A DNA stretch of 64,000 nucleotides. Source: Pandoraea anhela (GTDB lineage Bacteria > Pseudomonadota > Gammaproteobacteria > Burkholderiales > Burkholderiaceae). Every line of letters starts with the position of its first letter. Positions within the stretch are counted from its first letter, which is position 1. The notes beneath the pieces were generated by a model. The model was not told the origin of the DNA. It did not search any database and saw nothing but the letters and a program-made list of their open reading frames with translations. The position numbers and the translations under genes are program-made. The stretch spans positions 62,001 through 126,000 of the forward strand of contig NZ_CABPSB010000006.1 of NCBI RefSeq assembly GCF_902459655.1, given 5' to 3'. This document shows, piece after piece, positions 1 to 64,000 of this stretch.

Positions 1-2899
1 ACACTTCGATCACCGCCCCGTTATCCAGCGGATAACGATAGTGACCGTCGGCCAGCGCGCCGATCACGCGGCGCACGGCCGCTTCGGCGTTGTCCTGCAC
101 GTGGTCCATGTAGGCGAGCACGACGTCGCGACCGAAATCGGCCACCATGCGACGCAGTTCGTCGACCCCCTTCTGGTTCGCCGCGACTTGCGCGCGCAGA
201 TCCGCCATGTTCTGGTCGATGTTGCGCGCCGGGTAGCGTGCACCGGCGAGCAACTCGCGCGTTTCACGATCGCGCAGTTCGCCGGCGGCCACGAGTTGCC
301 AGTTGTCGATGAGCACACCTTCCTCCTCGACGTGGGTCGAGTCGGGCGGCATCGAGCCCGGCGTAATGCCGCCGATATCCGCATGGTGACCGCGCGAGCC
401 AACGTAGAACAGCGGTTCGGGCGCGCCGACACGCGTGGCGTCGTCGTCGCTCTTGACGAACACGGGCGTGATCACCGTGACGTCCGGCAAGTGCGTGCCG
501 CCGTGATACGGATCGTTGAGCATGAACACATCGCCTTCGCGCATCTTGCCGCGATTGCGCTCGATCACAGTCTTGATGCTCTCGCCCATCGAGCCGAGGT
601 GCACGGGCATGTGCGGCGCGTTGGCGATGAGATTGCCGTCGCGATCGAACAGTGCGCATGAGAAGTCCAGACGCTCCTTGATGTTCACCGAGTACGCCGT
701 GTTTTGCAGACGCAACCCCATCTGCTCGGCAATCGACATGAAGAGGTTGTTGAAAATTTCCAGGCGTACCGGGTCTGCCTGCGTGCCCAGACCGCGTTGG
801 GTCTCGCGCGGCACCACACGCGTGAGCACGAGATTGCCTTGCCCCGTCATCTGCGCTTGCCAGCCCGGCTCGACCACCGTCGTACCGCTCTTTTCCGCAA
901 CGATGGCGGGACCGTCGATGGTGTCGCCCGCGAGCAGGGTGTCGCGCTCGAACAGCGATGCCTCATGCCAGGCGCCGCCCGCGTAGAGCTTCACCTGATC
1001 CGCCGGCTGCGGCACACCGGAGGTGCGCGCTTGCAGCGGCGTGATATCGACCGGGGCGTCCGACAGGCCGATCGCTTCAACCGACGCCACTTCGACGATC
1101 AGCGCCGCACCGTCCATCAGGAACGAGTAGCGCTGGCGATACGCCGCTTCGAACGCGGCGCGCATTTGTTCGACACTGCCGAACGGCACGGCGATCGCCG
1201 AGTCCGTGCCCGCATAGCGCACGTGAACGCGACGCACCGTCTCGATGCGCGACGGCGGCACACCTTGCGCGAGCAGCACGTTGACCGCTTCGTCCGCGAG
1301 CGCACCGAGGGCGTCTTCCAGCGCGATGAGACCGTCGTTGCCCAGCGGCGCCTCGATCATGCGCTCGCGCATGGCGGTCTGGTCGGCCAGCCCCATGCCG
1401 TACGCCGACAACACACCGGCGAGCGGATGCGCGAAGACCTTGGTCATGCCGAGGGCATCGGCCACGCCGCAGGCGTGCTGACCGCCTGCACCGCCGAACG
1501 TCGTCAGCACGTAACGGCTCACGTCGTGGCCGCGTTGCACCGAGATTTTCTTGATGGCGTTGGCCATTGCGCCGATCGCGATTTCGAGGAAACCTTCCGC
1601 GAGCGCTTCGGGGGTTTGACGACGCCCCGTCGCCTTCTCGATCTCGGCGGCCAGCGCGGTGAACTTCTCGACGACGACGTCGCGATCGAGCGGTTCGTCG
1701 GCGTTCGGGCCGAAGACCTTCGGGAAGTGCGCCGGCTGAATCTTGCCGAGCATGACGTTGCAGTCGGTGACCGCGAGCGGGCCGCCGCGACGATAGGCCG
1801 CCGAGCCCGGGTTCGCGCCGGCCGAGTCCGGCCCCACACGCAAGCGCGTGCCGTCGAACGACAGCACCGAACCGCCACCGGCCGCCACGGTGTGAATGCT
1901 CATCATCGGCGCGCGCATGCGCACACCGGCGACCTGCGTCTCGAACACACGCTCGAACTCGCCGTTGTAGTGCGAAACGTCGGTCGACGTGCCGCCCATA
2001 TCGAAGCCGATCACGCGTTCAAAGCCCGCAGCACTCGAAGCTCGGACCATACCGACGATGCCACCAGCGGGACCCGATAGGATGGCGTCTTTGCCTTGAA
2101 AGTTGTCGGCGCGCGTGAGCCCTCCGCTGCTCTGCATGAATTGCAGATTCACACCGGGCATTTCCTTCGCGACCTGCTCCACATAGCGGCGCAGAATCGG
2201 CGACAGGTACGCGTCGACGACAGTCGTGTCGCCACGCGAGACCAGCTTCATCAACGGCGAGACCTCATGCGACACGGAAATCTGCGCGAAGCCGATGTCG
2301 CACGCCATCGCGGCGAGCTTCTTCTCGTGCAGTTGATAGCGGTAACCGTGCATCAGCACGATGGCGAGCGCACGAATGCCCTTGGCGTAGATGCCTTCGA
2401 GCGCCAGGCGAGCGGCGTCGAGATCGAGCTCGCGCACCACTTCGCCGTGCGCGCCGACACGTTCGTCGACTTCCACGACTTCGGCATACAGCGCTTCGGG
2501 CAGCGCGATATCGAGGTCGAACAGACGCGGACGGTTCTGATACGCGATACGCAGCGCATCGCGAAAGCCATGCGTCGTCACCAGTGCAAGCGGCTCGCCC
2601 TTGCGTTCGAGCAGCGCGTTGGTGGCCACGGTCGTGCCCATCTTCACCATATCCACCAGATCCGGCGTGATCGGCTCACCGGCGGCCAGACCCAGCAGGT
2701 GACGAATACCGGCCACGGCGGCGTCGCGATATTGCTCCGGGTTTTCCGAGAGCAGCTTGTGCGTGACGAGCGAGCCGTCCGGGCGGCGCGCCACGATATC
2801 GGTGAAGGTGCCGCCACGGTCGATCCAGAACTGCCAGCGCGAAGCGGTCTGATGCGCAGGCGCGCGGTTTTGGGCGGAGGGCGTGAGAGCGTTCGTCAT
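1..2899 (-). CDS. 5-oxoprolinase-like HyuA/HyuB fusion (3' end beyond window)
   Basis: The frame is open from an ATG at 2899 down to base 1 with no stop, giving about 966 residues of a family that is normally about 1,200 long, so the C-terminus lies outside the window. The N-terminus carries the actin-like ATPase signature of hydantoinase A ([18 protein letters not shown] at about residues 25-42), then [15 protein letters not shown] and a second phosphate loop [13 protein letters not shown]. The hydantoinase B part starts near residue 720 ([17 protein letters not shown]) and contains [13 protein letters not shown]. Family members hydrolyse 5-oxoproline to glutamate with ATP, or cleave hydantoins. 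The MFS gene 3161-4486 lies upstream in the same direction, 261 bp away. The DUF1445 neighbour at 4802-5623 favours 5-oxoproline as substrate, but N-methylhydantoin or another cyclic amide cannot be excluded. Confidence 0.9.
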
Positions 2900-3102
2900 G
2901 GTGTCACTCGCAAAGCAATGGTCAAACGAAAATCGAAAAGGGGGGAACGACACGCGTCGTATCGTCTTGCATCATTCACTTTCATTTCGTAGTCCGAAAC
3001 ACAGGACGCACGAATCCCGGCGTGGATCCGTTCGGCATTACCGGACGAATCCGCACACTAGCGACGTCGCTATCGGGAAAGATTCAACAGAGCGTATCGG
3101 AC

Positions 3103-3122
3103 GCGGCAGCGACGGCTGCCGC
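3103..3122 (-). terminator. GC-rich hairpin between MFS gene and oxoprolinase gene
   Basis: Arms 3103-3110 (GCGGCAGC) and 3115-3122 are perfectly complementary around the loop GACG, 39 bp after the stop of the MFS gene. There is no clear U-tract on either strand, so this may be an attenuating or processing hairpin rather than a full intrinsic terminator. The rest of 2900-3160 shows nothing else I can assign. Confidence 0.3.
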
Positions 3123-3160
3123 GGTGATTCATTGGCACATGGGGTGCGGTCTTGCGTCGA

Positions 3161-4486
3161 TCAGTGCGTGCGCGTCTCGAGCGATTCGAGTTCGCGACCG
3201 CGCGTCTCGGGCAGCGTCAGCGCGGCGAGGATCAGCACGCCGTAGGCCACACCGGCGAAGATACCGATCGTCGTGCCCAGACCGTACTCCTTGGAGAGCA
3301 TGCCGATCAGGAACGGGAACAGGGCGCCGACAGCACGACCGACGTTGTAGCAGAAGCCCTGGCCGGAGCCGCGAACGCGCGTCGGGAACAGTTCCGTCAG
3401 AAACGCGCCCATACCGCTGAAGATGCCCGAAGCGAAGAAGCCGAGCGGGAAGCCGAGCCAGAACATGGCGCCATCGGTCAGCGGCAGCGAGGTGTACGAG
3501 AAAGCGATCACCATCGAGCCCACGGCGAACAGGATGAAGTTCGGCTTGCGACCCAGACGATCCGTCAGATACGAGCTGGCCAGATAGCCGACCCACGAAC
3601 CGAAGATGATCATCGCGAGGTAGCCGCCCGTACCCATGACCGTGAGGTGACGCTCCGTCTTCAGGAACGTGGGCAGCCACGTCGTGATCGCGTAGTAACC
3701 GCCTTGTGCGCCGGTCGTGAGCAGAGCGGCACGGATCGTCGTCGAGAGCAGCGCCGGGCTGAAGATCGCGGCCAGACTGGGGGCGTCATCCGACTTCGCC
3801 TGCTTGGCCTTTTCCTTCTGATACACCTCCGGCTCTTGCACGTAGCGACGAATGAACACCACCAGCAGCGCGGGCAACAGACCGATCAGGAACAGGGCGC
3901 GCCAGGCGAGATCACCGGGCAACAGCGAGAACAGCACCGAGTACAGAATCGCGGTCAGACCCCAGCCGATGGCCCAACCCGATTGCACGAGGCCCACGGC
4001 TTTGCCGCGATCGCGGGCACGGATCACTTCACCGATGAGCACGGCGCCGGCCGTCCACTCGCCGCCGAAGCCGAAGCCCATGAGCGCACGTGCGACGAGC
4101 AGCTGATGGTAGTTCTGCGCGAGACCGCACAGCCCGGTGAACACGGCGAACCACAGCACGGTGAGTTGCAGCGTGCGCACGCGACCGATGCGATCCGACA
4201 GAATGCCGGCGACCCAACCGCCGAGGGCGGACGCGAGCAGCGTGAGCGTGCCGATGAAGCCCGCATCGGCGAGGCTGATGCCCCACGTCGCGACAAGCGT
4301 CGGAATGACGAAGCTCAGCATCTGGGTATCCATGCCGTCGAGCATGTAACCGACTTTGCAGCTCCAGAACGCGCGCTTTTCGCGCGGCGTGGCGTCGCCG
4401 TACCAGCCGAACAGGCTGCCGCCAGCTTCCGCGGGGGCGGAGGCATTCGTCGCTGTGGGGGGCGCGAGTGGGGTTTTGCTTTCCAT
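3161..4486 (-). CDS. MFS transporter, aromatic/organic acid:H+ symporter type
   Basis: The 441-residue protein has about 12 hydrophobic segments and the MFS loop 2-3 signature GILSDRIGRVRTLQLT at about residues 95-110, repeated in the second half as LTDRLGRKPNF. The central loop between helices 6 and 7 is hydrophilic (EVYQKEKAKQAKSDD). The cytoplasmic N-terminus ends in REKRAFWSCKVGYMLDGMD, as in sialate/aromatic-acid/lactate (SHS/JEN) carriers. It is inner-membrane and proton coupled by family. It is transcribed towards the oxoprolinase-like gene and away from the DUF1445 gene's 3' end, so it may import the substrate of that enzyme. The actual substrate is not readable from sequence. Confidence 0.85.
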   Translation of the reverse strand: MESKTPLAPPTATNASAPAEAGGSLFGWYGDATPREKRAFWSCKVGYMLDGMDTQMLSFVIPTLVATWGISLADAGFIGTLTLLASALGGWVAGILSDRIGRVRTLQLTVLWFAVFTGLCGLAQNYHQLLVARALMGFGFGGEWTAGAVLIGEVIRARDRGKAVGLVQSGWAIGWGLTAILYSVLFSLLPGDLAWRALFLIGLLPALLVVFIRRYVQEPEVYQKEKAKQAKSDDAPSLAAIFSPALLSTTIRAALLTTGAQGGYYAITTWLPTFLKTERHLTVMGTGGYLAMIIFGSWVGYLASSYLTDRLGRKPNFILFAVGSMVIAFSYTSLPLTDGAMFWLGFPLGFFASGIFSGMGAFLTELFPTRVRGSGQGFCYNVGRAVGALFPFLIGMLSKEYGLGTTIGIFAGVAYGVLILAALTLPETRGRELESLETRTH

Positions 4487-4801
4487 GAGAAAAAGGCTCC
4501 GGTGATGTCCTGACTTGCCGTGTGGTGCACTCGGACCGCGCTCGTCCGACCGGCGTGAGCCGTCACCGGCGAATGATCGCCGGCAATAGTTCTCCCGCCG
4601 CTGCCGTCATGGCGCGGTTCTTTTGTTAAAACGTGATACTTGTTGACGCAGGTGTTGCAAGGGCAGACGTGATGCGAAGACGCGCATCCGGAAGCGAACG
4701 CATCACGTCGAATACGTTGTGCAAAAACGTCGAAACCTCACTGGCGACGTCAGCGGGCGCGGCCGATCATGCGCACGACCCGGGGCACGCCGTGTCCGCC
4801 A
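4487..4801. promoter_or_regulatory. Intergenic leader of the MFS gene
   Basis: This 315-bp gap separates the stop of the DUF1445 gene from the MFS start. It holds a 7-bp inverted repeat, 4566-4572 (CCGGCGA) and 4577-4583, about 80 bp before the MFS ATG, which could be an operator or small hairpin. An A/T-richer patch at 4620-4645 could contain a promoter, but no convincing -35/-10 pair is visible. No gene is supported here. Confidence 0.25.
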
Positions 4802-5623
4802 TCAGAAGACGGCCAGCGAGGCGTTCGGGATATCCGTCATCAGCATGTAGCCCGGACGATGTGCAATCGCGAGCGGCAGCTTCGCGCCCATGAGCGCCGT
4901 CTGCGGGGTCACGCCGCAGGCCCAGTACACCGGCAGTTCGACTTCGCGAAGGGTTACGGCGTCGCCGAAGTCGGGCTTGGACAGGTCCGCGATGCCCAGC
5001 TCGGCCGGGTCGCCGATATGGATCGGTGCGCCATGCACGCCGGGGAAACGCGACGTGATCTGCACGGCGCGAATCGCGTCGGCCCCCTTCATCGGGCGCA
5101 TCGATACGACCAGCTCGCCACCGAACTTGCCCACGCGCTGATTCGCGATCTTCGTGCGGTACATCGGCACGTTACAGCCTTCTTCGACGTGACGCAGCGG
5201 GATGCCTGCCTTGGCCAGCATGTCCTCGAACGAGAACGAGCAGCCGATGGCAAACACCACGAAATCGCTCTGCCAGAACTCGGCGAGATTATCGACCTGC
5301 ACATCGAGCTTGCCGTCGCGATAGACGTTGTAGCCAGGTACGTCGGTACGAATGTCGACCTCACGGCCCAGCGACGGCACGTGCCACTGGCCCGGCTCGC
5401 CCACGCCCAACAACGGGCACGCCTTCGGATTGCTCTGGCAGAAACGCAGGAAGTCATGCGCATGCGCCACCGGCAGGATAGCGAGATTCGCCTGCGCGAA
5501 GTCGCCGCAATAGCCGGCGGTCGGTCCACGGAACTGCGCCGAGCGCACGGCCTGACGGAATTCGTAAGGCGTGATGGTCTCGCGTTGCGAAGTGAAATCG
5601 TGCGGCGTGGCTCGATGGTTCAT
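4802..5623 (-). CDS. DUF1445 family protein (putative hydro-lyase / D-glutamate cyclase-like)
   Basis: The 273-residue protein starts at the ATG at 5623 ([10 protein letters not shown]); an ATG at 5662 adds 13 unconserved-looking residues. It has the DUF1445 hallmarks: an early FRG-x-TAGY segment, [23 protein letters not shown] in the middle, [11 protein letters not shown], and a C-terminal [13 protein letters not shown]. The family (B. subtilis YcsI, one domain of mammalian D-glutamate cyclase) is annotated as a putative hydro-lyase. In Bacillus it lies beside 5-oxoprolinase genes, and the D-glutamate cyclase enzyme interconverts D-glutamate and 5-oxo-D-proline. Its location near an oxoprolinase-like gene supports a 5-oxoproline role. 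It is divergent from the LysR gene at 5840. Confidence 0.88.
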
Positions 5624-5739
5624 GACAGATCCGGCGTTTGGGGGGAGATGCCATGGCGGCATCGGATAGGCAGAAGCATAGAAAGAAAAAAAATTTATCG
5701 CTAACGAGTTTTTGTTCGCATCGCCGTATAGAATTTCTT

Positions 5740-5770
5740 AACGACTTCGGGGGTTTTCCCGAGGTTCGTT
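5740..5770. promoter_or_regulatory. Inverted repeat in the DUF1445/LysR divergent promoter region
   Basis: Arms AACGA (5740-5744) and TCGTT (5766-5770), with inner arms TCGGG and CCCGA, form an interrupted dyad of about 31 bp in the 216-bp divergent region. It sits about 70 bp before the LysR start and about 115 bp before the DUF1445 start. LysR regulators usually bind such interrupted dyads between divergent genes. The flanks (5685-5740 and 5770-5785) are A/T-rich and could hold the promoters. Confidence 0.4.
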
Positions 5771-5839
5771 GCATTTATTTTCACTGCCCCGTTCACCGTA
5801 CATTGTGGGTTTTGGGCAGCTTCCCGGCTTGCAGACCCC

Positions 5840-6772
5840 ATGAATACGCGCTTTCTCGAAACCTTCGTCACGCTCGCGGTGCTGCGCAACTTCCGGGCGA
5901 CGGCCGCCGCATTGCACGCGACCCCGGCCGCCATCTCGCAACGGCTCAAGGTGCTCGAAGAAGAGTTGAAGACGGAACTCGTCGACCGCGAAAGCCGCGA
6001 GTTTCGTCTCACGCCGAACGGCGAGTATCTGCTGGGGTATGCGAAGGCGGTGGTGGAAGCGGCGCGGCGCCTGCAAGCCGCAGCCTCCGGCGAGAGCACG
6101 CTGCGTGGACGACTGCGGCTCGGCGTGATCGAGACCGTCGTGCATAGCTGGCTGCCGCACTATCTGCGACGCCTAGCGGCCGACTATCCCACGCTCGAAG
6201 TCGAATTGACGGTCGACGTCTCCGTGCAGTTACAGCGCCGTCTGATGGCCGACGAACTCGATCTGATCATTCGTGTGGAAGGCAGCGACGACAGCAGCGT
6301 GGTGTGCAACGCGCTCGCCAACTATCCGGTGCATTGGATTGCGCGCAAGGGAATGTTCCCGAACCCGCGCAGCGGACTTGCGAAGCAAGTGCTTCAGCAC
6401 CCGATCCTGACCTATGGACGCGGCACTGCGCCCCATCGTGCGCTCGAAGACATCGTGGCGAAGCTCGCGGGGGTGCACGGTGTGCCGCTGTCGGAAACGC
6501 GCGTGACCGGGTCGCCGTCGATCGCCGTGATCGTGCAACTCGTGCGCGACGGTTTCGGCGTAGCGGCGATTCCGCGGCTGTTCGTCGATACGCTGATCGC
6601 GAATGGCGAAGTGGTGGAGTTGCCGTTGCAGCCGGCGCCGCCGTCCATCGTCGTGTCGATGTCGCGACGCGCCGATGCACCGCTCTTCGTGCACGGCGCC
6701 GCGACCGCCGCACGCACGGCGTGCGCCGAGTACTGCCAGAAGAGCGATCGTCGTCTGGTGGAATTGCTGTGA
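5840..6772 (+). CDS. LysR-family transcriptional regulator
   Basis: The 310-residue protein has an N-terminal winged helix-turn-helix (about residues 1-60; FRATAAALHATPAAISQRLKV is the HTH), a linker helix and a periplasmic-binding-like effector domain starting at LRLGVIETVVHSWLP (about residue 94). Length is normal for the family. It is divergent from the DUF1445 gene and so probably controls that gene, perhaps the MFS and oxoprolinase-like genes as well, and itself. The effector is unknown; a 5-oxoproline- or glutamate-related compound would fit the neighbours. It ends 20 bp before the convergent cytochrome oxidase subunit IV gene. Confidence 0.93.
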   Translation: MNTRFLETFVTLAVLRNFRATAAALHATPAAISQRLKVLEEELKTELVDRESREFRLTPNGEYLLGYAKAVVEAARRLQAAASGESTLRGRLRLGVIETVVHSWLPHYLRRLAADYPTLEVELTVDVSVQLQRRLMADELDLIIRVEGSDDSSVVCNALANYPVHWIARKGMFPNPRSGLAKQVLQHPILTYGRGTAPHRALEDIVAKLAGVHGVPLSETRVTGSPSIAVIVQLVRDGFGVAAIPRLFVDTLIANGEVVELPLQPAPPSIVVSMSRRADAPLFVHGAATAARTACAEYCQKSDRRLVELL

Positions 6773-6792
6773 GGGCGTGAGACGTCGGCGAT

Positions 6793-7140
6793 TCAGCGGA
6801 AATGCGCCAGGCGCGTGACGAACGTGAAGTCGGCTTCCGCCGCCATCAACGACATCAACACGAGCAGCGCCAGCGGCGGAATCAGAATCGCGTAGACGAG
6901 CGCAAGACGCTCCCATCGCATGTGCATGAACACGGCGACGATCAGCCCGGCCTTGGCGATCATCAGCACGAGAATCAGTCCCCATCGCAACACGCCTTGC
7001 AGATTCGCGTAGTCGACGAGATACGAAAACGTCGAGAGCACGAACAACAGCCCCCATACCTTCAGATAGAGACCGACGGCGTGTTGCTGCCCGGCGGGTT
7101 CGCCCGCCGCCGCGCCGGCAGATACCGTAGAGGATTTCAT
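6793..7140 (-). CDS. Cytochrome c oxidase subunit IV family protein
   Basis: This 115-residue protein has three hydrophobic helices. It includes the typical MIAKAGLIVAVFMHMRWE segment of the prokaryotic cytochrome c oxidase subunit IV family, where this helix packs on subunit I/III and aids assembly. The ATG at 7140 lies 8 bp after the stop of the subunit III gene, so it is the last gene of the oxidase operon. A longer open frame upstream (to 7737) is the antisense-like continuation inside the subunit III gene and is not coding. Confidence 0.88.
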   Translation of the reverse strand: MKSSTVSAGAAAGEPAGQQHAVGLYLKVWGLLFVLSTFSYLVDYANLQGVLRWGLILVLMIAKAGLIVAVFMHMRWERLALVYAILIPPLALLVLMSLMAAEADFTFVTRLAHFR

Positions 7141-7148
7141 CGCTCCTC

Positions 7149-7838
7149 CTACCAGAGATAGAACAGCGCAAAGATGAACACCCACACGAGATCGACGAAG
7201 TGCCAGTACAGGCCGGCGATCTCCACCAGTTCGTAGTTGCCGCGTCGCTCCAGCGTACCGTTGAGCACGTTGCGCATGACGCTCAGCAGATAAATCACAC
7301 CGGCACTCACATGCAGCCCGTGAAAGCCGGTAATCATGAAGAAGCACGCACCGAACTGCGATGCGCCCATCGCGTTGTCCCATGGACGAATGCCTTCGTG
7401 CACGATCAGATTCGTCCACTCGAACGCTTGCATGCCGACGAAAGCGATGCCGAAATATGCCGTCGCCAGCAGGCAGGCAGCGGTCTTGTCGCGGTCGCGT
7501 CGATAGCCGTAATTCACCGCCATCGCCATCGTGCCGCTGCTCGTGATCAGCACGAACGTCATGATCGCGATGAGCAACAGCGGCACCGGATGACCATTCA
7601 CGCTGAGCGCGAAAATCTCTGCGGGATTCGGCCATGGCTCGGTCGTCGACATGCGCACCGTCATGTAGCCGATAAGGAAGCTGCTGAACACGAAGGTGTC
7701 CGAGAGCAGGAAGATCCACATCATCGCCTTGCCCCACGGCACGCGGAACGTGGCGCGATCTCCTGCCCAGTCGGTGACCACGCCGCGCCAGCCGTCGGGT
7801 GGCTCGGCAGGCGAGGCGACAGACGATGACGTATTCAC
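7149..7838 (-). CDS. Haem-copper oxidase subunit III (CtaE-like)
   Basis: The 229-residue protein has five to seven transmembrane helices. Family features are FLLSDTFVFSSFLIGY in the first helix, FHGLHVSAGVIYL with the conserved histidines, and the terminal HFVDLVWVFIFALFYLW. Subunit III stabilises subunit I and the D-channel entrance of the terminal oxidase in the inner membrane. It is 37 bp downstream of a second subunit III-like gene and 8 bp upstream of subunit IV. Confidence 0.92.
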   Translation of the reverse strand: MNTSSSVASPAEPPDGWRGVVTDWAGDRATFRVPWGKAMMWIFLLSDTFVFSSFLIGYMTVRMSTTEPWPNPAEIFALSVNGHPVPLLLIAIMTFVLITSSGTMAMAVNYGYRRDRDKTAACLLATAYFGIAFVGMQAFEWTNLIVHEGIRPWDNAMGASQFGACFFMITGFHGLHVSAGVIYLLSVMRNVLNGTLERRGNYELVEIAGLYWHFVDLVWVFIFALFYLW

Positions 7839-7875
7839 GATGCGACTCCTCTTTGCGACGTCCTACGCCTGCAGA

Positions 7876-8517
7876 TCAGGACCCGACGCCGGTGCCGCAC
7901 AGACGCTGCGCGATCTCGGGTGTCAGGTTGACGATGGCCGCGAACAGCACCACCCAAAGCACGAACAGGAAGTGCCAGTACTGCGCCGTGAGCGACAGCC
8001 GCTGCGCGCGCGCGACGTGCGTCATGCGGTGCGACGCGAGCAACGCCCACGCCACCACGCCGCCGCACAGGTGCAACGCATGCAGACCGGTGAGCAGAAA
8101 GAAAAAGCTGTTGGCCGGGTTGCCGCTCACGCCATAGCTACGACTGGCAAGATCGTGCCAGACCCACAACTGACCGGCCACGAAGGCCAGCGCCAATGCG
8201 CCGGCGAGCCCCCAGTCGCGCCGGGAACGACGCAGCTCCCCGCGACGGGCCTGAGAGGCCGAGGACTGCATCACGATGCAAGCGGCGGCCAGTACCCCGG
8301 TCGTCACCCAGAGCGCATCGACGGGCGGCAGCGGACGCCAGTCGCCAAGACTCATGCGCATCACATAAGCCACCAGCATCAACCCGAAGAGCATGCCGAT
8401 CACGCCCATGAGCCACCAGAGCGCGATCTGCGACGCCGAAAGCCGACGCGGCTGCGCCACGGGCGCCCCGCCGGACGGTAGGGGAGGTATCGGTGGCCAG
8501 GACGGAACGGGTCTCAT
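7876..8517 (-). CDS. Second cytochrome c oxidase subunit III-like protein
   Basis: The start ATG at 8517 overlaps the stop of the subunit I gene by 4 bp. The 213-residue product has about five hydrophobic helices and the subunit III signature LLTGLHALHLCGGVVAW, then YWHFLFVLWVVLFAAI at the C-terminus. It is more divergent than the following subunit III protein and starts with a proline-rich cytosolic segment. Two subunit III-type genes in one oxidase operon may act together as a split or paired subunit III. Its precise role is inference. Confidence 0.85.
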   Translation of the reverse strand: MRPVPSWPPIPPLPSGGAPVAQPRRLSASQIALWWLMGVIGMLFGLMLVAYVMRMSLGDWRPLPPVDALWVTTGVLAAACIVMQSSASQARRGELRRSRRDWGLAGALALAFVAGQLWVWHDLASRSYGVSGNPANSFFFLLTGLHALHLCGGVVAWALLASHRMTHVARAQRLSLTAQYWHFLFVLWVVLFAAIVNLTPEIAQRLCGTGVGS

Positions 8518-10382
8518 GGTGTCGCTCCTTTCGGGGAATCCGGCGGCGGCGTGTTCGGCTTGTGCGGATCCGAAGCGTCGCGATGCAGCGCCGCCGAGTC
8601 GCCGTGCACGAGCGTGGCGGGACGCCGCGGGTCCGGCGCGAGGTTCTGCGGCACGAAGTCGTCGATGTCGTCCGGCACGCTGTACTCGTAGGGCCAGCGG
8701 TACGCCGTCGGCAGCACCGGCCCCCAGTTGCCGTGTGCCGGCGGCACGTGCGGCGTCTGCCATTCGAGCGACGCCGCACGCCACGGATTGGCCCCGGCGA
8801 GCTTGCCGTGCCGCACACTCCACGCGAGGTTGAACAGGAACAGCAATTGCCCCAACGCCACGACGAACGCCGCCACTGAAATATAGGCGTTCATCGTATG
8901 CGCCGAGTCGGGGATGAAGCTGTAGTTCTTAAACTCGTAATAGCGACGCGGCATGCCGAGAATGCCGAGGTAGTGCATCGGGAAAAAGATCGCGTAGGTG
9001 CCGAGAAACGTAATCCAGAAGTGCCACTGCCCGAGGCGATCGTTCAGACGTCGGCCGGTCACGAGCGGGTACCAGTGGTAAATGCCCCCGAAGATCACCA
9101 GCAACGGCGCGACGCCCATCACCATATGGAAATGCGCCACCACGAAGTACGTGTTCGACAGCGGCATGTCGACGCTGACGTTCCCCAGGAACAGCCCCGT
9201 CAGACCGCCGATGCAGAACGTGCTGATGAAGCCGATGGCGAAGAGCATCGGCACCGTCAGATGAATGTCGCCACGCCAGAGCGTGAGTACCCAGTTGTAG
9301 ACCTTGATGGCGGTGGGAATCGCGATGATGAGCGTGGTCGTCGCAAAGAGAAAACCGAAATACGGATTCATGCCGCTGATGAACATGTGGTGCGCCCACA
9401 CGACGAACGACAGCGCCCCGATGGCGAGAATCGCCCAGACCATCATGCGGTAGCCGAAGATGTTCTTGCGCGCGTGCACGCTGATCAGATCGGAGACGAT
9501 GCCGAACGCAGGCAACGCCACGATGTAGACCTCGGGGTGGCCGAAAAACCAGAACAGATGCTGGAAGAGGAGCGGACTGCCGCCACGATAGTCGAGCGGT
9601 TGTCCCATCGAGACGAGTGCCGGCATGAAGAAGCTCGTATGCAGCGTCTTGTCGAGCAGCATCATCACACCGGAGACGAACAGCGCGGGGAAGGCCAGCA
9701 ATGCCAGCACCGTCGCCATCACGATGCCCCAGACCGTCAGCGGCATGCGCAGCAGCGTCATGCCCTGCGTGCGCGCTTGCAGCGCCGTGGTGACGTAATT
9801 GAGCCCGCCCATCGTCGCCGCCACGATGAAGATCACCAGCGAGACCAGCATCAGCACGATGCCCCACGCCGTACCGGGCGTGCCCGGCAGGATCGCCTGC
9901 GGTGGATAAAGTGTCCAGCCCGCCCCGGTCGGCCCGCCCGGCACGAAGAAGCTCGCCATCAACACGACGACCGCCAGCAGGTAGACCCAGAAACTGAGCA
10001 TGTTCAGGAACGGGAAAACCATGTCGCGCGCACCGACCATCAGTGGAATCAGGTAATTGCCGAACCCGCCGAGAAACAGCGCCGTGAGCAGATAAATCAC
10101 CATGATCATGCCGTGCATGGTGACGTACTGGTAATAGTGGCTGGCGTCGATGAAGGCGAACTTGCCGGGGAAGCCGAGCTGCATGCGCATCAGATTCGAC
10201 AGCACCAGACCGACCAGTCCCACGGCGATGGCCGTGCAGGTGTACTGCACCGCGATCACCTTGTGGTCCTGACTCCAGACGTATTTCGTCCAGAAGCTTT
10301 GCGGGCCATGCGCACCGTAAGCGCCGGCGTGGCCGGCATTGTCGGCATTGCTGGCGTGGTCGCTGTCGGCATTCCCAGTCAT
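8514..10382 (-). CDS. ctaD: Cytochrome c oxidase subunit I (A1-type haem-copper oxidase)
   Basis: The 622-residue catalytic subunit shows all metal ligands: H90 in TMHGMIM for the low-spin haem, H282 in GHPEVYI with the cross-linkable Y286 and the A1-type glutamate E284, H331/H332 in AHHMF for CuB, and H417/H419 in AHFHMVMG for the haems. K360 in IPTAIKVYNW marks the K channel. The D-channel region GARDMVFPFLNMLSF keeps the aspartate and one asparagine; the usual second asparagine is methionine. The N-terminus is Asn/His/Ala-rich and the C-terminus carries a hydrophilic tail of about 90 residues. It reduces O2 to water and pumps protons. It lies 72 bp after subunit II. Confidence 0.97.
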   Translation of the reverse strand: MTGNADSDHASNADNAGHAGAYGAHGPQSFWTKYVWSQDHKVIAVQYTCTAIAVGLVGLVLSNLMRMQLGFPGKFAFIDASHYYQYVTMHGMIMVIYLLTALFLGGFGNYLIPLMVGARDMVFPFLNMLSFWVYLLAVVVLMASFFVPGGPTGAGWTLYPPQAILPGTPGTAWGIVLMLVSLVIFIVAATMGGLNYVTTALQARTQGMTLLRMPLTVWGIVMATVLALLAFPALFVSGVMMLLDKTLHTSFFMPALVSMGQPLDYRGGSPLLFQHLFWFFGHPEVYIVALPAFGIVSDLISVHARKNIFGYRMMVWAILAIGALSFVVWAHHMFISGMNPYFGFLFATTTLIIAIPTAIKVYNWVLTLWRGDIHLTVPMLFAIGFISTFCIGGLTGLFLGNVSVDMPLSNTYFVVAHFHMVMGVAPLLVIFGGIYHWYPLVTGRRLNDRLGQWHFWITFLGTYAIFFPMHYLGILGMPRRYYEFKNYSFIPDSAHTMNAYISVAAFVVALGQLLFLFNLAWSVRHGKLAGANPWRAASLEWQTPHVPPAHGNWGPVLPTAYRWPYEYSVPDDIDDFVPQNLAPDPRRPATLVHGDSAALHRDASDPHKPNTPPPDSPKGATP

Positions 10383-10454
10383 GGCCCACCTCCCAGTGAA
10401 TTCCTTGCAGTTCCTCGTTATCGCCGGTGCGCTGCCTGCGTCACACCGAGCGGT

Positions 10455-12071
10455 CTATGGCGCGGGCCGGATCATCGGCACGCCCGGCTGTGCCGGCCCG
10501 GACGGCTGCGGACCGGCGCCCTGACGCGGCGGGATCGCGAGCGGCGGCGCGGTCGTCGTGGGATCGTTCAGCAATGGCAGACCGGGGGTGCCGCCGGGCC
10601 GGCGCGCCGGTGGCGAGGGCTGGGACGGTTGCATTCCCCGGCTGGACGATGAAGGAGACGACGGCGACAGCGGTGCGTACTGCGCCGGTGCCCGGGGCGT
10701 CTGGAGCGTGTTCTGCGCCAGTGTCAGCGCCGTCGCAGCGGTTTGCGTGGACGTTGACGCCTGCGCAGTGGTCGACGCCATGGCCAGAGGAAAGAGAGCG
10801 ACGGCGGCGGCTCGTTGAAGCGGTTTGAACATATCGATCGATGACAAGGCGACGGGTTGAACAAGGACGGTACGCGCGACGACGGCGTCCGTGCGGGCGG
10901 CATCCGGCAGCCAGGCCGCCGGATGCCGTTGCGCCAGGGGCGCGGGTGCATCGGGCTTCGCCGGCGGGCTCGCGCCCAGCGTCCGGATGTAGGCGATCAG
11001 CGCTTTCAGTTCGTCGTCGCTCAGTGCCACGATAGGCATGATCGGCGCAAAGCCTTTGGGCACACGCGCTGTCGGATTGCGAATGAAGGTAGCGAGGTAG
11101 GCATCATCGACGTGGGCGGTACTGCCGTCCTGAAACGTCTCCGTCTTCCCGTAGAGGCCATGCCACGTCGGCCCCACACCGGGCGAGCCATCCACCGAAT
11201 GACAGCCGACACACCCCTTGGCCTGCGCGAGCCACTTGCCCTTTGCCGCGAGCGGGTCGGCCGCGGTCGCCCCGGCTTGCCTGGCCTGCAACGCGGCGAA
11301 GGTCGGCAGGCTGGCGACCCAGGCGTCGTAGGCGGGTTTGTCGTCGACGACCACGACACCGCGCATGTTCGCGTGCCCGACACCGCAGAGTTGTGCGCAA
11401 AGAATGTCGAAGCGCCCCGTGCGCGTGGGCGTGAGCCACATTTGCGTGACCATGCCCGGCACCATGTTCATGCGGGTGCGAAACGGCGGGACGTAGAAAT
11501 CGTGCAGCACATCTTTGGCGCGCAGCAACAATTTCACCGGCTCGCCCACGAGCAGGTGCAACTCGGGTGCGTCGACGATGCGGTTGTCCTGATTTGCGGG
11601 ATCTTTAGGATTCAGGCCAAGCGGATTGTCCGCGCTCACATAGCCGGGATCGGAGGTGCCCAGACGCCCGTCCGGGCCCGGCAGCCGGAAGCGCCATTGC
11701 CATTGCTGACCGACGACTTCGACGACCCGCGCGTCTTTGGGCGGATCGATGAGCCGCGCGTAGACGAACAGCCCTGGCGCGAGCATGGCGGCGATGCCGA
11801 CGGTCGTGATGCCGATCAGCCAGGCTTCGAGCCGCCGGTTATGGGGTTCGTACGCCGCCCGATGCCCGTCGCGATGGCGGTAGCGGAAAATCGCCCATGC
11901 GACGAAAAGATTGACGACGACGAAGGCCACGCCGGTGATCACCAGCGTAATGGTGAGGGTGTCGTCCATCTGACGCCAGTTCGACGCCAGCGGGGTCAGC
12001 CACCACGGACTCCAGACATGAAAGGCGAGCGCGGCGGCAACGACGACGATCAGGAGGATCGGGAGGGCCAT
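10455..12071 (-). CDS. ctaC: Cytochrome c oxidase subunit II fused to cytochrome c, with an unusual C-terminal extension
   Basis: I start at ATG 12071 (MALPILLIVVV, 538 residues); an in-frame GTG at 12098 is possible. Two N-terminal membrane helices are followed by the CuA domain: H190 and the C225-x3-C229-x3-H233-x2-M236 cluster (CAQLCGVGHANM). Next comes a class I cytochrome c domain with CVGCH (287-291) and axial M345 (APIMPI). It takes electrons from a soluble cytochrome c. After about residue 365 a tail of some 170 residues follows, including a hydrophobic stretch at about 414-437 that looks like a signal peptide (MFKPLQRAAAVALFPLAMAS) and then a Pro/Ser-rich end. This tail is not part of the known family. 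First gene of the oxidase operon. Confidence 0.93.
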   Translation of the reverse strand: MALPILLIVVVAAALAFHVWSPWWLTPLASNWRQMDDTLTITLVITGVAFVVVNLFVAWAIFRYRHRDGHRAAYEPHNRRLEAWLIGITTVGIAAMLAPGLFVYARLIDPPKDARVVEVVGQQWQWRFRLPGPDGRLGTSDPGYVSADNPLGLNPKDPANQDNRIVDAPELHLLVGEPVKLLLRAKDVLHDFYVPPFRTRMNMVPGMVTQMWLTPTRTGRFDILCAQLCGVGHANMRGVVVVDDKPAYDAWVASLPTFAALQARQAGATAADPLAAKGKWLAQAKGCVGCHSVDGSPGVGPTWHGLYGKTETFQDGSTAHVDDAYLATFIRNPTARVPKGFAPIMPIVALSDDELKALIAYIRTLGASPPAKPDAPAPLAQRHPAAWLPDAARTDAVVARTVLVQPVALSSIDMFKPLQRAAAVALFPLAMASTTAQASTSTQTAATALTLAQNTLQTPRAPAQYAPLSPSSPSSSSRGMQPSQPSPPARRPGGTPGLPLLNDPTTTAPPLAIPPRQGAGPQPSGPAQPGVPMIRPAP

Positions 12072-12288
12072 GGAGCGCGTTGCACGCGCAGCGCGCACAC
12101 GCCGATGTGCACGCCCGCACGGCCCTTGCCGGACGAATCGTCTTGCACGATGTCGGTCTCCCTCTTGTTATGTGCTTTAAGGCTAGTCGGACATGACGAC
12201 GTGTCAAGGCAAACTTGGGTGCGCTGGCGTCGCAACCCTATCCGGCGTAGCATTCGCTCAAATTGCTTGCAAACGAGAGATGAGTGCA

Positions 12289-13107
12289 ATGGAAATGCAT
12301 CGTAAGGAAATTGGCCAGTTCATCGCCGCACGTCTACAGGAAAATCTCGAGACCGCCCGTACCCAATGGCAACAGAGTGCGCCGGTAAATTATTTCGTCG
12401 TCGACAATGTATTGCCCGAAGCGCTGGCGGCGTCGGTGCGCGCGGGTTTTCCCGATGCGTCGACGATGATGCTGCGCAAGAGCCTGCGTGAGCTGAAATA
12501 CGTGTCGGCGCAGATGAACCGGCACGCGCCGATTCTCGAAGAGGTGATCTTCGCGTTTCAGATGCCGGAAGTCGTCGACCTCGTCACACAGATTACCGGT
12601 CTGCGCTCGCTGTATCCGGACGAGCATCTGTATGCCGGCGGGATTTCGATGATGGGCCCGGGCCACTTCCTGAATCCCCATCTGGATAACTCCCATGACA
12701 AGGATCGCGCGCGCTATCGCGTGTTGAATCTGCTGTATTACGCGTCGCCGGGCTGGCGCGAGTCGTTTGGCGGGAATCTGGAAGTGTGGCCGAACGGCAC
12801 GAAGGCCGAACCCGTTACGATCGTCAGCGAATTCAATCGTCTGGCCGTGATGGTGACCAATCAGCATTCCTGGCATTCCGTGTCGCCCAACCTCAGTCAG
12901 GAACAGCGCTGCTGCGTGTCGAACTACTATTTCTCCGATCACCCGGTCGGCGACGACGAATATTTCCATCCGACGTCGTTCCGCGGACGCCCCGATCAAC
13001 CGGTGCGCGACGTCGTGCTGCAAGCGGACGCGGCAGCGCGTCGCATCGTGCGCACGCTGTTCCCGCACGGGGTGACGGATAACAAGCACGTCTACAAGAA
13101 GGACTGA
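12289..13107 (+). CDS. 2-oxoglutarate/Fe(II)-dependent dioxygenase (prolyl 4-hydroxylase-like)
   Basis: I prefer the ATG at 12289 (MEMHRKEIG) because GAGAG at 12275-12279 is well spaced as a ribosome binding site; an open frame extends to 12193. The 272-residue protein carries a double-stranded beta-helix oxygenase with the iron triad H-x-D in NPHLDNSHD and a distal histidine in NQHSWHSV. LNLLYYASPGW, FGGNLEVW and CCVSNYYFSD are typical of the 2OG-Fe(II) oxygenase superfamily (PF13640 type). The substrate, a protein residue or small molecule, is unknown. It is divergent from ctaC and 6 bp upstream of the Nudix gene, so the two are probably cotranscribed. Confidence 0.85.
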   Translation: MEMHRKEIGQFIAARLQENLETARTQWQQSAPVNYFVVDNVLPEALAASVRAGFPDASTMMLRKSLRELKYVSAQMNRHAPILEEVIFAFQMPEVVDLVTQITGLRSLYPDEHLYAGGISMMGPGHFLNPHLDNSHDKDRARYRVLNLLYYASPGWRESFGGNLEVWPNGTKAEPVTIVSEFNRLAVMVTNQHSWHSVSPNLSQEQRCCVSNYYFSDHPVGDDEYFHPTSFRGRPDQPVRDVVLQADAAARRIVRTLFPHGVTDNKHVYKKD

Positions 13108-13113
13108 TTCCCG

Positions 13114-13695
13114 ATGTCCAGACGCGAGCGCATACGGATTCTGTCGGTCGACACGCTGTCCGCGCAGCAGCGCAGGCTGGAGCGGCAAACCTTCGAATAT
13201 GCGCGCGAAGACGGCGCAACGCAGGTGCTGGACCGTGAGATCTATCACGTCGGCGACGGCGCAGCGGTGCTGCTCTACGATCTCGCGCGACGCACGGTCA
13301 TTCTCGTCGATCAGTTCCGCTTGCCGGCCTATTTACGCGGCGAAAGCGGTTGGATGCTCGAGGTGCCAGCGGGATTCGTGGACGGTATCTCACCGGAGGT
13401 GCGCGCTCGCGAAGAGGCCGCCGAAGAAGCCGGATATCGGGTGGGAGAGGTGCGGCAAGCCTTTAAGGCGCTGATGATTCCCGGGTGCATTCCGCACCTC
13501 GTGTACGGCTTCGTTGCACCGTACACGCCCGACGACCGCATCGGCAACGGCGGCGGGCTGATTCAGGAAGGTGAAGACATCACGGTCGTGGAGCTCGACA
13601 TCGACCGCGCCCTCGACATGGTCGCCAGCGGGGAGATCACCGACGCAAAAACGATCATGCTGCTTCAGCATGTCGCACTTCACGTTTTTCGCTAG
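13114..13695 (+). CDS. Nudix hydrolase, NudK-like (GDP-mannose / ADP-ribose pyrophosphatase type)
   Basis: The 193-residue protein has the Nudix box in EVPAGFVDGISPEVRAREEAAEEAGY (about residues 89-114; REEAAEEAG is the metal-binding core). Length, the early AAVLLYDLARRTVILVDQFRLP strand pattern, and the late EGEDITVVELDID and GEITDAKTIMLL match the E. coli NudK/ADP-ribose pyrophosphatase group, which hydrolyses GDP-mannose or ADP-ribose. It follows the dioxygenase by 6 bp. NudK-type activity would fit beside a polysaccharide locus, but this is only positional inference. Confidence 0.85.
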   Translation: MSRRERIRILSVDTLSAQQRRLERQTFEYAREDGATQVLDREIYHVGDGAAVLLYDLARRTVILVDQFRLPAYLRGESGWMLEVPAGFVDGISPEVRAREEAAEEAGYRVGEVRQAFKALMIPGCIPHLVYGFVAPYTPDDRIGNGGGLIQEGEDITVVELDIDRALDMVASGEITDAKTIMLLQHVALHVFR

Positions 13696-13706
13696 ATGAC
13701 GGGGCT

Positions 13707-13767
13707 GCGCGTGGCGATCCGGGATTGCGCCACGCGCCCGGCCAGGGGCGCGCGCGTGCCGCGCGCC
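13707..13767. terminator. Two tandem hairpins between convergent genes
   Basis: The first hairpin has 10-bp arms 13707-13716 (GCGCGTGGCG) and 13728-13737. The second has 8-bp arms 13747-13754 (GGCGCGCG) and 13760-13767. They lie between the stop of the Nudix gene (13695) and the stop of the convergent glycosyltransferase (13805), so they can end transcription in both directions. Neither has a clear U-tract. Confidence 0.45.
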
Positions 13768-13804
13768 TGATGAATTTGCGGCGCCCGACACACGGAATGA
13801 AGGC

Positions 13805-14845
13805 TCAGGACGCGGCCACGACGCGCCGACGCACCTTGTTCAACACGAAGTGCACACCCCGGCGGAGGTCGCCGTTGGAGATGCGGCCGACCGTTGTCGC
13901 CATCATGCCCCAGGCGAGCGCGAGCGGACGCGGCCAGCAAATGATCGGCGCCACCCAGAAGCGGAACAACGCACGCTTGCCGAAGCGCGCCGAGAAACGT
14001 CGGTAAGTCTCCCGCAAATCGCCTTGCCGCGCGAGTCGCTGGCGCACCAGATTGAACGGATGGTAGGACTTGAGCATGCGCGTCTCGAACTGTTCGATGG
14101 CGCTCGCGCTCAATCCTTCCGGACGATAGGAGTCGAGAATTCGGCCCAAACGCTCCACGAAGACCTCGGAGAAGTCGTAACCGCCGGAATTCGCCCGCTT
14201 GCACGCGAGAATGTAGCGCTTGAGATAGGCGTTGTGGCCGACCTTGAGCGCGGCATTGACGACCAGATGCACCTGCACGAGGTTGCTGCCGCAGAATTGG
14301 CGGGCGTCGATCTCCTGCTGCACACGGCGGTTGATGATGCACGCCGAAATGAACGTGATGTGCGAGCCCAGCTCGGAGAGAAACGTCCCCATGTCGTCGA
14401 ACACGTCGACACGGGAGTCGCCGCCCGGATGCTCCGCCACCGGATCGACTTCATAGCCGAAAGGACGCAGACCGACCACACCGTACTCCGCCTTTTGCAG
14501 ATGGTCGATCAAATACGAGAGCGTGCCGGCGACATAGATATCGTCGTCGCCCATGATCTGGACGTAGTGGCCCTGGGCCTCGTTGAAGCACTGCGCAATG
14601 TTCGCGTCGGAGCCGATATCGACCGTATTTCGGATGTATCGGATCGGCAGACCCTGCTTGATGGCGCGCGCGACGACCTCGGGCGTGGCGTCGGTCGAGT
14701 GGTTGTCCGACACGATCACTTCGAGCAGGCCGGGCGCAAGCGAACGCGACTCTTCGATGAGACTTCGCAAATTCAGTTCGAGATAGTTCGCCCGAGTAAA
14801 AGTCGGAATTGCGATAGTCAGCAGAGGTGAAGCTTCAACGTTCAC
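13805..14845 (-). CDS. Family 2 glycosyltransferase (AbeX-like)
   Basis: The 346-residue protein opens with the GT-A fold motif LLTIAIPTFTRANYLELNLRS and has EVIVSDNHSTDATPE and the metal-binding QIMGDDDIY (about residues 94-102). The C-terminal third (DLRETYRRFSARFGKRALF...) resembles abequosyl- or colitose-type transferases of O-antigen loci. It should add a nucleotide-activated, probably deoxy, sugar to the undecaprenyl-linked O-unit on the cytoplasmic membrane face. The start overlaps the stop of the flippase gene by 4 bp. It is the last gene of the 20-kb minus-strand block. Confidence 0.85.
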   Translation of the reverse strand: MNVEASPLLTIAIPTFTRANYLELNLRSLIEESRSLAPGLLEVIVSDNHSTDATPEVVARAIKQGLPIRYIRNTVDIGSDANIAQCFNEAQGHYVQIMGDDDIYVAGTLSYLIDHLQKAEYGVVGLRPFGYEVDPVAEHPGGDSRVDVFDDMGTFLSELGSHITFISACIINRRVQQEIDARQFCGSNLVQVHLVVNAALKVGHNAYLKRYILACKRANSGGYDFSEVFVERLGRILDSYRPEGLSASAIEQFETRMLKSYHPFNLVRQRLARQGDLRETYRRFSARFGKRALFRFWVAPIICWPRPLALAWGMMATTVGRISNGDLRRGVHFVLNKVRRRVVAAS

Positions 14846-16167
14846 GAGTCATGTCTCCAGGCCCGATTGCACCGATACCAGATAAAGCAGGCAATGGGTA
14901 AATTCACAAGCAGATTAACCGACGCCAGCACCGTCACCAGTCCGGCCGAAGAATAATGGGTGGCGGCCCAGAAAATGATCGGCACGGTGACGATCGCGGA
15001 CGTCGACAGCGCCGCCATGAACGGCTCGCGCCGGAAGCTGCGCAGATGCGCGGCCAGACCGCCGATCAGTTGGTTGCTGAATACGAAGACGAGCAAGCCG
15101 GCCAGTTGCCAGAAGGGCAACACCCGCTGCGCGTACTTCGTATCGGCGAACCACCAATCCGCCGCCAGCACGCCCAGCGCCATCACGACGAAAATCCCGG
15201 ACGACATGGCGAAATCGCGCCAGAACATGTGATCGAGGGTGTGCCAGTCGCGCATGGCCGCTGCGCGCGCCATCTGCGGAACCCGGCGCGTGATCCAGGA
15301 TTGTGCGACAAGTCCGAGCGTATTCACAATCGCGAGCGACAACCCCAACTGCCCGGCGATGACGGCGCCCTGAGTGTGGAACAGAATCGGGATGTTGATC
15401 TGCGTGAGCAGGTAGCCGCACAGCAGGTTGATGCCGAGCCGCCACTGCAACGGCCACACCTCGTTGCGCCAGGCAAAACCGTGCCCGGCGTTGCTGAGCG
15501 CGATTTGCAGCAGCCCGCGCCGGTAGCGCAGCAGCCAGACGAGGGGAATGAGCAGCGTCGCGGCGGGCACCATGACCGTGGCCCAAAGCCCCGCGCCGCT
15601 GGCGAGCGTCGCCCAGCAGGACAGCGATCCGCAGACCGCCAGGGTCAGGCGCAGCGCATACACGCGACCGATCTGGCCTGTGCCTTCGAGAATCGACAGG
15701 AATGGCGTGACGATGAGGCCGGCCGCCGTGAACGAACAGAGCACGAGCCAGGGCGTGAGCCACTCGATGGCGGGGGAGTGCTTGGTGCCGAAGAACAGGA
15801 TGCCTCCGGGCACGATCAGCAGCAGAAAGACCAGCGCCGTGACGCCATACCAGCGCAGGGCGCTGTGCGCGAGGGCATGGAAATAGGCGCTCGCTTCGCC
15901 TTCGACGCTGCCGTCCGGCTTCCAGGTCAGACCGGTGAACGCATGTGCTGACACCTGCACGAGCACCATGGACAGCCCAAGATCGAACAAGGAGTAGAGC
16001 GCGGCAACGCTGATAAAGCTGTAGTACCAGCCCTGAATTTCCGGCGAGAGGAAATGAACGGCAAGAATCGTCGTCAGCAGCCCGGCTCCGGCCTGCCAGA
16101 GCCGGAGCGAGAGCACGAGTGCGAGATCTCGCGAAATGAACGACTTGCGCAGAGGTATGCTGTTCAC
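14842..16167 (-). CDS. wzx: Wzx-type oligosaccharide flippase
   Basis: This is a 441-residue polytopic protein with about 12-14 hydrophobic helices and few charged loops. The MATE/MOP-like pattern begins near FLSPEIQGWYYSFISVAALYSLFDLGLS (residues about 40-67). Family members move undecaprenyl-diphosphate-linked O-units to the periplasmic face. It lies between the PtmE-like gene (54 bp upstream) and the glycosyltransferase (4-bp overlap), as expected in an O-antigen cluster. Assignment is by topology and context; sequence conservation in Wzx is always low. Confidence 0.8.
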   Translation of the reverse strand: MNSIPLRKSFISRDLALVLSLRLWQAGAGLLTTILAVHFLSPEIQGWYYSFISVAALYSLFDLGLSMVLVQVSAHAFTGLTWKPDGSVEGEASAYFHALAHSALRWYGVTALVFLLLIVPGGILFFGTKHSPAIEWLTPWLVLCSFTAAGLIVTPFLSILEGTGQIGRVYALRLTLAVCGSLSCWATLASGAGLWATVMVPAATLLIPLVWLLRYRRGLLQIALSNAGHGFAWRNEVWPLQWRLGINLLCGYLLTQINIPILFHTQGAVIAGQLGLSLAIVNTLGLVAQSWITRRVPQMARAAAMRDWHTLDHMFWRDFAMSSGIFVVMALGVLAADWWFADTKYAQRVLPFWQLAGLLVFVFSNQLIGGLAAHLRSFRREPFMAALSTSAIVTVPIIFWAATHYSSAGLVTVLASVNLLVNLPIACFIWYRCNRAWRHDS

Positions 16168-16221
16168 CGGCGCCGTGCTCCTGTTTCGACGTCGGTCATG
16201 ACAGTCATACGCGGGCTTTGC

Positions 16222-17292
16222 TCAGAAAATCTTCGATGCGAGATCGTAATCGCTCGGACGGCCGACGTCGAGCCAATGTTCGAAGATCGGGAAGCACGAC
16301 ACCGGCTGCGACGCCTTGATCAGGTTGGCCGCGACATCGGTCATGTTGTAGTGCCCCGTTTTCGGGAGCGTGTCGAATACGCGTTTCGAGAGGAAATAAA
16401 TGCCGCTGTTCACGAGGAAACTGAAACTCGGCTTTTCTTCGATATGCGTGACGAGCGAATCGGTTGCGCTGATGACACCGAACGGCACTTGATAACTGTA
16501 TTGCGTTGCCGCAATCGTCATGGCCGAATTGCTGCGCAGGTGGAAAGCGAGAAACATGCCGATATCGAGATTCGTCAGAATATCGCCATTGAACACGAGC
16601 GTGTTTTCGTCCTGAAACGGCACGAGCGAAAGCGCACCGCCGGTGCCAAGCGGCACCGTTTCGTGAACATATTGAATATCCACACCGAACTTCTCGCCAT
16701 TACCGAAGTGTTCGGTAATCTTTTCCGGCAAATAGTGGGTGGAAATAAAAATCCGATTTGCGCCGTGGCTCACCAGTTTCTCGATGCTGATTTCGAGCAT
16801 CGGCCGACCGTTGACCTGCAACATCGGCTTTGGCGTGTCCTCGGTAAACGGACGCAAACGCTTGCCGAATCCGCCCGCCATCACCACCGCCGTGAAATTC
16901 CGGTTGATGTAGTGGGGAGCGTGGTTGACGGCCTGATGATCAATGACGGAGACGGGGTGTCCGTCATTGTCCGTCAGCACCAGTTGCCGCAGCGAATGTG
17001 TTCTAAAGAGACGTTCGCGCTCTTCACGCGATGAATGAACGCTGGCGGTAATCGGAACCGGCCTTGCGCTGCTACTCTTGATTCTGTGTATCTCAATGGC
17101 CAGATCCTCGAGTTTGTTGCCCTCGAGGAAGGCGCGGCGTACATCGCCGTCCGTGATGATATTGACGAATTTCCCTTGGTCGAACAGCAGTGCGCAGGCA
17201 ACCGGTCCGCTTGCCTGGATTCGGGCGATGACGTCGGATATCTTGGAGTCGAACGATACACTAAGGCTATCGATGTTGTCGAAGTTCATCAT
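16222..17292 (-). CDS. CBS-domain nucleotidyltransferase, PtmE-like (sugar-1-phosphate guanylyltransferase candidate)
   Basis: The 356-residue protein has a tandem CBS module (about 10-125; KFVNIITDGDVRRAFLEG is a typical CBS end) and a nucleotidyltransferase with the signature VVMAGGFGKRLRPFTEDTPKP at about residue 138, then VFNGDILTNLD. This architecture is that of Campylobacter PtmE, which makes GDP-glucosamine for CMP-legionaminate synthesis, and of related enzymes in nonulosonate loci. Starts at GTG 17298, ATG 17292 or ATG 17289 are all possible. It sits downstream of neuB, neuC, neuD and legC homologues, which supports a nonulosonic-acid role. Substrate and nucleotide specificity are inferred. 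Confidence 0.8.
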   Translation of the reverse strand: MMNFDNIDSLSVSFDSKISDVIARIQASGPVACALLFDQGKFVNIITDGDVRRAFLEGNKLEDLAIEIHRIKSSSARPVPITASVHSSREERERLFRTHSLRQLVLTDNDGHPVSVIDHQAVNHAPHYINRNFTAVVMAGGFGKRLRPFTEDTPKPMLQVNGRPMLEISIEKLVSHGANRIFISTHYLPEKITEHFGNGEKFGVDIQYVHETVPLGTGGALSLVPFQDENTLVFNGDILTNLDIGMFLAFHLRSNSAMTIAATQYSYQVPFGVISATDSLVTHIEEKPSFSFLVNSGIYFLSKRVFDTLPKTGHYNMTDVAANLIKASQPVSCFPIFEHWLDVGRPSDYDLASKIF

Positions 17293-17535
17293 GATCACTA
17301 CTGCAATAAAAGCTGAGGAATGAATACGCAGTGGGGCGAAAGCCGCGAATCAGGCGGCTCGCCCACCAGTCGTATCGGGACAACGACACGACTTATGCTG
17401 CATGCAGCGGTGGAGGGGCATGAAACAGGCCCGAGGCACTCGACTTCACGCGAACGTGACGCCTGAGGCGCCGCCAGAAATAGCGATCCCCGAGTTAATC
17501 CAAGGATAGCATGTCACCCCGTCCATCCAGCCCGC

Positions 17536-19581
17536 TCACCATAATTGGGCGCCTGTCGTCCAAACGCCGTAAGCTCGCCGCCCCTGATCGATGAGCGCCG
17601 GGTGGGCCTGTTTGGCGTAAGCGTAATCCGGCGGATTGGCGTAGATCAGCTTGTAATCTTCGCCATCGGATATGTAGAGATATTCAGGCGCTCCGGCAGA
17701 AGCCGGCTGCATCGTAATGGGCCGCGCCATGTATTCAGGAAACAGTCCTGGAATATCTCCATGCACCGCCGCCGGTATGATTTTGTCGCCCATGAGCTGC
17801 TGATATGGCGTTCCGTTGGCTGCCGGAGGGACTTGCGCCGGAAATGCGCCGTGCTCCGACTTGTACCGCGCAAGCTGCTTTGCGATGTCGTACATCTCAC
17901 GAATGCGGTCTTTCGCCTGAATTCGCTCGTATGACAGCGAAATCATCGTGAATCGCTCGGCGCCGCGTCGCCAGTTCTCACCTCGCAAATACATCATGAC
18001 CACGTCCAGCACATCTACCGTCTTGGTTCTTCGGGGACTATTGTTCACCGTGATGATGGCGTGCGGCTTTCTGAAGTCGTAGTCGGCGATATTGAAGCGC
18101 TGGCGCAGGTAGGTGTTCCAAAGCAATGGCACGCCCGGCCCCCAATCGGCATACTCGGCGGCCGAAACACCGAATCGGTCCCGCGTGCCGTACACCGTGA
18201 TCAGATAGCCGGTGTACTCGTAATTCCAGATCATCCGGTTACCGATTCGCGTCCCAGCCGACTGATCGTAGAACACAAAGGTACGCGTGTCCTTGAGCTC
18301 CGACTCGTGCGCCTTGACGAATTCCATGATCGCGGTCTGACGGAAAAAATCGCGCCATAGCAGGGATCCCACATTGACCGCTGCGCCGAGCGACGACCCA
18401 ACGACATAAGCGACGAGCAGATTGCGGCCGAAAAGGCGCCACACACGCCATTTGCCGAATGCCAGATCGATCAGGTTGATGAACGAGAGGATCAGCAGGA
18501 CGACAGCGGCGACGCCCGGCAGGATATGCCGGCTTTCGTAAAAACTCTTCAGGTCCGGCGTTTTGCCGACCACGATGTAAGGATAAGTGGCCGCAGCAAA
18601 AAACAGCATGCCCAGCCCGAATTGACAGGCCACGAACTTCAGCGAGCGGCGCTCCTGTGAACGCGGCAACAACTGAAGCAAAACAAACGCGATGACCGTC
18701 CCGCCGATAATCAACGGCGCAGGCGTATGCGAAGCGAAATAGTCGCGCACTACCGGTACGACGAGCGTGAACGATTTGACGATCGCACCGAACAAGTGAC
18801 CGCGAGCGATCTCGTTGTAGCTGTCGTACAACGGCGACTGCACCCGGGTGATTCGCACCACCATGAAAATGAATGGCAGGGCAATCAGCAACGCGTGTCG
18901 CAGCACAAATGCCAGGAAATGCGGCCAATAGCGATTGGCAAAGCCGATCAGCCGGCGTTTGGCCCACGTCAACGTCCAAGCGTCATCGGCAATGATCGGC
19001 TCGGGAACGGCCACTCGCCACCCCCGTCGATCTTCATAAAGCAGGAACGCGAACAACAGCGCGTAAAGGAGCAGTAGCGAATTGAGATAAAACGAGAAGA
19101 AGAAAAACGGAACGCTGAAGAGAATTGCCCGACGACGATCGTTATTCGCGACAAACACCGCAGCGCCGATCCAGAATGACGCAATGTAGACGTTATAGAA
19201 CGCGACGCTCGTCAAAAACCGGATCAACGCCACGTGGGCTGCGCAATAGAGCAGGAACAGCTCGAACGCCTCGGTGCCGCTCAGGCGTTTGCGACGATAC
19301 AGCACATACGCAAAAGCGGCGCCCGATATTACCCACGCGACCAGAGCGATTCCTCGCATCGCCAGCGAGGGCGATGGTAATGCATTGATAAAGCTCGTTA
19401 CGTAACCGCCCCACCAGATACCAAGCTCTTTGCCGATTCGAATCGTCTCGGTCGAGTTCTTAAAGATCCAAACCCAGTCGTCCCAGAAATATCCGGGATT
19501 GCATAAGATAAGGGCCGTCCCGCCGAGTATCGCGAACAACGCGATAGGGAGGCGTCTGATCCATAGATTCGCCTGATTCAT
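17536..19581 (-). CDS. Polytopic membrane protein, GT-C-like, with periplasmic C-terminal domain
   Basis: I do not recognise a named family. The 681-residue protein has about 10-12 membrane helices (residues about 10-430), with an acidic FWDDW motif in the first periplasmic loop like the catalytic acidic pair of GT-C glycosyltransferases. A soluble region of about 250 residues follows, ending in a small domain (about 585-681) with a HGAFPAQ start, YLYISDGEDYKLIY and YGVWTTG. The same plan and matching motifs occur in the protein at 40296-42299, so the two are paralogues. The pseudopilin-like tail is reminiscent of GspG-type domains. A role as GtrC-like periplasmic glycosyltransferase or O-antigen polymerase fits the position between neuB and the PtmE-like gene. 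Confidence 0.7.
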   Translation of the reverse strand: MNQANLWIRRLPIALFAILGGTALILCNPGYFWDDWVWIFKNSTETIRIGKELGIWWGGYVTSFINALPSPSLAMRGIALVAWVISGAAFAYVLYRRKRLSGTEAFELFLLYCAAHVALIRFLTSVAFYNVYIASFWIGAAVFVANNDRRRAILFSVPFFFFSFYLNSLLLLYALLFAFLLYEDRRGWRVAVPEPIIADDAWTLTWAKRRLIGFANRYWPHFLAFVLRHALLIALPFIFMVVRITRVQSPLYDSYNEIARGHLFGAIVKSFTLVVPVVRDYFASHTPAPLIIGGTVIAFVLLQLLPRSQERRSLKFVACQFGLGMLFFAAATYPYIVVGKTPDLKSFYESRHILPGVAAVVLLILSFINLIDLAFGKWRVWRLFGRNLLVAYVVGSSLGAAVNVGSLLWRDFFRQTAIMEFVKAHESELKDTRTFVFYDQSAGTRIGNRMIWNYEYTGYLITVYGTRDRFGVSAAEYADWGPGVPLLWNTYLRQRFNIADYDFRKPHAIITVNNSPRRTKTVDVLDVVMMYLRGENWRRGAERFTMISLSYERIQAKDRIREMYDIAKQLARYKSEHGAFPAQVPPAANGTPYQQLMGDKIIPAAVHGDIPGLFPEYMARPITMQPASAGAPEYLYISDGEDYKLIYANPPDYAYAKQAHPALIDQGRRAYGVWTTGAQLW

Positions 19582-19618
19582 TCGACTACTTCCTCGATTA
19601 CTTCGCGCCTACATAAGT

Positions 19619-19659
19619 GAGCCACGCCACGCCTGCTGGGAACAGGCGTGGCGTGGCTC
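19619..19659 (-). terminator. 17-bp perfect stem-loop after neuB
   Basis: Arms 19619-19635 and 19643-19659 are perfectly complementary over 17 bp (GAGCCACGCCACGCCTG and its complement) with a 7-nt loop. It lies between the neuB stop (19673) and the start of the polytopic protein gene (19581). No U-run follows on the minus strand, so it may be a partial terminator, an RNA-processing or stability hairpin, or a Rho-related pause. Confidence 0.5.
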
Positions 19660-19672
19660 GTGCATCTTCCAA

Positions 19673-20685
19673 TTAAATTGTTTCGTCCTGGGCGTAGTCG
19701 CGCGCAGCCGGTTGACCGATCAACGAATCCCAGCGGGCCGGTGAAATGCCGTTGCCCGGCCGCCGAATAGACAGGTTTTGTTCGGAAAAAACCTCGCCTT
19801 TCGCAATCGGGCGTGCCGCAACGATGCTCTTTCGTGCGATCTGCCGATTCGGCAATTCAGAAGCCGTCGGGCGTTTTCGGCCATCGCCAAGCGCCACGCC
19901 AACGCGCCGGATCGCGCGCACCATGGCCGTTAATTCGTCTGGTTCGAGACTGGCCTTGTGATCCGGCCCTTCCATGGAGCGATCGAGCGTGAAGTGCTTC
20001 TCGATGACCTGAGCGCCTAATGCAACTGCGGCGATCGGAATTTCGATGCCCTCGGAATGGTCCGAATAGCCGAATGTCGCCCCCGGAAAGGCCGCAGCAA
20101 TCGTCTGCATGGCGCGAAGGTTGATCTCTTCAGCAGGCGCGGGATACTCCGTCGTGCAATGCAGCAGCGTGAGCTTGTCGATCGGCACACCAGCCTTCTC
20201 GCATGCCTCCACCGCTTCCTCGATCTCCCCAAGCGTCGCCATTCCCGACGACAGAATGATCGGCAATCCCATCGTCGCCAGTTCGCGCAAAAACGGGATG
20301 TTCGTCAAATCCCCCGACGACACTTTGAATGCCGTCACGCCGAGAGTTGCAAGAAATCGCGCGGACTCGATATCGAATGGCGTCGATAAAAAGCCGATGC
20401 GCTTCGATTTCGCATAAGCGGCCAGATCGCGGAAAGCGTCCTCATCGAGTTCGAGCTTCTTGAGCATCTCGAACTGGCTTTCGGAATGGCCTGTGGTTCG
20501 CTTTTGATAATCGGCTTTCTGCGCCGTGCGAGTCACGAGGGCTTCCGTGCGAAACGTCTGGAACTTGACGAAGTCAGCATCGGCCTGCGCCGCTACGTCG
20601 ACGAGTCGACGAGTCGACGAGCCAGATCCAGTGAACCGTTGTGATTCACACCGGCTTCGGCGATCACTATGCAACGCTCGCTCAT
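19673..20685 (-). pseudogene. neuB: NeuB/LegI-type nonulosonate synthase, frame interrupted by 8-bp repeat
   Basis: From ATG 20685 (preceded by AAGGA) the protein begins MSERCIVIAEAGVNHNGSL, the conserved NeuB start, and reads to LARRLVD before a stop. From about 20596 onward the rest of a normal NeuB continues in another frame (VAAQADADFVKFQTF, FLSTPFD, FKVSSGDLTN, LHCTTEYPAP, GYSDHSEG, EKHFTLDRSMEGPDH, then a C-terminal SAF/antifreeze-like domain). The region spans 1,013 bp; deleting one of three 8-bp repeats at 20597-20620 leaves 1,005 bp, a clean 334-residue gene. The family condenses phosphoenolpyruvate with ManNAc-like sugars. All catalytic blocks are intact, so this is either phase variation, a recent mutation or a sequencing error rather than an old pseudogene. 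Confidence 0.88.
20597..20620. repeat. Three tandem copies of an 8-bp unit inside neuB
   Basis: The plus strand reads GTCGACGA three times without mismatch (20597-20604, 20605-20612, 20613-20620). Two copies would keep neuB in frame; three copies shift it by +8. The unit contains the GTCGAC palindrome, a substrate for slipped-strand mispairing. Confidence 0.95.
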
Positions 20686-20767
20686 GTCAAGCATCCTTCT
20701 GATTTTTTAGGGCGTTCGGTAATGAGGGCAACGCCATAGGTTATACCGACGGCGTTGCGCATTCGTG

Positions 20768-22543
20768 TCAAAGGGCTTGCGCGAGACGGCGATTTTCTTC
20801 GATCTCTTCGGCCGGCAGGAACGGGAACATATCGTCGAGCGGTTTCGATTCGATCTTGCCTTCGGCATTCTTGAACGACGTGGCCTTCGGCGAAATCCAC
20901 TGCTCCGGCGAAACCATTACTTCACATAGCACCGGGGCGTCGGTGTTCACCACCTCAGCAAGCGAGTCGCGCAATGTCGAATGCTGACTGACCTTCACGT
21001 AGCCCAATCCAAACGCCTTGGCCAGCGCCTCGAAATCGGGATTGTAGACGTTGGAGCTGGGCCCGCTACCCACAAAGCGACCTTCGAAGAAGTTGTTCTG
21101 CGTGGCCTTGATCGAACCGTAGCCATCGTTGTTGAACACGAAGACTTTGACCGGAAGCTTGTTGGCGCCAATGGTCAGCAGTTCCTGCGCGTTGAGCATG
21201 AGGCTGCCGTCTCCGGTGATGCACAGTGTGCGTTTGCCAGTGGCGTAATGCGCCCCCACGGCCGTCGGCAAATCCCAACCCATGGAGCCCCAGTTACCGT
21301 TCAGTGCGGCGCGCTGGTGCTTCTTGATCTTGTAGGCCTGATAGAAGCTCACACAATCGAGGCCGTTGCCGGTCACGACCACATCGCCTTCGGCCGCGAC
21401 ATCCGAAAGCGTGTCCATGAACACGTAGGAGTTGATGAACTCGCCATCGACACGCGGGTCGTCGGTGACCATGGGATAACGAGTCTTCCAGGTCGTGCAC
21501 AAATCGAGCCACGGACGATGCGCTCCTTCGTACTCGCGCAGCGCACCCAGCAAGCCCGGCACGAAATCGCGCAAATCGGCCAGAATCGGCAAATCCGCCT
21601 TCAACGGGTGCCCTTCAAGCTGACCCGCGTCGACATCCACGAAAATCTTCTTTGCACCAACAGCGAATTTCTTGGTTTCGAACCCTGTTTTCGCGACACA
21701 GAAACCCACGCCAAGACCGAGAATCAGATCCGAATTTTGCAGGATGATGTTCGCGTGACGTTGGCCGGCGGTGCCGAACACCCCGAAGGAATATTCGTTG
21801 TCCCACTCGAGCAGATCTTTGCCGGTATAAGGGATCAACGTAGGAATTTCGAGCTTGTTGACGAGGTCGAGCACCGCTTCATGCATGCCGGACAGTCGCA
21901 CGCCATTGCCCAGAACCAGTACCGGCCGCTTCGCGCTCTTCAGCGACGCCAGAATTTCCGGCAGATGCAACGCGGCCTGATCCGGCGTCTCCGATTCGCC
22001 CGTCCAATGCGGGAGCGAGTCCCAATCGACTTCAGCCGACTGCATATCAAGCGGCAACTCGAGCCACACCGGCCCCGGACGCCCCGACTTGGCGATGTGA
22101 TAGGCCTTTTCCAGTTCGCTCAGGATCGTGTTCGGGTCGCGCAGCGACACGGCATATTTGGTGACCGGCTTGACCATCTCGAGGACGTTGCCCTCCTGCG
22201 GGCCAACCTGACGCACCTTCGTGTAATCCGCAACCAGGTTGGAGCGCACCTGGCCCGAGACGATCAGCATGGGCACGGAGTCGTACCAGGCGCCGACCAC
22301 GCCGGCCAGTGCATTCACCGCGCCGGGACCGAACGTCGCGAAGCAAACCCCGAAACCGTTCATCCGCGCGTAACCGTCCGCGGCAATTGCACACGCCTGC
22401 TCGTGATAGTTGCACACGTAGCCCAGTTTTTCGCTTTTACCCAGCGCGTCGAGAAGGTACATGATGCCGCCGCCGGACAGCATGAAAACTTTACCGATAC
22501 CGCGCTCTTCGAGAAAACGGATAACAACGTCAGATACGTTCAT
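20768..22543 (-). CDS. Thiamine diphosphate-dependent enzyme, acetolactate synthase-like
   Basis: The 591-residue protein has the three domains of the ALS/POX family. The catalytic glutamate lies in CNYHEQACAIAADGYAR (about residues 44-60), the middle domain starts near LKSAKRPVLVLGNGV, and the ThDP/Mg motif is GDGSLMLNAQELLTIG ending in VFNN (about 420-445). It is distinct from housekeeping acetolactate synthase. In O-antigen loci such enzymes can be carboligases; YerE, which adds a two-carbon branch to a CDP-3,6-dideoxyhexulose, is the named example and the CDP-glucose genes rfbFGH lie upstream here. A role in the adjoining nonulosonate pathway is the alternative. It is 82 bp upstream of neuB. 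Confidence 0.85.
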   Translation of the reverse strand: MNVSDVVIRFLEERGIGKVFMLSGGGIMYLLDALGKSEKLGYVCNYHEQACAIAADGYARMNGFGVCFATFGPGAVNALAGVVGAWYDSVPMLIVSGQVRSNLVADYTKVRQVGPQEGNVLEMVKPVTKYAVSLRDPNTILSELEKAYHIAKSGRPGPVWLELPLDMQSAEVDWDSLPHWTGESETPDQAALHLPEILASLKSAKRPVLVLGNGVRLSGMHEAVLDLVNKLEIPTLIPYTGKDLLEWDNEYSFGVFGTAGQRHANIILQNSDLILGLGVGFCVAKTGFETKKFAVGAKKIFVDVDAGQLEGHPLKADLPILADLRDFVPGLLGALREYEGAHRPWLDLCTTWKTRYPMVTDDPRVDGEFINSYVFMDTLSDVAAEGDVVVTGNGLDCVSFYQAYKIKKHQRAALNGNWGSMGWDLPTAVGAHYATGKRTLCITGDGSLMLNAQELLTIGANKLPVKVFVFNNDGYGSIKATQNNFFEGRFVGSGPSSNVYNPDFEALAKAFGLGYVKVSQHSTLRDSLAEVVNTDAPVLCEVMVSPEQWISPKATSFKNAEGKIESKPLDDMFPFLPAEEIEENRRLAQAL

Positions 22544-22590
22544 AACCAGCTCTTAAGGGTGTTGGGGGGTGACAATACTTGCCGAAAAAA

Positions 22591-23205
22591 TTAGCGCGAA
22601 AAATAGTCGCCATCCGCGACATCGGTGTCGACCACCACGCCGGCCGCGATCAGCGCGTTATTACCGACCTTGACGCCGGGCAACAACGTGGCGCCCGCGC
22701 CAACGAACGAACCTTCGCCCACCGCAGCACCGCCGCACAGCGCGACCATTGGGGCAATGAAACAGTGCGCGCCGACAACGCAATCGTGGTCGATACTCGC
22801 TGCCGTGTTGATGACCGTGCCCGTACCGATTTTGGCGTGCGGCTGAAGGATCGCACCCGCCATGATCTGGCATCCCTGCGCGAGTTCGACTTCCGCGCCG
22901 ACGATTGCCGACGGATGCAGCACAGACACGAAGGCGAAGCCCTTGGCCGACCACAGGTCGAACAACTTGCGGTTCACGCGGCTTTTGACCGTGGCGCCCA
23001 CACCGTTGGCAAGCCGGGCCTCATTCGGGTCCAGCTTATCCATCCATTCGTCCCCGCCAATCACGGGCACACCTAGCACGCGTGTTCCAACTTCCAGCCG
23101 GGGATCGATCAAACCGTCAATCGTTGCGCCGCCTGCGCGAAGCGAATCGATCACGACCTTTGCGTGACCACCACCGCCCAGCACATAGAGTTTCGAGTTC
23201 GTCAT
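22591..23205 (-). CDS. NeuD-family sugar O/N-acyltransferase (LegH/PglD-like)
   Basis: The 204-residue protein has the N-terminal Rossmann-like LYVLGGGGHAKVVIDSL and a left-handed beta-helix of hexapeptide repeats from about residue 95 (HPSAIVGAEVELAQGCQIMAGA..., TGTVINTAASIDHDCVVGAHCFIAP). The probable catalytic histidine is in the IDHDC segment. Relatives acetylate UDP-4-amino sugars (PglD, LegH) or sialic acid (NeuD) with acetyl-CoA. It lies 25 bp after the neuC-like gene and 47 bp before the ThDP enzyme. With a LegC-type aminotransferase nearby, N-acetylation of the 4-amino intermediate is the likeliest role. Confidence 0.87.
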   Translation of the reverse strand: MTNSKLYVLGGGGHAKVVIDSLRAGGATIDGLIDPRLEVGTRVLGVPVIGGDEWMDKLDPNEARLANGVGATVKSRVNRKLFDLWSAKGFAFVSVLHPSAIVGAEVELAQGCQIMAGAILQPHAKIGTGTVINTAASIDHDCVVGAHCFIAPMVALCGGAAVGEGSFVGAGATLLPGVKVGNNALIAAGVVVDTDVADGDYFSR

Positions 23206-23230
23206 ACTGCGTTCATCGCCATCGCGGCAA

Positions 23231-24403
23231 TCAAAGGTGAAAATCGAAAAATTTCTTCATCAGGATGTTCGACAGATCGCAGGTTTTGAGCACCTGCTTG
23301 ATCTGCGGGGCCGCCTGTCCCTGACCGTAAAGCGACACGTTCGCCGGCAGTGCCGTACGGAACTGCGCAGACAGCGCACGATTGATGGCCGCCACGATCG
23401 ATTCGGCATCGTCCGCGCAGTCGATGACCGAGGCCGCCTTGAGACGTCCGCGTTGCCGATCGCCAATATTCACCGTCGGCACACGCAGGGCCGGTGCCTC
23501 GATCAATCCGCTCGACGAATTCCCGATGACCACATCAGTGATTTGGAGCAGCCCCAGATAACGTTGCTGCCCGAGCGAGTCGAAGAATCGGGCACGCTGA
23601 GGATTCGCAGCCGTGAACGCCCGGATAACGCGCGCGATCGCCGAATTGCCGGGGTCGGCGTTGACGCCGGTGAATACAATATTAGCGTTCGGGAAGCGTT
23701 CGAGCGCGGCAATCAAGGCGTTTGCCGCAATCGCGGGGTCCTGTGCGTTGAGCGTGACCGGGTGATAGGTCACCGCAAAAACCGGCGCATCGAGCGGGAG
23801 GCCGGTGTGCTGCATCAGTGCCGCACGGTCGGGCAACGTCGTACGCGTCAGATGATCAAGTCCCGGCGCACCGAAGTTGAACACGGCGGCGGGGTTCTCG
23901 CCGAGTTGCAGGACGCGGCGACGATAGTCGTCGGCGGCCACGAAGTGGAGGTGCGAGAGCTTCGTCACCGCATGGCGGATCGATTCGTCCATCGCACCTT
24001 CGCTGGTCTCGCCGCCATGAATGTGCGCCACCGGAATTTTCATCAGTAACGCCACCTGCGCCGCTGCGAGCTCCTCGTAGCGATCGCCCAGCAGCACGAT
24101 CAGGTCCGGCGCCAGACGCTCATAAGCATCGGCCAGCCCGATGACGGCAAGCCCCGTCGATTTGGACGTGGCAACCCCAGAGTCGCCGGACAGCTGCATG
24201 TCGACCCGTGCGTCGATCGGAAAACCATCGCGCTCGATCACGTCCACCGTCCGACCCCATGCATTGCAAAGATGGGCCCCCGTGACGATCACCTGCAACT
24301 CCAGGTCGGGGTCCGCCTGAACCTCGCGCATCACCCAATACAGATGGCCATAGTCCGCACGCGTGCCCGTGACGAAACAGATCCGACGGCGCGTATGACT
24401 CAT
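23231..24403 (-). CDS. neuC: Hydrolysing nucleotide-sugar 2-epimerase, NeuC/LegG-like
   Basis: The start ATG at 24403 overlaps the stop of the aminotransferase gene (ATGA). The 390-residue GT-B-like protein has the family signatures RRICFVTGTRADYGHL, LIVLLGDRYEELAAAQVALL, PVAHIHGGETSEGAMDES, HPVTL and the C-terminal IGNSSSGLIEAP nucleotide site. Relatives release ManNAc, or its 2,4-diacetamido-6-deoxy analogue (LegG), from the UDP- or GDP-sugar. Together with the LegC-, NeuD- and NeuB-like genes it forms the core of a nonulosonic acid pathway. Confidence 0.9.
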   Translation of the reverse strand: MSHTRRRICFVTGTRADYGHLYWVMREVQADPDLELQVIVTGAHLCNAWGRTVDVIERDGFPIDARVDMQLSGDSGVATSKSTGLAVIGLADAYERLAPDLIVLLGDRYEELAAAQVALLMKIPVAHIHGGETSEGAMDESIRHAVTKLSHLHFVAADDYRRRVLQLGENPAAVFNFGAPGLDHLTRTTLPDRAALMQHTGLPLDAPVFAVTYHPVTLNAQDPAIAANALIAALERFPNANIVFTGVNADPGNSAIARVIRAFTAANPQRARFFDSLGQQRYLGLLQITDVVIGNSSSGLIEAPALRVPTVNIGDRQRGRLKAASVIDCADDAESIVAAINRALSAQFRTALPANVSLYGQGQAAPQIKQVLKTCDLSNILMKKFFDFHL

Positions 24404-25545
24404 GAGCCGGCAATCTCTCGACGAACGGCAGCAACGACTTCGGACAATTGTGCCTCGGTGATCGATGTCGAGCACGGCAATGTCACGATCCGTTCCCAGA
24501 TGCTTTCGCTCACGCGAAAATCGCCACGTGGCGCATCCGCAAATGGCGCCTGATAGTGCAACGGCTTCCAGAACGGACGCGCGTCGATACCCGCCTCACG
24601 CAGCGCCGCACGAAGCGACACGGAGTCGCCCGACTTCAGAATGAAACCCGAGAACCAGCAAGCGCTCTGAGCGAACTCCGGCGCCGGGAACGGCAGCGCT
24701 TGCGGCAGATCCTTGAACGCCTCATCGTAAAAACGTGCGATCGCACGCTTTTTCGCCACGAAAGTGTCCAGCAACTCCATCTGCGCGCAGCCGACGGCCG
24801 CCTGCAAATTGGTCATCCGGTAATTGAACCCGACACGATCGTGATCGTAGTCGGCACCGACTCGCGCCGTCGTTGTAAGGTGACGAACCAGATCGACGAG
24901 CTTCTTGTCGTTGCCCGAAATCGCACCGCCACCGCCGGCCGTAACGGTCTTATTGCCGTTAAACGAGAACATGGTCAGATCGGCGCCCATGTCGCCAAGC
25001 TCACGCCCCTTGTACTTCGCCCCCAGACCGGCCGCCGCATCGGCGACCACGGGCACGCCGTGCTGACGCGCGGTGGCAACAATCGGGTCCATATCGGCGG
25101 GCATGCCGAGCGTATAGACGGGCACGATGGCGGCCACGCGCTTGCCCGTGGCGATATGCACCGGCAAACCGTCGGCACCCGGCTTCGTCTCCCGTTCGAG
25201 TGCATTTTTCAGCGCTACCGGATCGAGTGTCCACGAATGGGCATCGATGTCGAGCAACCAGGGCTGCGCATGCGCATGCGCGACGGCATTCGCCGTTGCG
25301 ATGAAGCTCAGTCCCGGCACCACCACGAGATCGCCGGGCTTGACGCCGACAGCCACGAGCGCCGCATGCAGGCCCGTGGTGCCGGCCGACGTAGCGACCG
25401 TGTAAGCGTAGCCGGACGCCTCGGTGATCTGTTGCTCGAAGCGGGTGACAAAGGGGCCGACCGTCGAGACGAACGTGCTATCGATGCACTCGTTCAGATA
25501 TTCGCGCTCTTTGCCCGCGAGATTGGGGATGGCTAACGGAATCAT
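24400..25545 (-). CDS. LegC-family sugar aminotransferase (DegT/DnrJ/EryC1)
   Basis: The 381-residue PLP enzyme begins IPLAIPNLAGKEREYLNECID and has STVGPFVTRFE, the characteristic opening of LegC. The PLP lysine is K199 in FSFNGNKTVTAGGGG, with the ring-binding D169 in VVADAAAGLG. LegC transaminates a 4-keto-6-deoxy-GlcNAc nucleotide to the 4-amino sugar during legionaminic acid synthesis. It overlaps its upstream SDR neighbour and its downstream neuC-like neighbour by 4 bp each, so the three are translationally coupled. Confidence 0.88.
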   Translation of the reverse strand: MIPLAIPNLAGKEREYLNECIDSTFVSTVGPFVTRFEQQITEASGYAYTVATSAGTTGLHAALVAVGVKPGDLVVVPGLSFIATANAVAHAHAQPWLLDIDAHSWTLDPVALKNALERETKPGADGLPVHIATGKRVAAIVPVYTLGMPADMDPIVATARQHGVPVVADAAAGLGAKYKGRELGDMGADLTMFSFNGNKTVTAGGGGAISGNDKKLVDLVRHLTTTARVGADYDHDRVGFNYRMTNLQAAVGCAQMELLDTFVAKKRAIARFYDEAFKDLPQALPFPAPEFAQSACWFSGFILKSGDSVSLRAALREAGIDARPFWKPLHYQAPFADAPRGDFRVSESIWERIVTLPCSTSITEAQLSEVVAAVRREIAGS

Positions 25546-26531
25546 TGTGCAGTCTTCCCTTGACCTTCGAATACCGTATCGCGATACCAACGGTACGTCA
25601 GTGCGATACCTTCGTCCAGAGAGACGACACCCTGAACACCAGTGAGCTTGTCGAGCAAACGCGTACTCGGGCAACGACGTGCCGGCGAACCAGGCGTCGC
25701 GGCCTGCGGCACCAACGTCAATTTGCGGCCGACTGCCGAGACCACGGCGCTTGCGACCTCGCCGATGCTGACTTCGGGGGACTCGTTACCGATATTGACC
25801 GTCTGGCCGAGCGCGCTATCCGATTCGGTGAGTGCCCGAATCATCCGCACGGCATCGCTGACGTAGCAGAACGTGCGCTTGTGGTCGACACTGAAGACGT
25901 CGAGCGAATCACCGTCCTTGGACTTCCAGGCCTTGAAGAGCAGTTCGGGAATAACGTGCGACATGCCCATGCGCGGACCGTACACGTTGTGCAGACGCAC
26001 GTTGGTCACCGGCAGACCGCTCATGTTGCACATGGCCTCGCCGTACAGCTTGGAGAGCATGTAGCTAGTACGAGGCTGCTCCAGTGCCGTCAGCGCGATC
26101 GGCGTCGTTTCCGGCGTCGGGATCGGCATATCCATGTGAATCAGCGTGCCGGCGTACACCTCGGAAGTCGAGCTGAACAGCAAGCGCTTGAGTGCCTTCT
26201 GACGTCGCGCGAGGTTGATCACGTTTTCGGTCATGCGCACGTTGGCGGTCAGCACTTCGTAAGGACGTTGCAGCACGTGCACGACACCGATGATCGCCGC
26301 GAGGTGGTAGATGTGCGTGTAGTCGTCGTCCAAAGACTGCAACGTGGATTCATCGAGCAAATCCGCGTTGATGATCTTCACGCCATACTTGGTGACAGCG
26401 TTCTCGATGAACGGATCCTGAACACCACGCTTGAAATTGTCGAGAAGATGAACCGTGTGACCTTCCTCGCCCAAACTGTTGGCAAGGTGTCCACCCACGA
26501 AACCAACCCCGCCCGTAATCAAAACCTTCAC
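25542..26531 (-). CDS. NAD-dependent epimerase/dehydratase (extended SDR)
   Basis: The 329-residue protein has the Rossmann glycine motif ITGGVGFVGGHLANSL at residues about 5-20, HLAAI at about 77, SSTSEVYAG at about 120-128 and the catalytic Y-x3-K in TSYMLSK. The C-terminus has RTFCYVSDAV. It could be the 4,6-dehydratase feeding the LegC aminotransferase with which it overlaps by 4 bp. Its sequence looks more like UDP-glucose epimerase or UDP-xylose synthase type SDRs than LegB, so its substrate is open. It is about 100 bp downstream of the nucleotide-sugar dehydrogenase. Confidence 0.8.
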   Translation of the reverse strand: MKVLITGGVGFVGGHLANSLGEEGHTVHLLDNFKRGVQDPFIENAVTKYGVKIINADLLDESTLQSLDDDYTHIYHLAAIIGVVHVLQRPYEVLTANVRMTENVINLARRQKALKRLLFSSTSEVYAGTLIHMDMPIPTPETTPIALTALEQPRTSYMLSKLYGEAMCNMSGLPVTNVRLHNVYGPRMGMSHVIPELLFKAWKSKDGDSLDVFSVDHKRTFCYVSDAVRMIRALTESDSALGQTVNIGNESPEVSIGEVASAVVSAVGRKLTLVPQAATPGSPARRCPSTRLLDKLTGVQGVVSLDEGIALTYRWYRDTVFEGQGKTAQ

Positions 26532-26630
26532 GTTTCACTCCTGTTTGTTTGTGTGTCGGCGCGTTCGTCGCGCCGTCGGTGTACTCGCCGTTGCCGGGAT
26601 CATCAGGCCCCGCCCGCGCCCCGACAGACC

Positions 26631-28019
26631 TCAGGCGGGCGAACCTCGTCCGATCGATTCGACGCGGCAGCCCAGCGCCGCGAACTGTGCTCGCTGTTCG
26701 TGCGAAAGACAATCGTTGGCGTCGAGGATGTAAGGTTTACGCCCACCGAGCCACTCGGCCGGCTGCAATCCTCGGAATTCCTTGTGCGGTACAGCGAACA
26801 CGACGGCGTCGACATCCGGGCAAGCGTCCAGATGCGTCGAGACGTCGAGTTTGAGTTCGTCCCAATGCGCGAGCAAAGGATCGTGGCACGCGACTTCCGC
26901 GCCTTCAATGACGGCGCCTTCGTAGAACGGTTGCGACGGCGAATAACGGGTATCTGCGACGTCCTGACGATAGGAGATACCTGCGAGGAGCAATCGCTTG
27001 TCCGCAAGTCCACCGAGCGCACCGCGGACCTTGTCCAGAGAGTAGAGCGGCATGTCCTGATTGATCTTCACCGCACTGCGCGACAGCGGAAATTCCATGC
27101 CGGAAAGACTGAAAATGTCCTTCGCCGCGAGATCGGCAAACAACGGATCTTTCGTCAGGCAATACCCGCCGACACCGAAACCCGGTTGCTTCATGTTGTT
27201 ATGCGTCGGACGCTTGCGGATCGCATTGATCACTTCGAACATGTCGATACCGACCTTCTCCGCGAAACGGCCCCATTCGTCCATGAACGCGATGTTGACA
27301 GCGCGGTAGCTGTTCTCCAGCACCTTCGACGTCTCCGATGCGGTGGTATGAGACAGGCGCGTCAACGGGAATGCCTCGACATTGACGACATGCGAGAGGA
27401 ATTTTTCGCACGCGTCGCCGGCTTCAGGCGTATCTCCGGCGAACACGCGCCAGAAATCGGTGATGGACGCAAGATAGTTATCGCCCGGCATCACACGCTC
27501 ATACGCATGCGCGAGGAGGAAGGCCCCAGCCTTGAATCCGCGCGCCTCGGCGCAACGATCAAGCACCGGGCGGATCACCTTCGAGCAGGTGCCCGGCGGC
27601 ACGGTCGTTTCGACGACCACCAGCGTACCCGGCTGGATATGCTCACCCAGCGTCTCGATCGCGCGAATGAAAGGCCCGAACTCCAGGTGGCCTTCGCCGG
27701 TGAGATCGCCAATATCGAAGTGCACGTCCACCACAACGATCGACGCCGACGCCAACACATTCACATCGGTGCTCGCCTTCAGATTTCCTGCCTCGTGCGC
27801 GCGACGGGTCTGGTCGATGAGATTCTGGTCGGTCGTACCGAACGGAAACTCTCCGTTGTTGATCTTGCCAACGCGGTGCTTACCCGTTTCGGTGGCAAGG
27901 TCGAGCCCGACGACGTCGAATACCGGCTCACCGCCGTGACGCGTCCCGGCGCGGGCGCAGGCAACTGCCATGGCCGCACCGACAAAACCAAGGCCCTGAA
28001 TGCAAACAAGCTGTTTCAT
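26631..28019 (-). CDS. Nucleotide-sugar 6-dehydrogenase (UDP-GlcNAc/ManNAc dehydrogenase type)
   Basis: The 462-residue protein starts LVCIQGLGFVGAAMAVACARAG (NAD-binding Rossmann), has VVVETTVPPGTCSKV and AHAYERVMPG (PERV-like block), and the catalytic cysteine in FGVGGYCLTKDP. The C-terminal domain has GISYRQDVADTRYSPS, the substrate-binding dehydrogenase C domain. Enzymes of this type oxidise a UDP- (or GDP-) hexosamine at C6 to the uronate in two NAD steps, as WbpA, WbpO and TviB do. It is preceded by 3 bp by the SDR at 28023-29120. The product could be an N-acetylhexosaminuronic acid of the O-unit. Confidence 0.87.
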   Translation of the reverse strand: MKQLVCIQGLGFVGAAMAVACARAGTRHGGEPVFDVVGLDLATETGKHRVGKINNGEFPFGTTDQNLIDQTRRAHEAGNLKASTDVNVLASASIVVVDVHFDIGDLTGEGHLEFGPFIRAIETLGEHIQPGTLVVVETTVPPGTCSKVIRPVLDRCAEARGFKAGAFLLAHAYERVMPGDNYLASITDFWRVFAGDTPEAGDACEKFLSHVVNVEAFPLTRLSHTTASETSKVLENSYRAVNIAFMDEWGRFAEKVGIDMFEVINAIRKRPTHNNMKQPGFGVGGYCLTKDPLFADLAAKDIFSLSGMEFPLSRSAVKINQDMPLYSLDKVRGALGGLADKRLLLAGISYRQDVADTRYSPSQPFYEGAVIEGAEVACHDPLLAHWDELKLDVSTHLDACPDVDAVVFAVPHKEFRGLQPAEWLGGRKPYILDANDCLSHEQRAQFAALGCRVESIGRGSPA

Positions 28020-28022
28020 GTC

Positions 28023-29120
28023 TTACTCGGATATCAAATCGGGTTCGTGAGGCGGGGTCCGCGCGCGATGCCACTCCATCGTGCGCCGGATGGCTTCTTC
28101 CAGCGGAATCGAGACCTGCAAATCCAGTTCCGTCGCCGCGCGCTGCAACGACGGCAGATACGCCGACGGCTTGGCGCCGGGCACCGGCGTGCCCTTGATG
28201 ACGACCGTGCCCGGGCGTCCTGCGACATTCGCCACCTTGTGCGCGAGCTCACCGATCGAGACGATCTCGTCGCCGCCCACGTTGTACGGCACGCCCGAGC
28301 GCCCGCGCGTGAGGATGCGAATCAGCCACGTGACGAGATCGCCGGCATACAGATACGAGCGCAACGGCGTGCCGTCGCCCCCCACGACGATGTCGCGTTG
28401 CGCCAGCGCATCGCGCATGAAGTTGCCGATCGCGTAATTGCTGTCGAGCGAGAGATACGGCCCCACGAACGCAAAGCAACGGGCGATCAACGCGCGGTAG
28501 CCGTGCTGCTGCGCGGCCACCGACGTCAGAATTTCCATCATTCGCTTGGACTGACCGTAGACGATACGCTCGGAAGCATAATCCGCCACGCCCGCCGGGC
28601 CCTCCACGCACAGATTGTCGACAACCGAGTCCATCGGCGAATAAACCGCGCCCGACGTGGTGATGAGCACCGCTTCCGAGCGATGCGCCGCAGCCATATC
28701 GAGCAGACGCCGCGTGCCGTCGATGGCGGCATCGAGATGCCGCTGCGCCCAGTCGGCCGACTGCTCGAGATTGGTCTCCGACGCGGCATGCAGAATGTGC
28801 GTGCAGGGTTGGGCGGGAAACGCGAAATCGGTCAGGCGACCGGCAACGAAGTGCAACCCGGTGCGGCCACGCAGATGCGGTGCGCGCTGCTCGAGGAAGG
28901 TTTCCGGCGAACGGCTCAGCACCGTAATGCGCAAATTCAGCGCGTGCTTCTCGTTAGCCCACAGCAGGCTTTCGAGCAGCCAGATACCGAAAAAACCGGT
29001 GCCGCCCGTAATGAACAGGTGCGCCCCGCGCAACTGCGCCAGATCACCTTCGAGTTGGGCGGCGATATGTTCCAGGTCCTGCTGAAACAGCGTGTGGCCG
29101 CTCGGAATCGTGTGCGCCAT
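28023..29120 (-). CDS. NAD-dependent epimerase/reductase (extended SDR, CDP-sugar ketoreductase candidate)
   Basis: I start at ATG 29120, which has AGAG upstream and leaves 16 bp after the preceding stop; a TTG at 29144 is the longer alternative. The 365-residue product has an N-terminal extension, then LFITGGTGFFGIWLLESLL, HAASETN, a TTSGAVYS strand, and the catalytic pair in YGQSKRMME. The late RSYLYAGDLVTWL is the dTDP/CDP-hexose dehydratase-like pattern. It resembles SDR enzymes that reduce or epimerise 4-keto-6-deoxy CDP- or dTDP-sugars (abequose/paratose synthase type). With rfbF/G/H upstream it is the best candidate to act on their product. Confidence 0.78.
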   Translation of the reverse strand: MAHTIPSGHTLFQQDLEHIAAQLEGDLAQLRGAHLFITGGTGFFGIWLLESLLWANEKHALNLRITVLSRSPETFLEQRAPHLRGRTGLHFVAGRLTDFAFPAQPCTHILHAASETNLEQSADWAQRHLDAAIDGTRRLLDMAAAHRSEAVLITTSGAVYSPMDSVVDNLCVEGPAGVADYASERIVYGQSKRMMEILTSVAAQQHGYRALIARCFAFVGPYLSLDSNYAIGNFMRDALAQRDIVVGGDGTPLRSYLYAGDLVTWLIRILTRGRSGVPYNVGGDEIVSIGELAHKVANVAGRPGTVVIKGTPVPGAKPSAYLPSLQRAATELDLQVSIPLEEAIRRTMEWHRARTPPHEPDLISE

Positions 29121-29136
29121 AAAACTCTCAGTCAAC

Positions 29137-30078
29137 TCAGTCAAAATTGATGCGTTCGCGCTCGACCACCATGGGACGCTTTACCGTATGCGTCACCAGC
29201 AGGCCGACATACTCGCCAAGCAGTCCCATCAGCAGGAACAGCATGCCCATGAAGAAGAACACGCCGACCGCCAGCGGCGCGAGGCCCATCTGGAATTCGT
29301 CCCACGCCAGAAGCTTGCGCACGACATAATAAATGCCCGCGAGAAAGCTCAGGCCGCTCAGGCCGATACCGATCATCGTCGCCACACGCAGCGGCGCCTT
29401 GGAATGGTTGACGATACCGAGCAGCGCGCTGTCGAGATAAACGAGGAAGGTGCCTTTCGAAATGCCGCGTTTGCGCACCGGCTTGTCGAACGGGATCTCG
29501 GCGCGAGCGTAGCCGATCTCGCAGATCAGCCCGCGGAAATACGGATACGGGTCTTCGATCTTGCGAAGAATGTCCATGACCGCTTTGTCGTAAAGCCCGA
29601 AGCCGGTGAAGTTCTGCACCTGCTCGACTTCCGAGATGCTCGTGATGAGCTTGTAGTGAGCCTTGCGCAACAAGGGCATCAGGCCGCGCTCTTCATGCTT
29701 GCGACGCACGCCGATCGCGACCTTGTAGCCCTCTTCCCACTTGCGGATGAATTCCAGCAGCAGTTCGGGCGGATCTTCCAGATCCGACGCCATGCCGATC
29801 ACGGCGTCGCCCTGCGCGAGCAGCAGCGCATGGTAGGGCGAGCGGATATGACCGAAATTGCGCACATTGACGATGGCCTTGAGGCGTTTGTCCCTGGCTG
29901 CGATTTCCCGGATCACCTCGACGGTGCCGTCGGTCGACGCGTTATCGATCAGCAGAATCTCATAGTCGAGATGGGGCACTTGCGCCATCACGGACGTGAT
30001 GCGCTGATGGAGTTCGGCGATGTTATCGCGCTCGTTGAAACAGCCAGCAACGATACTAACCAGTTTCTTTTCGCTCAT
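29137..30078 (-). CDS. Family 2 glycosyltransferase, GtrB/ArnC-like polyprenyl-phosphate transferase
   Basis: The ATG at 30078 overlaps the GtrA stop by 4 bp. The 313-residue protein has the GT-A start VSIVAGCFNERDNIAEL, LLIDNASTDGT, the metal-binding SDLEDPPEL and two C-terminal transmembrane helices (about 230-290). This is the plan of GtrB, DPM1 and ArnC enzymes, which load a sugar onto undecaprenyl phosphate on the cytosolic side. Coupled to gtrA it should supply a lipid-linked sugar for modification of the O-antigen in the periplasm. Confidence 0.88.
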   Translation of the reverse strand: MSEKKLVSIVAGCFNERDNIAELHQRITSVMAQVPHLDYEILLIDNASTDGTVEVIREIAARDKRLKAIVNVRNFGHIRSPYHALLLAQGDAVIGMASDLEDPPELLLEFIRKWEEGYKVAIGVRRKHEERGLMPLLRKAHYKLITSISEVEQVQNFTGFGLYDKAVMDILRKIEDPYPYFRGLICEIGYARAEIPFDKPVRKRGISKGTFLVYLDSALLGIVNHSKAPLRVATMIGIGLSGLSFLAGIYYVVRKLLAWDEFQMGLAPLAVGVFFFMGMLFLLMGLLGEYVGLLVTHTVKRPMVVERERINFD

Positions 30079-30506
30079 CCGCGCTGTACTTTTTTGAATG
30101 TGAATCGATCGTGGCCCGCAAAGGAAATGACCACGCTGATGACCATGAGCAGCCCCTGCGCCAACCAGAACGGCATGCCAAGGACATTCACCAGCAGCCA
30201 TAACCCGGCAATGCCGATGAGCGCGCTGCCGCCATACACGACGTAGCAACGCAAATACTCGCGCCACCACGAGGCGCGCGAGTTGAACACGAAGAACTTG
30301 TAGGTAATGAACGACTCGGTAATGCAAACCACGTTGGCGATCGCACCGATCACCACAATGTGCAGGTGCGAGCGCAGCGCGTAGTAAAGGCCAACCGTGG
30401 CGAAGTAGCCGAAAGCGGTATTGCACCCGCCCACGATCAGGTACCGCAACATCTTCTTACGGGTTTCCCGATCGCCGGTAAAAGCCGCTTTCAGCTTGTT
30501 CAACAT
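30075..30506 (-). CDS. GtrA-family membrane protein (lipid-linked sugar flippase)
   Basis: The 143-residue protein has four hydrophobic helices and the GtrA hallmarks MLRYLIVGGCNTAFGYFATVGLYYAL and VITESFITYKFFVFNSR-like loop, ending FAGHDRFTFKK. GtrA proteins are proposed to move undecaprenyl-phosphate-linked sugars to the periplasm. It overlaps the GtrB-like gene by 4 bp. Confidence 0.9.
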   Translation of the reverse strand: MLNKLKAAFTGDRETRKKMLRYLIVGGCNTAFGYFATVGLYYALRSHLHIVVIGAIANVVCITESFITYKFFVFNSRASWWREYLRCYVVYGGSALIGIAGLWLLVNVLGMPFWLAQGLLMVISVVISFAGHDRFTFKKVQRG

Positions 30507-30555
30507 GGTGCTTTGCCGCCTTTCGTTGAGACCTCGCGCATCCGAGTCGTCACAC

Positions 30556-31878
30556 TCAGAAGTTCACGCCAAGGAATGTTTCGATCTTCTCGGCGATGAA
30601 GTCGAGCTGCGGCGCTTTCAATCCCGGGAACGTGCCGACCCAGAACGTATCGTTCATGATCACGTCGGTGTTGGTCAATTCGCCGCTCACACGGAAGTTG
30701 CGGCCGAGCATGTACGGCTGGCGCGTGAGGTTGCCCGCGAACAGCAGGCGCGTGCCGATCTTGTTCTGATCCAGATACGACAGCAGGTCGACGCGGCGCA
30801 GGCCGGCTTCCGGCTTGAGCGTGATCGGGAAGCCGAACCACGACGGATCGGAATTGGGCGTGGCTTCCGGCAGAATCAGGAATTCGGCACAGCTTGCCAG
30901 ACGGTCCTTCAGATACTCGAAGTTGCGGCGGCGCGCCTCGATGAACTCCGGCGCACGGTCGAGCTGAGCCAGACCGCAGGCCGCCTGCATGTCCGTGATC
31001 TTCAGGTTGTAGCCGAGATGCGAGTACGTGTACTTGTGGTCGTAACCTTCGGGCAGATTGCCGAGCTTCCAGCAGAAGCGCTTGTTGCAGGTATTGTCCT
31101 TGCCCGGCGGGCAGTAGCAGTCGCGGCCCCAGTCGCGGAACGACTCCGCGATCAGGCGCAGGTCCGGATCGTTCGTGAACACGGCGCCGCCCTCACCCAT
31201 CGTGATGTGGTGAGCCGGGTAGAAGCTCAGCGTGCCGATGTCGCCGAACGTGCCGACCATCTTGCCGTCATAGGTCGAACCCAGCGCGTCGCAGCAATCT
31301 TCGATCAGCCAGAGGTTGTACTTCTTGCAGATCGCGACAACCGCTTCGAGGTTGTACGGGTTGCCCAGCGTGTGGGCCAGCATGATCGCCTTGGTCTTCG
31401 GGCTGATCGCCGCTTCGATCTTCGATGCGTCGATGTTGTACGTACCCAGTTCGACGTCGACGAACACCGGCACGGCGCCGAATTGCAGAATCGGGTTGAC
31501 CGTGGTCGGGAAGCCCGCCGCCACGCCGATCACTTCGTCGCCCGGCTGAATCGCACGCTCGCCCAGCTTCGGCGATGTCAGCGTGGAGAACGCGACCAGA
31601 TTCGCCGACGATCCCGAATTGACCGTGATCAGGTGCTTCACGCCGATGAACTTGGCCAGACGCTTCTCGAACTCGTCGTTGAAGCGCCCGGTGGTGAGCC
31701 AGCCGTCGAGCGAGGCCTCGACCATCAACTCGAGCTCACGCGCGCCAATGACCTTGCCGGACGGCGGAATTACCGTGACACCGGCCTCGAAGTCGGGGGC
31801 ACGCGTGGAGAGTTCGCCGTATTGACCGACCAGCTGAATGATTTGCTCGCGGAGCTGTTCTTTAGTGGGGGACGTCAT
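30556..31878 (-). CDS. rfbH: CDP-6-deoxy-L-threo-D-glycero-4-hexulose-3-dehydrase (E1), RfbH
   Basis: From ATG 31878 the protein has 440 residues, the usual length. It is a DegT-fold PMP enzyme in which the PLP lysine is replaced by histidine ([17 protein letters not shown]223/H224), the hallmark of the 3-dehydrases. The [2Fe-2S] cysteines cluster in [19 protein letters not shown] (C254, C256, C264, C269). It removes the C3 hydroxyl of CDP-4-keto-6-deoxyglucose on the way to 3,6-dideoxyhexoses. It needs a reductase (E3, DdhD/AscD type), which I do not find in the window. ATGA overlap with rfbG. Confidence 0.95.
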
Positions 31879-32942
31879 TTGGTTTGGTAAGCGTTGATTT
31901 GTGAAAGAGTCAGCGCACGCATGTCGGCGTTGCGCAAAAACGCCTGATGCCACTCGACGATATGGTCGATCGCTTCGGAGAGCGTCCAGCGCGGCGTCCA
32001 GCCGAGCAGCGTCTTCGCCTTCGAGCAGTCGAGCTTCAGATACGTCGCTTCGTGCGGTTGGGGGGCCGAATCGCGCTGCCACGCAGCGCCGTCGCCCCAA
32101 CGGGCGACCAGATGCTCGACGATCCACTGCACGGGTTGCGTATCCGAGTCGCTGGGGCCGAAATTCCAGCCGCCGACGAACGCCGGACCTTCCGTATAGA
32201 GCTTCTCGGCGAGCCGCAGGTAGCCGCTGAGCGGTTCGAGCACGTGCTGCCAGGGACGGATCGCATGCGGATTGCGGATCTGCACCGGCGTGCCGCGACT
32301 CAACGCGCGCATCATGTCGGGAATCAGGCGGTCGCCCGCCCAGTCGCCGCCGCCGATCACGTTGCCGGCACGACCGCTGCCCACGGCGACACCGTGTTCG
32401 GCGTAGTGATCCGGGTGGAAATACGAGTTCCGGAAGGCGTCGGTCACCAGTTCGGCACAGCCCTTGCTATTGCTGTACGGATCGAAACCGCCCATCGGCT
32501 CGGTTTCACGGTATCCCCATACCCACTCGCGATTCTCGTAGCACTTGTCGCTCGTGACGTTGACCACGGCGCGCACGGAAGGCGTATGCCGCACGGCTTC
32601 GAGCAAATGCACGGTGCCCATGACGTTGGTGGAATACGTCTGCACCGGCTCCTTGTACGACAGACGCACGAGCGGCTGGGCCGCCATGTGGATGACGATT
32701 TCGGGCGCGACTTGGGAAAAAACTCGTGTCAGATGATCGAGGTCGCGAATGTCGCCGATGATCGACGTCATGCCGTCGGCGACACGCGCCGTTTCGAACA
32801 GGCTCGGTTGCGTCGGCGCCTCAAGCGCGTAGCCGGTCACCTCGGCACCCAGTTGTTGCAGCCATAGGCACAGCCAGCCGCCCTTGAAACCGGTGTGGCC
32901 AGTCACCAGAACCCGTTTGCCTCGCCAGAATTGCTCGCTCAT
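31875..32942 (-). CDS. rfbG: CDP-glucose 4,6-dehydratase
   Basis: The start ATG 32942 overlaps rfbF by 4 bp. The 355-residue SDR begins [19 protein letters not shown], the typical RfbG nucleotide-binding site (GxTGFKGxW). It continues with [28 protein letters not shown] and the catalytic YSNSK, then [17 protein letters not shown]. It converts CDP-glucose to CDP-4-keto-6-deoxyglucose with bound NAD. It supplies rfbH, encoded immediately downstream. Confidence 0.96.
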
Positions 32943-33709
32943 TCCCAAATTTTCCAAGGCGCCTGACCCGAATTCCACAGATCTTCGAGGTGATTCTTGT
33001 CGCGCAGGGTGTCCATCGGCTGCCAGAAGCCCTTGTGGAACCATGCCTGCATCTGCCCCTCACGCGCGAGACGCTCCATCGGGCCGCGCTCCCAGATCGT
33101 GTCGTCGCCGTCGATATAGTCGATGACCTTCGGCGAAAGCACGAAGAAGCCACCGTTGATCCACGCGCCGTCGCCGTGCGGTTTTTCCTGGAAGCTACGA
33201 ATGAGATTGCCTTCGAGATCGAGCGCGCCGAATCGTCCGGGCGGCTGGGTCGCGGTCAGCGTACCCAGTTTGCCGCTCGCACGGTGAAATTCGATCAGCT
33301 TGGTGATGTCGACGTTGCCCACGCCGTCGCCATAGGTGAAGCAGAAGTCTTCGCCGTTCAGATACGGCGCGACGCGCTTCAGACGCCCGCCGGTCATCGT
33401 GTGTTCGCCGGTATCGACCAGCGTCACGCGCCACGATTCGGCGTTGTTCTGATGCACTTCCATCTTGTTGTCACGCATATTGAACGTGACGTCGGACATG
33501 TGAAGGAAGTAGTTCGCGAAGTATTCCTTGATGACGTAACCCTTGTAGCCGCAGCAAACGATGAAATCGTTCACGCCATGCGCGGAATACGTCTTCATGA
33601 TGTGCCAGAGGATAGGCCGGCCGCCGATTTCAATCATCGGCTTCGGCTTCAAATAAGTTTCCTCGGAGATACGGGTGCCCAAGCCACCAGCAAGCAACAC
33701 TGCTTTCAT
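32939..33709 (-). CDS. rfbF: Glucose-1-phosphate cytidylyltransferase
   Basis: This 256-residue nucleotidyltransferase has [18 protein letters not shown] at its N-terminus and the RfbF-specific [19 protein letters not shown], then [14 protein letters not shown]. It makes CDP-glucose from CTP and glucose-1-phosphate. AAAGAGGA about 10 bp before the ATG is a good ribosome binding site. It is the first gene of the 20-kb minus-strand polysaccharide block, so the promoter should lie in 33710-34470. Confidence 0.96.
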
Positions 33710-34470
33710 TTCAATTGCGTCCTCTTTAACCGGGTCGGGAAATCGGTGCTTGCTTCAATCTGAACAATCAACCACGCCGGATTGTTAAAGCATTTCCGAA
33801 ACGCAAGCCAACATCGCTTTGATAATTCCGGCAAATGCAAATCGATCAACACACGGAATGAATTGATTAGCAGACTTTTCTATTGTTATAAATCACTGCA
33901 AATGGCCGGGGGCTCGGTGGACGGCACGCCCGCCGTTCCTTCAGCAAGCCTCTCGCACTCATGATGGGAATATTCCCAAGCAACAGGCTTCCCCCGATGT
34001 GAGGCTGAACCGATTCAAAATCGTGCAACGAAAGCACCTGAATCGATGCTCGACATCCCGCTTATCGGAATTTGCCGTACTTAGACGCTTCATAAGCACT
34101 CAATGAGCAAGGCCGGCGTACATCTTCGGCAAAGGTCATCCATACATCGGACGAAAATCAAGCATCGGAAACCCGAGATTATACACAGCCACTTTTCACC
34201 CTCGTCAACCTGATCCCGGACGCGCCAAACCGTTTGTGCGGCAAAGCCGACACCCCCGGCATCGGGCTTGACAACCGGCCAAGCAACTTATGCGCAGGTT
34301 CGGCCCTCAGAACACGGATTCTCAAGATAATGGAGGTCGTCGTGCACGCCTTGCGCGGACTGCTAAATTTGCGCACACTGGCGAGCTGTCCCGGGCCGGG
34401 CGACGCGTCCGTCGATGCCATCAAAACTATCAAAACCTCCCCGGGAAAGCGCCTACCGTTACTATTACTT
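33710..34470. promoter_or_regulatory. Divergent promoter region between the two O-antigen blocks
   Basis: This 761-bp gap separates rfbF (minus) from the glycosyltransferase at 34471 (plus). It is clearly more A/T-rich than its surroundings between about 33780 and 33900, including TTGTTATAAATC near 33890, as is common ahead of O-antigen operons. A TTGACA box is at 34268-34273 on the plus strand but lacks a good -10. No JUMPstart/ops element (GGCGGTAG) is visible. An open frame on 34234-34470 merely extends the downstream gene and shows no coding character. Confidence 0.4.
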
Positions 34471-35316
34471 ATGACTGTTACAAATCACCGGCCGCAGGGC
34501 TCAGGCGGACTGTCCGTCTCCCTTGTCGTGTATCGGCCCGATGCCCGATTGCTTGAGCGCACCCTGGCCAGCCTGGCCGAGGCGAGCGCCGAATTGCAGC
34601 GTCAACGGCCCGGCATGTCCCTCGCCGTGAGCATCGTCGACAATGGCGGACTGGCGCAGGCGCAGGTCCGACTGGACGCGCTTGAGCGCCCGGGTATCTC
34701 GTATCAGGTCATCAGCGGTCACGGCAACGTCGGGTATGGACGCGGCCACAATCTCGCAATTTCCCAGGCTCACAGCGACTACCATCTGGTGCTCAATCCG
34801 GACATCGACCTGGCGCCTACGGCATTCGTCGAGGCGCTCGCGTTCTTCGATCGGCATCCCGACACCGCCTTGATCACGCCCCGCATCGGCGACGAGCACG
34901 GCGGCATTCAATATCTTTGCCGTCGCTTCCCCACGTTGCTCGATCTGTTCGTACGGGGTTTCCTGCCGACCGGCATGCGGCGGCATTTCCGGCGGCGTCT
35001 CGCGCGCTACGAAATGCGCGATGTGATCAACGAACACGACGTGGTCTGGAACCCGCCCATCGTGAGCGGCTGTTTCATGTTGTTCCGAACCAACAAGCTC
35101 GCGGAACTCGCCGGCTTCGATCCGCGCTATTTCCTGTACTTCGAGGACTACGACCTCAGCCTGCGCACCCACGATGTGGGACAGGTCGCCTACGTGCCCT
35201 CGGTGCGCGTGCTGCATTTCGGCGGGGGCGCATCGCGCAAGGGTTGGACCCACGTGAAGATGTTCGGCGCATCGGCCTTCAAGTTCTTCAACCGCTTCGG
35301 CTGGAAACTGCTATGA
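34471..35316 (+). CDS. Family 2 glycosyltransferase (rhamnosyltransferase-like)
   Basis: The 281-residue protein has GLSVSLVVYRPDARLLERTLASL at the N-terminus, NVGYGRGHNLAI, HLVLNPDIDLAP (DxD-like metal site) and late GFDPRYFLYFEDYDLSLR. This is the typical WbbL/RfbN-like rhamnosyl or fucosaminyl transferase pattern. Starts further upstream in the same frame are possible (for example ATG 34330); I use the ATG next to the conserved domain. It is the first gene of the plus-strand block, overlapping the next gene by 4 bp. It probably adds the second sugar after WbpL. Confidence 0.85.
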   Translation: MTVTNHRPQGSGGLSVSLVVYRPDARLLERTLASLAEASAELQRQRPGMSLAVSIVDNGGLAQAQVRLDALERPGISYQVISGHGNVGYGRGHNLAISQAHSDYHLVLNPDIDLAPTAFVEALAFFDRHPDTALITPRIGDEHGGIQYLCRRFPTLLDLFVRGFLPTGMRRHFRRRLARYEMRDVINEHDVVWNPPIVSGCFMLFRTNKLAELAGFDPRYFLYFEDYDLSLRTHDVGQVAYVPSVRVLHFGGGASRKGWTHVKMFGASAFKFFNRFGWKLL

Positions 35317-36269
35317 GCCGTCTGCTTGTCACCGGGGCAAACGGCTTCGTCGGCCGGGCACTTTGCCGGACGCTGCTCCAGCAAGGGCAGTCAGTCACCG
35401 GGCTCGTGAGAACACCCCAAAGTTGTATTCCCGGCGTTCAGGAATGGGTGCATCGCGGCAAGGATTTCGACGGTATCGAGGCCGGCTGGCCGCAGGGACA
35501 ATCGTTCGATGCCGTGATTCATCTCGCAGCGCGCGTCCATGTCATGCGCGACCGCGCGGCGGACCCAATGAGTGAATTTCGCTCAACCAACGTTCAGGGA
35601 ACGCTGAACGTCGCGCAAGCCGCCCATCGTCACGGCGTGCGGCGCATGGTCTTCGCAAGCAGCGTCAAGGCCCTCGCGGAAGTCGATGGCGGACGTCCCT
35701 TGCGAGAAGACGACCCTGCACAACCGCAAGACGCTTACGGGCACTCGAAGCGAGAAGCCGAGCAGGCGCTCGTCGCCTTCGGTGCACGCACCGGCATGGA
35801 AATCGTCGTCGTCCGCCCGCCACTTGCGTACGGACCGGAAGTGAGCGCAAACTTCCTGAGGTTGATGACGGCAGTGGCGCGCGGCATTCCTCTGCCGTTA
35901 GGTCGGGTCGAAGCGCGGCGCAGCATCGTCTATGTGGACAATCTCGCGCAGGCGCTGGCGCAATGTGCGACCGACCCGCGCGCAGCCGGCCATTGTTTTC
36001 ACGTCGCCGATCGCGACGCGCCGACGGTCGCCGCGCTGGTGCGCGCGATGGGCCGGCATTTGGGCAAGCCGGACCGTCTCGTGCCGGTCCCCGTGAGCTG
36101 GCTGCGTCTGGCGGGTCGAATGACGGGCCGCACCGACGCCGTCGATCGTCTTGTGAGCAATTTGCGGCTGGACACGTCGCATATCGAATCCGTTCTGGGC
36201 TGGCAGCCGGCGTTTTCGACGGACGAAGGACTGGCCGTCACCGCCGAGTGGTACCGTTCCCGGCATTAA
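35313..36269 (+). CDS. NAD-dependent epimerase/reductase, WbpV/Gnu-like
   Basis: The 318-residue SDR starts at an ATG overlapping the previous stop. It has RLLVTGANGFVGRALCRTLL, HLAARVHVMRD, FASSVKALAE and catalytic YGHSKREAEQ. The pattern HLAARVHVM is typical of 4-ketoreductases/epimerases next to wbpL and wbpM (WbpV, which makes UDP-FucNAc or UDP-QuiNAc from the 4-keto-6-deoxy product of WbpM). It lies 13 bp before the WbpL-like gene, so the three genes very likely make and transfer the first O-unit sugar. Confidence 0.87.
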   Translation: MSRLLVTGANGFVGRALCRTLLQQGQSVTGLVRTPQSCIPGVQEWVHRGKDFDGIEAGWPQGQSFDAVIHLAARVHVMRDRAADPMSEFRSTNVQGTLNVAQAAHRHGVRRMVFASSVKALAEVDGGRPLREDDPAQPQDAYGHSKREAEQALVAFGARTGMEIVVVRPPLAYGPEVSANFLRLMTAVARGIPLPLGRVEARRSIVYVDNLAQALAQCATDPRAAGHCFHVADRDAPTVAALVRAMGRHLGKPDRLVPVPVSWLRLAGRMTGRTDAVDRLVSNLRLDTSHIESVLGWQPAFSTDEGLAVTAEWYRSRH

Positions 36270-36282
36270 GGCAGGCAGACGT

Positions 36283-37314
36283 ATGTCGACGCAACTCCTC
36301 GCGCTTTCCCCCTGGTGGTCCCTGACGCTGACCGGCGTCGCGGCGGCTGCCGTATGCGCACTGATTCTCGGATTTCTGCTGAAATCGGGTCTCGCGTGGC
36401 AACTCGCCACCGACCTGCCGAACCATCGTTCTCTGCATACTCGCCCGACCCCACGCGTGGGCGGCTGGGGCATTGCACCGGTCGCGGCAATCGGCATCTG
36501 GCAGCTCGCGCCATCGTTGTGGCTTATCGCCTTGCTCATGCTGTTCGTAGCCGCCGTCTCGCAGATCGACGACCGGCGCGGGCTGCCGGCGCGGGTACGG
36601 TTTACCGCGCATCTGTTCGTCGTGGTCACGACCGTGAGCGTGTATCCGGCCGCGGTACCGGTGTGGGCGCTCGCCGTGATCGCGATTCTGATGGTCTGGC
36701 TCGTCAACCTGTATAACTTCATGGACGGCGCCGACGGCATGGCGGGCGGCATGGCGCTCTTCGGCTTCGCGGGATACGCCGCAGCCGCCATGCTGAGCGG
36801 GCACGCCGCGCCGTCGCTGGCGCTCGGCTCATGCGTCGTCGCCGGCGCTGCGGCGGGCTTCCTGTGCTTCAATTTCCATCCCGCCCGGATATTTTTGGGC
36901 GACGCCGGTTCGATCTCGCTCGGATTCCTGGCAGGCGCCTTCGGTTATTGGGGATGGCGTGACGACGTCTGGCCGATCTGGTTTCCGGCGCTGGTGTTCT
37001 CGCCCTTCATCGGCGACGCATCGGTGACGCTGCTGCGACGCCTGCTGCGTGGGGAGAAGGTCTGGCAGGCGCACCGGGAGCATTACTATCAACGCATGGT
37101 ACGCAGCGGGATGGGGCATGCGAAGACGGCGGCTGTTTGGTACGTCGTGATGCTGAGTGGCATAATTCTCGCCGTGTCGGCACTTGACTGGCCCCCGATG
37201 ATTCAATGGGTTAGCGTCGGCGCGTGGGTGCTGGTGCTTGCCATGATGGGCATTGTCGTCGACGCAAGATGGCGCCGCTTCAATTCAGCAACTTTGGAAA
37301 ACCGTGGAGTGTGA
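36283..37314 (+). CDS. wbpL: Undecaprenyl-phosphate glycosyl-1-phosphate transferase (WbpL/WecA-like, GT4)
   Basis: The 343-residue polytopic protein (about 10-11 helices) has the PNHRSLHTRPTPRVGG cytoplasmic loop, the Mg-binding QIDDRRG, NLYNFMDGADGMAGG and the FLGDAGS motif. This is the PNPT family that transfers FucNAc-1-P, QuiNAc-1-P or GlcNAc-1-P to undecaprenyl phosphate and so starts O-antigen synthesis in the inner membrane. Neighbouring WbpV- and WbpM-like genes point to FucNAc or QuiNAc as first sugar. Confidence 0.92.
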   Translation: MSTQLLALSPWWSLTLTGVAAAAVCALILGFLLKSGLAWQLATDLPNHRSLHTRPTPRVGGWGIAPVAAIGIWQLAPSLWLIALLMLFVAAVSQIDDRRGLPARVRFTAHLFVVVTTVSVYPAAVPVWALAVIAILMVWLVNLYNFMDGADGMAGGMALFGFAGYAAAAMLSGHAAPSLALGSCVVAGAAAGFLCFNFHPARIFLGDAGSISLGFLAGAFGYWGWRDDVWPIWFPALVFSPFIGDASVTLLRRLLRGEKVWQAHREHYYQRMVRSGMGHAKTAAVWYVVMLSGIILAVSALDWPPMIQWVSVGAWVLVLAMMGIVVDARWRRFNSATLENRGV

Positions 37315-37319
37315 CGCAG

Positions 37320-39197
37320 ATGGCGCAGCACAAAGCATCTTGGCGATCACTTGGCGCGTTTCTGTTCGACCTGCTCGCGGTCGCCGGAACCTGGCTTGCC
37401 GCCTATCTGGTTCGTTTTAACGGCGAAGTGCCGCCCCTGTTCTGGTCGGGCGCGGTGAGCGCCCTCGTCTGGGTGCTGCCCGTCTATGGCGTGATGTTCC
37501 TGACGTTCGGCCTGTATCGCGGCATGTGGGTGTTTGCCAGCCTGCCGGATCTGATGCGCATCGTCAAAGCGGTGGTGGCCGGCGGATTCGTCATGATGAT
37601 GGGCGCGGCCATGATTCAGCCCAGTCCGATCATCCCCCGCTCGGTCCTGCTCGTCTCCCCGCTATTCCTGTTTCTGGTCATGGGCGGGTCCCGCGCGGTG
37701 TATCGCGCGTCGAAAGAGTTCTACCTGTATGGCGGTCTCATCGGACAAGGCAAGCCGGTGATCGTGCTCGGTGCGGGGAACTCCGGCGCCAGCCTCGCGC
37801 GCGAGCTGTCGCGCTCCAGCGAATGGCGTCTGGTCGGTCTGCTCGATGACGATCCCGCCAAGCAGGGCCGCGAAATCTACGGCTATAAGGTGCTGGGCCC
37901 GATTTCGGATCTGCCTCGCTGGGCCGCCGAGTTGAAGAGCGAAAACGCGATCATCGCCATTCCGTCGGCGTCGGTCGAAGCGCAGCGACGCGTGGCCACG
38001 ATTTGCGTGCGGGCCGGTGTGCGCGCCATGGTGCTGCCCGAGTTGACGACCCTCATTCAGGGCCGCGCCTTTTTGTCGCAAGTCCGCCAGATCGATCTTG
38101 AGGACTTGCTGGGCCGTCAGGCGATCAAGATCGATATGCCTGAGGTCAAGGCGCTGCTGCGTGGCGGTGTGGTGATGGTCACCGGCGCGGGGGGCTCCAT
38201 CGGTTCGGAGTTGTGCCGGCAAATCACGCGCTTCGAGCCTGCGCAACTGATCGCGTACGATCAGTCCGAATACGCCATGTATCGCCTGACGGAAGAATTG
38301 CGCGAGCGTTTTCCGCATCTGCCCGTGGTCCCGGTGATCGGCGACGCGAAGGATTCGCTGCTGCTCGATCACGTCATGTCGCGCTTCAAGCCGCACATCC
38401 TTTTCCATGCGGCCGCGTACAAGCACGTGCCGCTGATGGAAGAAATCAACACATGGCAGGCGATTCGCAACAACGTGCTCGGCACCTATCGCGTGGCGCG
38501 CGCAGCCATCCGTCACGACGTGGGTCACTTCGTGCTGATTTCGACCGACAAGGCCGTCAACCCGACCAATGTCATGGGCGCGAGCAAACGTCTCGCGGAG
38601 ATGGCCTGTCAGGCGTTGCAGCAAACGAGCGCACGAACGCAATTCGAGACGGTTCGGTTCGGCAACGTACTGGGCAGCGCGGGAAGCGTGATCCCGAAGT
38701 TCCAGCAGCAAATTGCTCAGGGCGGCCCGGTGACGGTCACGCATCCGGAGATCACACGATTCTTCATGACGATTCCCGAGGCGGCGCAACTGGTGTTGCA
38801 GGCGTCGAGCATGGGACAAGGCGGGGAGATTTTCATCCTCGATATGGGCGAGCCCGTCAAGATCGTCGATCTCGCACGCGATCTGATTCGGTTGCATGGA
38901 CTCAACGAGGACCAGATTCGCATCGAATTCTCCGGCTTGCGGCCCGGCGAGAAGCTCTACGAAGAACTGCTGGCCGACGACGAAGCCACGACGCGCACCC
39001 CGCATCCGAAATTGCGTATCGCGCAGGCGCGTGCCACGCCGCAGCATCTGCTCGACGAATTGCTGCCCTGGCTCGAGCAACGCCGTGTGCCGAGCGATCA
39101 GGAAGTGCGTCGCGACCTGCAACGCTGGGTGCCGGAGTATCAGCCCGCGCTCGGGCCGGCGCTTCAGAGCGTGAATTCGACGTACCGCGCCTCGTAA
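37320..39197 (+). CDS. wbpM: Membrane-anchored NDP-sugar 4,6-dehydratase (WbpM/FlaA1-like)
   Basis: From ATG 37320 (GGAG upstream; an alternative ATG is at 37269) the protein has 625 residues. Four N-terminal membrane helices are followed by a CoA-binding-like Rossmann domain (VIVLGAGNSGASLAREL) and the SDR catalytic domain with VMVTGAGGSIGSELCRQI, HAAAYKHVPLME, STDKAVNPTNVMGASK (the M-x3-K variant of the catalytic pair) and SGLRPGEKLYEELL. It dehydrates UDP-GlcNAc to UDP-4-keto-6-deoxy-GlcNAc, the precursor of QuiNAc and FucNAc. It closes the plus-strand block. Confidence 0.95.
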   Translation: MAQHKASWRSLGAFLFDLLAVAGTWLAAYLVRFNGEVPPLFWSGAVSALVWVLPVYGVMFLTFGLYRGMWVFASLPDLMRIVKAVVAGGFVMMMGAAMIQPSPIIPRSVLLVSPLFLFLVMGGSRAVYRASKEFYLYGGLIGQGKPVIVLGAGNSGASLARELSRSSEWRLVGLLDDDPAKQGREIYGYKVLGPISDLPRWAAELKSENAIIAIPSASVEAQRRVATICVRAGVRAMVLPELTTLIQGRAFLSQVRQIDLEDLLGRQAIKIDMPEVKALLRGGVVMVTGAGGSIGSELCRQITRFEPAQLIAYDQSEYAMYRLTEELRERFPHLPVVPVIGDAKDSLLLDHVMSRFKPHILFHAAAYKHVPLMEEINTWQAIRNNVLGTYRVARAAIRHDVGHFVLISTDKAVNPTNVMGASKRLAEMACQALQQTSARTQFETVRFGNVLGSAGSVIPKFQQQIAQGGPVTVTHPEITRFFMTIPEAAQLVLQASSMGQGGEIFILDMGEPVKIVDLARDLIRLHGLNEDQIRIEFSGLRPGEKLYEELLADDEATTRTPHPKLRIAQARATPQHLLDELLPWLEQRRVPSDQEVRRDLQRWVPEYQPALGPALQSVNSTYRAS

Positions 39198-39240
39198 GTC
39201 CCGGGATCCGGCGCGCCCATGCGTTCACCGGCGCGCTCGG

Positions 39241-40215
39241 TCAATGCGTTTGCGACATCTCGCGGGGCTGAGGCGCTGCGGGCGCGGCGCTCATCGCCGC
39301 CCGTCGCGTGCGGGCGAACGACAGCAGCAGTCCACCCCCCACAATGATGAGCATGCCCACGATGCTCAGGCCATCGGGGAAATGGCCGAAGATGAACCAG
39401 CCGAGCAGCGCGGCCCACACCAACTGCACGTACATGAACGGCGTCAATGTCGACACGGGCGCATGACGAAATGCGTGGATCACGCAGAAATGGCCGATCC
39501 CTGCGTAGATGCCCAGCGACACAATACCCAGCGTCTGCGGTAGCGTCGGCATCGTTTCCAGCGGTATCCACGGCAAGGCAAAGCTCAGACAGACGGTGCC
39601 CACCAGCGCGGTGTAGAACAGCATGGTGATGCTGTCTTCCACGTGACTGAGTTTGCGGGTGAGAATCTGGTAGAAGCTGAAGGAGACGGCGGACAGCAGC
39701 ACCAGCAGCACGCCCTCGAGCGGCAGATGGCTGCTTGGCCGCGAGATCAGTACGGCGCCGGATGCGCCGACGAGAATTGCGCACCAGCCCAGACGTCCGA
39801 CCTTCTCGCCGAGCAGCGGCCCCGCGAGCATCGTTGCGATCAAGGGCGACATGAACGCGAGACCGGCCGTCTCCGCCATCGGCAGGATACGCAGCGCAAT
39901 GAGTCCCGAAAGGCTGGTGCCCAGCAGCAGCAGGCCGCGCACCACCTGTGCGCCCGGATGTTTCGTGCGCATGATCGACCCGCCGCGCGACGGCGCGAAA
40001 ACCACCACCATCAGCACCAGATGCACGGCATAGCGCGCCCATACGAGCAGCGGCACGGCGATACTCAAAGACAAGGCTTTTGCCGTGGCGTCCATCGAAA
40101 CGAGCAGCAATTGCGAGAGAAGAAGCCAGCCGATGCCGCGCATCGGGTTCGACGCGCCTGACGTGGCTTTCGCAGGGACTTTCGCGGGGGCTTTCGAAGG
40201 GACGTTCGTGGACAC
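39241..40215 (-). CDS. EamA/DMT-family transporter
   Basis: The 324-residue protein has about 10 helices as two EamA repeats. Repeat 1 includes ALRILPMAETAGLAFMSPLIATMLAGPLLGEKVGRL-like text, and repeat 2 starts near LLVLLSAVSFSFYQILTRKL and has the matching STLTPFMYVQLVWAALLGWFIFG. Such permeases export or import metabolites; the substrate is unknown. The start is GTG 40215; the first 24 residues are Ala/Pro/Lys-rich and a start at the internal ATG (40143) is possible. It is convergent with wbpM and not obviously part of the polysaccharide pathway. Confidence 0.85.
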   Translation of the reverse strand: MSTNVPSKAPAKVPAKATSGASNPMRGIGWLLLSQLLLVSMDATAKALSLSIAVPLLVWARYAVHLVLMVVVFAPSRGGSIMRTKHPGAQVVRGLLLLGTSLSGLIALRILPMAETAGLAFMSPLIATMLAGPLLGEKVGRLGWCAILVGASGAVLISRPSSHLPLEGVLLVLLSAVSFSFYQILTRKLSHVEDSITMLFYTALVGTVCLSFALPWIPLETMPTLPQTLGIVSLGIYAGIGHFCVIHAFRHAPVSTLTPFMYVQLVWAALLGWFIFGHFPDGLSIVGMLIIVGGGLLLSFARTRRAAMSAAPAAPQPREMSQTH

Positions 40216-40240
40216 GGTCGGGGGTCGGTCGGGGGTCGGT
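40215..40240. repeat. 11-bp tandem repeat at the EamA gene start
   Basis: CGGTCGGGGGT is repeated 2.4 times (40215-40225, 40226-40236, then CGGT). It covers the region where the ribosome binding site for a GTG 40215 start would be. Copy-number change could alter spacing or translation if that start is used. Confidence 0.6.
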
Positions 40241-40295
40241 GACTCGTTCTGGACATCGCGGGACAGGCACCGTCGCCGACCCCGCCTCTCAATCG

Positions 40296-42299
40296 CTAGT
40301 GGTTGGCGAAGCCGGGACTCCAGAAACCGAACGCATGTTCGGGCCGTAGCGGGTCGACCAGATCGGGCCTCGCCTTGCGACCGTACGCCGCGTCTTCCGC
40401 CCCGTGTGCAATGATTTTGTAATCCCGGCCGTTCGACATGTACAGGTACTGGTGATTGGCGGCAGACAGCCCGCGCGGATCGGTCGGCACCACCGCCAGA
40501 TACTTGGGAACGAGTCCCGGAATCCAGCGATCCCGGGGCGGATGCGAAGCATCGTTCACGCTGACTTCCGCCACTGGATACGCGCCATTATCGGCGTAAT
40601 ACGCGTTCAAAGCGTTGCGAATGACCGTGAGATCGGCTACGACACGCGCGTAGCGATCAGCCGAACACGAGAAATCGGAAAGGCTAAGGCGCGTGAGCGG
40701 CGCGAGAAAAGCGTCGATGTTCTCGTGCCGGAACCAGAGGGTCCGATAGTACCGGGCGACGACCGATAAATCGTGCGATGCGTCCGGCGTGAAACGCACA
40801 TGTAATGTGACACGACAGTCGCGAACGGCAGCAAGATTCAGATCCTTGAGGAGATAGCGCGATAGCGGCAGCGTCCCCGCGAACGCCACCACATCGAGCG
40901 GTTCGTCGGCGGGATTCCCGAAACGACGCTCCTCATGCCAGGCCGATCTGAAAATGCTGGCGTATTCGTAATAGACATATTTCTCGTGCCAACGCGCGGT
41001 GTCGTCGTCCACCCAGATCATCGACGAACGCTCGATAGGCTCACGCGGCAACGAGCGCAGATTGACGATCGTCGAAGCGTCCTTGATCCAACGCAGTTCC
41101 CAAGTGAGATAGATGTTCCACGTGCTCACCACGAATGCACCGATCAGCGCGGCGAGCAATGCGCCTTGCACGGCACCCCCGCTGCGAACCGGCAGTAACC
41201 CGCCGAGCACGCGCCCGAGCAGCACGCCCGCCAGAGCGACCGGCAGATTCACCAGCAGCGCATGACGCGTGTCCCATCCAAAGGTGGACGGCAACTTGCC
41301 GACCACAACGTAGGGAAACGCTGCCGCGACGAAAAACAGCACGCAAAAGACGACCAGTCCGAGCGTACCGGGCAGATACGCCCGTGTTGATGTCAACCCG
41401 CGTTGCGCTCTCACGAACCGCAGCGTCCCGTATCCTGCCAACGCCGTGCAGACAGACCACGCCACGAAAGCGGTCATGTTCGTGGACAGCAACGCCCAAG
41501 CGCTCTCGAACGGTCCGAATAACGTGATCTGCGCGAATTGAGAAAACGCCGCCGGCCACGTCTGCGGCATGATTTCGATCTGGTTGTATGTTGCGTACAG
41601 GCCGAAAGTCTTCCAGAAAACGAACTTGATGCCGACGAACAAAACCGGCACCAGGAGATAGTCGGCAAACCGGCCAAGACGAAGCAGCGCGACGAGCGGA
41701 CGCCTGTCCAGCCATTCGTGGCGGCGATGCCATAGCAGCACCAGGAGCGCCACGCCATAAAATGCGACCAAAGACACCGTCAGGAAGCTGACGAAGAACA
41801 TCGCCAGCGCGGCCAGTCGGGCAACGAAGCGGGCCACCTTTCCCGAAGGCGGCGCCATGGCAAGACGCCACGCCGTCAGAAATAGCGCATAACAAACGAC
41901 ATAAGGCAGCGTGATCAGCTCGAAATACATCTGATAGGCGGTGTATGAGCAGAAGATCGCCGCGGCAATCACGCCTTCACCATCCGACAGCACGTGCGTG
42001 CGGCGTGCCACGGAGTACACCATCAGGGTCGCGACGAGGATCGAAAGAAAAGCCGTTACCTTGTACGCCAGCAATACGTTCGGCGCGAACCACATCAACC
42101 GATGCAGATAAGCGAGCCACGGGAGACCGTTCTCCCGGAACATCGCAAAGAGCTGAGCTGCGTTGTGGTCCTGATAAAGCCCGTAGATCAACGAGCCGTC
42201 CCAGTAGGCGCCGTTGTTGAGCAAGAGCGGGAAGTGACAGACGACAACGAGCACGACCAGCAGCAACGGCGCCAGGCAGCGATGACTTCGGATGTTCAT
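40296..42299 (-). CDS. Polytopic membrane protein, GT-C-like, paralogue of the 17536-19581 protein
   Basis: From ATG 42299 the protein has 667 residues; longer starts (42329, 42491) are open. About 11 membrane helices occupy residues 10-420. The first periplasmic loop has AYWDGS at the place where the paralogue has FWDDW. A shared block PYVVVGKLP matches PYIVVGKTP of the paralogue. A periplasmic region follows and ends in the same small domain: YADNGAYP, YLYMSNGRDYKII and FGFWSPG. No named family is recognised. The plan suggests a GtrC- or ArnT-like enzyme using an undecaprenyl-phosphate sugar; the divergent GT2-formyltransferase-GtrA genes could make that donor. Confidence 0.7.
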   Translation of the reverse strand: MNIRSHRCLAPLLLVVLVVVCHFPLLLNNGAYWDGSLIYGLYQDHNAAQLFAMFRENGLPWLAYLHRLMWFAPNVLLAYKVTAFLSILVATLMVYSVARRTHVLSDGEGVIAAAIFCSYTAYQMYFELITLPYVVCYALFLTAWRLAMAPPSGKVARFVARLAALAMFFVSFLTVSLVAFYGVALLVLLWHRRHEWLDRRPLVALLRLGRFADYLLVPVLFVGIKFVFWKTFGLYATYNQIEIMPQTWPAAFSQFAQITLFGPFESAWALLSTNMTAFVAWSVCTALAGYGTLRFVRAQRGLTSTRAYLPGTLGLVVFCVLFFVAAAFPYVVVGKLPSTFGWDTRHALLVNLPVALAGVLLGRVLGGLLPVRSGGAVQGALLAALIGAFVVSTWNIYLTWELRWIKDASTIVNLRSLPREPIERSSMIWVDDDTARWHEKYVYYEYASIFRSAWHEERRFGNPADEPLDVVAFAGTLPLSRYLLKDLNLAAVRDCRVTLHVRFTPDASHDLSVVARYYRTLWFRHENIDAFLAPLTRLSLSDFSCSADRYARVVADLTVIRNALNAYYADNGAYPVAEVSVNDASHPPRDRWIPGLVPKYLAVVPTDPRGLSAANHQYLYMSNGRDYKIIAHGAEDAAYGRKARPDLVDPLRPEHAFGFWSPGFANH

Positions 42300-42387
42300 T
42301 CGGTCTTCATGAAGGGTAAGCAAACGCATGCCGGCGCGCGTCCCCCTGGCATGCGACAAGGCCGCCGGGGCGGCAAAACACGGAGCA

Positions 42388-42393
42388 TATAAT
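42388..42393 (+). promoter_or_regulatory. TATAAT-like box in the divergent region 42300-42563
   Basis: TATAAT at 42388-42393 lies in the gap between the GT-C-like gene (minus) and the GT2 gene (plus). The complementary strand reads TATTATATG, so it could serve either direction. No good -35 hexamer is visible at 17 bp on the plus strand, so this is only a candidate. Confidence 0.25.
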
Positions 42394-42563
42394 ACTCGGC
42401 GGAGCACGATGCACGTCACGCCGAATATGGAATATGAGATACTTCGGCCCGATCGGGAGGACTCGACCACACGGTTAAGGTTGCCCCGCATAAGCGCTCA
42501 GGAATCGTCAGTTCACGACTTGTTCGATCGCCTCCTTTTCATAAATTTCAGGAATTGGAATAC

Positions 42564-43559
42564 ATGGCGTCTCTCGGCCCGGTGAGCCTCGCCGAAAGCG
42601 AAGCGTTGTCCGTCGTCGTGCCGGTCTATCGATCGGCCGCTTCGCTGCCTCTCCTGCATGAGCGATTGACCGCCGTGCTTGAGATCCTCTCTCCGGCGCA
42701 TGAAATTATTCTCGTGGAAGACGGTGGCAACGACGGCACCTGGGACGTCATCACTTCGCTTGCCGCCACAGATTCACGCGTGCGCGGCATTCGCATGAGC
42801 CGTAACTACGGGCAGCACAATGCCTTGCTGTGTGGCATTCGCGCAGCCGTGCATCCCCTGATCGTCACGCTCGACGACGACCTCCAACATCCGCCCGAAG
42901 AAATCCCCCGCCTGCTGGACGAACTCCGACGAGGCGACTTCGACGTGGTTTACGGTGCACCTGAGCGTGAGCAGCACAGCTTCTGGCGCGATACGGCCTC
43001 GGTCGTCACCAAAATTGCGCTGATGAACGCGATGGGTGCGCAAACCGCGCGCCATGTGAGCGCCTTTCGCGTGTTCCGCACGTCGCTGCGCAACGCATTC
43101 GCGGATTACAGCAGCCCGCTGGTATCCATCGACGTGTTGCTGACCTGGGGGACAACACGCTTCACACACCTGAAAGTGCGTCACGAACCGCGACGTATCG
43201 GCGTGTCCAACTACAGTGTCTGGAAGCTGTTCACCCATGCGATGAACATGATCACCGGCTTCAGCACGGTCCCGCTGCAGCTCGCCAGCTTCATCGGCTT
43301 CGGCTGTGTACTCCTTGGCATCGTGTTGCTCGGCTACATCTTCCAGCAATTCGCCATGTACGGTCGTGTCGTGCCCGGCTTCTATTTCATCGCCTCGATC
43401 ATCACGGTGTTCGCCGGCGCACAGTTGTTCGCGCTCGGCATGATCGGCGAGTATCTTGCACGCATGTATTTCCGCAGCATGGACAAACCCGTCTACTCGG
43501 TCGCGGAAACGACGTCCCGCCCCTCTGCTGGCCACGACAAACCGGTGAACGCTTCGTGA
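42564..43559 (+). CDS. Family 2 glycosyltransferase, GtrB/ArnC-like
   Basis: ATG 42564 has AGGA ten bases upstream; an in-frame TTG at 42555 adds three residues. The 331-residue protein has LSVVVPVYRSAASLPLLHERL, ILVEDGGNDGTWDVI, RMSRNYGQHNALLCGI and LDDDLQHPPEE (DxD). Two C-terminal helices begin about residue 240. This is the polyprenyl-phosphate sugar transferase pattern of ArnC/GtrB. It overlaps the formyltransferase-like gene by 4 bp (GTGA), so the product is probably a formamido- or amino-sugar linked to undecaprenyl phosphate. Confidence 0.88.
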   Translation: MASLGPVSLAESEALSVVVPVYRSAASLPLLHERLTAVLEILSPAHEIILVEDGGNDGTWDVITSLAATDSRVRGIRMSRNYGQHNALLCGIRAAVHPLIVTLDDDLQHPPEEIPRLLDELRRGDFDVVYGAPEREQHSFWRDTASVVTKIALMNAMGAQTARHVSAFRVFRTSLRNAFADYSSPLVSIDVLLTWGTTRFTHLKVRHEPRRIGVSNYSVWKLFTHAMNMITGFSTVPLQLASFIGFGCVLLGIVLLGYIFQQFAMYGRVVPGFYFIASIITVFAGAQLFALGMIGEYLARMYFRSMDKPVYSVAETTSRPSAGHDKPVNAS

Positions 43560-44434
43560 GTACGCTGACTCTGTTTCTGATGACCCGCAAGGGGTATCAA
43601 CTTCTCGCCGACACGGTGGACACCTTCCGGGATCTGTTTGCGAAGGTGGTCGTCGGTCGCGACGCTACGCTCGACGACGACTACGCCGCGCAGACCATCG
43701 CACTGTGCGAGCGTCACGGCATTGCTTGGACCGAGCGCAGCCAGCACCGCGAGATCGACACCGACTACGCGATGGCCGTTGGCTGGCGCTGGATGATCGA
43801 CTTTCCTGAAGACCGGCTCATCGTCTTTCACGATTCGCTCCTGCCCCGCTACCGCGGCTTCAATCCGCTCGTGAGCGCCCTGATCAACGGCGACGATCGC
43901 GTGGGGGTGACTGCACTGCTGGGGGCATCGGAATACGATGCCGGGCCGGTGCTTGCGCAGGCGTCCATGGCGCTCGCCTATCCCTGCACGATCGCGCGCG
44001 CCATCGACGACATTTGCGCGTGCTATCGCGACGCCGCGCTCGCCGTGTTCCCTCAGTTGGCGCAAGGCACCCCGCTACAGGGCGTGCCACAGGACGACGC
44101 CGCCGCCACCTACAGCCTGTGGCGCGACGAAGAGGACTACCGGATCGACTGGCATGGCGACGCCACGCGGCTCGTGCGTCACATCGATGCGCTGGGCAGT
44201 CCGTATGCAGGTGCCCGAACGCTGGTGAACGGCGTGCTGGCCCGCGTCGGACACGCGCAAGCCCTGCCGGATGTGCCGATCGAAAACCGTACCCCAGGCA
44301 AAGTCATTCGCATCGACAACGGCTTGCCCGTGGTCGTTTGCGGGCAGGGTCTGTTGAAAATCGTCGAGCTGACGGATGTCGCGAGCGGTGCGTCGCTACT
44401 GCCGCTGACGAAGTTTCGCTCGCGCTTTGCGTGA
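43556..44434 (+). CDS. Formyltransferase-family protein with altered catalytic asparagine
   Basis: The GTG at 43556 overlaps the GT2 stop. The 292-residue protein has the formyltransferase core with FHDSLLPRYRGFNPLVSALINGD (H92) and SEYDAGPVLAQ (D128), and a C-terminal OB-like domain near NRTPGKVIRIDNGLPVVVCGQGLLKI as in methionyl-tRNA and ArnA formyltransferases. The usual asparagine two residues before the histidine (N-x-H) is V90 here. Relatives transfer formyl from N10-formyl-tetrahydrofolate to an amino sugar. Context (GT2, GtrA, WecE-like aminotransferase) supports a sugar substrate. With the missing Asn, activity is uncertain. Confidence 0.82.
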   Translation: MSTLTLFLMTRKGYQLLADTVDTFRDLFAKVVVGRDATLDDDYAAQTIALCERHGIAWTERSQHREIDTDYAMAVGWRWMIDFPEDRLIVFHDSLLPRYRGFNPLVSALINGDDRVGVTALLGASEYDAGPVLAQASMALAYPCTIARAIDDICACYRDAALAVFPQLAQGTPLQGVPQDDAAATYSLWRDEEDYRIDWHGDATRLVRHIDALGSPYAGARTLVNGVLARVGHAQALPDVPIENRTPGKVIRIDNGLPVVVCGQGLLKIVELTDVASGASLLPLTKFRSRFA

Positions 44435-44525
44435 TGGCACATGGGTAATGCGGTCGCAACGTGCGGCACGCAGCGGGAATCCGCATTCAGCGATGCGCCT
44501 GCCTGCGATATCTAACTTTCGGCAA

Positions 44526-44915
44526 ATGGCGCTCACCCGGCAAATCGTACGCTTCGGTATCGTCGGACTCGTCTCGAACGTGGTGCTGTATGGGCTCTAC
44601 GTGATCGCGACGAGTCTCGGTGTACAGCATACCGTCGCGATGACGGCAGTATTCGCGCTGGGCGTGATCCAGACGTTCGTGTTCAACAAGCGGTGGTCGT
44701 TCGCCTATCGCGGGCCGGGCGGCGGTGCCATGCTGCGTTACGTGATTGCCTATGTGGCGGCCTACGGCATCAACCTGACGGCAATGCTGTTGCTGGTCGA
44801 CGTCGAAGGTTTTCCGCATCGCGTGGTGCAAGCCGTCATGGTCGTGGTGGTTGCAATCTTCATGTTCCTGGCACAACGGTTTTGGGTCTTCCGAAGCCGG
44901 TCTATCTCGGTCTGA
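44526..44915 (+). CDS. GtrA-family membrane protein
   Basis: I start at ATG 44526 (MALTRQIVRFGIVGLVSN), giving 129 residues and the usual GtrA length. In-frame starts at 44448 and 44493 would add hydrophilic residues. Four helices are visible, with LTRQIVRFGIVGLVSNVVLYG, VIQTFVFNKRWSF and the closing FLAQRFWVFRS. It is the probable flippase for the undecaprenyl-phosphate sugar made by the GT2 protein. It lies between the formyltransferase-like and methyltransferase genes. Confidence 0.85.
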   Translation: MALTRQIVRFGIVGLVSNVVLYGLYVIATSLGVQHTVAMTAVFALGVIQTFVFNKRWSFAYRGPGGGAMLRYVIAYVAAYGINLTAMLLLVDVEGFPHRVVQAVMVVVVAIFMFLAQRFWVFRSRSISV

Positions 44916-44921
44916 CTGTCA

Positions 44922-45794
44922 ATGAAACGCTGTCCGAATTGCGGCGATCTCGGTGTCGACGCGTCATGGAATTGCTCGGTTTGCGGCGCGACGCCACGTC
45001 GGGTGGGCGAGGTGCTGGAATTGGCGCCCGCGCTCGCCTCGGCCAACAGTGGCTTCCGGGCCGAGCATTTTCTCCCGCTCGCGGAAGTCGAAGAGCGCAA
45101 CTTCTGGTTCCGCGCCCGCAACCGGATCATCTCCTGGGCGGCGCGGCCCTTCATGCGCGCCGGCACCACGTTCTGCGAAGTAGGATGCGGCACCGGTTAT
45201 GTGCTTGCTGGTCTGGCGCGTGCTTACCCCGACGTGAAATTTTCGGCCACGGAGATTTATTCGACAGCGTTGTCGTTCGCCGCGACACGTCTGCCGTCAG
45301 CGTCGTTCTATCAAATGGATGCACGCTCCTTCGCCTTTGCCGATGAGTTCGACGTCATCGGGAGTTTCGACGTACTCGAGCATATCGAGGAAGACGAAGC
45401 GGTCATGCGTGAGCTGCATCGGGCGCTCAAGTCGAAGGGCACGCTGTTACTGACTGTCCCGCAGCATCCCTTCCTGTGGAGTCAGCAAGACGAGCAGGTA
45501 TGCCACGTGCGTCGCTACACGCGTGCCGACATTCGCGCCAAACTGGAGCGCAACGGGTTCCGGGTGACGCTGGCCACGTCGTTCGTCTCATTGCTTTTTC
45601 CGGCGATGCTGGCGTCTCGCAAACGATCGCGTATCGATGACGCCGAATACGACATGACGGCGGACCTGCGTTTGAGTCCCCCGGTCAACGCGATCATGGG
45701 GGCCGTCATGGCGCTCGAATTTGGCATGATTCAACTTGGTGTACGCTTTCCTTTTGGTGGCTCGCTGCTGATCGTCGCGCAGAAGACCTCGTGA
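44922..45794 (+). CDS. Class I SAM methyltransferase with N-terminal zinc ribbon
   Basis: The 290-residue protein has a small four-cysteine ribbon (C4, C7, C18, C21), then a Rossmann methyltransferase with motif I FCEVGCGTGYVLAGL (about 84-98) and IGSFDVLEHIEEDEAVMRELHR (motif IV-like). VPQHPFLWSQQDEQVCHVRRYT follows, typical of type 11/12 methyltransferases in polysaccharide loci. The C-terminal region is hydrophobic, suggesting membrane association. It may methylate the sugar, the lipid intermediate or a quinone-like substrate. It is 6 bp after gtrA and overlaps the aminotransferase by 4 bp. Confidence 0.85.
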   Translation: MKRCPNCGDLGVDASWNCSVCGATPRRVGEVLELAPALASANSGFRAEHFLPLAEVEERNFWFRARNRIISWAARPFMRAGTTFCEVGCGTGYVLAGLARAYPDVKFSATEIYSTALSFAATRLPSASFYQMDARSFAFADEFDVIGSFDVLEHIEEDEAVMRELHRALKSKGTLLLTVPQHPFLWSQQDEQVCHVRRYTRADIRAKLERNGFRVTLATSFVSLLFPAMLASRKRSRIDDAEYDMTADLRLSPPVNAIMGAVMALEFGMIQLGVRFPFGGSLLIVAQKTS

Positions 45795-46975
45795 TATTTA
45801 CCAATATCCGCATGAACCCGACTCTTCCCCACGCCATACCGTTCAATCGACCGTACATGACGGGCAACGAGCTAACGTACATCGCGCAGGCGCACACGCT
45901 CGGCAAGCTCGCCGGTGACGGGCCGTTCACGGCGCGCTGTCAGCAGTGGCTCAGAGCGCAGACGACCAGCCATCAGGTGCTGCTCACGCACTCGTGTACT
46001 GCGGCTTTGGAAATGGCGGCCCTGCTGCTCGACCTGCAGCCCGGCGACGAAATCATCATGCCGTCCTACACCTTCGTGTCCACGGCGAATGCCTTCGCGC
46101 TACGCGGCGCCACGCCGGTGTTCGTCGACATTCGCGAGGACACACTCAATCTCGACGAGACGCTGGTGGAGGCTGCCATCACGCCGCGAACGCGGGCGAT
46201 CGTCGTGGTGCATTACGCCGGCGTGTCGTGTGAGATGGACACGTTGCTGGCGATTGCCGCCAGGCATGGACTCAAAGTCGTAGAGGACGCAGCCCAAGGT
46301 GTACTGTCGCGTTACAAGGGGCGTGAGTTGGGCGCCATCGGCGACATTGGTGCATTCAGCTTCCACGAGACGAAAAATGTCATCAGCGGGGAGGGCGGTG
46401 CGTTGCTGGTCAATCGCACCGACTTGGCGCAACAGGCCGAGATCATCCGAGAGAAGGGAACGGACCGGAGTCGCTTTTTCCGCGGCGAAGTCGATAAGTA
46501 CACGTGGCAGTCGATAGGTTCGTCGTTCCTGCCGGGTGAAATCACGGCGGCCTTCCTGTGGGCGCAGTTGGAGCAGGCGGAGTCGCTAACCCGGCGCAGG
46601 CTGGCGTTGTGGGATACGTACCACGCGTCACTCGCTGCGCTCGAGCGTCGAGGCGCCATCCGCCGTCCGGTGATTCCGGCGGACTGCGAGCACAACGGGC
46701 ACATGTACTACGTACTGCTCGCACCGGAGATCAACCGCGACCGGGTCCTGGCACACTTGAAGTCGGTCGGCGTGCATGCCGTATTCCACTATGTGCCCCT
46801 GCACTCCGCGCCGGCGGGCGTCAAAGTCGGCCGCGCCGCGGCCGCGCTTCCGATCACCGATGGCCATGCCGCTCGGCTGATCCGTCTTCCGATGTGGATC
46901 GGGCTGACGGCGGAACAACAGGCTCACATCGTGCAGGCGCTGACCGACGCCGTGACTCGTTGCATGGATCGGTAG
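45791..46975 (+). CDS. dTDP-4-amino-4,6-dideoxygalactose transaminase (WecE/RffA-like)
   Basis: The GTG at 45791 overlaps the methyltransferase stop (GTGA); ATG 45812 is an alternative nearer the conserved IPFNRPYMTGNELTYI opening. The 394-residue protein is a DegT-fold PLP enzyme with K195 in FSFHETKNVISGEGG (the ETKN form is specific to WecE) and DAAQGV. It converts dTDP-4-keto-6-deoxyglucose to dTDP-Fuc4N. The product could be formylated by the neighbouring enzyme and loaded on undecaprenyl phosphate. dTDP-glucose synthesis genes (rmlA, rmlB) are not in the window. Confidence 0.93.
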   Translation: MIFTNIRMNPTLPHAIPFNRPYMTGNELTYIAQAHTLGKLAGDGPFTARCQQWLRAQTTSHQVLLTHSCTAALEMAALLLDLQPGDEIIMPSYTFVSTANAFALRGATPVFVDIREDTLNLDETLVEAAITPRTRAIVVVHYAGVSCEMDTLLAIAARHGLKVVEDAAQGVLSRYKGRELGAIGDIGAFSFHETKNVISGEGGALLVNRTDLAQQAEIIREKGTDRSRFFRGEVDKYTWQSIGSSFLPGEITAAFLWAQLEQAESLTRRRLALWDTYHASLAALERRGAIRRPVIPADCEHNGHMYYVLLAPEINRDRVLAHLKSVGVHAVFHYVPLHSAPAGVKVGRAAAALPITDGHAARLIRLPMWIGLTAEQQAHIVQALTDAVTRCMDR

Positions 46976-47029
46976 CGCCAAGCCCCCTGACGGGTGGCTG
47001 CCGATCGGATGTCGAAAGCGAAAAACAAA

Positions 47030-47061
47030 AAACCCCGCGAGCCGTAGGCTTGGCGGGGTTT
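47030..47061 (-). terminator. Intrinsic terminator of the displaced tRNA-Ala
   Basis: Arms 47030-47038 (AAACCCCGC) and 47053-47061 pair, with an inner AGCC/GGCT extension. On the minus strand the stem is followed by TTTTTTGTTTTT, a strong U-tract, which places it as terminator for the tRNA reading leftward. On the plus strand it can also end the WecE-like operon, though with a short T-run. Confidence 0.8.
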
Positions 47062-47105
47062 ATGCGTGCCTCCGGGCGAGGCCGGGGTTGTGCCATGGGT
47101 CAAGC

Positions 47106-47155
47106 TGGTGGAGCGGAGGAGGATCGAACTCCCGACCTTCGCATTGCGAATGCGA
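47106..47155 (-). other. Attachment site: 3' half of tRNA-Ala(CGC)
   Basis: Read on the minus strand this holds the 3' CCA (47106-47108), the acceptor 3' strand CCGCTCC, a T arm with TTCGATC loop, the variable region and a complete anticodon stem-loop (47139-47155: stem TCGCA/TGCGA, loop TTCGCAA, anticodon CGC). Beyond 47157 the sequence no longer forms a D arm or acceptor 5' strand. It is therefore a detached tRNA 3' part of the kind left at one end of an island that integrated in a tRNA gene. The full tRNA should be at the other end, past 64 kb. Confidence 0.82.
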
Positions 47156-47182
47156 GCAAGTCGACATTGATCGAAATTGATT

Positions 47183-47209
47183 CACGTTTATCGAAACATG
47201 CACGTTTAT
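47183..47209. repeat. Direct repeat beside the attachment site
   Basis: CACGTTTAT occurs at 47183-47191 and 47201-47209, 18 bp apart on the same face of the helix, in an A/T-rich stretch between the att fragment and the first integrase gene. This is where integrase arm-type or excisionase sites normally lie. Confidence 0.4.
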
Positions 47210-47331
47210 GAATTTAAACGATTTTTACTGAAATCGCCCCTCATTGCTGTTGATCGAGATTCCCTCGCTGGCGCATAATCTGGTTACATGGCGGTTACAC
47301 GAAATCGCCGACTTATGGGCAAGGGGGTTGG

Positions 47332-48696
47332 GTGGCGAAGGTCAACTTCACTGCGGCTCGTGTAGAGGCGCATCGCTGCGAAGGGGGTAAGTCGCAGTCA
47401 TTTCTTTGGGACAGCAAGACGCCCGGGCTTGGCTTGCGAGCAACACCCAGCGGAGCCAAGGCTTATATCTATCAAGGGAAGATCCATGGCTCGACGGTTC
47501 GGATGACGATCGGCGATCCGAGAAGCTGGACGATCGACAAGGCTCAAGAGCGCGCTCGCGCTCTCCAGACGCTCATCGACGGCGGAGTTGATCCGCGCGA
47601 GCGAGAGGCCGAGCAGAGGGCCGAACACGAAGCCCGCCAGGCAGCGAAGCGCCGTCAGGACGCGACTGTTGGCGAAGCATGGCAGCATTATTTGGAGCAT
47701 CTGCGAACGAAGATTTCCCCCAAAACGAAAAAGCCGCGGTCCGAGAGATACATCCTCGATCACATCAACCTCTCCTCGCCGGGCGGCGGTATTGCGAAGC
47801 GCGGCGGCAAAGAAAAGGTGCGTGGGCCATTGGCCCCGCTCATGCCGCTGCGGTTGACCGAGATCACGGCGACGTCCATGTCCGAGTGGCTCGAGGCTGA
47901 GATACCCCGAGGACCGACAAATGCCGGTCATGCATTCGGTCTGTTCAAAGCGTTCATTCGATGGTGTGACAGTGACGAGGCATACGCGGGCATCATTCCC
48001 CACGACGCCTATTCGTCGCCGAAGGTCAAAGGTATTCTCCCGCGCAGCGCGGCAAAGGACGACTGCCTACAGCGGGAGCAGCTTTCCGTTTGGTTTAGCG
48101 CCGTGCGTGGCATCGCGAATCCGGTCATCAGTGCGTACCTGCAGGGCCTCCTGATCACAGGAGCCCGCCGGGAGGAACTCGCCGCATTGCGCTGGGATGA
48201 CGTGGACTTCCGATGGAGGAGCCTAACGATGAACGACAAGGTGGAAGGTACAGGTGGTCGAACTATTCCACTCACCCCATACTTAGCGGGCCTACTGCGT
48301 CACCTTCAGCGCCTCAACGAGATGCCCCCAAATAGACGCCAAGCCGCTCGACTCTCAGAAAGAGGGGAACAATGGGAGCCTTCCGAGTGGGTGTTCGCCA
48401 GCAAAACTGCATCGGACGGCAAGATAGCCGAGCCGCGTCATGCGCACAATCGAGCGTTGACCTCGACGGGTTTACCTCACCTTTCCCTGCATGGTCTACG
48501 CCGCTCCTTTGGCACGCTTTCAGAGTGGGTTGAGGTTCCGGTCGGTGTCGTCGCTCAAATCCAAGGGCACAAGCCGTCCGCGCTTGCTGAGAAGCACTAT
48601 CGCCGCCGTCCTCTCGACCTGCTACGTGTATGGCACGACAAGATTGAGGCCTGGATGCTTGAGCAGGCACAGATTGAGTTCGGACCGTCAAAGTGA
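47332..48696 (+). CDS. Tyrosine recombinase/integrase (first)
   Basis: The GTG start at 47332 has AAGGGGG just upstream. The 454-residue protein has an N-terminal arm-binding domain (about 5-90; FLWDSKTPGLGLRATPSGAKAYIYQ), a core-binding domain and the catalytic domain with R279/R280 (TGARREE), H387-x-x-R390 (LHGLRRSF), H413 (QGHKP) and Y423 (EKHYRRR). It lies directly beside the tRNA fragment, so it is the likely enzyme for integration and excision of the island. Length and order match tRNA-targeting integrases of proteobacterial islands. Confidence 0.93.
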   Translation: MAKVNFTAARVEAHRCEGGKSQSFLWDSKTPGLGLRATPSGAKAYIYQGKIHGSTVRMTIGDPRSWTIDKAQERARALQTLIDGGVDPREREAEQRAEHEARQAAKRRQDATVGEAWQHYLEHLRTKISPKTKKPRSERYILDHINLSSPGGGIAKRGGKEKVRGPLAPLMPLRLTEITATSMSEWLEAEIPRGPTNAGHAFGLFKAFIRWCDSDEAYAGIIPHDAYSSPKVKGILPRSAAKDDCLQREQLSVWFSAVRGIANPVISAYLQGLLITGARREELAALRWDDVDFRWRSLTMNDKVEGTGGRTIPLTPYLAGLLRHLQRLNEMPPNRRQAARLSERGEQWEPSEWVFASKTASDGKIAEPRHAHNRALTSTGLPHLSLHGLRRSFGTLSEWVEVPVGVVAQIQGHKPSALAEKHYRRRPLDLLRVWHDKIEAWMLEQAQIEFGPSK

Positions 48697-48717
48697 TGGT
48701 CTACGCACCAGCACATC

Positions 48718-48751
48718 GGCTGAACATCAACCGAAGGGTTAGTGTTCAGCC
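48718..48751. promoter_or_regulatory. Nested inverted repeat between the two integrase genes
   Basis: Outer arms GGCTGAACA (48718-48726) and TGTTCAGCC (48743-48751) enclose an inner AACC (48729-48732) and GGTT (48737-48740) around GAAG. It lies 21 bp after the first integrase stop and ends 17 bp before the second integrase ATG. As RNA it could sequester the leader of the second gene; as DNA it could be an operator. No U-tract follows. Confidence 0.45.
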
Positions 48752-48768
48752 ATATATTGAGGTCCATC

Positions 48769-50193
48769 ATGCCTCTTACCGATCTGGAAGTTCGACGTGC
48801 AACGCCACGGGAAAAAACATACCGGATCTATGATGGTCGCGGTATGTATCTTGAAGTTGCGCCCACAGGCGGAAAATACTGGCGCTTAAAGTATCGATTC
48901 AATGCTCGCGAAAAAAGGCTGTCGTTTGGTGTTTATCCGGACGTAACGCTAGCTCACGCACGCGGGAAGCGGGACGAAGCACGGGCCATGCTGGCTGATG
49001 GGATCGATCCCAGCCAAGCCAAGAAGGAGAAAAAACGCCTCGCCCAATTGAGCTCAGCCAATACATTCAGGGTCGTTGCGCTGGAATGGTTTGAGAGACA
49101 AGCGCCAGGATGGACCGACAGCCACTCGGAAAAAATTATGGGGCGCCTCGTGAAAGATGCGTTTCCCTTGCTGGGGCCGCGCCCGATAGCAGAGATAACT
49201 GCGCCAGAAGTTCTCGCAGTGTTGCGCCGTGCCGAATCGCGTGGCGCAAACGACACCGCACATCGGCTCCATCAAACTTGTGGGCAAATTTTCCGTTATG
49301 CGGTTGCAACTGGTCGTGCGATGCGAGACGTGAGCGTTGATCTCCGCGGCGCTTTGCGGCCCAATACACACACGCATTTCGCTGCTCTTACCGACCCTCA
49401 CAAAGTGGGTGAAATGTTGCGGGCGCTAGACGGATTCGCCGGCACGTTCGTTGTTGGCGCCGCATTGCGACTAGCGCCTCTGCTGTTCGTCCGCCCCGGG
49501 GAGCTGCGTCAGGCGGAATGGTCACAGTTTGATCTAGATCGTCGCGAGTGGCGCTACGTCGTGTCGAAAACAAAAACGGAACATCTTGTCCCACTCGCGA
49601 CTCAGGCTGTAGAAATCCTGAGAAAGCTGCATGGCCTTACTGGAAACTGGCGATTCGTGTTTCCTGGCCGAGATCGCAGGAAGCCAATGAGCGCAGCGGC
49701 AATAAACGCCGCATTACAGCGACTAGGATTTGATACACAAACCGAGATCACTGGCCATGGCTTTCGCGCTATGGCAAGAACGATTCTTCATGAGCGCCTT
49801 CGCTTTCCGGCGGAAGTGATAGAGCATCAACTTGCGCACCGAGTACCGGATATTCTTGGCACTGCTTACAACAGGACGAGATTCCTTGATGACCGAGTCA
49901 AAATGATGCAGGCGTGGGCTAATTATCTCGATCTACTAAAGACAGGACATGAAAGGAATAGTGAGGAAGTCAGAGACATGAAGGCTGCGACGATCCACGT
50001 CACCGAAGGCCTCAACTGCCAAAATTTGCTTGAGGCGTTCCTATCCGGCGCAGATCTCGGTAGCGGTGGTTCCGACAATAGCGCCCACCCACTCCCCTAC
50101 TTAGCTGTCGCGAAGCTTCTCCGCTATTTCGCGCACGCATTTGCGGTTGCGCACTACGCCGATAGACTCAACCATAAATCCAAGGCGCATTAA
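48769..50193 (+). CDS. Tyrosine recombinase/integrase, P4-like (second)
   Basis: From ATG 48769 (GAGG upstream) the protein has 474 residues. The P4-type N-terminal domain (DUF4102; MPLTDLEVRRATPREKTYRIYDGRGMYLEV) is followed by a SAM-like core-binding domain and the catalytic residues R242 (FVRPGELR), H330-x-x-R333 (GHGFRAMAR), H353 and Y367 (GTAYNRTRF). After the normal end near residue 390 there is an extra tail of about 84 residues with no recognised domain. It could move a different nested element or act with the first integrase. Confidence 0.92.
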   Translation: MPLTDLEVRRATPREKTYRIYDGRGMYLEVAPTGGKYWRLKYRFNAREKRLSFGVYPDVTLAHARGKRDEARAMLADGIDPSQAKKEKKRLAQLSSANTFRVVALEWFERQAPGWTDSHSEKIMGRLVKDAFPLLGPRPIAEITAPEVLAVLRRAESRGANDTAHRLHQTCGQIFRYAVATGRAMRDVSVDLRGALRPNTHTHFAALTDPHKVGEMLRALDGFAGTFVVGAALRLAPLLFVRPGELRQAEWSQFDLDRREWRYVVSKTKTEHLVPLATQAVEILRKLHGLTGNWRFVFPGRDRRKPMSAAAINAALQRLGFDTQTEITGHGFRAMARTILHERLRFPAEVIEHQLAHRVPDILGTAYNRTRFLDDRVKMMQAWANYLDLLKTGHERNSEEVRDMKAATIHVTEGLNCQNLLEAFLSGADLGSGGSDNSAHPLPYLAVAKLLRYFAHAFAVAHYADRLNHKSKAH

Positions 50194-50566
50194 CGCAGTC
50201 CGTGGCCGAAACGAGCCGCTAGGATTTTCACCCGATCGCCGCGCCGTTTTTTACATCTCGCCTGCGCCCAACTGAACTGCGGCTCTCACTCTCCATCTGA
50301 CCAACGGCACATTGTCCTCCGTTAGTTGCGTGCCGACATTGCCAAAGCAAATCGCAGATTCGCCTGAGCGCAACGCCGAAGGCTCGCACGGCCTAACAAC
50401 TTCTCCAGTTGCCACCCTTCACGCGCCCCGATTTTTTTGTCAGCATTGCGCTCGAATGAGTCGATGCGTCTCACGAAGAGAACAACTACTGAATTTCAGC
50501 AGCAATTTAAAAGACCTATCTACCTACTATTCGACCGAACTGGTGAATTCCACCAGTTCGGCTAAA
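50194..50566. promoter_or_regulatory. Leader of the sspBCD-like operon with a 27-bp dyad
   Basis: This 373-bp gap holds no convincing gene; the open frame through it (from 50312) has no family match that I can see. A perfect 11-bp inverted repeat, CCGAACTGGTG (50535-50545) and its complement (50551-50561) around AATTC, ends 5 bp before the ATG at 50567. A possible -10 (TACTAT) is at 50525-50530. The dyad is therefore well placed as an operator at the transcription start or as a hairpin over the ribosome binding site. Confidence 0.6.
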
Positions 50567-51493
50567 ATGACGAGCATGATGCCCGACCAAAGCGCTCCAA
50601 AAACCACGCCCGCTCACTTCTCCGGCCACGAGACGTTTCCATTGCGTCAGATGTGGCTCAAGAAGGTTTGCCATGAAGCAATCGACGGCCAAATTAGCAA
50701 GACTGTCTTCACCGATGGCAACGCTATTGCGACCTTTGGGGTTGGCAAAAACATGGTGGCCTCGATTCGGCATTGGGCGTTAGCTTGCGGTGTCATGTCC
50801 GAGGCAGGCGATCATTTCAAAATGAGCAGTCTTGCCTACGAAATTCTAAAAGACAGTGGACTTGATCCCTATGCCGAGAACCCGTCATCGGCATGGCTTG
50901 CACATTGGCAACTTGCGGGTCGATGCTATCGCTCGACGACTTGGTATTGGTTGTTCAATCACGTCACAGCTCCGTCGTTTACGCGCCAGGAGCTCGAAGA
51001 GCCGTTGGCGCGCTATGCGCGCCAACTTGACCCCAAACATCGCCTTTCCGCGTCGACGCTGTCTAGAGACTTGGAGACATGTTTGCGTAGCTATGCGCCG
51101 CGTGTGGCTGGAGGGTCGCCGGAGGATTTCGCCGAACCATTGCTAGGCGAGCTAGGTCTGCTGCAAGAGATTCACAAAGGCCAATATGCATTTCGACGCG
51201 GCCCTAAAGCTTCTTTGCATGACGGCATCTTTGCCTACGCCTTAGTCGATTTTTGGAACCGCGAAGCGGGTGGGCAAAGTTCGCTAGCTTTTGAGACCAT
51301 TGCTTACGCTGATGGCTCCCCCGGTCGCGTTTTCAAACTTGACGAGGAGTCGATCGCCCAACGGCTGATCGCGCTCTCGGACTTCACCAATCGCAAACTC
51401 GAGTGGACCGACTCTGCCGGCCTTCGCCAGGTCCACCGAAAGGACCTGACGAAGGACGACCACAAAAACATGATCAGACGCGCTTATGACTGA
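50567..51493 (+). CDS. sspB: DUF4007 protein, SspB-like (DNA phosphorothioation nickase component)
   Basis: From ATG 50567 the protein has 308 residues. It starts with AHFSGHETFPLRQMWLKK (about 16-33), the signature of DUF4007, followed by FGVGKNMVASIRHWALACGV and AYEILKDSGLDPYAENPSSAWLAHWQL, and continues to AYALVDFW and ETIAYADGSPGRVFKLDEESI. In characterised Ssp systems the DUF4007 protein SspB is reported as the DNA-nicking component that acts with SspC and SspD to put sulfur in the DNA backbone. It overlaps the next gene by 8 bp. The assignment rests on domain and gene order; no alignment was run. Confidence 0.82.
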   Translation: MTSMMPDQSAPKTTPAHFSGHETFPLRQMWLKKVCHEAIDGQISKTVFTDGNAIATFGVGKNMVASIRHWALACGVMSEAGDHFKMSSLAYEILKDSGLDPYAENPSSAWLAHWQLAGRCYRSTTWYWLFNHVTAPSFTRQELEEPLARYARQLDPKHRLSASTLSRDLETCLRSYAPRVAGGSPEDFAEPLLGELGLLQEIHKGQYAFRRGPKASLHDGIFAYALVDFWNREAGGQSSLAFETIAYADGSPGRVFKLDEESIAQRLIALSDFTNRKLEWTDSAGLRQVHRKDLTKDDHKNMIRRAYD

Positions 51494-54400
51494 CAAAAAG
51501 CAAGTGGTTCTGTCGGACATCGTCCAAATTTCGCGCCAATATCAGCGCTCTATCCGCGTCGACGCCGACATTGGACGTGTAGACGCCCTCTCCGGCTACA
51601 TCTGCCATGCCACGGCTGGCGCCGTGGTCGATAGCATGTGCGTACAACTCTCGGGGACCAACCAACGCAGCTTTACTTGGACCGGCCCCTTTGGCGGAGG
51701 TAAGAGCTCGCTGGCCGTCGCGCTGGCAAGTGCGCTACATCCCGACAAGAACCTTCGGGTGAAAGCGCGAGAAGCTTTGCACTTGAATTCCAAGCCCGCC
51801 TTCGACAGGGCCTTCCCGGTCCGCAAAGGATGGTTGATCGTGCCGGCCGTGGGACGACGCGGGAGCGTCGTCGCTGCACTTAACGCAGCCCTTCGGCAAG
51901 CGCAGGGTAAGACAGTGGACGGCCGCAACAAGCCTAACAGCCAAACCCTTATCGCCGAATTGCTCGTGGAAGCGCAGAGCCGTCCACATGACGGTGTGCT
52001 GGTCCTCATCGACGAAATGGGAAAGTTCCTGGAAGCCTCAGCGCTAGGTTCGGGGGACGATGTCTATTTTTTCCAAGAACTCGCCGAAGCGGCCGCACGC
52101 TCAGACGGTCGTTTGGTGGTAGTCGGCGTACTGCATCAATCCTTCGCGCAATATTCCGCTCGGCTTGGCATCGACACTCGTGACGATTGGGCTAAGGTAC
52201 AGGGCCGCTATGTAGACCTGCCTTTCGTAGCAGCCAGCGACGAAATTGTAGAACTTATCGGTCGCGCGATCGAAACCGAGCGGCGGCCGGACTGGATTCC
52301 CGAGACATCAAAGGCGATCGCCGACGCTATCCGCTCGCGCCGCCCCGCTGCTGGGCAAGGCTTCGCCAACGCGTTGGCCGGCTGTTGGCCGCTACATCCG
52401 GCCATGGCAGCGCTACTTGGGCCAATCTCCAAACGACAATTCGGGCAGAACGAGCGCAGCACATTTGGTTTCCTGTCATCAGTTGAGCCGTATGGCTTTC
52501 GTTCCTATCTGAACTCGACCCTTGTCAGTGAAGCAACTTGGTATCGCCCCAGCGACTACTGGGACTACCTTCACTCAAATCTTGAGCCTGCCATTCTCGC
52601 GTCCCCTGACGGTCATCGTTGGTCGCAAGCGGTCGAAGCGATCGAGCGAGCCGAGGCTAAGACAGGTGATCCGCTGCTGGTGAGTCTGATTAAGAACATC
52701 GCGATCATCGACCTCTTCCGTGCCGGTTCTGGCTTAGCGGCCGACGCTGCCGTGATCAAGGTGCTCTTTTACGACAAGACACAAGAGGAACTTGACAACG
52801 CGCTGCAGCAGCTCTCCGCTCTCAAAATCGCCCTTTACAAAAGCTATACCGGCGCCTGGTCGGTCTTCGAAGGCAGCGATTTCGACATTGACCAGGCCAT
52901 CGCGCAATCTCTAGCCGCCTCGCCTGGCGTTGACTACGCACGCCTCGCGCAGCTCATGGGATTACATCCGGTAGTCGCCAAGCGCCACTACCACGAGACG
53001 GGCTCCATGCGTTGGATGGAGCTGACTCTGTGCAGCATCGAGCAGGCCGAGAAGATCTCCACCGACTTCCGCCCACGTAAGGGCGAGTTCGGAACATTTA
53101 TCCTAGCCCTGCCCGACAAGGGTATGAGTCCACGGACCGCTAGCCTTCGTGCGCAAGCGTGTTCGAAGCTCCGTCCATGGCCAGTGCTGGTCGGCATTCC
53201 TGAGAATCATGCCCGAATCGCAGAGCTTTCGGCCGAGCTGGTGGCATTGGAGCAGGTAAAAGAGCGCCATGAGCTGTCCGGAGACGCTGTGGCTCGCCGC
53301 GAAGTCTATGCGCGGCTAGCAGCAACTCGGGCGAATCTGGAAGACCAGCTCCAAGCCGCCGTGTCGTTGGCGAAGTGGCACGACGGGACGGGCGCCATCG
53401 TCGAACCTAGGTCGAAGCTATCGCCGGTGGCGTCTGGGCTCGCCGACGAGCTTTTCAGTGCGCCACCGGAGGTATGGAGCGAACTGGTTAACCGCGATAG
53501 CATTTCTAGCAACAGCGTGAAAGCCCGTCGTGATCTGCTGCATGCGATGATCGACTCCGAGGACCGAGAGGCACTCGGCTTCGAGGGCTTCCCCGCCGAA
53601 CGGGGGCTCTACGAGACACTGCTCAAGAGCACCGGGCTGCATCGCCAAGATACCTCCGGCGCGTGGCGTCTAGTTGCGCCGGGCAATGGATCGGCAAGCA
53701 GCTTCGAGCCCCTTTGGGAGGAAACTCGTGCACTCTTCTCGGACGGCGAAACCCGAGTGGGTGCCCACGAGATCTACGCACTGTGGAATGCACCCCCCTT
53801 CGGAATGAAGCAGGGAATCCAGCCGGTGATCCTCACGGCATACATGCTTGCGCATAAGGCCAATATCGCCGTCTACAAGGACGGGATGTTTGTGCCTCGA
53901 CTCACAGATTTCGATATCGACGAATTGTTGCAAGACCCCGACCGCTTCTCATTGCGTTGGGTAGCTATCGACGAGGACAAGAATCGAATCCTTAATGGCA
54001 TCGCGAAGCTACTGGCAGAGATTGGCGAGAGTGCGGACGCAGCCGATCCGCTTGAAGCTGCTCGCGGCTTGGTAGCCATGGTCTTCAACCTGCCAGAATG
54101 GGCTCGAAGGACGCAGCGCCTGGGCGAAACAGCTAAGGCCATGCGCGACATGCTCGTGAAGGCCAGCGATCCGCACAAGGTACTGTTCGTCGACCTGGCA
54201 TCGTTGCTGAACGCCGCTGACGGCAAGTCCTATGTAAAAGCTCTTCGCACACCACTGCAGGAGCTGGCAAGCGCCTATGGAAAAATGCTCGCTGAAGTTG
54301 AGGGGAAGATGCTGGAGGCACTCGACGCGCGCAGGGATGATCTTGAAGCGTTGCGCCAACGTGCTCGTTCCGTCTCTGGCATTTCTGGCGACTTGAGATT

Positions 54401-54821
54401 GGATGCGTTTGCGACGCGCTTGGCCAACTTCGACGGAGAAAGAGCCTCGCTTGAGGGCATCCTAAGCCTTGCTGCCGAGAAGCCTCCCCGCGATTGGGTG
54501 GATCGGCACATCGACGCGGCCATCTTGGAGCTAACAAAGTTCGCCCGACGTTTCCGCGAAGCTGAGGCTTTTGTGGCAGTGCAAGGTCGCGAGGCACACA
54601 GCGAAGCCATCGCTGTCGTCATCGGCGCAGGGTCAAATACTGAGACAATTTCGCGCTCGTTTGCAATCTCGGACCGTCATCGTCAGATCGTGGAGTCCAA
54701 GGCTGACGAAGTCGCCTCAATGCTTGAACGCCAAGGTTTAGGAACCGATATATTGCTGGCAATACTGGCCAAGGCTGGGATGAAGATAGCGTCTATCGAC
54801 AAGGAGACTGCAAATGGCTGA
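51486..54821 (+). CDS. sspC: Large P-loop ATPase, SspC-like
   Basis: The 1,111-residue protein has an N-terminal ATPase domain with Walker A GPFGGGKS (67-74) and Walker B VLVLIDEMGK (173-182). The remainder is long and mostly helical, without a named domain I can see, and includes coiled-coil-like stretches near AELSAELVALEQVKERHEL and EVEGKMLEALDARRDDLEALRQ. Size, position between a DUF4007 gene and a PAPS-reductase-like gene, and short overlaps (8 bp each side) match SspC, the ATPase of Ssp phosphorothioation. A BREX BrxC-type ATPase would be the main alternative, but no other BREX genes are present. Confidence 0.82.
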   Translation: MTDKKQVVLSDIVQISRQYQRSIRVDADIGRVDALSGYICHATAGAVVDSMCVQLSGTNQRSFTWTGPFGGGKSSLAVALASALHPDKNLRVKAREALHLNSKPAFDRAFPVRKGWLIVPAVGRRGSVVAALNAALRQAQGKTVDGRNKPNSQTLIAELLVEAQSRPHDGVLVLIDEMGKFLEASALGSGDDVYFFQELAEAAARSDGRLVVVGVLHQSFAQYSARLGIDTRDDWAKVQGRYVDLPFVAASDEIVELIGRAIETERRPDWIPETSKAIADAIRSRRPAAGQGFANALAGCWPLHPAMAALLGPISKRQFGQNERSTFGFLSSVEPYGFRSYLNSTLVSEATWYRPSDYWDYLHSNLEPAILASPDGHRWSQAVEAIERAEAKTGDPLLVSLIKNIAIIDLFRAGSGLAADAAVIKVLFYDKTQEELDNALQQLSALKIALYKSYTGAWSVFEGSDFDIDQAIAQSLAASPGVDYARLAQLMGLHPVVAKRHYHETGSMRWMELTLCSIEQAEKISTDFRPRKGEFGTFILALPDKGMSPRTASLRAQACSKLRPWPVLVGIPENHARIAELSAELVALEQVKERHELSGDAVARREVYARLAATRANLEDQLQAAVSLAKWHDGTGAIVEPRSKLSPVASGLADELFSAPPEVWSELVNRDSISSNSVKARRDLLHAMIDSEDREALGFEGFPAERGLYETLLKSTGLHRQDTSGAWRLVAPGNGSASSFEPLWEETRALFSDGETRVGAHEIYALWNAPPFGMKQGIQPVILTAYMLAHKANIAVYKDGMFVPRLTDFDIDELLQDPDRFSLRWVAIDEDKNRILNGIAKLLAEIGESADAADPLEAARGLVAMVFNLPEWARRTQRLGETAKAMRDMLVKASDPHKVLFVDLASLLNAADGKSYVKALRTPLQELASAYGKMLAEVEGKMLEALDARRDDLEALRQRARSVSGISGDLRLDAFATRLANFDGERASLEGILSLAAEKPPRDWVDRHIDAAILELTKFARRFREAEAFVAVQGREAHSEAIAVVIGAGSNTETISRSFAISDRHRQIVESKADEVASMLERQGLGTDILLAILAKAGMKIASIDKETANG

Positions 54822-55656
54822 GCGTCATGTTCTGGGGATTTCCGGTGGCAAGGATAGTGCCGCGCTGGCGGTCTACATGCGTGACCATCACCCCGAGCTC
54901 GATATTGATTACTTCTTTACCGATACCGGCGAGGAACTACCTGAAGTTCACGAATTTCTCGGCAAGCTTGAGGGGTACCTAGGAAAACCTATCGCGCGAC
55001 TCAATCCGGGTCGTGACTTCCGATTCTGGTTGCGCCAGTACAACCATTTCTTGCCGAACCCTCAAAGCCGTTGGTGCACACGAAAGTTGAAGCTTGCGCC
55101 ATTCGAAGACTGGGTGAAGCCTTGGCTGGCGTCGGGCGACGTAGTCACTTCGTACGTGGCGATACGGGCGGACGAAGACTATCGTGAAGGCTACGCGGCT
55201 AAAGCTGACAATCTGTTTGTGAAGCTGCCCTTCCGCGAAGCCGGCATCGACAAAGCAGCTGTGATCGACATTCTGGAGAATTCTGGTGTCGGTTACCCCA
55301 AGTACTATGAATGGCGCTCGCGCAGCGGCTGCACGTTTTGCTTCTTTCAGCAGAAAATCGAGTGGGTCCGCCTAAGGGATAAACACCCGCGAGCGTATGA
55401 AGAAGCGAAAGCCCTCGAGAAGGACGCTTTGGAACACGGGGCACCCTTCACTTGGTCAAAGGGCGAATCGCTCGTTGACATGGAGCAGCCGGAACGCGTA
55501 GCGGAAATCGAGGCGGAATACGAGATCCGACGCGTTCGCATGCGCAAGAGTATCCCCATTAATCCTTTGCGGCCTGTGAAGGCCTGCCCCGAGGACATCG
55601 ATGATGTCTACGGCGTGGATGAAGGCAACGGCTCCTGCAACGTCTGTCACAAGTAA
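54814..55656 (+). CDS. sspD: PAPS-reductase-family ATP pyrophosphatase, SspD-like (DndC-related)
   Basis: The 280-residue protein has the PP-loop SGGKDS at residues 10-15, DYFFTDTGEELPEVHEFL, C88 in RWCTRKLK, a C173-x2-C176 pair in GCTFCFFQQK, and a C-terminal C275-x2-C278. The cysteines could hold an iron-sulfur cluster as in DndC. By family it adenylates the target position using ATP so that sulfur can be inserted, working with a cysteine desulfurase. It overlaps sspC by 8 bp. Single-protein assignment to DndC instead of SspD is possible, but the DUF4007 and large-ATPase partners favour Ssp. Confidence 0.88.
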   Translation: MAERHVLGISGGKDSAALAVYMRDHHPELDIDYFFTDTGEELPEVHEFLGKLEGYLGKPIARLNPGRDFRFWLRQYNHFLPNPQSRWCTRKLKLAPFEDWVKPWLASGDVVTSYVAIRADEDYREGYAAKADNLFVKLPFREAGIDKAAVIDILENSGVGYPKYYEWRSRSGCTFCFFQQKIEWVRLRDKHPRAYEEAKALEKDALEHGAPFTWSKGESLVDMEQPERVAEIEAEYEIRRVRMRKSIPINPLRPVKACPEDIDDVYGVDEGNGSCNVCHK

Positions 55657-56169
55657 ATCAAGGGCCGACGGGAAGGATAAGCACCGACAACGACCCGTCC
55701 CTCCCCTGCGGCCCCACACCTTTCTGCTCGGAGACTCGTAGTTTCGCTGAACACTTGCTGGAAGTTGATGCGGCTGGGGACTACCTTGAGAAACACAACG
55801 CCCTACGTGAGAGAGCATGGTACAGCGACGATTGGGGCCGAGACGATCGGTGATTGGCTCAGCTTAGCCGCTCAATGTGCCGCCGGCTGAGCTTTGTAAT
55901 CGCGACCGCATCGAGCCATGCTCCGCCGCTTTCAACCTTAAGGCGTGATGCGATGTAGGGGGGGAATGGCGTGCCCGTCGTCCCCTGGTTGGACCTAGGC
56001 TCCCTTAGGTACGCACCAACGGTCAGTCGATCTCCGCTACGGTGAATACCGCCGCGCAGTCCCCTTTCGCTTTTTGTGCGTACCACACATAGACACGAGA
56101 TTACTGAGACTCTTCTGACCGGACGGCCCTTACGAAGCAACGGCCTCTGTGCGATGTCCCCTATGCAGG
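55657..56169. other. Convergent intergenic region between the two defence operons
   Basis: About 500 bp separate sspD from the nuclease stop. The left part (55657-55858) contains a short plus-strand open stretch ending at 55850 with protein-like text (AGDYLEKHNALRERAWYSDD) but no start codon, perhaps a gene remnant. GACGGG (55667) and CCCGTC (about 55700) could form a weak hairpin after sspD. The right part is covered by the small minus-strand ORF described separately. Confidence 0.35.
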
Positions 56170-56173
56170 TCAT
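55859..56173 (-). CDS. Hypothetical small protein, possible fifth gene of the restriction-like operon
   Basis: An ATG at 56173 overlaps the TGA of the nuclease gene in an ATGA arrangement, like other couplings in this operon. The 104-residue product has no recognised domain. Its C-terminal half (TVGAYLREP... PPYIASRLKVESGGAWLDAVAITKLSRRHIERL) looks protein-like with codon use similar to neighbours; the N-terminal half is rich in Arg and Cys and less convincing. It may be a real small partner, a remnant or chance. Confidence 0.38.
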   Translation of the reverse strand: MTCIGDIAQRPLLRKGRPVRRVSVISCLCVVRTKSERGLRGGIHRSGDRLTVGAYLREPRSNQGTTGTPFPPYIASRLKVESGGAWLDAVAITKLSRRHIERLS

Positions 56174-57252
56174 AACAGGCTCAGATACTTGTCCAGATTG
56201 GAGACGGAGATGGACTGAGTCTGACCGGACGTCAAGACGGAAAACTCGTCCAAGCCAATCGTGATCGTCGCCCTCTTGACAGAACACAGAGCTGCCTGGG
56301 CTGCGTACTTGACGAACAATTCGACTTGGTAGTCGCCGTGAGGCCACTCATTCGCCTCGTACCCCGGCCTTTGAACTGGGACGAAGAGAACGGACTGTTG
56401 TACCGAAGACTGCGGGGTGATCGCGAAATCTCCAAATGGACGCCCAAGCCGTCGTCGCGTAGCGTATTGCTCCTCTGGTTTCTCGGGAACGACGCGCTCG
56501 GGGCGGTACCGCATCTCCCGCGTGGCCGACCACACGCGCAGCAGAAACATCTCCACGACGGCTGTGGAGGCTCCGCCGTTGACGACGGTAAGCGGGAGTA
56601 TCAGCTCAAAAGCCCGGTCTGAAACCACCACTGGCCCTGCAATTTCCAGCACGCTCCACAATACATTGCAGTTCGTAGTCAGGCGTTGGCTGACCGCGTG
56701 CGGATAGGAGGCCGTGATTCCGCTCAACAGCCATCCGTCGAACTCCTCACGCGGCATCCGCTTTCCGCGTATCGCCGCCTGTAACAAGCGAGCGACGAGC
56801 TCATAGATCAACGACTCGCGCAGGGGCAGTGGAAGCGGCTCGATGGACTTCGCGGTAAGGTAGCGATCTACCTTCGTGATGGCCTGGTCGAGCAGCGCCA
56901 GCGTGTCCATCGACGTTGGAGTGGGCACCTCGACGTCATCGAAGGGCGCGTCATCCAAGACGGCAGCTGCGATCGGTCCAGCCAACATCAGCTGGTACTT
57001 GTCTGCAGCGTCGGAGTCTTTGAGCTCTTTGCACCATGCGACCACATCGCCTTTGCCGATCTGATTTTTGGAGGACTTGACCTGCTGAGCAAGAGTCGAG
57101 CCGTCTGCGTACTCCCAGTAGATGTCCACCTTGTCGTTATCAGAGTCCGGCTCTAGCGTAACAGCCGTCCATTGTCCGATCGCCCAAAGTGAGTCGAGCA
57201 AACAGATAAGGGTTTGGACCGCAAACCCGCGGATCGCTTCGCGCCCGCCCAC
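56170..57252 (-). CDS. PD-(D/E)xK nuclease-domain protein (DUF4297/Cap4-like)
   Basis: I use GTG 57252, 2 bp after the preceding stop (360 residues); ATG 57297 overlaps the upstream gene by 43 bp. The N-terminal domain has REAIRGFAVQTLICLL, then LEPDSDNDKVDIYWE and AQQVKSSKNQ. Aspartate 43, Q57 and K59 form the D-x(n)-Q-x-K core of the dsDNA nuclease domain found in CBASS Cap4 and many restriction systems. The remaining 250 residues are unrecognised and could sense modified DNA or bind partners. It is the presumed DNA-cleaving member of the minus-strand operon. Confidence 0.75.
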   Translation of the reverse strand: MGGREAIRGFAVQTLICLLDSLWAIGQWTAVTLEPDSDNDKVDIYWEYADGSTLAQQVKSSKNQIGKGDVVAWCKELKDSDAADKYQLMLAGPIAAAVLDDAPFDDVEVPTPTSMDTLALLDQAITKVDRYLTAKSIEPLPLPLRESLIYELVARLLQAAIRGKRMPREEFDGWLLSGITASYPHAVSQRLTTNCNVLWSVLEIAGPVVVSDRAFELILPLTVVNGGASTAVVEMFLLRVWSATREMRYRPERVVPEKPEEQYATRRRLGRPFGDFAITPQSSVQQSVLFVPVQRPGYEANEWPHGDYQVELFVKYAAQAALCSVKRATITIGLDEFSVLTSGQTQSISVSNLDKYLSLL

Positions 57253-57254
57253 GG

Positions 57255-59018
57255 CTAGTTCTCGATCTCGAAGAAGTCCATAGCCATTCGCCCCCACTGA
57301 ACGCGAGTATCCTCAATCGATATTCGCATCTTTTCGCTCGGCGCTTCATCTTCCATACGAGCCCAAGCGGCGATAAGCGACAGAACCTCCCTAGCGTACT
57401 GAGCCTCCGGCCCGTCTTCTCCTTGTAGTGCCTCGAAAAGCCGGGAGTGCACCGGATGACGACTGTTCAGGGTAACCAGGATCACACCCCCGGAAGTGGA
57501 GACGTCGAAGATGTGCGAACCAGACATATCGGCGTGCTTGAAGCGAAATTTAATTTTCTTGCTGACATAGTCCACTGCGAGTTCTAGAGCCTTCGCCTCC
57601 TCCACGCCATCTTGAACGAAGTCGGCGGTCAGCGCGGATGCGCGTTCGTCGGGGGAGGCGTGTTCATCCTTGTCACTCCGACCGGTGTCCCCAACCCGCT
57701 CTCTGCGTCTCATCACAGAATCGGTGGCCGCTTTCTCGGCCTTCTTCTCGGCGCGCTCTTTGGTGGACTGCATTCGCTCACCTTCGCGCATCTTGGCCAC
57801 CTGTGCGCGCATCGAGTTCAACAGCTTCTCGATCTCCCGGCTGATACGGTACATGGCAAGCCGTGGGTCACGATCCTGCTCGAGCGTCTCCTGATAATCT
57901 TTCACGCTGAGTGCCTCTTCCAGCGCATCTTCCTCGATGCTCAAGCGTGTGAAACCTGTCGCTGCCTGCTTGTTGTTCGTAACGCCAAAGACGTCATCCA
58001 AGCCCGGGTCGAACTGCACCTCGATCCCCCACCATCTCTCGCGCGTGTCATATGAGTTCGTGAAGCTGTGGTTGAGCTCCAGCTCCCGCCCCGATCTCAC
58101 GACCGAAATGCCCTGATTTTTTTGCGCGTGCTGCCCAATGGGTTTAGTCCCTCCTTCACGCCGCGCCTCCGGCTTACAAATCGACGCCATGATGGTCACA
58201 GGGTGATCTGTGCCGCCATGCCCGATATGAAGAACCAGCGGTTGCCCAAACGGCACGAAGGCCGGCTTCTGATCGAAGGGCGCGGGGGCATTGGTGCCGG
58301 ACATCAAGTAAAGCGGATCGTTTGGCCGCACAAAGCTCTGATAGACCGTCGCCCTGGTCTTGCTCTCATAGGCGGCAAGGCGAATTCGAACCGACTTGTC
58401 GTTAATGAAGTGCCGATACACGCGTCCGCTGATGAACTCCGTGTGACGCAACAGTGTCGTACTTTGCTTCCAAGAGATGCGGTCTAACTTGCTCCAGACA
58501 ACCAAGGTGCCGTGCTCTTCGAGATTGCCTGCAATCAATGACCGCCATTCAGAAGGGATCTCAGAGGGCTTAGGCTCAGGAACCTCTGTCATTTGCCCGT
58601 CCTGAATTTCCTGCACGTCCAAGTAAGCATGATGAACCGATCCACCTTGCCACGTCCAGACATCCACCCTCTTGCATTGAGAGATTGAAGAGTTTGGCAA
58701 TCCCATCCCGAACTTGCCGATACCCGTTTGCTGAGCCTTGTCAAGGCGCGAACCGTTGCCAAATTGTAGGGCTTTCCTGAGCAGGATCGGGCTCATGCCG
58801 CTGGCGTTGTCGTAGACTGCTAGGCGGGAAATCTGACGTCGACCTCCGGTCGGGACCTCATCGATACAGATCACCTCGACTTCGGTGCGGGATTGGGTGC
58901 CTTCTCCTGCTTGGATCGCGTTGTCAATGAGCTCGGCCAACGCGTGCGCGGTGTCGCGATAGCCCGAGCTTCGCATGGCAGAGATCGACAGGTTTTGGGG
59001 AATGATGGGAAAGGACAT
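57255..59018 (-). CDS. GHKL (HSP90/MutL/MORC-like) ATPase
   Basis: ATG 59018 has a perfect AGGAGG (59023-59028) that overlaps the stop of the upstream helicase-like gene. The 587-residue protein carries the Bergerat ATP fold: ELIDNAIQA (E29, N33), DNASGM (70-75) and GIGKFGMGLPNSS (99-111). An S5-like domain follows, and a long charged coiled coil at about 400-470 (REGERMQSTKERAEKKAEKA). Such MutL/MORC-like ATPases occur in restriction-type loci beside helicases and nucleases. It probably acts as an ATP-driven DNA clamp. Upstream frame from 59201 is not needed. Confidence 0.85.
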   Translation of the reverse strand: MSFPIIPQNLSISAMRSSGYRDTAHALAELIDNAIQAGEGTQSRTEVEVICIDEVPTGGRRQISRLAVYDNASGMSPILLRKALQFGNGSRLDKAQQTGIGKFGMGLPNSSISQCKRVDVWTWQGGSVHHAYLDVQEIQDGQMTEVPEPKPSEIPSEWRSLIAGNLEEHGTLVVWSKLDRISWKQSTTLLRHTEFISGRVYRHFINDKSVRIRLAAYESKTRATVYQSFVRPNDPLYLMSGTNAPAPFDQKPAFVPFGQPLVLHIGHGGTDHPVTIMASICKPEARREGGTKPIGQHAQKNQGISVVRSGRELELNHSFTNSYDTRERWWGIEVQFDPGLDDVFGVTNNKQAATGFTRLSIEEDALEEALSVKDYQETLEQDRDPRLAMYRISREIEKLLNSMRAQVAKMREGERMQSTKERAEKKAEKAATDSVMRRRERVGDTGRSDKDEHASPDERASALTADFVQDGVEEAKALELAVDYVSKKIKFRFKHADMSGSHIFDVSTSGGVILVTLNSRHPVHSRLFEALQGEDGPEAQYAREVLSLIAAWARMEDEAPSEKMRISIEDTRVQWGRMAMDFFEIEN

Positions 59019-59026
59019 GTGGCCTC

Positions 59027-60664
59027 CTAGGTATGCAGCGTGGACCAAGTGCTCAACGACTTCACCCAACCGGCATCGGCTTGTGAGTCGGCAGCCACAA
59101 TGAGTCTGAGGGGCGGCAGATCGGCCTCTCGGGCCTGAACAAGCCGCCCAATCGTGGATAGGAACGCTGCCCGGGACTTGCTTGGCGACGCCATCACACA
59201 TACGTAAATTTCAGGAACAGAGTTCCCGGGAAGTAGGAACCCGTGGGCGCACAAGACCTTCTCCTCTCTGGCAACGAATTTTTGCAAGGCAAGGTCACGT
59301 GCTGCTGGAGATTCATCCGCGGTTACGGCTCTTGCCTTCACGCCCTCGACCCGCAAAAGGCCGGCGAACAGCCTCGCGTTCTCAGCTGTTGTTGCATAGA
59401 ATACAACCCGTCCCCGACCCTTGGACTCGTCCTTCAGAATGTCCAAGAGTTGCTCGTTGCGTTCAACGTTGTTGCCCAGCTCGCTCACGTAGGTGTGGTC
59501 GAAGTCAAGTGTGTCGTCGGACGGGGCACCTGCGGAGGCACTTGTGGACGACGTGCTCGTGAGATTTACCACGGTACCGTCGATTTCCGTGAAATCTCCA
59601 ACCTGACGAAGCGACTGCAATCCGTTGTTCGCCGCGATTGTGATGCAAGCGTCTGGAAAGGCTTCCATCAGGGCACTCCGAGCAGGTCCCGGAGGAATGG
59701 CGGTGCCGGATGCGGCTAGTATTCCCACCGCGCTGAATCCCCCACCCGCGGACATCTTTCGGACGATCTCGGCTCCGACAGGGTGAACGCGACTTTCCGC
59801 ATCTGCGAAGACTGCAACCGATGTGACGGATCCGAGCTTTTCAAGAGCCGAGTCCTCCTTGTTGAGTTGGAGAATGTCGATGACCGCTATCGCCCCTCCG
59901 AGTTGATCGAGGTCGCGCGCCGGATGGTCACCGTAGAGCTGAAAAATGGTGGTGTCGCGCGAACCCAGCTGACGCCATACCTCTTGCAATTCGATGAAAG
60001 CCTCGTCACACATGGCTGCACCTGGCGCTAGCCAGATGACCGACCTATCGTCGGGTTCCGAACGGTAAAGATCGAGCGCTGCCGTCGCGACGAGCCGAAG
60101 CTTTCCTGCTCCGAACGGCATATGGACCAAAACGGATACGGGCGGGCGGGCAATGGCTCGACGAAGCTCACGAAAGGCGTTTAGTTGATGCGCATGGAGC
60201 TTGTGCGAGGCAACGGTTTTCTGAGATCCCTCGGATGGTTCAAGCGGCTCCTCAAGCTCGTCAGTCTCCACGCCGTACCATCTGTCAAGAAGCTCCAAGT
60301 TGCTTGGCGCCGCGTCGAATTCGATGGCGCTCAATGTTCGGAGAGGCGAGATTGCCGGCATCTGAAGCAGATCGCACAATTCGGAGGCCTCCGAATTGTG
60401 CAGTTTGGACAGCAAGAGGCTTCGAATTTCCCGCCTTCGCAATGCGCCTCGTTCGCCATGCAAGCTAACGATGAAATAGGCCAGCCCCGTTCGACTGGTC
60501 ACATCTGTACCCATCTTGCCGAGCAACGCCATGATCGAGGGGCCCAACAAGTTAGTGAGCGCGGTCGCGTCGTTTCTGGCGAGGTGTTCGACGAGTCGCG
60601 TCGTCGTGGTTACACGAGACGATCCCGAGGTTGATGAGGCGTCTGGAATGTCAAGCGGTGCCAT
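59027..60664 (-). CDS. SF2 helicase-like protein with degenerate motifs
   Basis: The 545-residue protein has an N-terminal 140 residues without recognised domain, then a helicase-like core: Q-motif-like AHQLNAFRELRRAI, Walker A-like HMPFGAGKL (181-189; the Ser/Thr after K188 is Leu), motif Ia VIWLAPGAAM, motif II FADAES (286-291, in place of DExH), motif III-like AASGTAI, a second RecA domain with RVVFYATTAENARLFAGLL, and IGRLVQAR near motif VI (in place of QxxGRxxR). It overlaps the FtsK-like gene by 14 bp. It is probably a structural or weakly active translocase subunit. Confidence 0.78.
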   Translation of the reverse strand: MAPLDIPDASSTSGSSRVTTTTRLVEHLARNDATALTNLLGPSIMALLGKMGTDVTSRTGLAYFIVSLHGERGALRRREIRSLLLSKLHNSEASELCDLLQMPAISPLRTLSAIEFDAAPSNLELLDRWYGVETDELEEPLEPSEGSQKTVASHKLHAHQLNAFRELRRAIARPPVSVLVHMPFGAGKLRLVATAALDLYRSEPDDRSVIWLAPGAAMCDEAFIELQEVWRQLGSRDTTIFQLYGDHPARDLDQLGGAIAVIDILQLNKEDSALEKLGSVTSVAVFADAESRVHPVGAEIVRKMSAGGGFSAVGILAASGTAIPPGPARSALMEAFPDACITIAANNGLQSLRQVGDFTEIDGTVVNLTSTSSTSASAGAPSDDTLDFDHTYVSELGNNVERNEQLLDILKDESKGRGRVVFYATTAENARLFAGLLRVEGVKARAVTADESPAARDLALQKFVAREEKVLCAHGFLLPGNSVPEIYVCVMASPSKSRAAFLSTIGRLVQAREADLPPLRLIVAADSQADAGWVKSLSTWSTLHT

Positions 60665-63600
60665 GCGCTGATTTGGGAGAGTTGTCGTGGGAAATCGCCG
60701 TCACTGCTGCTGCGATGTCATCGTCGGACAGAAAGGGGGCTTGCGCGAACACCAGCCCCTGCTCCCCGTTGAGCTTGGCAGCAAGGTGCCCACGACCAAG
60801 CAGGAGCTCAGCGCCCGGTCGGTCGAGCGCGATCTTAGAGGTGGCCTCACTGGAAACTTTGAGGATGAGGCGGTTGCCAAGGTTTTCGCGCAATTGCATC
60901 GGCATGACGTCCTTGTCGGGGCGCTGTGCTGCGAAGATGAGATGGATGCCCGCAGCGCGGGCCTTGACGCCCAATCGCTGCACTGCAGCGCTCACGGCAG
61001 ACTTGTACGCGTCGTCGAGCATCCAGTCCGCGAATTCGTCATGCACGAGGAAGACCATGGGCAAACGTTCGTCGGCCGAGACCTTCGCGTTGTAGGTTGG
61101 CAGGTCGCGCGCGCGCGCCTTAGCGAAGGCGCGATAACGCTCCTCCATCTCCTGCACCAGCGCCTCGAGGACTTCAGCTGCCTTTTCCTTTGTCGTCACA
61201 ATCTCACTGCGCATGTGCGGAAGGTCGGCCAGCGGCGCGTAGTCCACGCCCATCTTCGGATCGATCAGGATAATCTGCGCAAGATCCTTCGAGTTGGTCG
61301 CGGCGATGTCCAAGAGCAGCGCCTGGATCAGTACCGACTTGCCGCTGCCGGTGGCACCTGCCACCAAGGAATGCGGCTCGTGAGACGAGAGGCCACCGAA
61401 CTCTGCGCCGAGGTTCAGATACAGCAACGCGCCGTTGATCTCCTGGAGCCCCAAAAGAAATGACGTGTTGATGCCGGCGACGTTGCGATTGAACTCACGA
61501 CGCGACCACAGCTCCCAAAGCGATACCGCTTGACGCTTGGAGCCCGCGACCGTCACCACAATCTCGCCAGGCTTGGGCTGAACCGTCACTAAATTGATAG
61601 CGTGAGTGGTCAGCAATTGGGTGCGCTTGTTCTCGATATCCTCGACGCGCAGCCTGTCTGAGCCTGCCAATCGCACCAGGCAGCCATTCGGCGTCAAACG
61701 CACGCCTAGAATTGCAGCCTGCAGACCGTAGCTATTCAGCGCGGACTTAAGCTTCTTTTTCACCTCCTCCGCCCACGCCTCTCGCTCGGCGTCCGCTTGC
61801 GCTCCGCCCGCAAATTTGGCGGCTACCAAAGCTGAAAGCGAAGAGCCAAGATCGGTGGGCAATGCTGGGGCTGAGGCCGGCACCGACGCAGCAGCGTTGG
61901 TTGAGGCTTCGATTCGTTCTTGCACAGGTACCTCGTGCTCAGCAGCAGCGGGGCCGCTCGATTGAGGCAAGGTGCCTGCATCCGCCACATTGGCTGGCGC
62001 TTCGTCGTCGGGGGACTCTGAGGGACCATTGACGAGCTGACCTATGGCCGCAAGCCACGGCACCCGCGCAGCCGGCTTCTTGAAACCGTGTCCAGCCCAT
62101 GGTTGGTGGGGGCCAAGTCCCGCCCGGGCTTCGGAACCGCCATTCCCATTCGCATAAGCCTCGCCAAGCTTTCGTAGATCATGCCTGTCAAAAACTTCCT
62201 GCCAAGCTTGAACGCCTTCAGCGTCGTCGAGCAGCTCTTGGTCGGAAGCAGACGCGGAGCCTGCATCCGAGGTATGAACATAGACCTGCGAGTAGCCGCG
62301 GAGCGAAATCTCCACGTCGCCTTCGCGCAGCTTCGCCCTCGCCCGCTCCATGAGACCCGTCATGCCAGGCGGGATCTCGGCGTCGATAAGCATATCCGCC
62401 AAGCGAGCGAGCCACACGTCGCGATCGAGGCGACCCGGGTCGCCAAAGAGAGCCTCCCGGAACATGCCCAACGTTGACAGGAGTTGGTCCTTAGAATCAC
62501 GGCGGGCCTTAGCCAGTCCATCTGCCCCAACATACTTCGACTCTACGATCGAAATAACGATACGGATACCCTCGTCTCGCTCTTCGACATTAAGTGCAAG
62601 GATGTCGGCGATGCGGCTTTCAGGTTGTGACAGCCAGCTCGCGTAGTCGTCGAGCAGAAAGTATGCAGTCAGTACTTGACAACCAGCGGCGGAAGCCTTG
62701 AACTCCTCTGACAGCAAGTAGCGGCTGAGGACCAAGCCGATCATCTCGCCTGCAGAGACACCGCGCTTAGCCGCGCGAAGCACAATGTCACCGGAAATAG
62801 AAAGCGCGTCGCGCTTCGCCTTGGCGGCCGCAGCCTCAAGTTGTTCGGGATCGAGCTGAAGATTCAGCTCTTCCAAACGACGGCGCACAAGCACGCCGAG
62901 TAGCCGTAGCTCAGAGGTCGAGCTGACGATCATGTTGCGGCCGTTGGTCGAGCCACGACGGTAGCGTACCACCGTGATGTCGTTGTGTTGGAGCTGACGT
63001 TTATCGAGCAGCTCATCGTAGGTCGCCACCCATTCTGCTAGATCGTGCGCGTCCTTGATCATGCCAGCCAAGGCGGCGCTTTGAAGCGAGATACGACGCG
63101 CGGGCAGGTATCTCTCGTCGGGCGAAGCATCGGTTTCGCGGTCGACAGCCGCAACGGCGGAGACATAAGCCCAGCCCGACGCGGTCTGCCAAGGGCATGT
63201 CAAAAATGTCGTCGATTTGAGTTCGTTCTCGCCCGAGACACTACGATAGGACCATCGCGATGGGGCATGGTCCAAGTTGGGACGGTCGTTGGTCCACGGA
63301 ACCGGGAGCCATTCCGACTGTGCCGCACGGGCGACCACGTCATGCAAGAAAGCCACGTCGAAGGCTTTAAATCCCTGCTCACTTTCGCCGGGTGTAGCCG
63401 AGATCGGAGTCACGGAAATGCGCAACTTCGAGATGAAATTGTCGCTCGTCTCGCTAACCACTGGCAGGTCAGGATCATCGCCAGCCTTGTTCACCAGCTC
63501 GCCATAAACGCTTCGAAGCTTGGCCGGATCCGAGTGGCGCACCGACACGCTGCATTGGAGCTTTCCATCGGCTTGAATCGACGAGAGCTCCCGTACAGTC

Positions 63601-64000
63601 GCAAGGGGCAACTCTGCGGCATCGGCGTTGTAGAGCACTACGCTCAGATTGGAGGCCTCATGCGGCTGCAATCCGACGTAGCGCTCCAAAAGTTCGCGTG
63701 CTTGCTTTGCGGCGGCGGCTGGTTCGACATCGGTCATCGCCTCTTCGGTGCCGCGTGTGGGCGACTCCAAAAGACTATAGCCGTTGACCGTGCTGCTTTC
63801 CGAGACGAGCGCTGAGGTACTCGTGCGCTTGAGGATAGCGATCTCAGGATAAAACGGGTGTGCAATCTCGTCGGAGAGCTCCCGCATAAAGATTTCTCGG
63901 TCGCCATAGAGAATGCTGTCGCTTGACAGCAAGTGAGTGGCGAAACTTGCCACGCGCCGGGACTTCACCGCTAGCGCCTTCATGCGCTCAGGATGCCACG
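60651..64000 (-). CDS. FtsK/HerA-type DNA translocase, DptH/DndH-like (probably partial)
   Basis: The last in-window ATG is at 63983, giving 1,110 residues, but the frame stays open to base 64000 with no clear ribosome binding site, and related DptH-type proteins are larger, so the true start is probably outside. The C-terminus is a clear FtsK-type motor: Walker A AGATGSGKSVLIQALLLDI (about 875-893), ILIDPKMGVDY, Walker B PMVFLVHDEFADW (about 975-987) and IHLIFAAQRPDKDVMPMQLR. The N-terminal two thirds have no recognised domain. It is the first visible gene of the minus-strand operon and is likely its DNA-pumping subunit, as DptH is in Dnd-dependent restriction. Confidence 0.85.
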   Translation of the reverse strand, partial: WHPERMKALAVKSRRVASFATHLLSSDSILYGDREIFMRELSDEIAHPFYPEIAILKRTSTSALVSESSTVNGYSLLESPTRGTEEAMTDVEPAAAAKQARELLERYVGLQPHEASNLSVVLYNADAAELPLATVRELSSIQADGKLQCSVSVRHSDPAKLRSVYGELVNKAGDDPDLPVVSETSDNFISKLRISVTPISATPGESEQGFKAFDVAFLHDVVARAAQSEWLPVPWTNDRPNLDHAPSRWSYRSVSGENELKSTTFLTCPWQTASGWAYVSAVAAVDRETDASPDERYLPARRISLQSAALAGMIKDAHDLAEWVATYDELLDKRQLQHNDITVVRYRRGSTNGRNMIVSSTSELRLLGVLVRRRLEELNLQLDPEQLEAAAAKAKRDALSISGDIVLRAAKRGVSAGEMIGLVLSRYLLSEEFKASAAGCQVLTAYFLLDDYASWLSQPESRIADILALNVEERDEGIRIVISIVESKYVGADGLAKARRDSKDQLLSTLGMFREALFGDPGRLDRDVWLARLADMLIDAEIPPGMTGLMERARAKLREGDVEISLRGYSQVYVHTSDAGSASASDQELLDDAEGVQAWQEVFDRHDLRKLGEAYANGNGGSEARAGLGPHQPWAGHGFKKPAARVPWLAAIGQLVNGPSESPDDEAPANVADAGTLPQSSGPAAAEHEVPVQERIEASTNAAASVPASAPALPTDLGSSLSALVAAKFAGGAQADAEREAWAEEVKKKLKSALNSYGLQAAILGVRLTPNGCLVRLAGSDRLRVEDIENKRTQLLTTHAINLVTVQPKPGEIVVTVAGSKRQAVSLWELWSRREFNRNVAGINTSFLLGLQEINGALLYLNLGAEFGGLSSHEPHSLVAGATGSGKSVLIQALLLDIAATNSKDLAQIILIDPKMGVDYAPLADLPHMRSEIVTTKEKAAEVLEALVQEMEERYRAFAKARARDLPTYNAKVSADERLPMVFLVHDEFADWMLDDAYKSAVSAAVQRLGVKARAAGIHLIFAAQRPDKDVMPMQLRENLGNRLILKVSSEATSKIALDRPGAELLLGRGHLAAKLNGEQGLVFAQAPFLSDDDIAAAVTAISHDNSPKSAHGTA

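Follow-up and report, generated by a model that had tools for sequence, protein, structure and literature searches.

Among the described systems closest to the locus presented here is SspABCD-SspFGH of Vibrio anguillarum FF-93 (PMC8092258). The two share sspBCD, sspF, sspG, and sspH, with the PADLOC models covered over nearly their full length. In its account of the system, that paper names three restriction genes; here, three more follow sspH in the same operon. It also counts 2,211 of 2,678 sspBCD loci with neither sspE nor sspFGH, and asks about other restriction partners of single-strand phosphorothioation (PT).

We analyzed a window of 64,000 nucleotides from Pandoraea anhela, together with the sequence just past its edge (all coordinates are those of the window). 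The locus consists of sspBCD, the published SspFGH arm, and three added genes after sspH in the same operon. We call these three genes HGN, for HEL (an SF2-type helicase), GHKL (a MORC-like ATPase), and NUC (a nuclease). No PADLOC, NCBIfam, or Pfam model that gave a match names this trio, and we did not find it in the literature searched, where HEL, GHKL, and NUC are not described with Ssp. The trio after sspH and its association with sspBCD across many phyla are new. A first-pass annotation of this DNA had proposed a new or poorly described modification-restriction pairing, which is supported in part: it fits HGN with sspBCD but not the SspFGH part, already published.

Genes of the Pandoraea locus

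The modification genes form one plus-strand operon with overlapping reading frames. The first gene, sspB (50567..51493), encodes a DUF4007 protein of 308 aa (PADLOC SspB 392 bits, Pfam DUF4007 301 bits), the nickase of the published Ssp system. It is followed by sspC (51486..54821), encoding a BrxC-like ATPase of 1111 aa with the Walker A motif GPFGGGKS (PADLOC SspC 1481 bits), and by sspD (54814..55656), encoding a PAPS-reductase-like protein of 280 aa with an SGGKDS motif (PADLOC SspD 449 bits). No sspA was seen in the locus, and a host cysteine desulfurase on the chromosome probably stands in for it; there are 24 Aminotran_5 matches genome-wide (best E 3e-89). A putative operator lies upstream, an inverted repeat at 50535..50561 with 11-nt arms (CCGAACTGGTG and CACCAGTTCGG) and a 5-nt loop. 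It ends 5 nt ahead of the sspB ATG and its core, ACTGG-N9-CCAGT, is at 50539-50557. In 27 of 72 loci, sspB is preceded by the dyad [AT]CTGG-N9-CCAG[AT], against 0.07 expected from shuffled sequences.

Convergent with sspBCD is a minus-strand operon in the order sspF-sspG-sspH-HEL-GHKL-NUC. The gene sspH (60651..64000 in the window, continuing to 66086) encodes an FtsK/HerA translocase of 1811 aa with intact Walker A and B motifs (PADLOC SspH 2594 bits, FtsK_SpoIIIE 124 bits). Past the window edge are sspG (66080-67633, PADLOC SspG 754 bits) and sspF (67630-69567, PADLOC SspF 849 bits), both also on the minus strand. Farther out lies a gene for a putative phosphorothioation-associated TIGR04096 methyltransferase (69954-72557, 569 bits). 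All three SspFGH proteins are present together, with a Walker A motif in SspF and an FtsK-like C-terminus in SspH. With overlaps of 4, 7, and 14 nt and gaps of 8 and 2 nt between neighboring genes, the six genes are likely to form one transcription unit.

HEL (59027..60664, minus strand, 545 aa) is of the SF2 type, but a pseudo-helicase by its degenerate motifs I, II, III, V, and VI; it matches Helicase_C with 24 bits and ResIII with 21 bits, the latter under the ResIII cut-off. GHKL (57255..59018, minus strand, 587 aa) keeps its catalytic motifs, matches HATPase_c_3 with 65 bits, and has MORC4 and MORC2 as best PDB sequence matches (24-30 bits). NUC (56170..57252, minus strand, 360 aa) has a Cap4-like N-terminal domain and is predicted to adopt the PD-(D/E)xK fold, judging from a short profile match (52 bits to the PADLOC Effector/Endonuclease model, over residues 16-111 as counted in the longer ORF) and an E...D...QVK motif conserved in 17 of 17 aligned homologues; it matched no Pfam family and no PDB sequence. 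GHKL and NUC probably start later than their longest ORFs, at 59018 (ATG) and 57252 (GTG).

These matches agree with the gene types read by the first-pass annotation, which took the plus-strand DUF4007-ATPase-PAPS-reductase genes for SspBCD and the facing FtsK/HerA, SF2-like, GHKL, and PD-(D/E)xK genes for the restriction arm of Ssp. We agree with both assignments, the second as a predicted role. The operon is not SspE, as also proposed, since none of the 10 locus proteins matched the PADLOC model of this GmrSD-type protein. The idea that its subunits differ from SspFGH applies to HEL, GHKL, and NUC, but the FtsK/HerA gene is SspH, the only one of the four minus-strand genes in the window to match a described subunit. 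An operon standing in place of SspFGH had to be abandoned, because sspG and sspF sit just past the edge.

Linkage of HGN to sspBCD and variation of its nuclease

We searched two phylum samples, 398 genomes of Pseudomonadota and 244 of cyanobacteria, with the centre genomes left out of the tests. In Pseudomonadota, 6 genomes give a strong GHKL match (at least 367 bits); all belong to the 11 that are sspD-positive, and their GHKL genes are 1.6 to 6.7 kb from sspD. When our own genome is excluded, 5 of 5 genomes with a strong GHKL are sspD-positive (p ~3e-9). In cyanobacteria, a strong GHKL (at least 853 bits) is present in 10 genomes and a strong sspD match in 19. The two coincide in 9 genomes, and in 8 of these both genes are on one contig and at most 11 kb apart; excluding the centre genome leaves sspD in 8 of 9 genomes with a strong GHKL (p ~1.4e-9). 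The cyanobacterial genome G962 has the GHKL gene without sspD. Both samples together, centres excluded, give sspD in 13 of 14 genomes with a strong GHKL. Below these thresholds the scores drop sharply, to partial matches of at most 140 bits. HGN itself is present in 13 of the 28 sspD-positive genomes and absent from 15, and is therefore not needed for modification.

We then considered the best 80 of 295 relatives from a genome-contig search; for 48 of them, each flank reaches 8 kb or more (full flanks). Among these 48, sspB, C, or D is in the flank in 44. In another three, sspD lies farther along the contig, 10-11 kb away from GHKL, which leaves a single locus (L086) without any of them. Neither an SspE-like gene nor SspFGH is in the flank in 34 of the 48. 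Within the stretches fetched for the best 80 loci, sspB, C, and D are all absent from 13; 7 of those 13 genomes are without any sspD match, most from contigs ending nearby. Both sspD and the helicase gene are present in 59 loci; in 34 of these they share a strand with sspD in front, in 18 of the 34 within 300 nt. The trio is found with sspBCD in many phyla, and in most cases the fetched flanks hold no SspFGH. That it occurs mostly with sspBCD is what the pairing proposed at first pass implies. A 21-kb plasmid of Pleomorphomonas carries pieces of a cysteine desulfurase together with sspBCD and HGN. TIGR04096, the one methylase family profiled, has matches in 14 of the 80 HGN loci, and its putative PT-associated member was the only methyltransferase recognized near the HGN of the window.

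The nuclease of HGN is mostly of the PLD type, with an intact helicase, and otherwise PD-(D/E)xK, as in this window, or HNH alone. With PLD, motif I has its T/S and motif II its DE in 48 of 49 helicases, and the one exception comes from an ORF cut short where its contig ends. In the Pseudomonadota sample, motif I and DEAH are present in all five helicases of the PLD type. With PD-(D/E)xK, both the T/S and the DE are missing in 17 of 17 helicases, and with HNH the ATP-binding motif is lost in 9 of 9. This makes 26 of 26 helicases without the ATP-binding motif where the nuclease is not PLD. In the GHKL tree, the PD-(D/E)xK subtype (17 rows out of 95) forms a single branch with support 100. Among the 80 loci, SspFGH is in the fetched flanks of 8 of 14 PD-(D/E)xK loci, against 0 of 44 PLD loci. 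SspH cannot be a general replacement motor, because five genomes (L029, L033, L034, L035, L037) have a dead helicase, yet match the SspH model only at the FtsK domain (at most 191 bits).

Possible roles of the trio

We consider it probable that HGN is a separate PT-linked restriction module, presumably directed against unmarked viral DNA, and the locus a PT restriction-modification island whose two restriction arms share an operon. SspBCD would place single-strand PT on host DNA, probably with a cysteine desulfurase from the chromosome serving as SspA, and SspFGH, the known arm, would attack DNA without the mark. In the common form of HGN, a dimer of the MORC-like GHKL protein may clamp DNA in an ATP-gated manner while the SF2 helicase would translocate or open the duplex, and the PLD nuclease would cut where no PT mark is encountered or sensed. 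In the window form, a PD-(D/E)xK nuclease would take the place of PLD, and the helicase, deprived of its ATPase, is retained by selection (dN/dS below), probably as a DNA-binding or PT-reading scaffold; the GHKL protein would supply the ATP-driven steps, together with SspH in loci that have it. The dependence on PT, the cutting of unmodified DNA, and this division of labor are predictions from sequence. Co-occurrence does not prove PT dependence of HGN. A broader reading, which we advance tentatively, is that HGN is a major, perhaps the commonest, restriction partner of single-strand PT, explaining many partnerless sspBCD loci, and that its effector position is a plug-in slot, the ATPase of the helicase working specifically for the PLD nuclease and the dead helicase persisting as a reader of the mark. 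In the Pseudomonadota sample, HGN is found in 6 of the 11 sspD-positive genomes and SspFGH in 4, and the second part is suggested by the 26 of 26 motors lost against 48 of 49 kept with PLD.

HGN could alternatively be a back-up or safety suicide effector, triggered when SspBCD or SspFGH is blocked, instead of a restriction enzyme reading PT. The different nuclease folds (PLD, PD-(D/E)xK, HNH), the CBASS-like nuclease domain, and the loss of the helicase P-loop motif in two subtypes fit this role, and a similar one is argued for some Dnd-linked nucleases in PMC10853773. Yet, the conserved GHKL and helicase core, often right after sspD, points to a DNA-processing machine, and 34 of 48 full-flank loci have neither an SspE-like gene nor SspFGH in the flank to back up, which makes this alternative unlikely. 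It is somewhat less likely still that HGN is a mere extension of SspFGH, its proteins being accessory members of a single complex. HEL and the end of sspH overlap in the window and in L026, L027, L028, L031, L032, and L036, the trio stands just ahead of sspF in a second arrangement (L009, L038, L039), and in the fetched flanks SspFGH goes solely with the PD-(D/E)xK subtype. However, this subtype also occurs without SspFGH, in L029, L035, and L037 (full flanks) and in L033 and L034, as checked in the genomes; 3 of 4 SspFGH loci of the Pseudomonadota sample lack HGN, and SspFGH by itself is reported to protect E. coli (PMC8092258).

HGN might also be a MORC-type restriction or abortive-infection system in its own right, sharing no more than defence islands and plasmids with Ssp. 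Its components have precedents in base-methylation operons (PMC2292703), and of six distant GHKL relatives examined, four show no Ssp genes. The neighbors of a distant relative on a Roseomonas plasmid include a helicase-related gene and a cytosine methyltransferase. A few HEL-GHKL pairs also occur in genomes without sspD, in L086 with full flanks and in L051, L091, and L103 with short ones. This is difficult to reconcile with the 13 of 14 genomes and 47 of 48 full-flank loci given above, with sspD so often just ahead of the helicase, and with the sharp fall in GHKL scores, and we regard independence as quite improbable. Finally, the loss of the HEL ATPase motifs could mean that the window trio is decaying and inactive. 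We give this very little credence: the trio has no internal stops, the GHKL and nuclease motifs are invariant in the alignments, and dN/dS is 0.07-0.09 for GHKL (5 computable comparisons), 0.07-0.11 for NUC (6 computable comparisons), and 0.13-0.19 for HEL against seven relatives, where dS exceeds 1 in 5 of 7 comparisons and the two unsaturated ones give 0.16 and 0.13.

The separate PT-linked module that we favor offers a testable answer to the question of further partners raised in PMC8092258, given its presence in 13 of 28 sspD-positive genomes. It ties MORC-type ATPases to a modification measurable by mass spectrometry, supplies a set of naturally occurring helicases, active and dead, that are paired with different nucleases, and could join defence-system finders.

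Comparison with other described systems

About 95 N-terminal residues of NUC match the PADLOC model PDLC00735 (labelled Effector, Endonuclease; 36-52 bits in three proteins), which we take to be the Cap4-type effector of CBASS; the rest of the protein beyond the nuclease domain matched no model. MZA also has a MORC-like GHKL ATPase, MzaB, and four scanned GHKL proteins match its model weakly, with 53-75 bits. The window GHKL is not an MzaB (66 bits against the NCBIfam curated cut-off of 850), and the proteins scanned matched no other Mza model.

PbeABCD, found with DndCDEA, is likewise PT-linked, and PbeA, as described in PMC6459918, fuses a PLD domain to an SF2 helicase. Three intact HGN helicases were scanned with PADLOC, and for each the top match is PbeA, at 76-94 bits. 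In HGN, in contrast, the PLD nuclease is a separate protein, a GHKL ATPase stands where PbeABCD has the SMC-like PbeC, and the partner is Ssp. The window locus is not a PbeABCD: a PbeA found in the analysis scores 617 bits where HEL scores 20, the PLD domain is absent, and nothing matches PbeC. There is a further parallel in composition with the MORC/paraMORC restriction-modification operons outlined in PMC2292703, which combine a GHKL ATPase, an SF2 helicase, and a nuclease of the RE fold or HKD type; the window likewise has an HATPase_c_3-type GHKL beside an SF2 helicase and a nuclease. In the text of that paper, 'PAPS' does not occur and 'sulf' occurs once, in a genus name. The operons it describes are tied to base methylases, whereas HGN is tied to sspBCD.

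Gene content and setting of the Ssp locus

The plus-strand operon starts with sspB (50567-51493), runs through sspC (51486-54821), whose ORF overlaps both sspB and sspD, and ends with sspD (54814-55656). All three genes were identified by PADLOC, which bears out the first-pass annotation in its reading of this operon as Ssp phosphorothioation genes. Facing sspBCD on the minus strand lie the genes of a nuclease (NUC, 56170-57252), a GHKL ATPase (57255-59018), and an SF2-type helicase (HEL, 59027-60664), a trio that we name HGN. The annotation had taken the minus-strand operon for the restriction arm, in a new or poorly described pairing, with subunits that may differ from those of SspFGH. A new arm in place of SspFGH must be abandoned: the FtsK-type gene of this operon (60651-66086, minus strand, 1811 aa), which crosses the window edge, is sspH (PADLOC SspH, 2594 bits), and sspG (66080-67633, 754 bits to SspG) and sspF (67630-69567, 849 bits to SspF) lie on the same strand of the contig just outside the window. 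The suggestion of different subunits stands for HEL, GHKL, and NUC, which are extra, and fails for the FtsK gene. In the order of transcription, sspF-sspG-sspH-HEL-GHKL-NUC, the genes overlap by 4, 7, and 14 nt and are then separated by gaps of 8 and 2 nt. SspBCD with SspFGH is a published phosphorothioate (PT) defence; according to excerpts of its description, SspFGH damages DNA without PT and sspF, sspG, and sspH are each required for protection in E. coli (PMC8092258). The SspFGH genes found here are this known arm, cut by the window edge. Beyond them, at 69954-72557, is a match to TIGR04096, a "DNA phosphorothioation-associated putative methyltransferase" (569 bits). We saw no sspA in the locus; across the genome, aminotransferase-V matches number 24, with an E value of 3e-89 for the top one.

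Two tandem tyrosine integrase genes (window 47332-48696 and 48742-50193), which score 126 and 209 bits against a family of phage integrases, precede the sspB operon, and the G+C content is 0.56-0.60 from 48 kb onward versus mostly 0.60-0.66 earlier in the window. Given the two integrases and this drop, the Ssp system probably sits in an integrated island.

A perfect inverted repeat, CCGAACTGGTG-N5-CACCAGTTCGG, is found at window positions 50535-50561, 5 nt before the start of sspB. The conserved dyad reads ACTGG-N9-CCAGT in the window. Of 72 loci, which are not independent of each other, 27 carry the pattern [AT]CTGG-N9-CCAG[AT] upstream of sspB, for an expectation of 0.07 under mononucleotide shuffles; it is missing there in the other 45. 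The 2.05 Mb of loci contain 37 occurrences, of which 30 are upstream of sspB, and window positions 60001-80000 contain none. The dyad is not specific to HGN, since a locus lacking the trio (L137) also has it. A promoter scan before sspB found none. Each arm contains 5'-CCA-3', and the PT site reported for SspBCD in the available part of the publication is 5'-CpsCA-3' (PMC8092258). SspB is described, in partial texts of two other studies, as a nickase crystallised as a dimer (PMC9240713, PMC7188994). Our hypothesis is that SspB may repress its own operon through this candidate operator, perhaps in a manner sensitive to the PT state.

Association of the trio with Ssp genes

With the GHKL alignment as query, a scan of genomes, each species being represented once, gave 295 relatives, of which we kept the best 80. 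These span Pseudomonadota, Cyanobacteria, Chloroflexi, Planctomycetes, Actinobacteria, Bacteroidota, Bacillota, Acidobacteria, Armatimonadetes, Gemmatimonadetes, and Elusimicrobia. The helicase is present in 77 of these best 80 loci, and at least one of sspB, sspC, and sspD was detected by our own profiles in 67. Leaving out the 32 loci where GHKL lies in a truncated contig, 48 have at least 8 kb on both sides, and 44 of them carry sspB, sspC, or sspD in the flank. Three others (L038, L039, L102) have sspD on the same contig, 10-11 kb from GHKL, at the limit of the retrieved sequence or past it. Hence, the neighbourhood survey that the first-pass annotation had suggested does reveal co-occurrence, with Ssp genes at 47 of the 48 full-flank loci. 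The last one, L086, has none of the three in its flank and no sspD in its genome. Helicase-GHKL pairs in genomes without sspD were seen in L086, L051, and L091 (Microcoleus, Oscillatoriaceae), and the pair of L091 is followed by a small protein with 171 bits to a PD_DExK model.

Among the 48 loci, SspFGH is present in 8, an SspE-like gene in 6, and neither in 34. The profiles behind these counts derive from the window and a further 12 loci, 11 on plasmids and one in the window's own genome, and distant SspF, SspG, and SspE could escape them; distant SspFGH sets were still detected, at 290-851 bits. Scored against SspE, the SspE-like gene of L052 gave 910 bits. L010, with a 58-bit SspH remnant, was entered as lacking SspFGH; the contig of L030 lacks SspFGH and a full SspH match lies at a contig edge elsewhere in its genome. 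The GHKL and NUC of Polaromonas L036 are 86% and 85% identical to those of the window, against 61% for SspC and 68% for SspD, so that restriction and modification parts may have been shuffled.

Samples of two phyla, less biased than this survey, give the same association, with the genome round which each was taken excluded from the p values. Of 398 Pseudomonadota genomes, 11 have sspD and 6 a strong GHKL match (at least 367 bits), all within those 11 and 1.6-6.7 kb from sspD; the next GHKL matches are partial and reach at most 90 bits. Without the window's genome, 5 of 5 strong GHKL occur with sspD (expected 0.13, p 3e-9), one of the strong matches (G585) spanning positions 3-467 of the 600 of the profile. 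Among 244 cyanobacterial genomes, strong sspD (at least 382 bits) is found in 19, strong GHKL in 10, and both in 9, on separate contigs in G756; without the centre genome, 8 of 9 strong GHKL occur with sspD (expected 0.67, p 1.4e-9). Over both samples, centres excluded, HGN is present in 13 of 28 sspD-positive genomes, a set that leaves out 11 cyanobacterial genomes whose sspD-like matches are weaker, not exceeding 270 bits, and includes two Pseudomonadota genomes at 270-291 bits, where sspB and sspC adjoin sspD. Counting the 11 would give 13 of 39 and a cyanobacterial p of 1.3e-7. In all 11 (L192-L202) the best SspD-like copy has no sspB nearby, and an SspC-like piece is found in 3. Five cyanobacterial genomes of 1.7-2.2 Mb (G827, G769, G786, G991, G794) have 3 to 7 distant SspD-like copies (231-270 bits), an unusual number of PAPS reductases for a modification enzyme.

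The partners in the 11 Pseudomonadota sspD genomes are HGN in 6, SspFGH without HGN in 3, PbeA/PbeC in 1, and in the remaining one a HerA-type and an SspC-like ATPase. For these calls, the DUF262 and HNH profiles derive from 4 and 7 loci, and most of these loci are among those that the profiles count. The 6 HGN comprise the window, with SspFGH, and five of the PLD type with an intact helicase, one of which (L140) also has an SspE-like gene. In L144 (10431-14902), SspABCD adjoins PbeA (617 bits) and PbeC (168 bits), and in L011 (25390-30033) a helicase, phosphorothioation-associated protein 4, and an AAA ATPase adjoin sspABCD, probably the same pairing. PbeABCD, described with Dnd in the excerpts seen of PMC6459918, seems to pair with Ssp here. 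The genes adjoining sspBCD in L137 (1-9164) are possibly another restriction partner. One encodes a HerA/TraG-type ATPase of 1262 aa that resembles DndH in one part (180 bits) and SspH in another (69 bits); the others encode a protein of 301 aa and, with 60 bits, a second SspC-like ATPase, 1506 aa long.

Plasmids yielded 49 records with GHKL matches. Twelve have at least 39% identity among the 40 matches listed, and all 12 also belong to the set of 15 that the helicase retrieved. In 11 neighbourhoods from these 12, our profiles detect sspB, sspC, and sspD in 9, and sspC and sspD in the Geminocystis and Cyanobacterium HL-69 plasmid loci. SspFGH is present in Agrobacterium only, with an SspH remnant in Aminobacter. 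A 21-kb Pleomorphomonas plasmid carries cysteine-desulfurase pieces, sspBCD, and HGN. In the Agrobacterium locus (L009, 19164-20612), a 482-aa gene that neither Pfam nor PADLOC matched separates sspH from sspD, and in L019 and L022 genes of the DndB family, part of Dnd systems, adjoin sspBCD and HGN (Pfam DndB, 31 and 108 bits). Of the less similar records, with a GHKL identity below 28%, six were examined: helicase, GHKL, and PLD relatives stand with Ssp genes in Rhodobacteraceae SC52 and Treponema, and no such set was found beside Ssp genes in Nocardiopsis, Roseomonas, Roseivivax, and Vibrio. The Treponema plasmid (L204, 1438-11663) carries consecutively genes for DUF4007, an SspC-like protein, a cysteine desulfurase, helicase, GHKL (27.5% identical to the window's), and PLD, with no clear sspD (33 bits, the match being truncated where the retrieved sequence ends). 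Its gene content is that of a distant HGN set.

Narrower searches gave little: the helicase, searched as a single protein in 369 genomes of the class, retrieved its own genome and one 24% match, GHKL had two partial matches in phage records, a near-mode search found no trio in E. coli genomes, and the NUC profile had no match in the PDB.

Nuclease exchange, loss of helicase motifs, and SspFGH

By nuclease, the 80 loci divide into 44 PLD, 14 PD-(D/E)xK (the form of the window), 9 HNH without PLD, 3 with only an SspE-like gene, and 10 with none recognised. Trichormus variabilis ATCC 29413 carries the PLD form, and Aminobacter sp. MSH1 the PD-(D/E)xK form, its SspFGH not being intact. We scored motifs in 87 helicases, 77 from the surveyed loci and 10 from a reference set that includes the window. 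All 17 of the PD-(D/E)xK subtype have lost motif I, where GKT has become GKL, and the DE of motif II, and their motifs V and VI are changed; in the PLD subtype, motifs I and II are kept in 48 of 49, the exception (L097) being a truncated ORF. In the HNH-only loci (L055, L056, L062, L067, L072, L073, L089, L099, L100), of which L067 is fragmentary, the HNH gene precedes the helicase (in L056, HNH_4 at 42 bits with an HTH). In all nine the helicase ORF begins downstream of motif I; the plus frames, read over up to 2.5 kb before this ORF, revealed no P-loop. All are cyanobacterial and may represent one event. The helicase is intact where HNH and PLD occur together (L098, L020, L024), as are all 12 readable helicases of loci with no recognised nuclease or only an SspE-like gene. 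The PD-(D/E)xK subtype forms a single branch of the GHKL tree (17 of 95 rows, support 100), a quick LG+G4 tree with long-branch warnings. Its dead helicase is under purifying selection, with a dN/dS of 0.13-0.19 in seven comparisons, dS being saturated in five.

SspFGH was found only with the PD-(D/E)xK subtype, in 8 of 14 loci versus 0 of 44 PLD loci among the best 80 of 295. It stands before the trio (F-G-H-HEL-GHKL-NUC) in six loci and the window, and after it (HEL-GHKL-NUC-F-G-H) in L038, L039, and the Agrobacterium plasmid. These two arrangements suggest that HGN and SspFGH became associated repeatedly; the GHKL tree requires six changes for SspFGH. SspH might be thought a general stand-in for the dead helicase. 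This was rejected, as five genomes (L029, L033, L034, L035, L037) have the PD-(D/E)xK subtype, dead helicase included, without SspH, which also indicates that each module can stand alone.

Proposed mechanism and comparison with known systems

At the positions reported, the motifs ELxDN, DNxxGM, and GxGxFGMG belong to the invariant columns of GHKL, in all 11 and all 40 rows of its alignments. Among solved structures, those closest to it in sequence are MORC4 and MORC2. Iyer et al., in the part of their article available, propose that MORC-type proteins loop the DNA between the site of recognition and the site of cutting (PMC2292703). The intact HGN helicase is nearest to PbeA among PADLOC models (76-94 bits, three tested) and to RadD in NCBIfam, where TIGR04095 "dnd_restrict_1" scores lower (48-57 bits, two tested). 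From the GHKL motifs, the likeness to MORC, and these helicase matches, HGN would act on DNA as clamp, motor, and cutter, leaving PT-marked DNA unharmed. In the subtype of the window the motor would be gone, and the helicase likely serves as a scaffold or reader.

Could HGN be a system already described? HEL, GHKL, and NUC are absent from the excerpts of the SspFGH description (PMC8092258). The accessible portions of Rakesh et al. 2024 (PMC10853773) and of a 2026 BREX paper name neither a MORC nor a GHKL protein as a partner of Ssp, each term occurring 0 times in either text, and no coupling of Ssp phosphorothioation with a GHKL protein appears in open-licence PMC titles and abstract starts among the matches listed. 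The name "SspH" is also borne by a HATPase regulator of Streptomyces antibiotic production, with no phosphorothioate term in the part of that article seen (PMC9137472). Identity with MZA, which shares a GHKL protein, was rejected, since GHKL scores 66 bits to MzaB versus a cut-off of 850. PbeABCD was likewise rejected, HEL scoring 20 bits to PbeA, without a PLD domain and with no PbeC match, and so was SspE, with no match in the 10 locus proteins scanned with PADLOC. Beside the known SspFGH arm, we infer that HGN is a PT-linked restriction module made of MORC-type parts.
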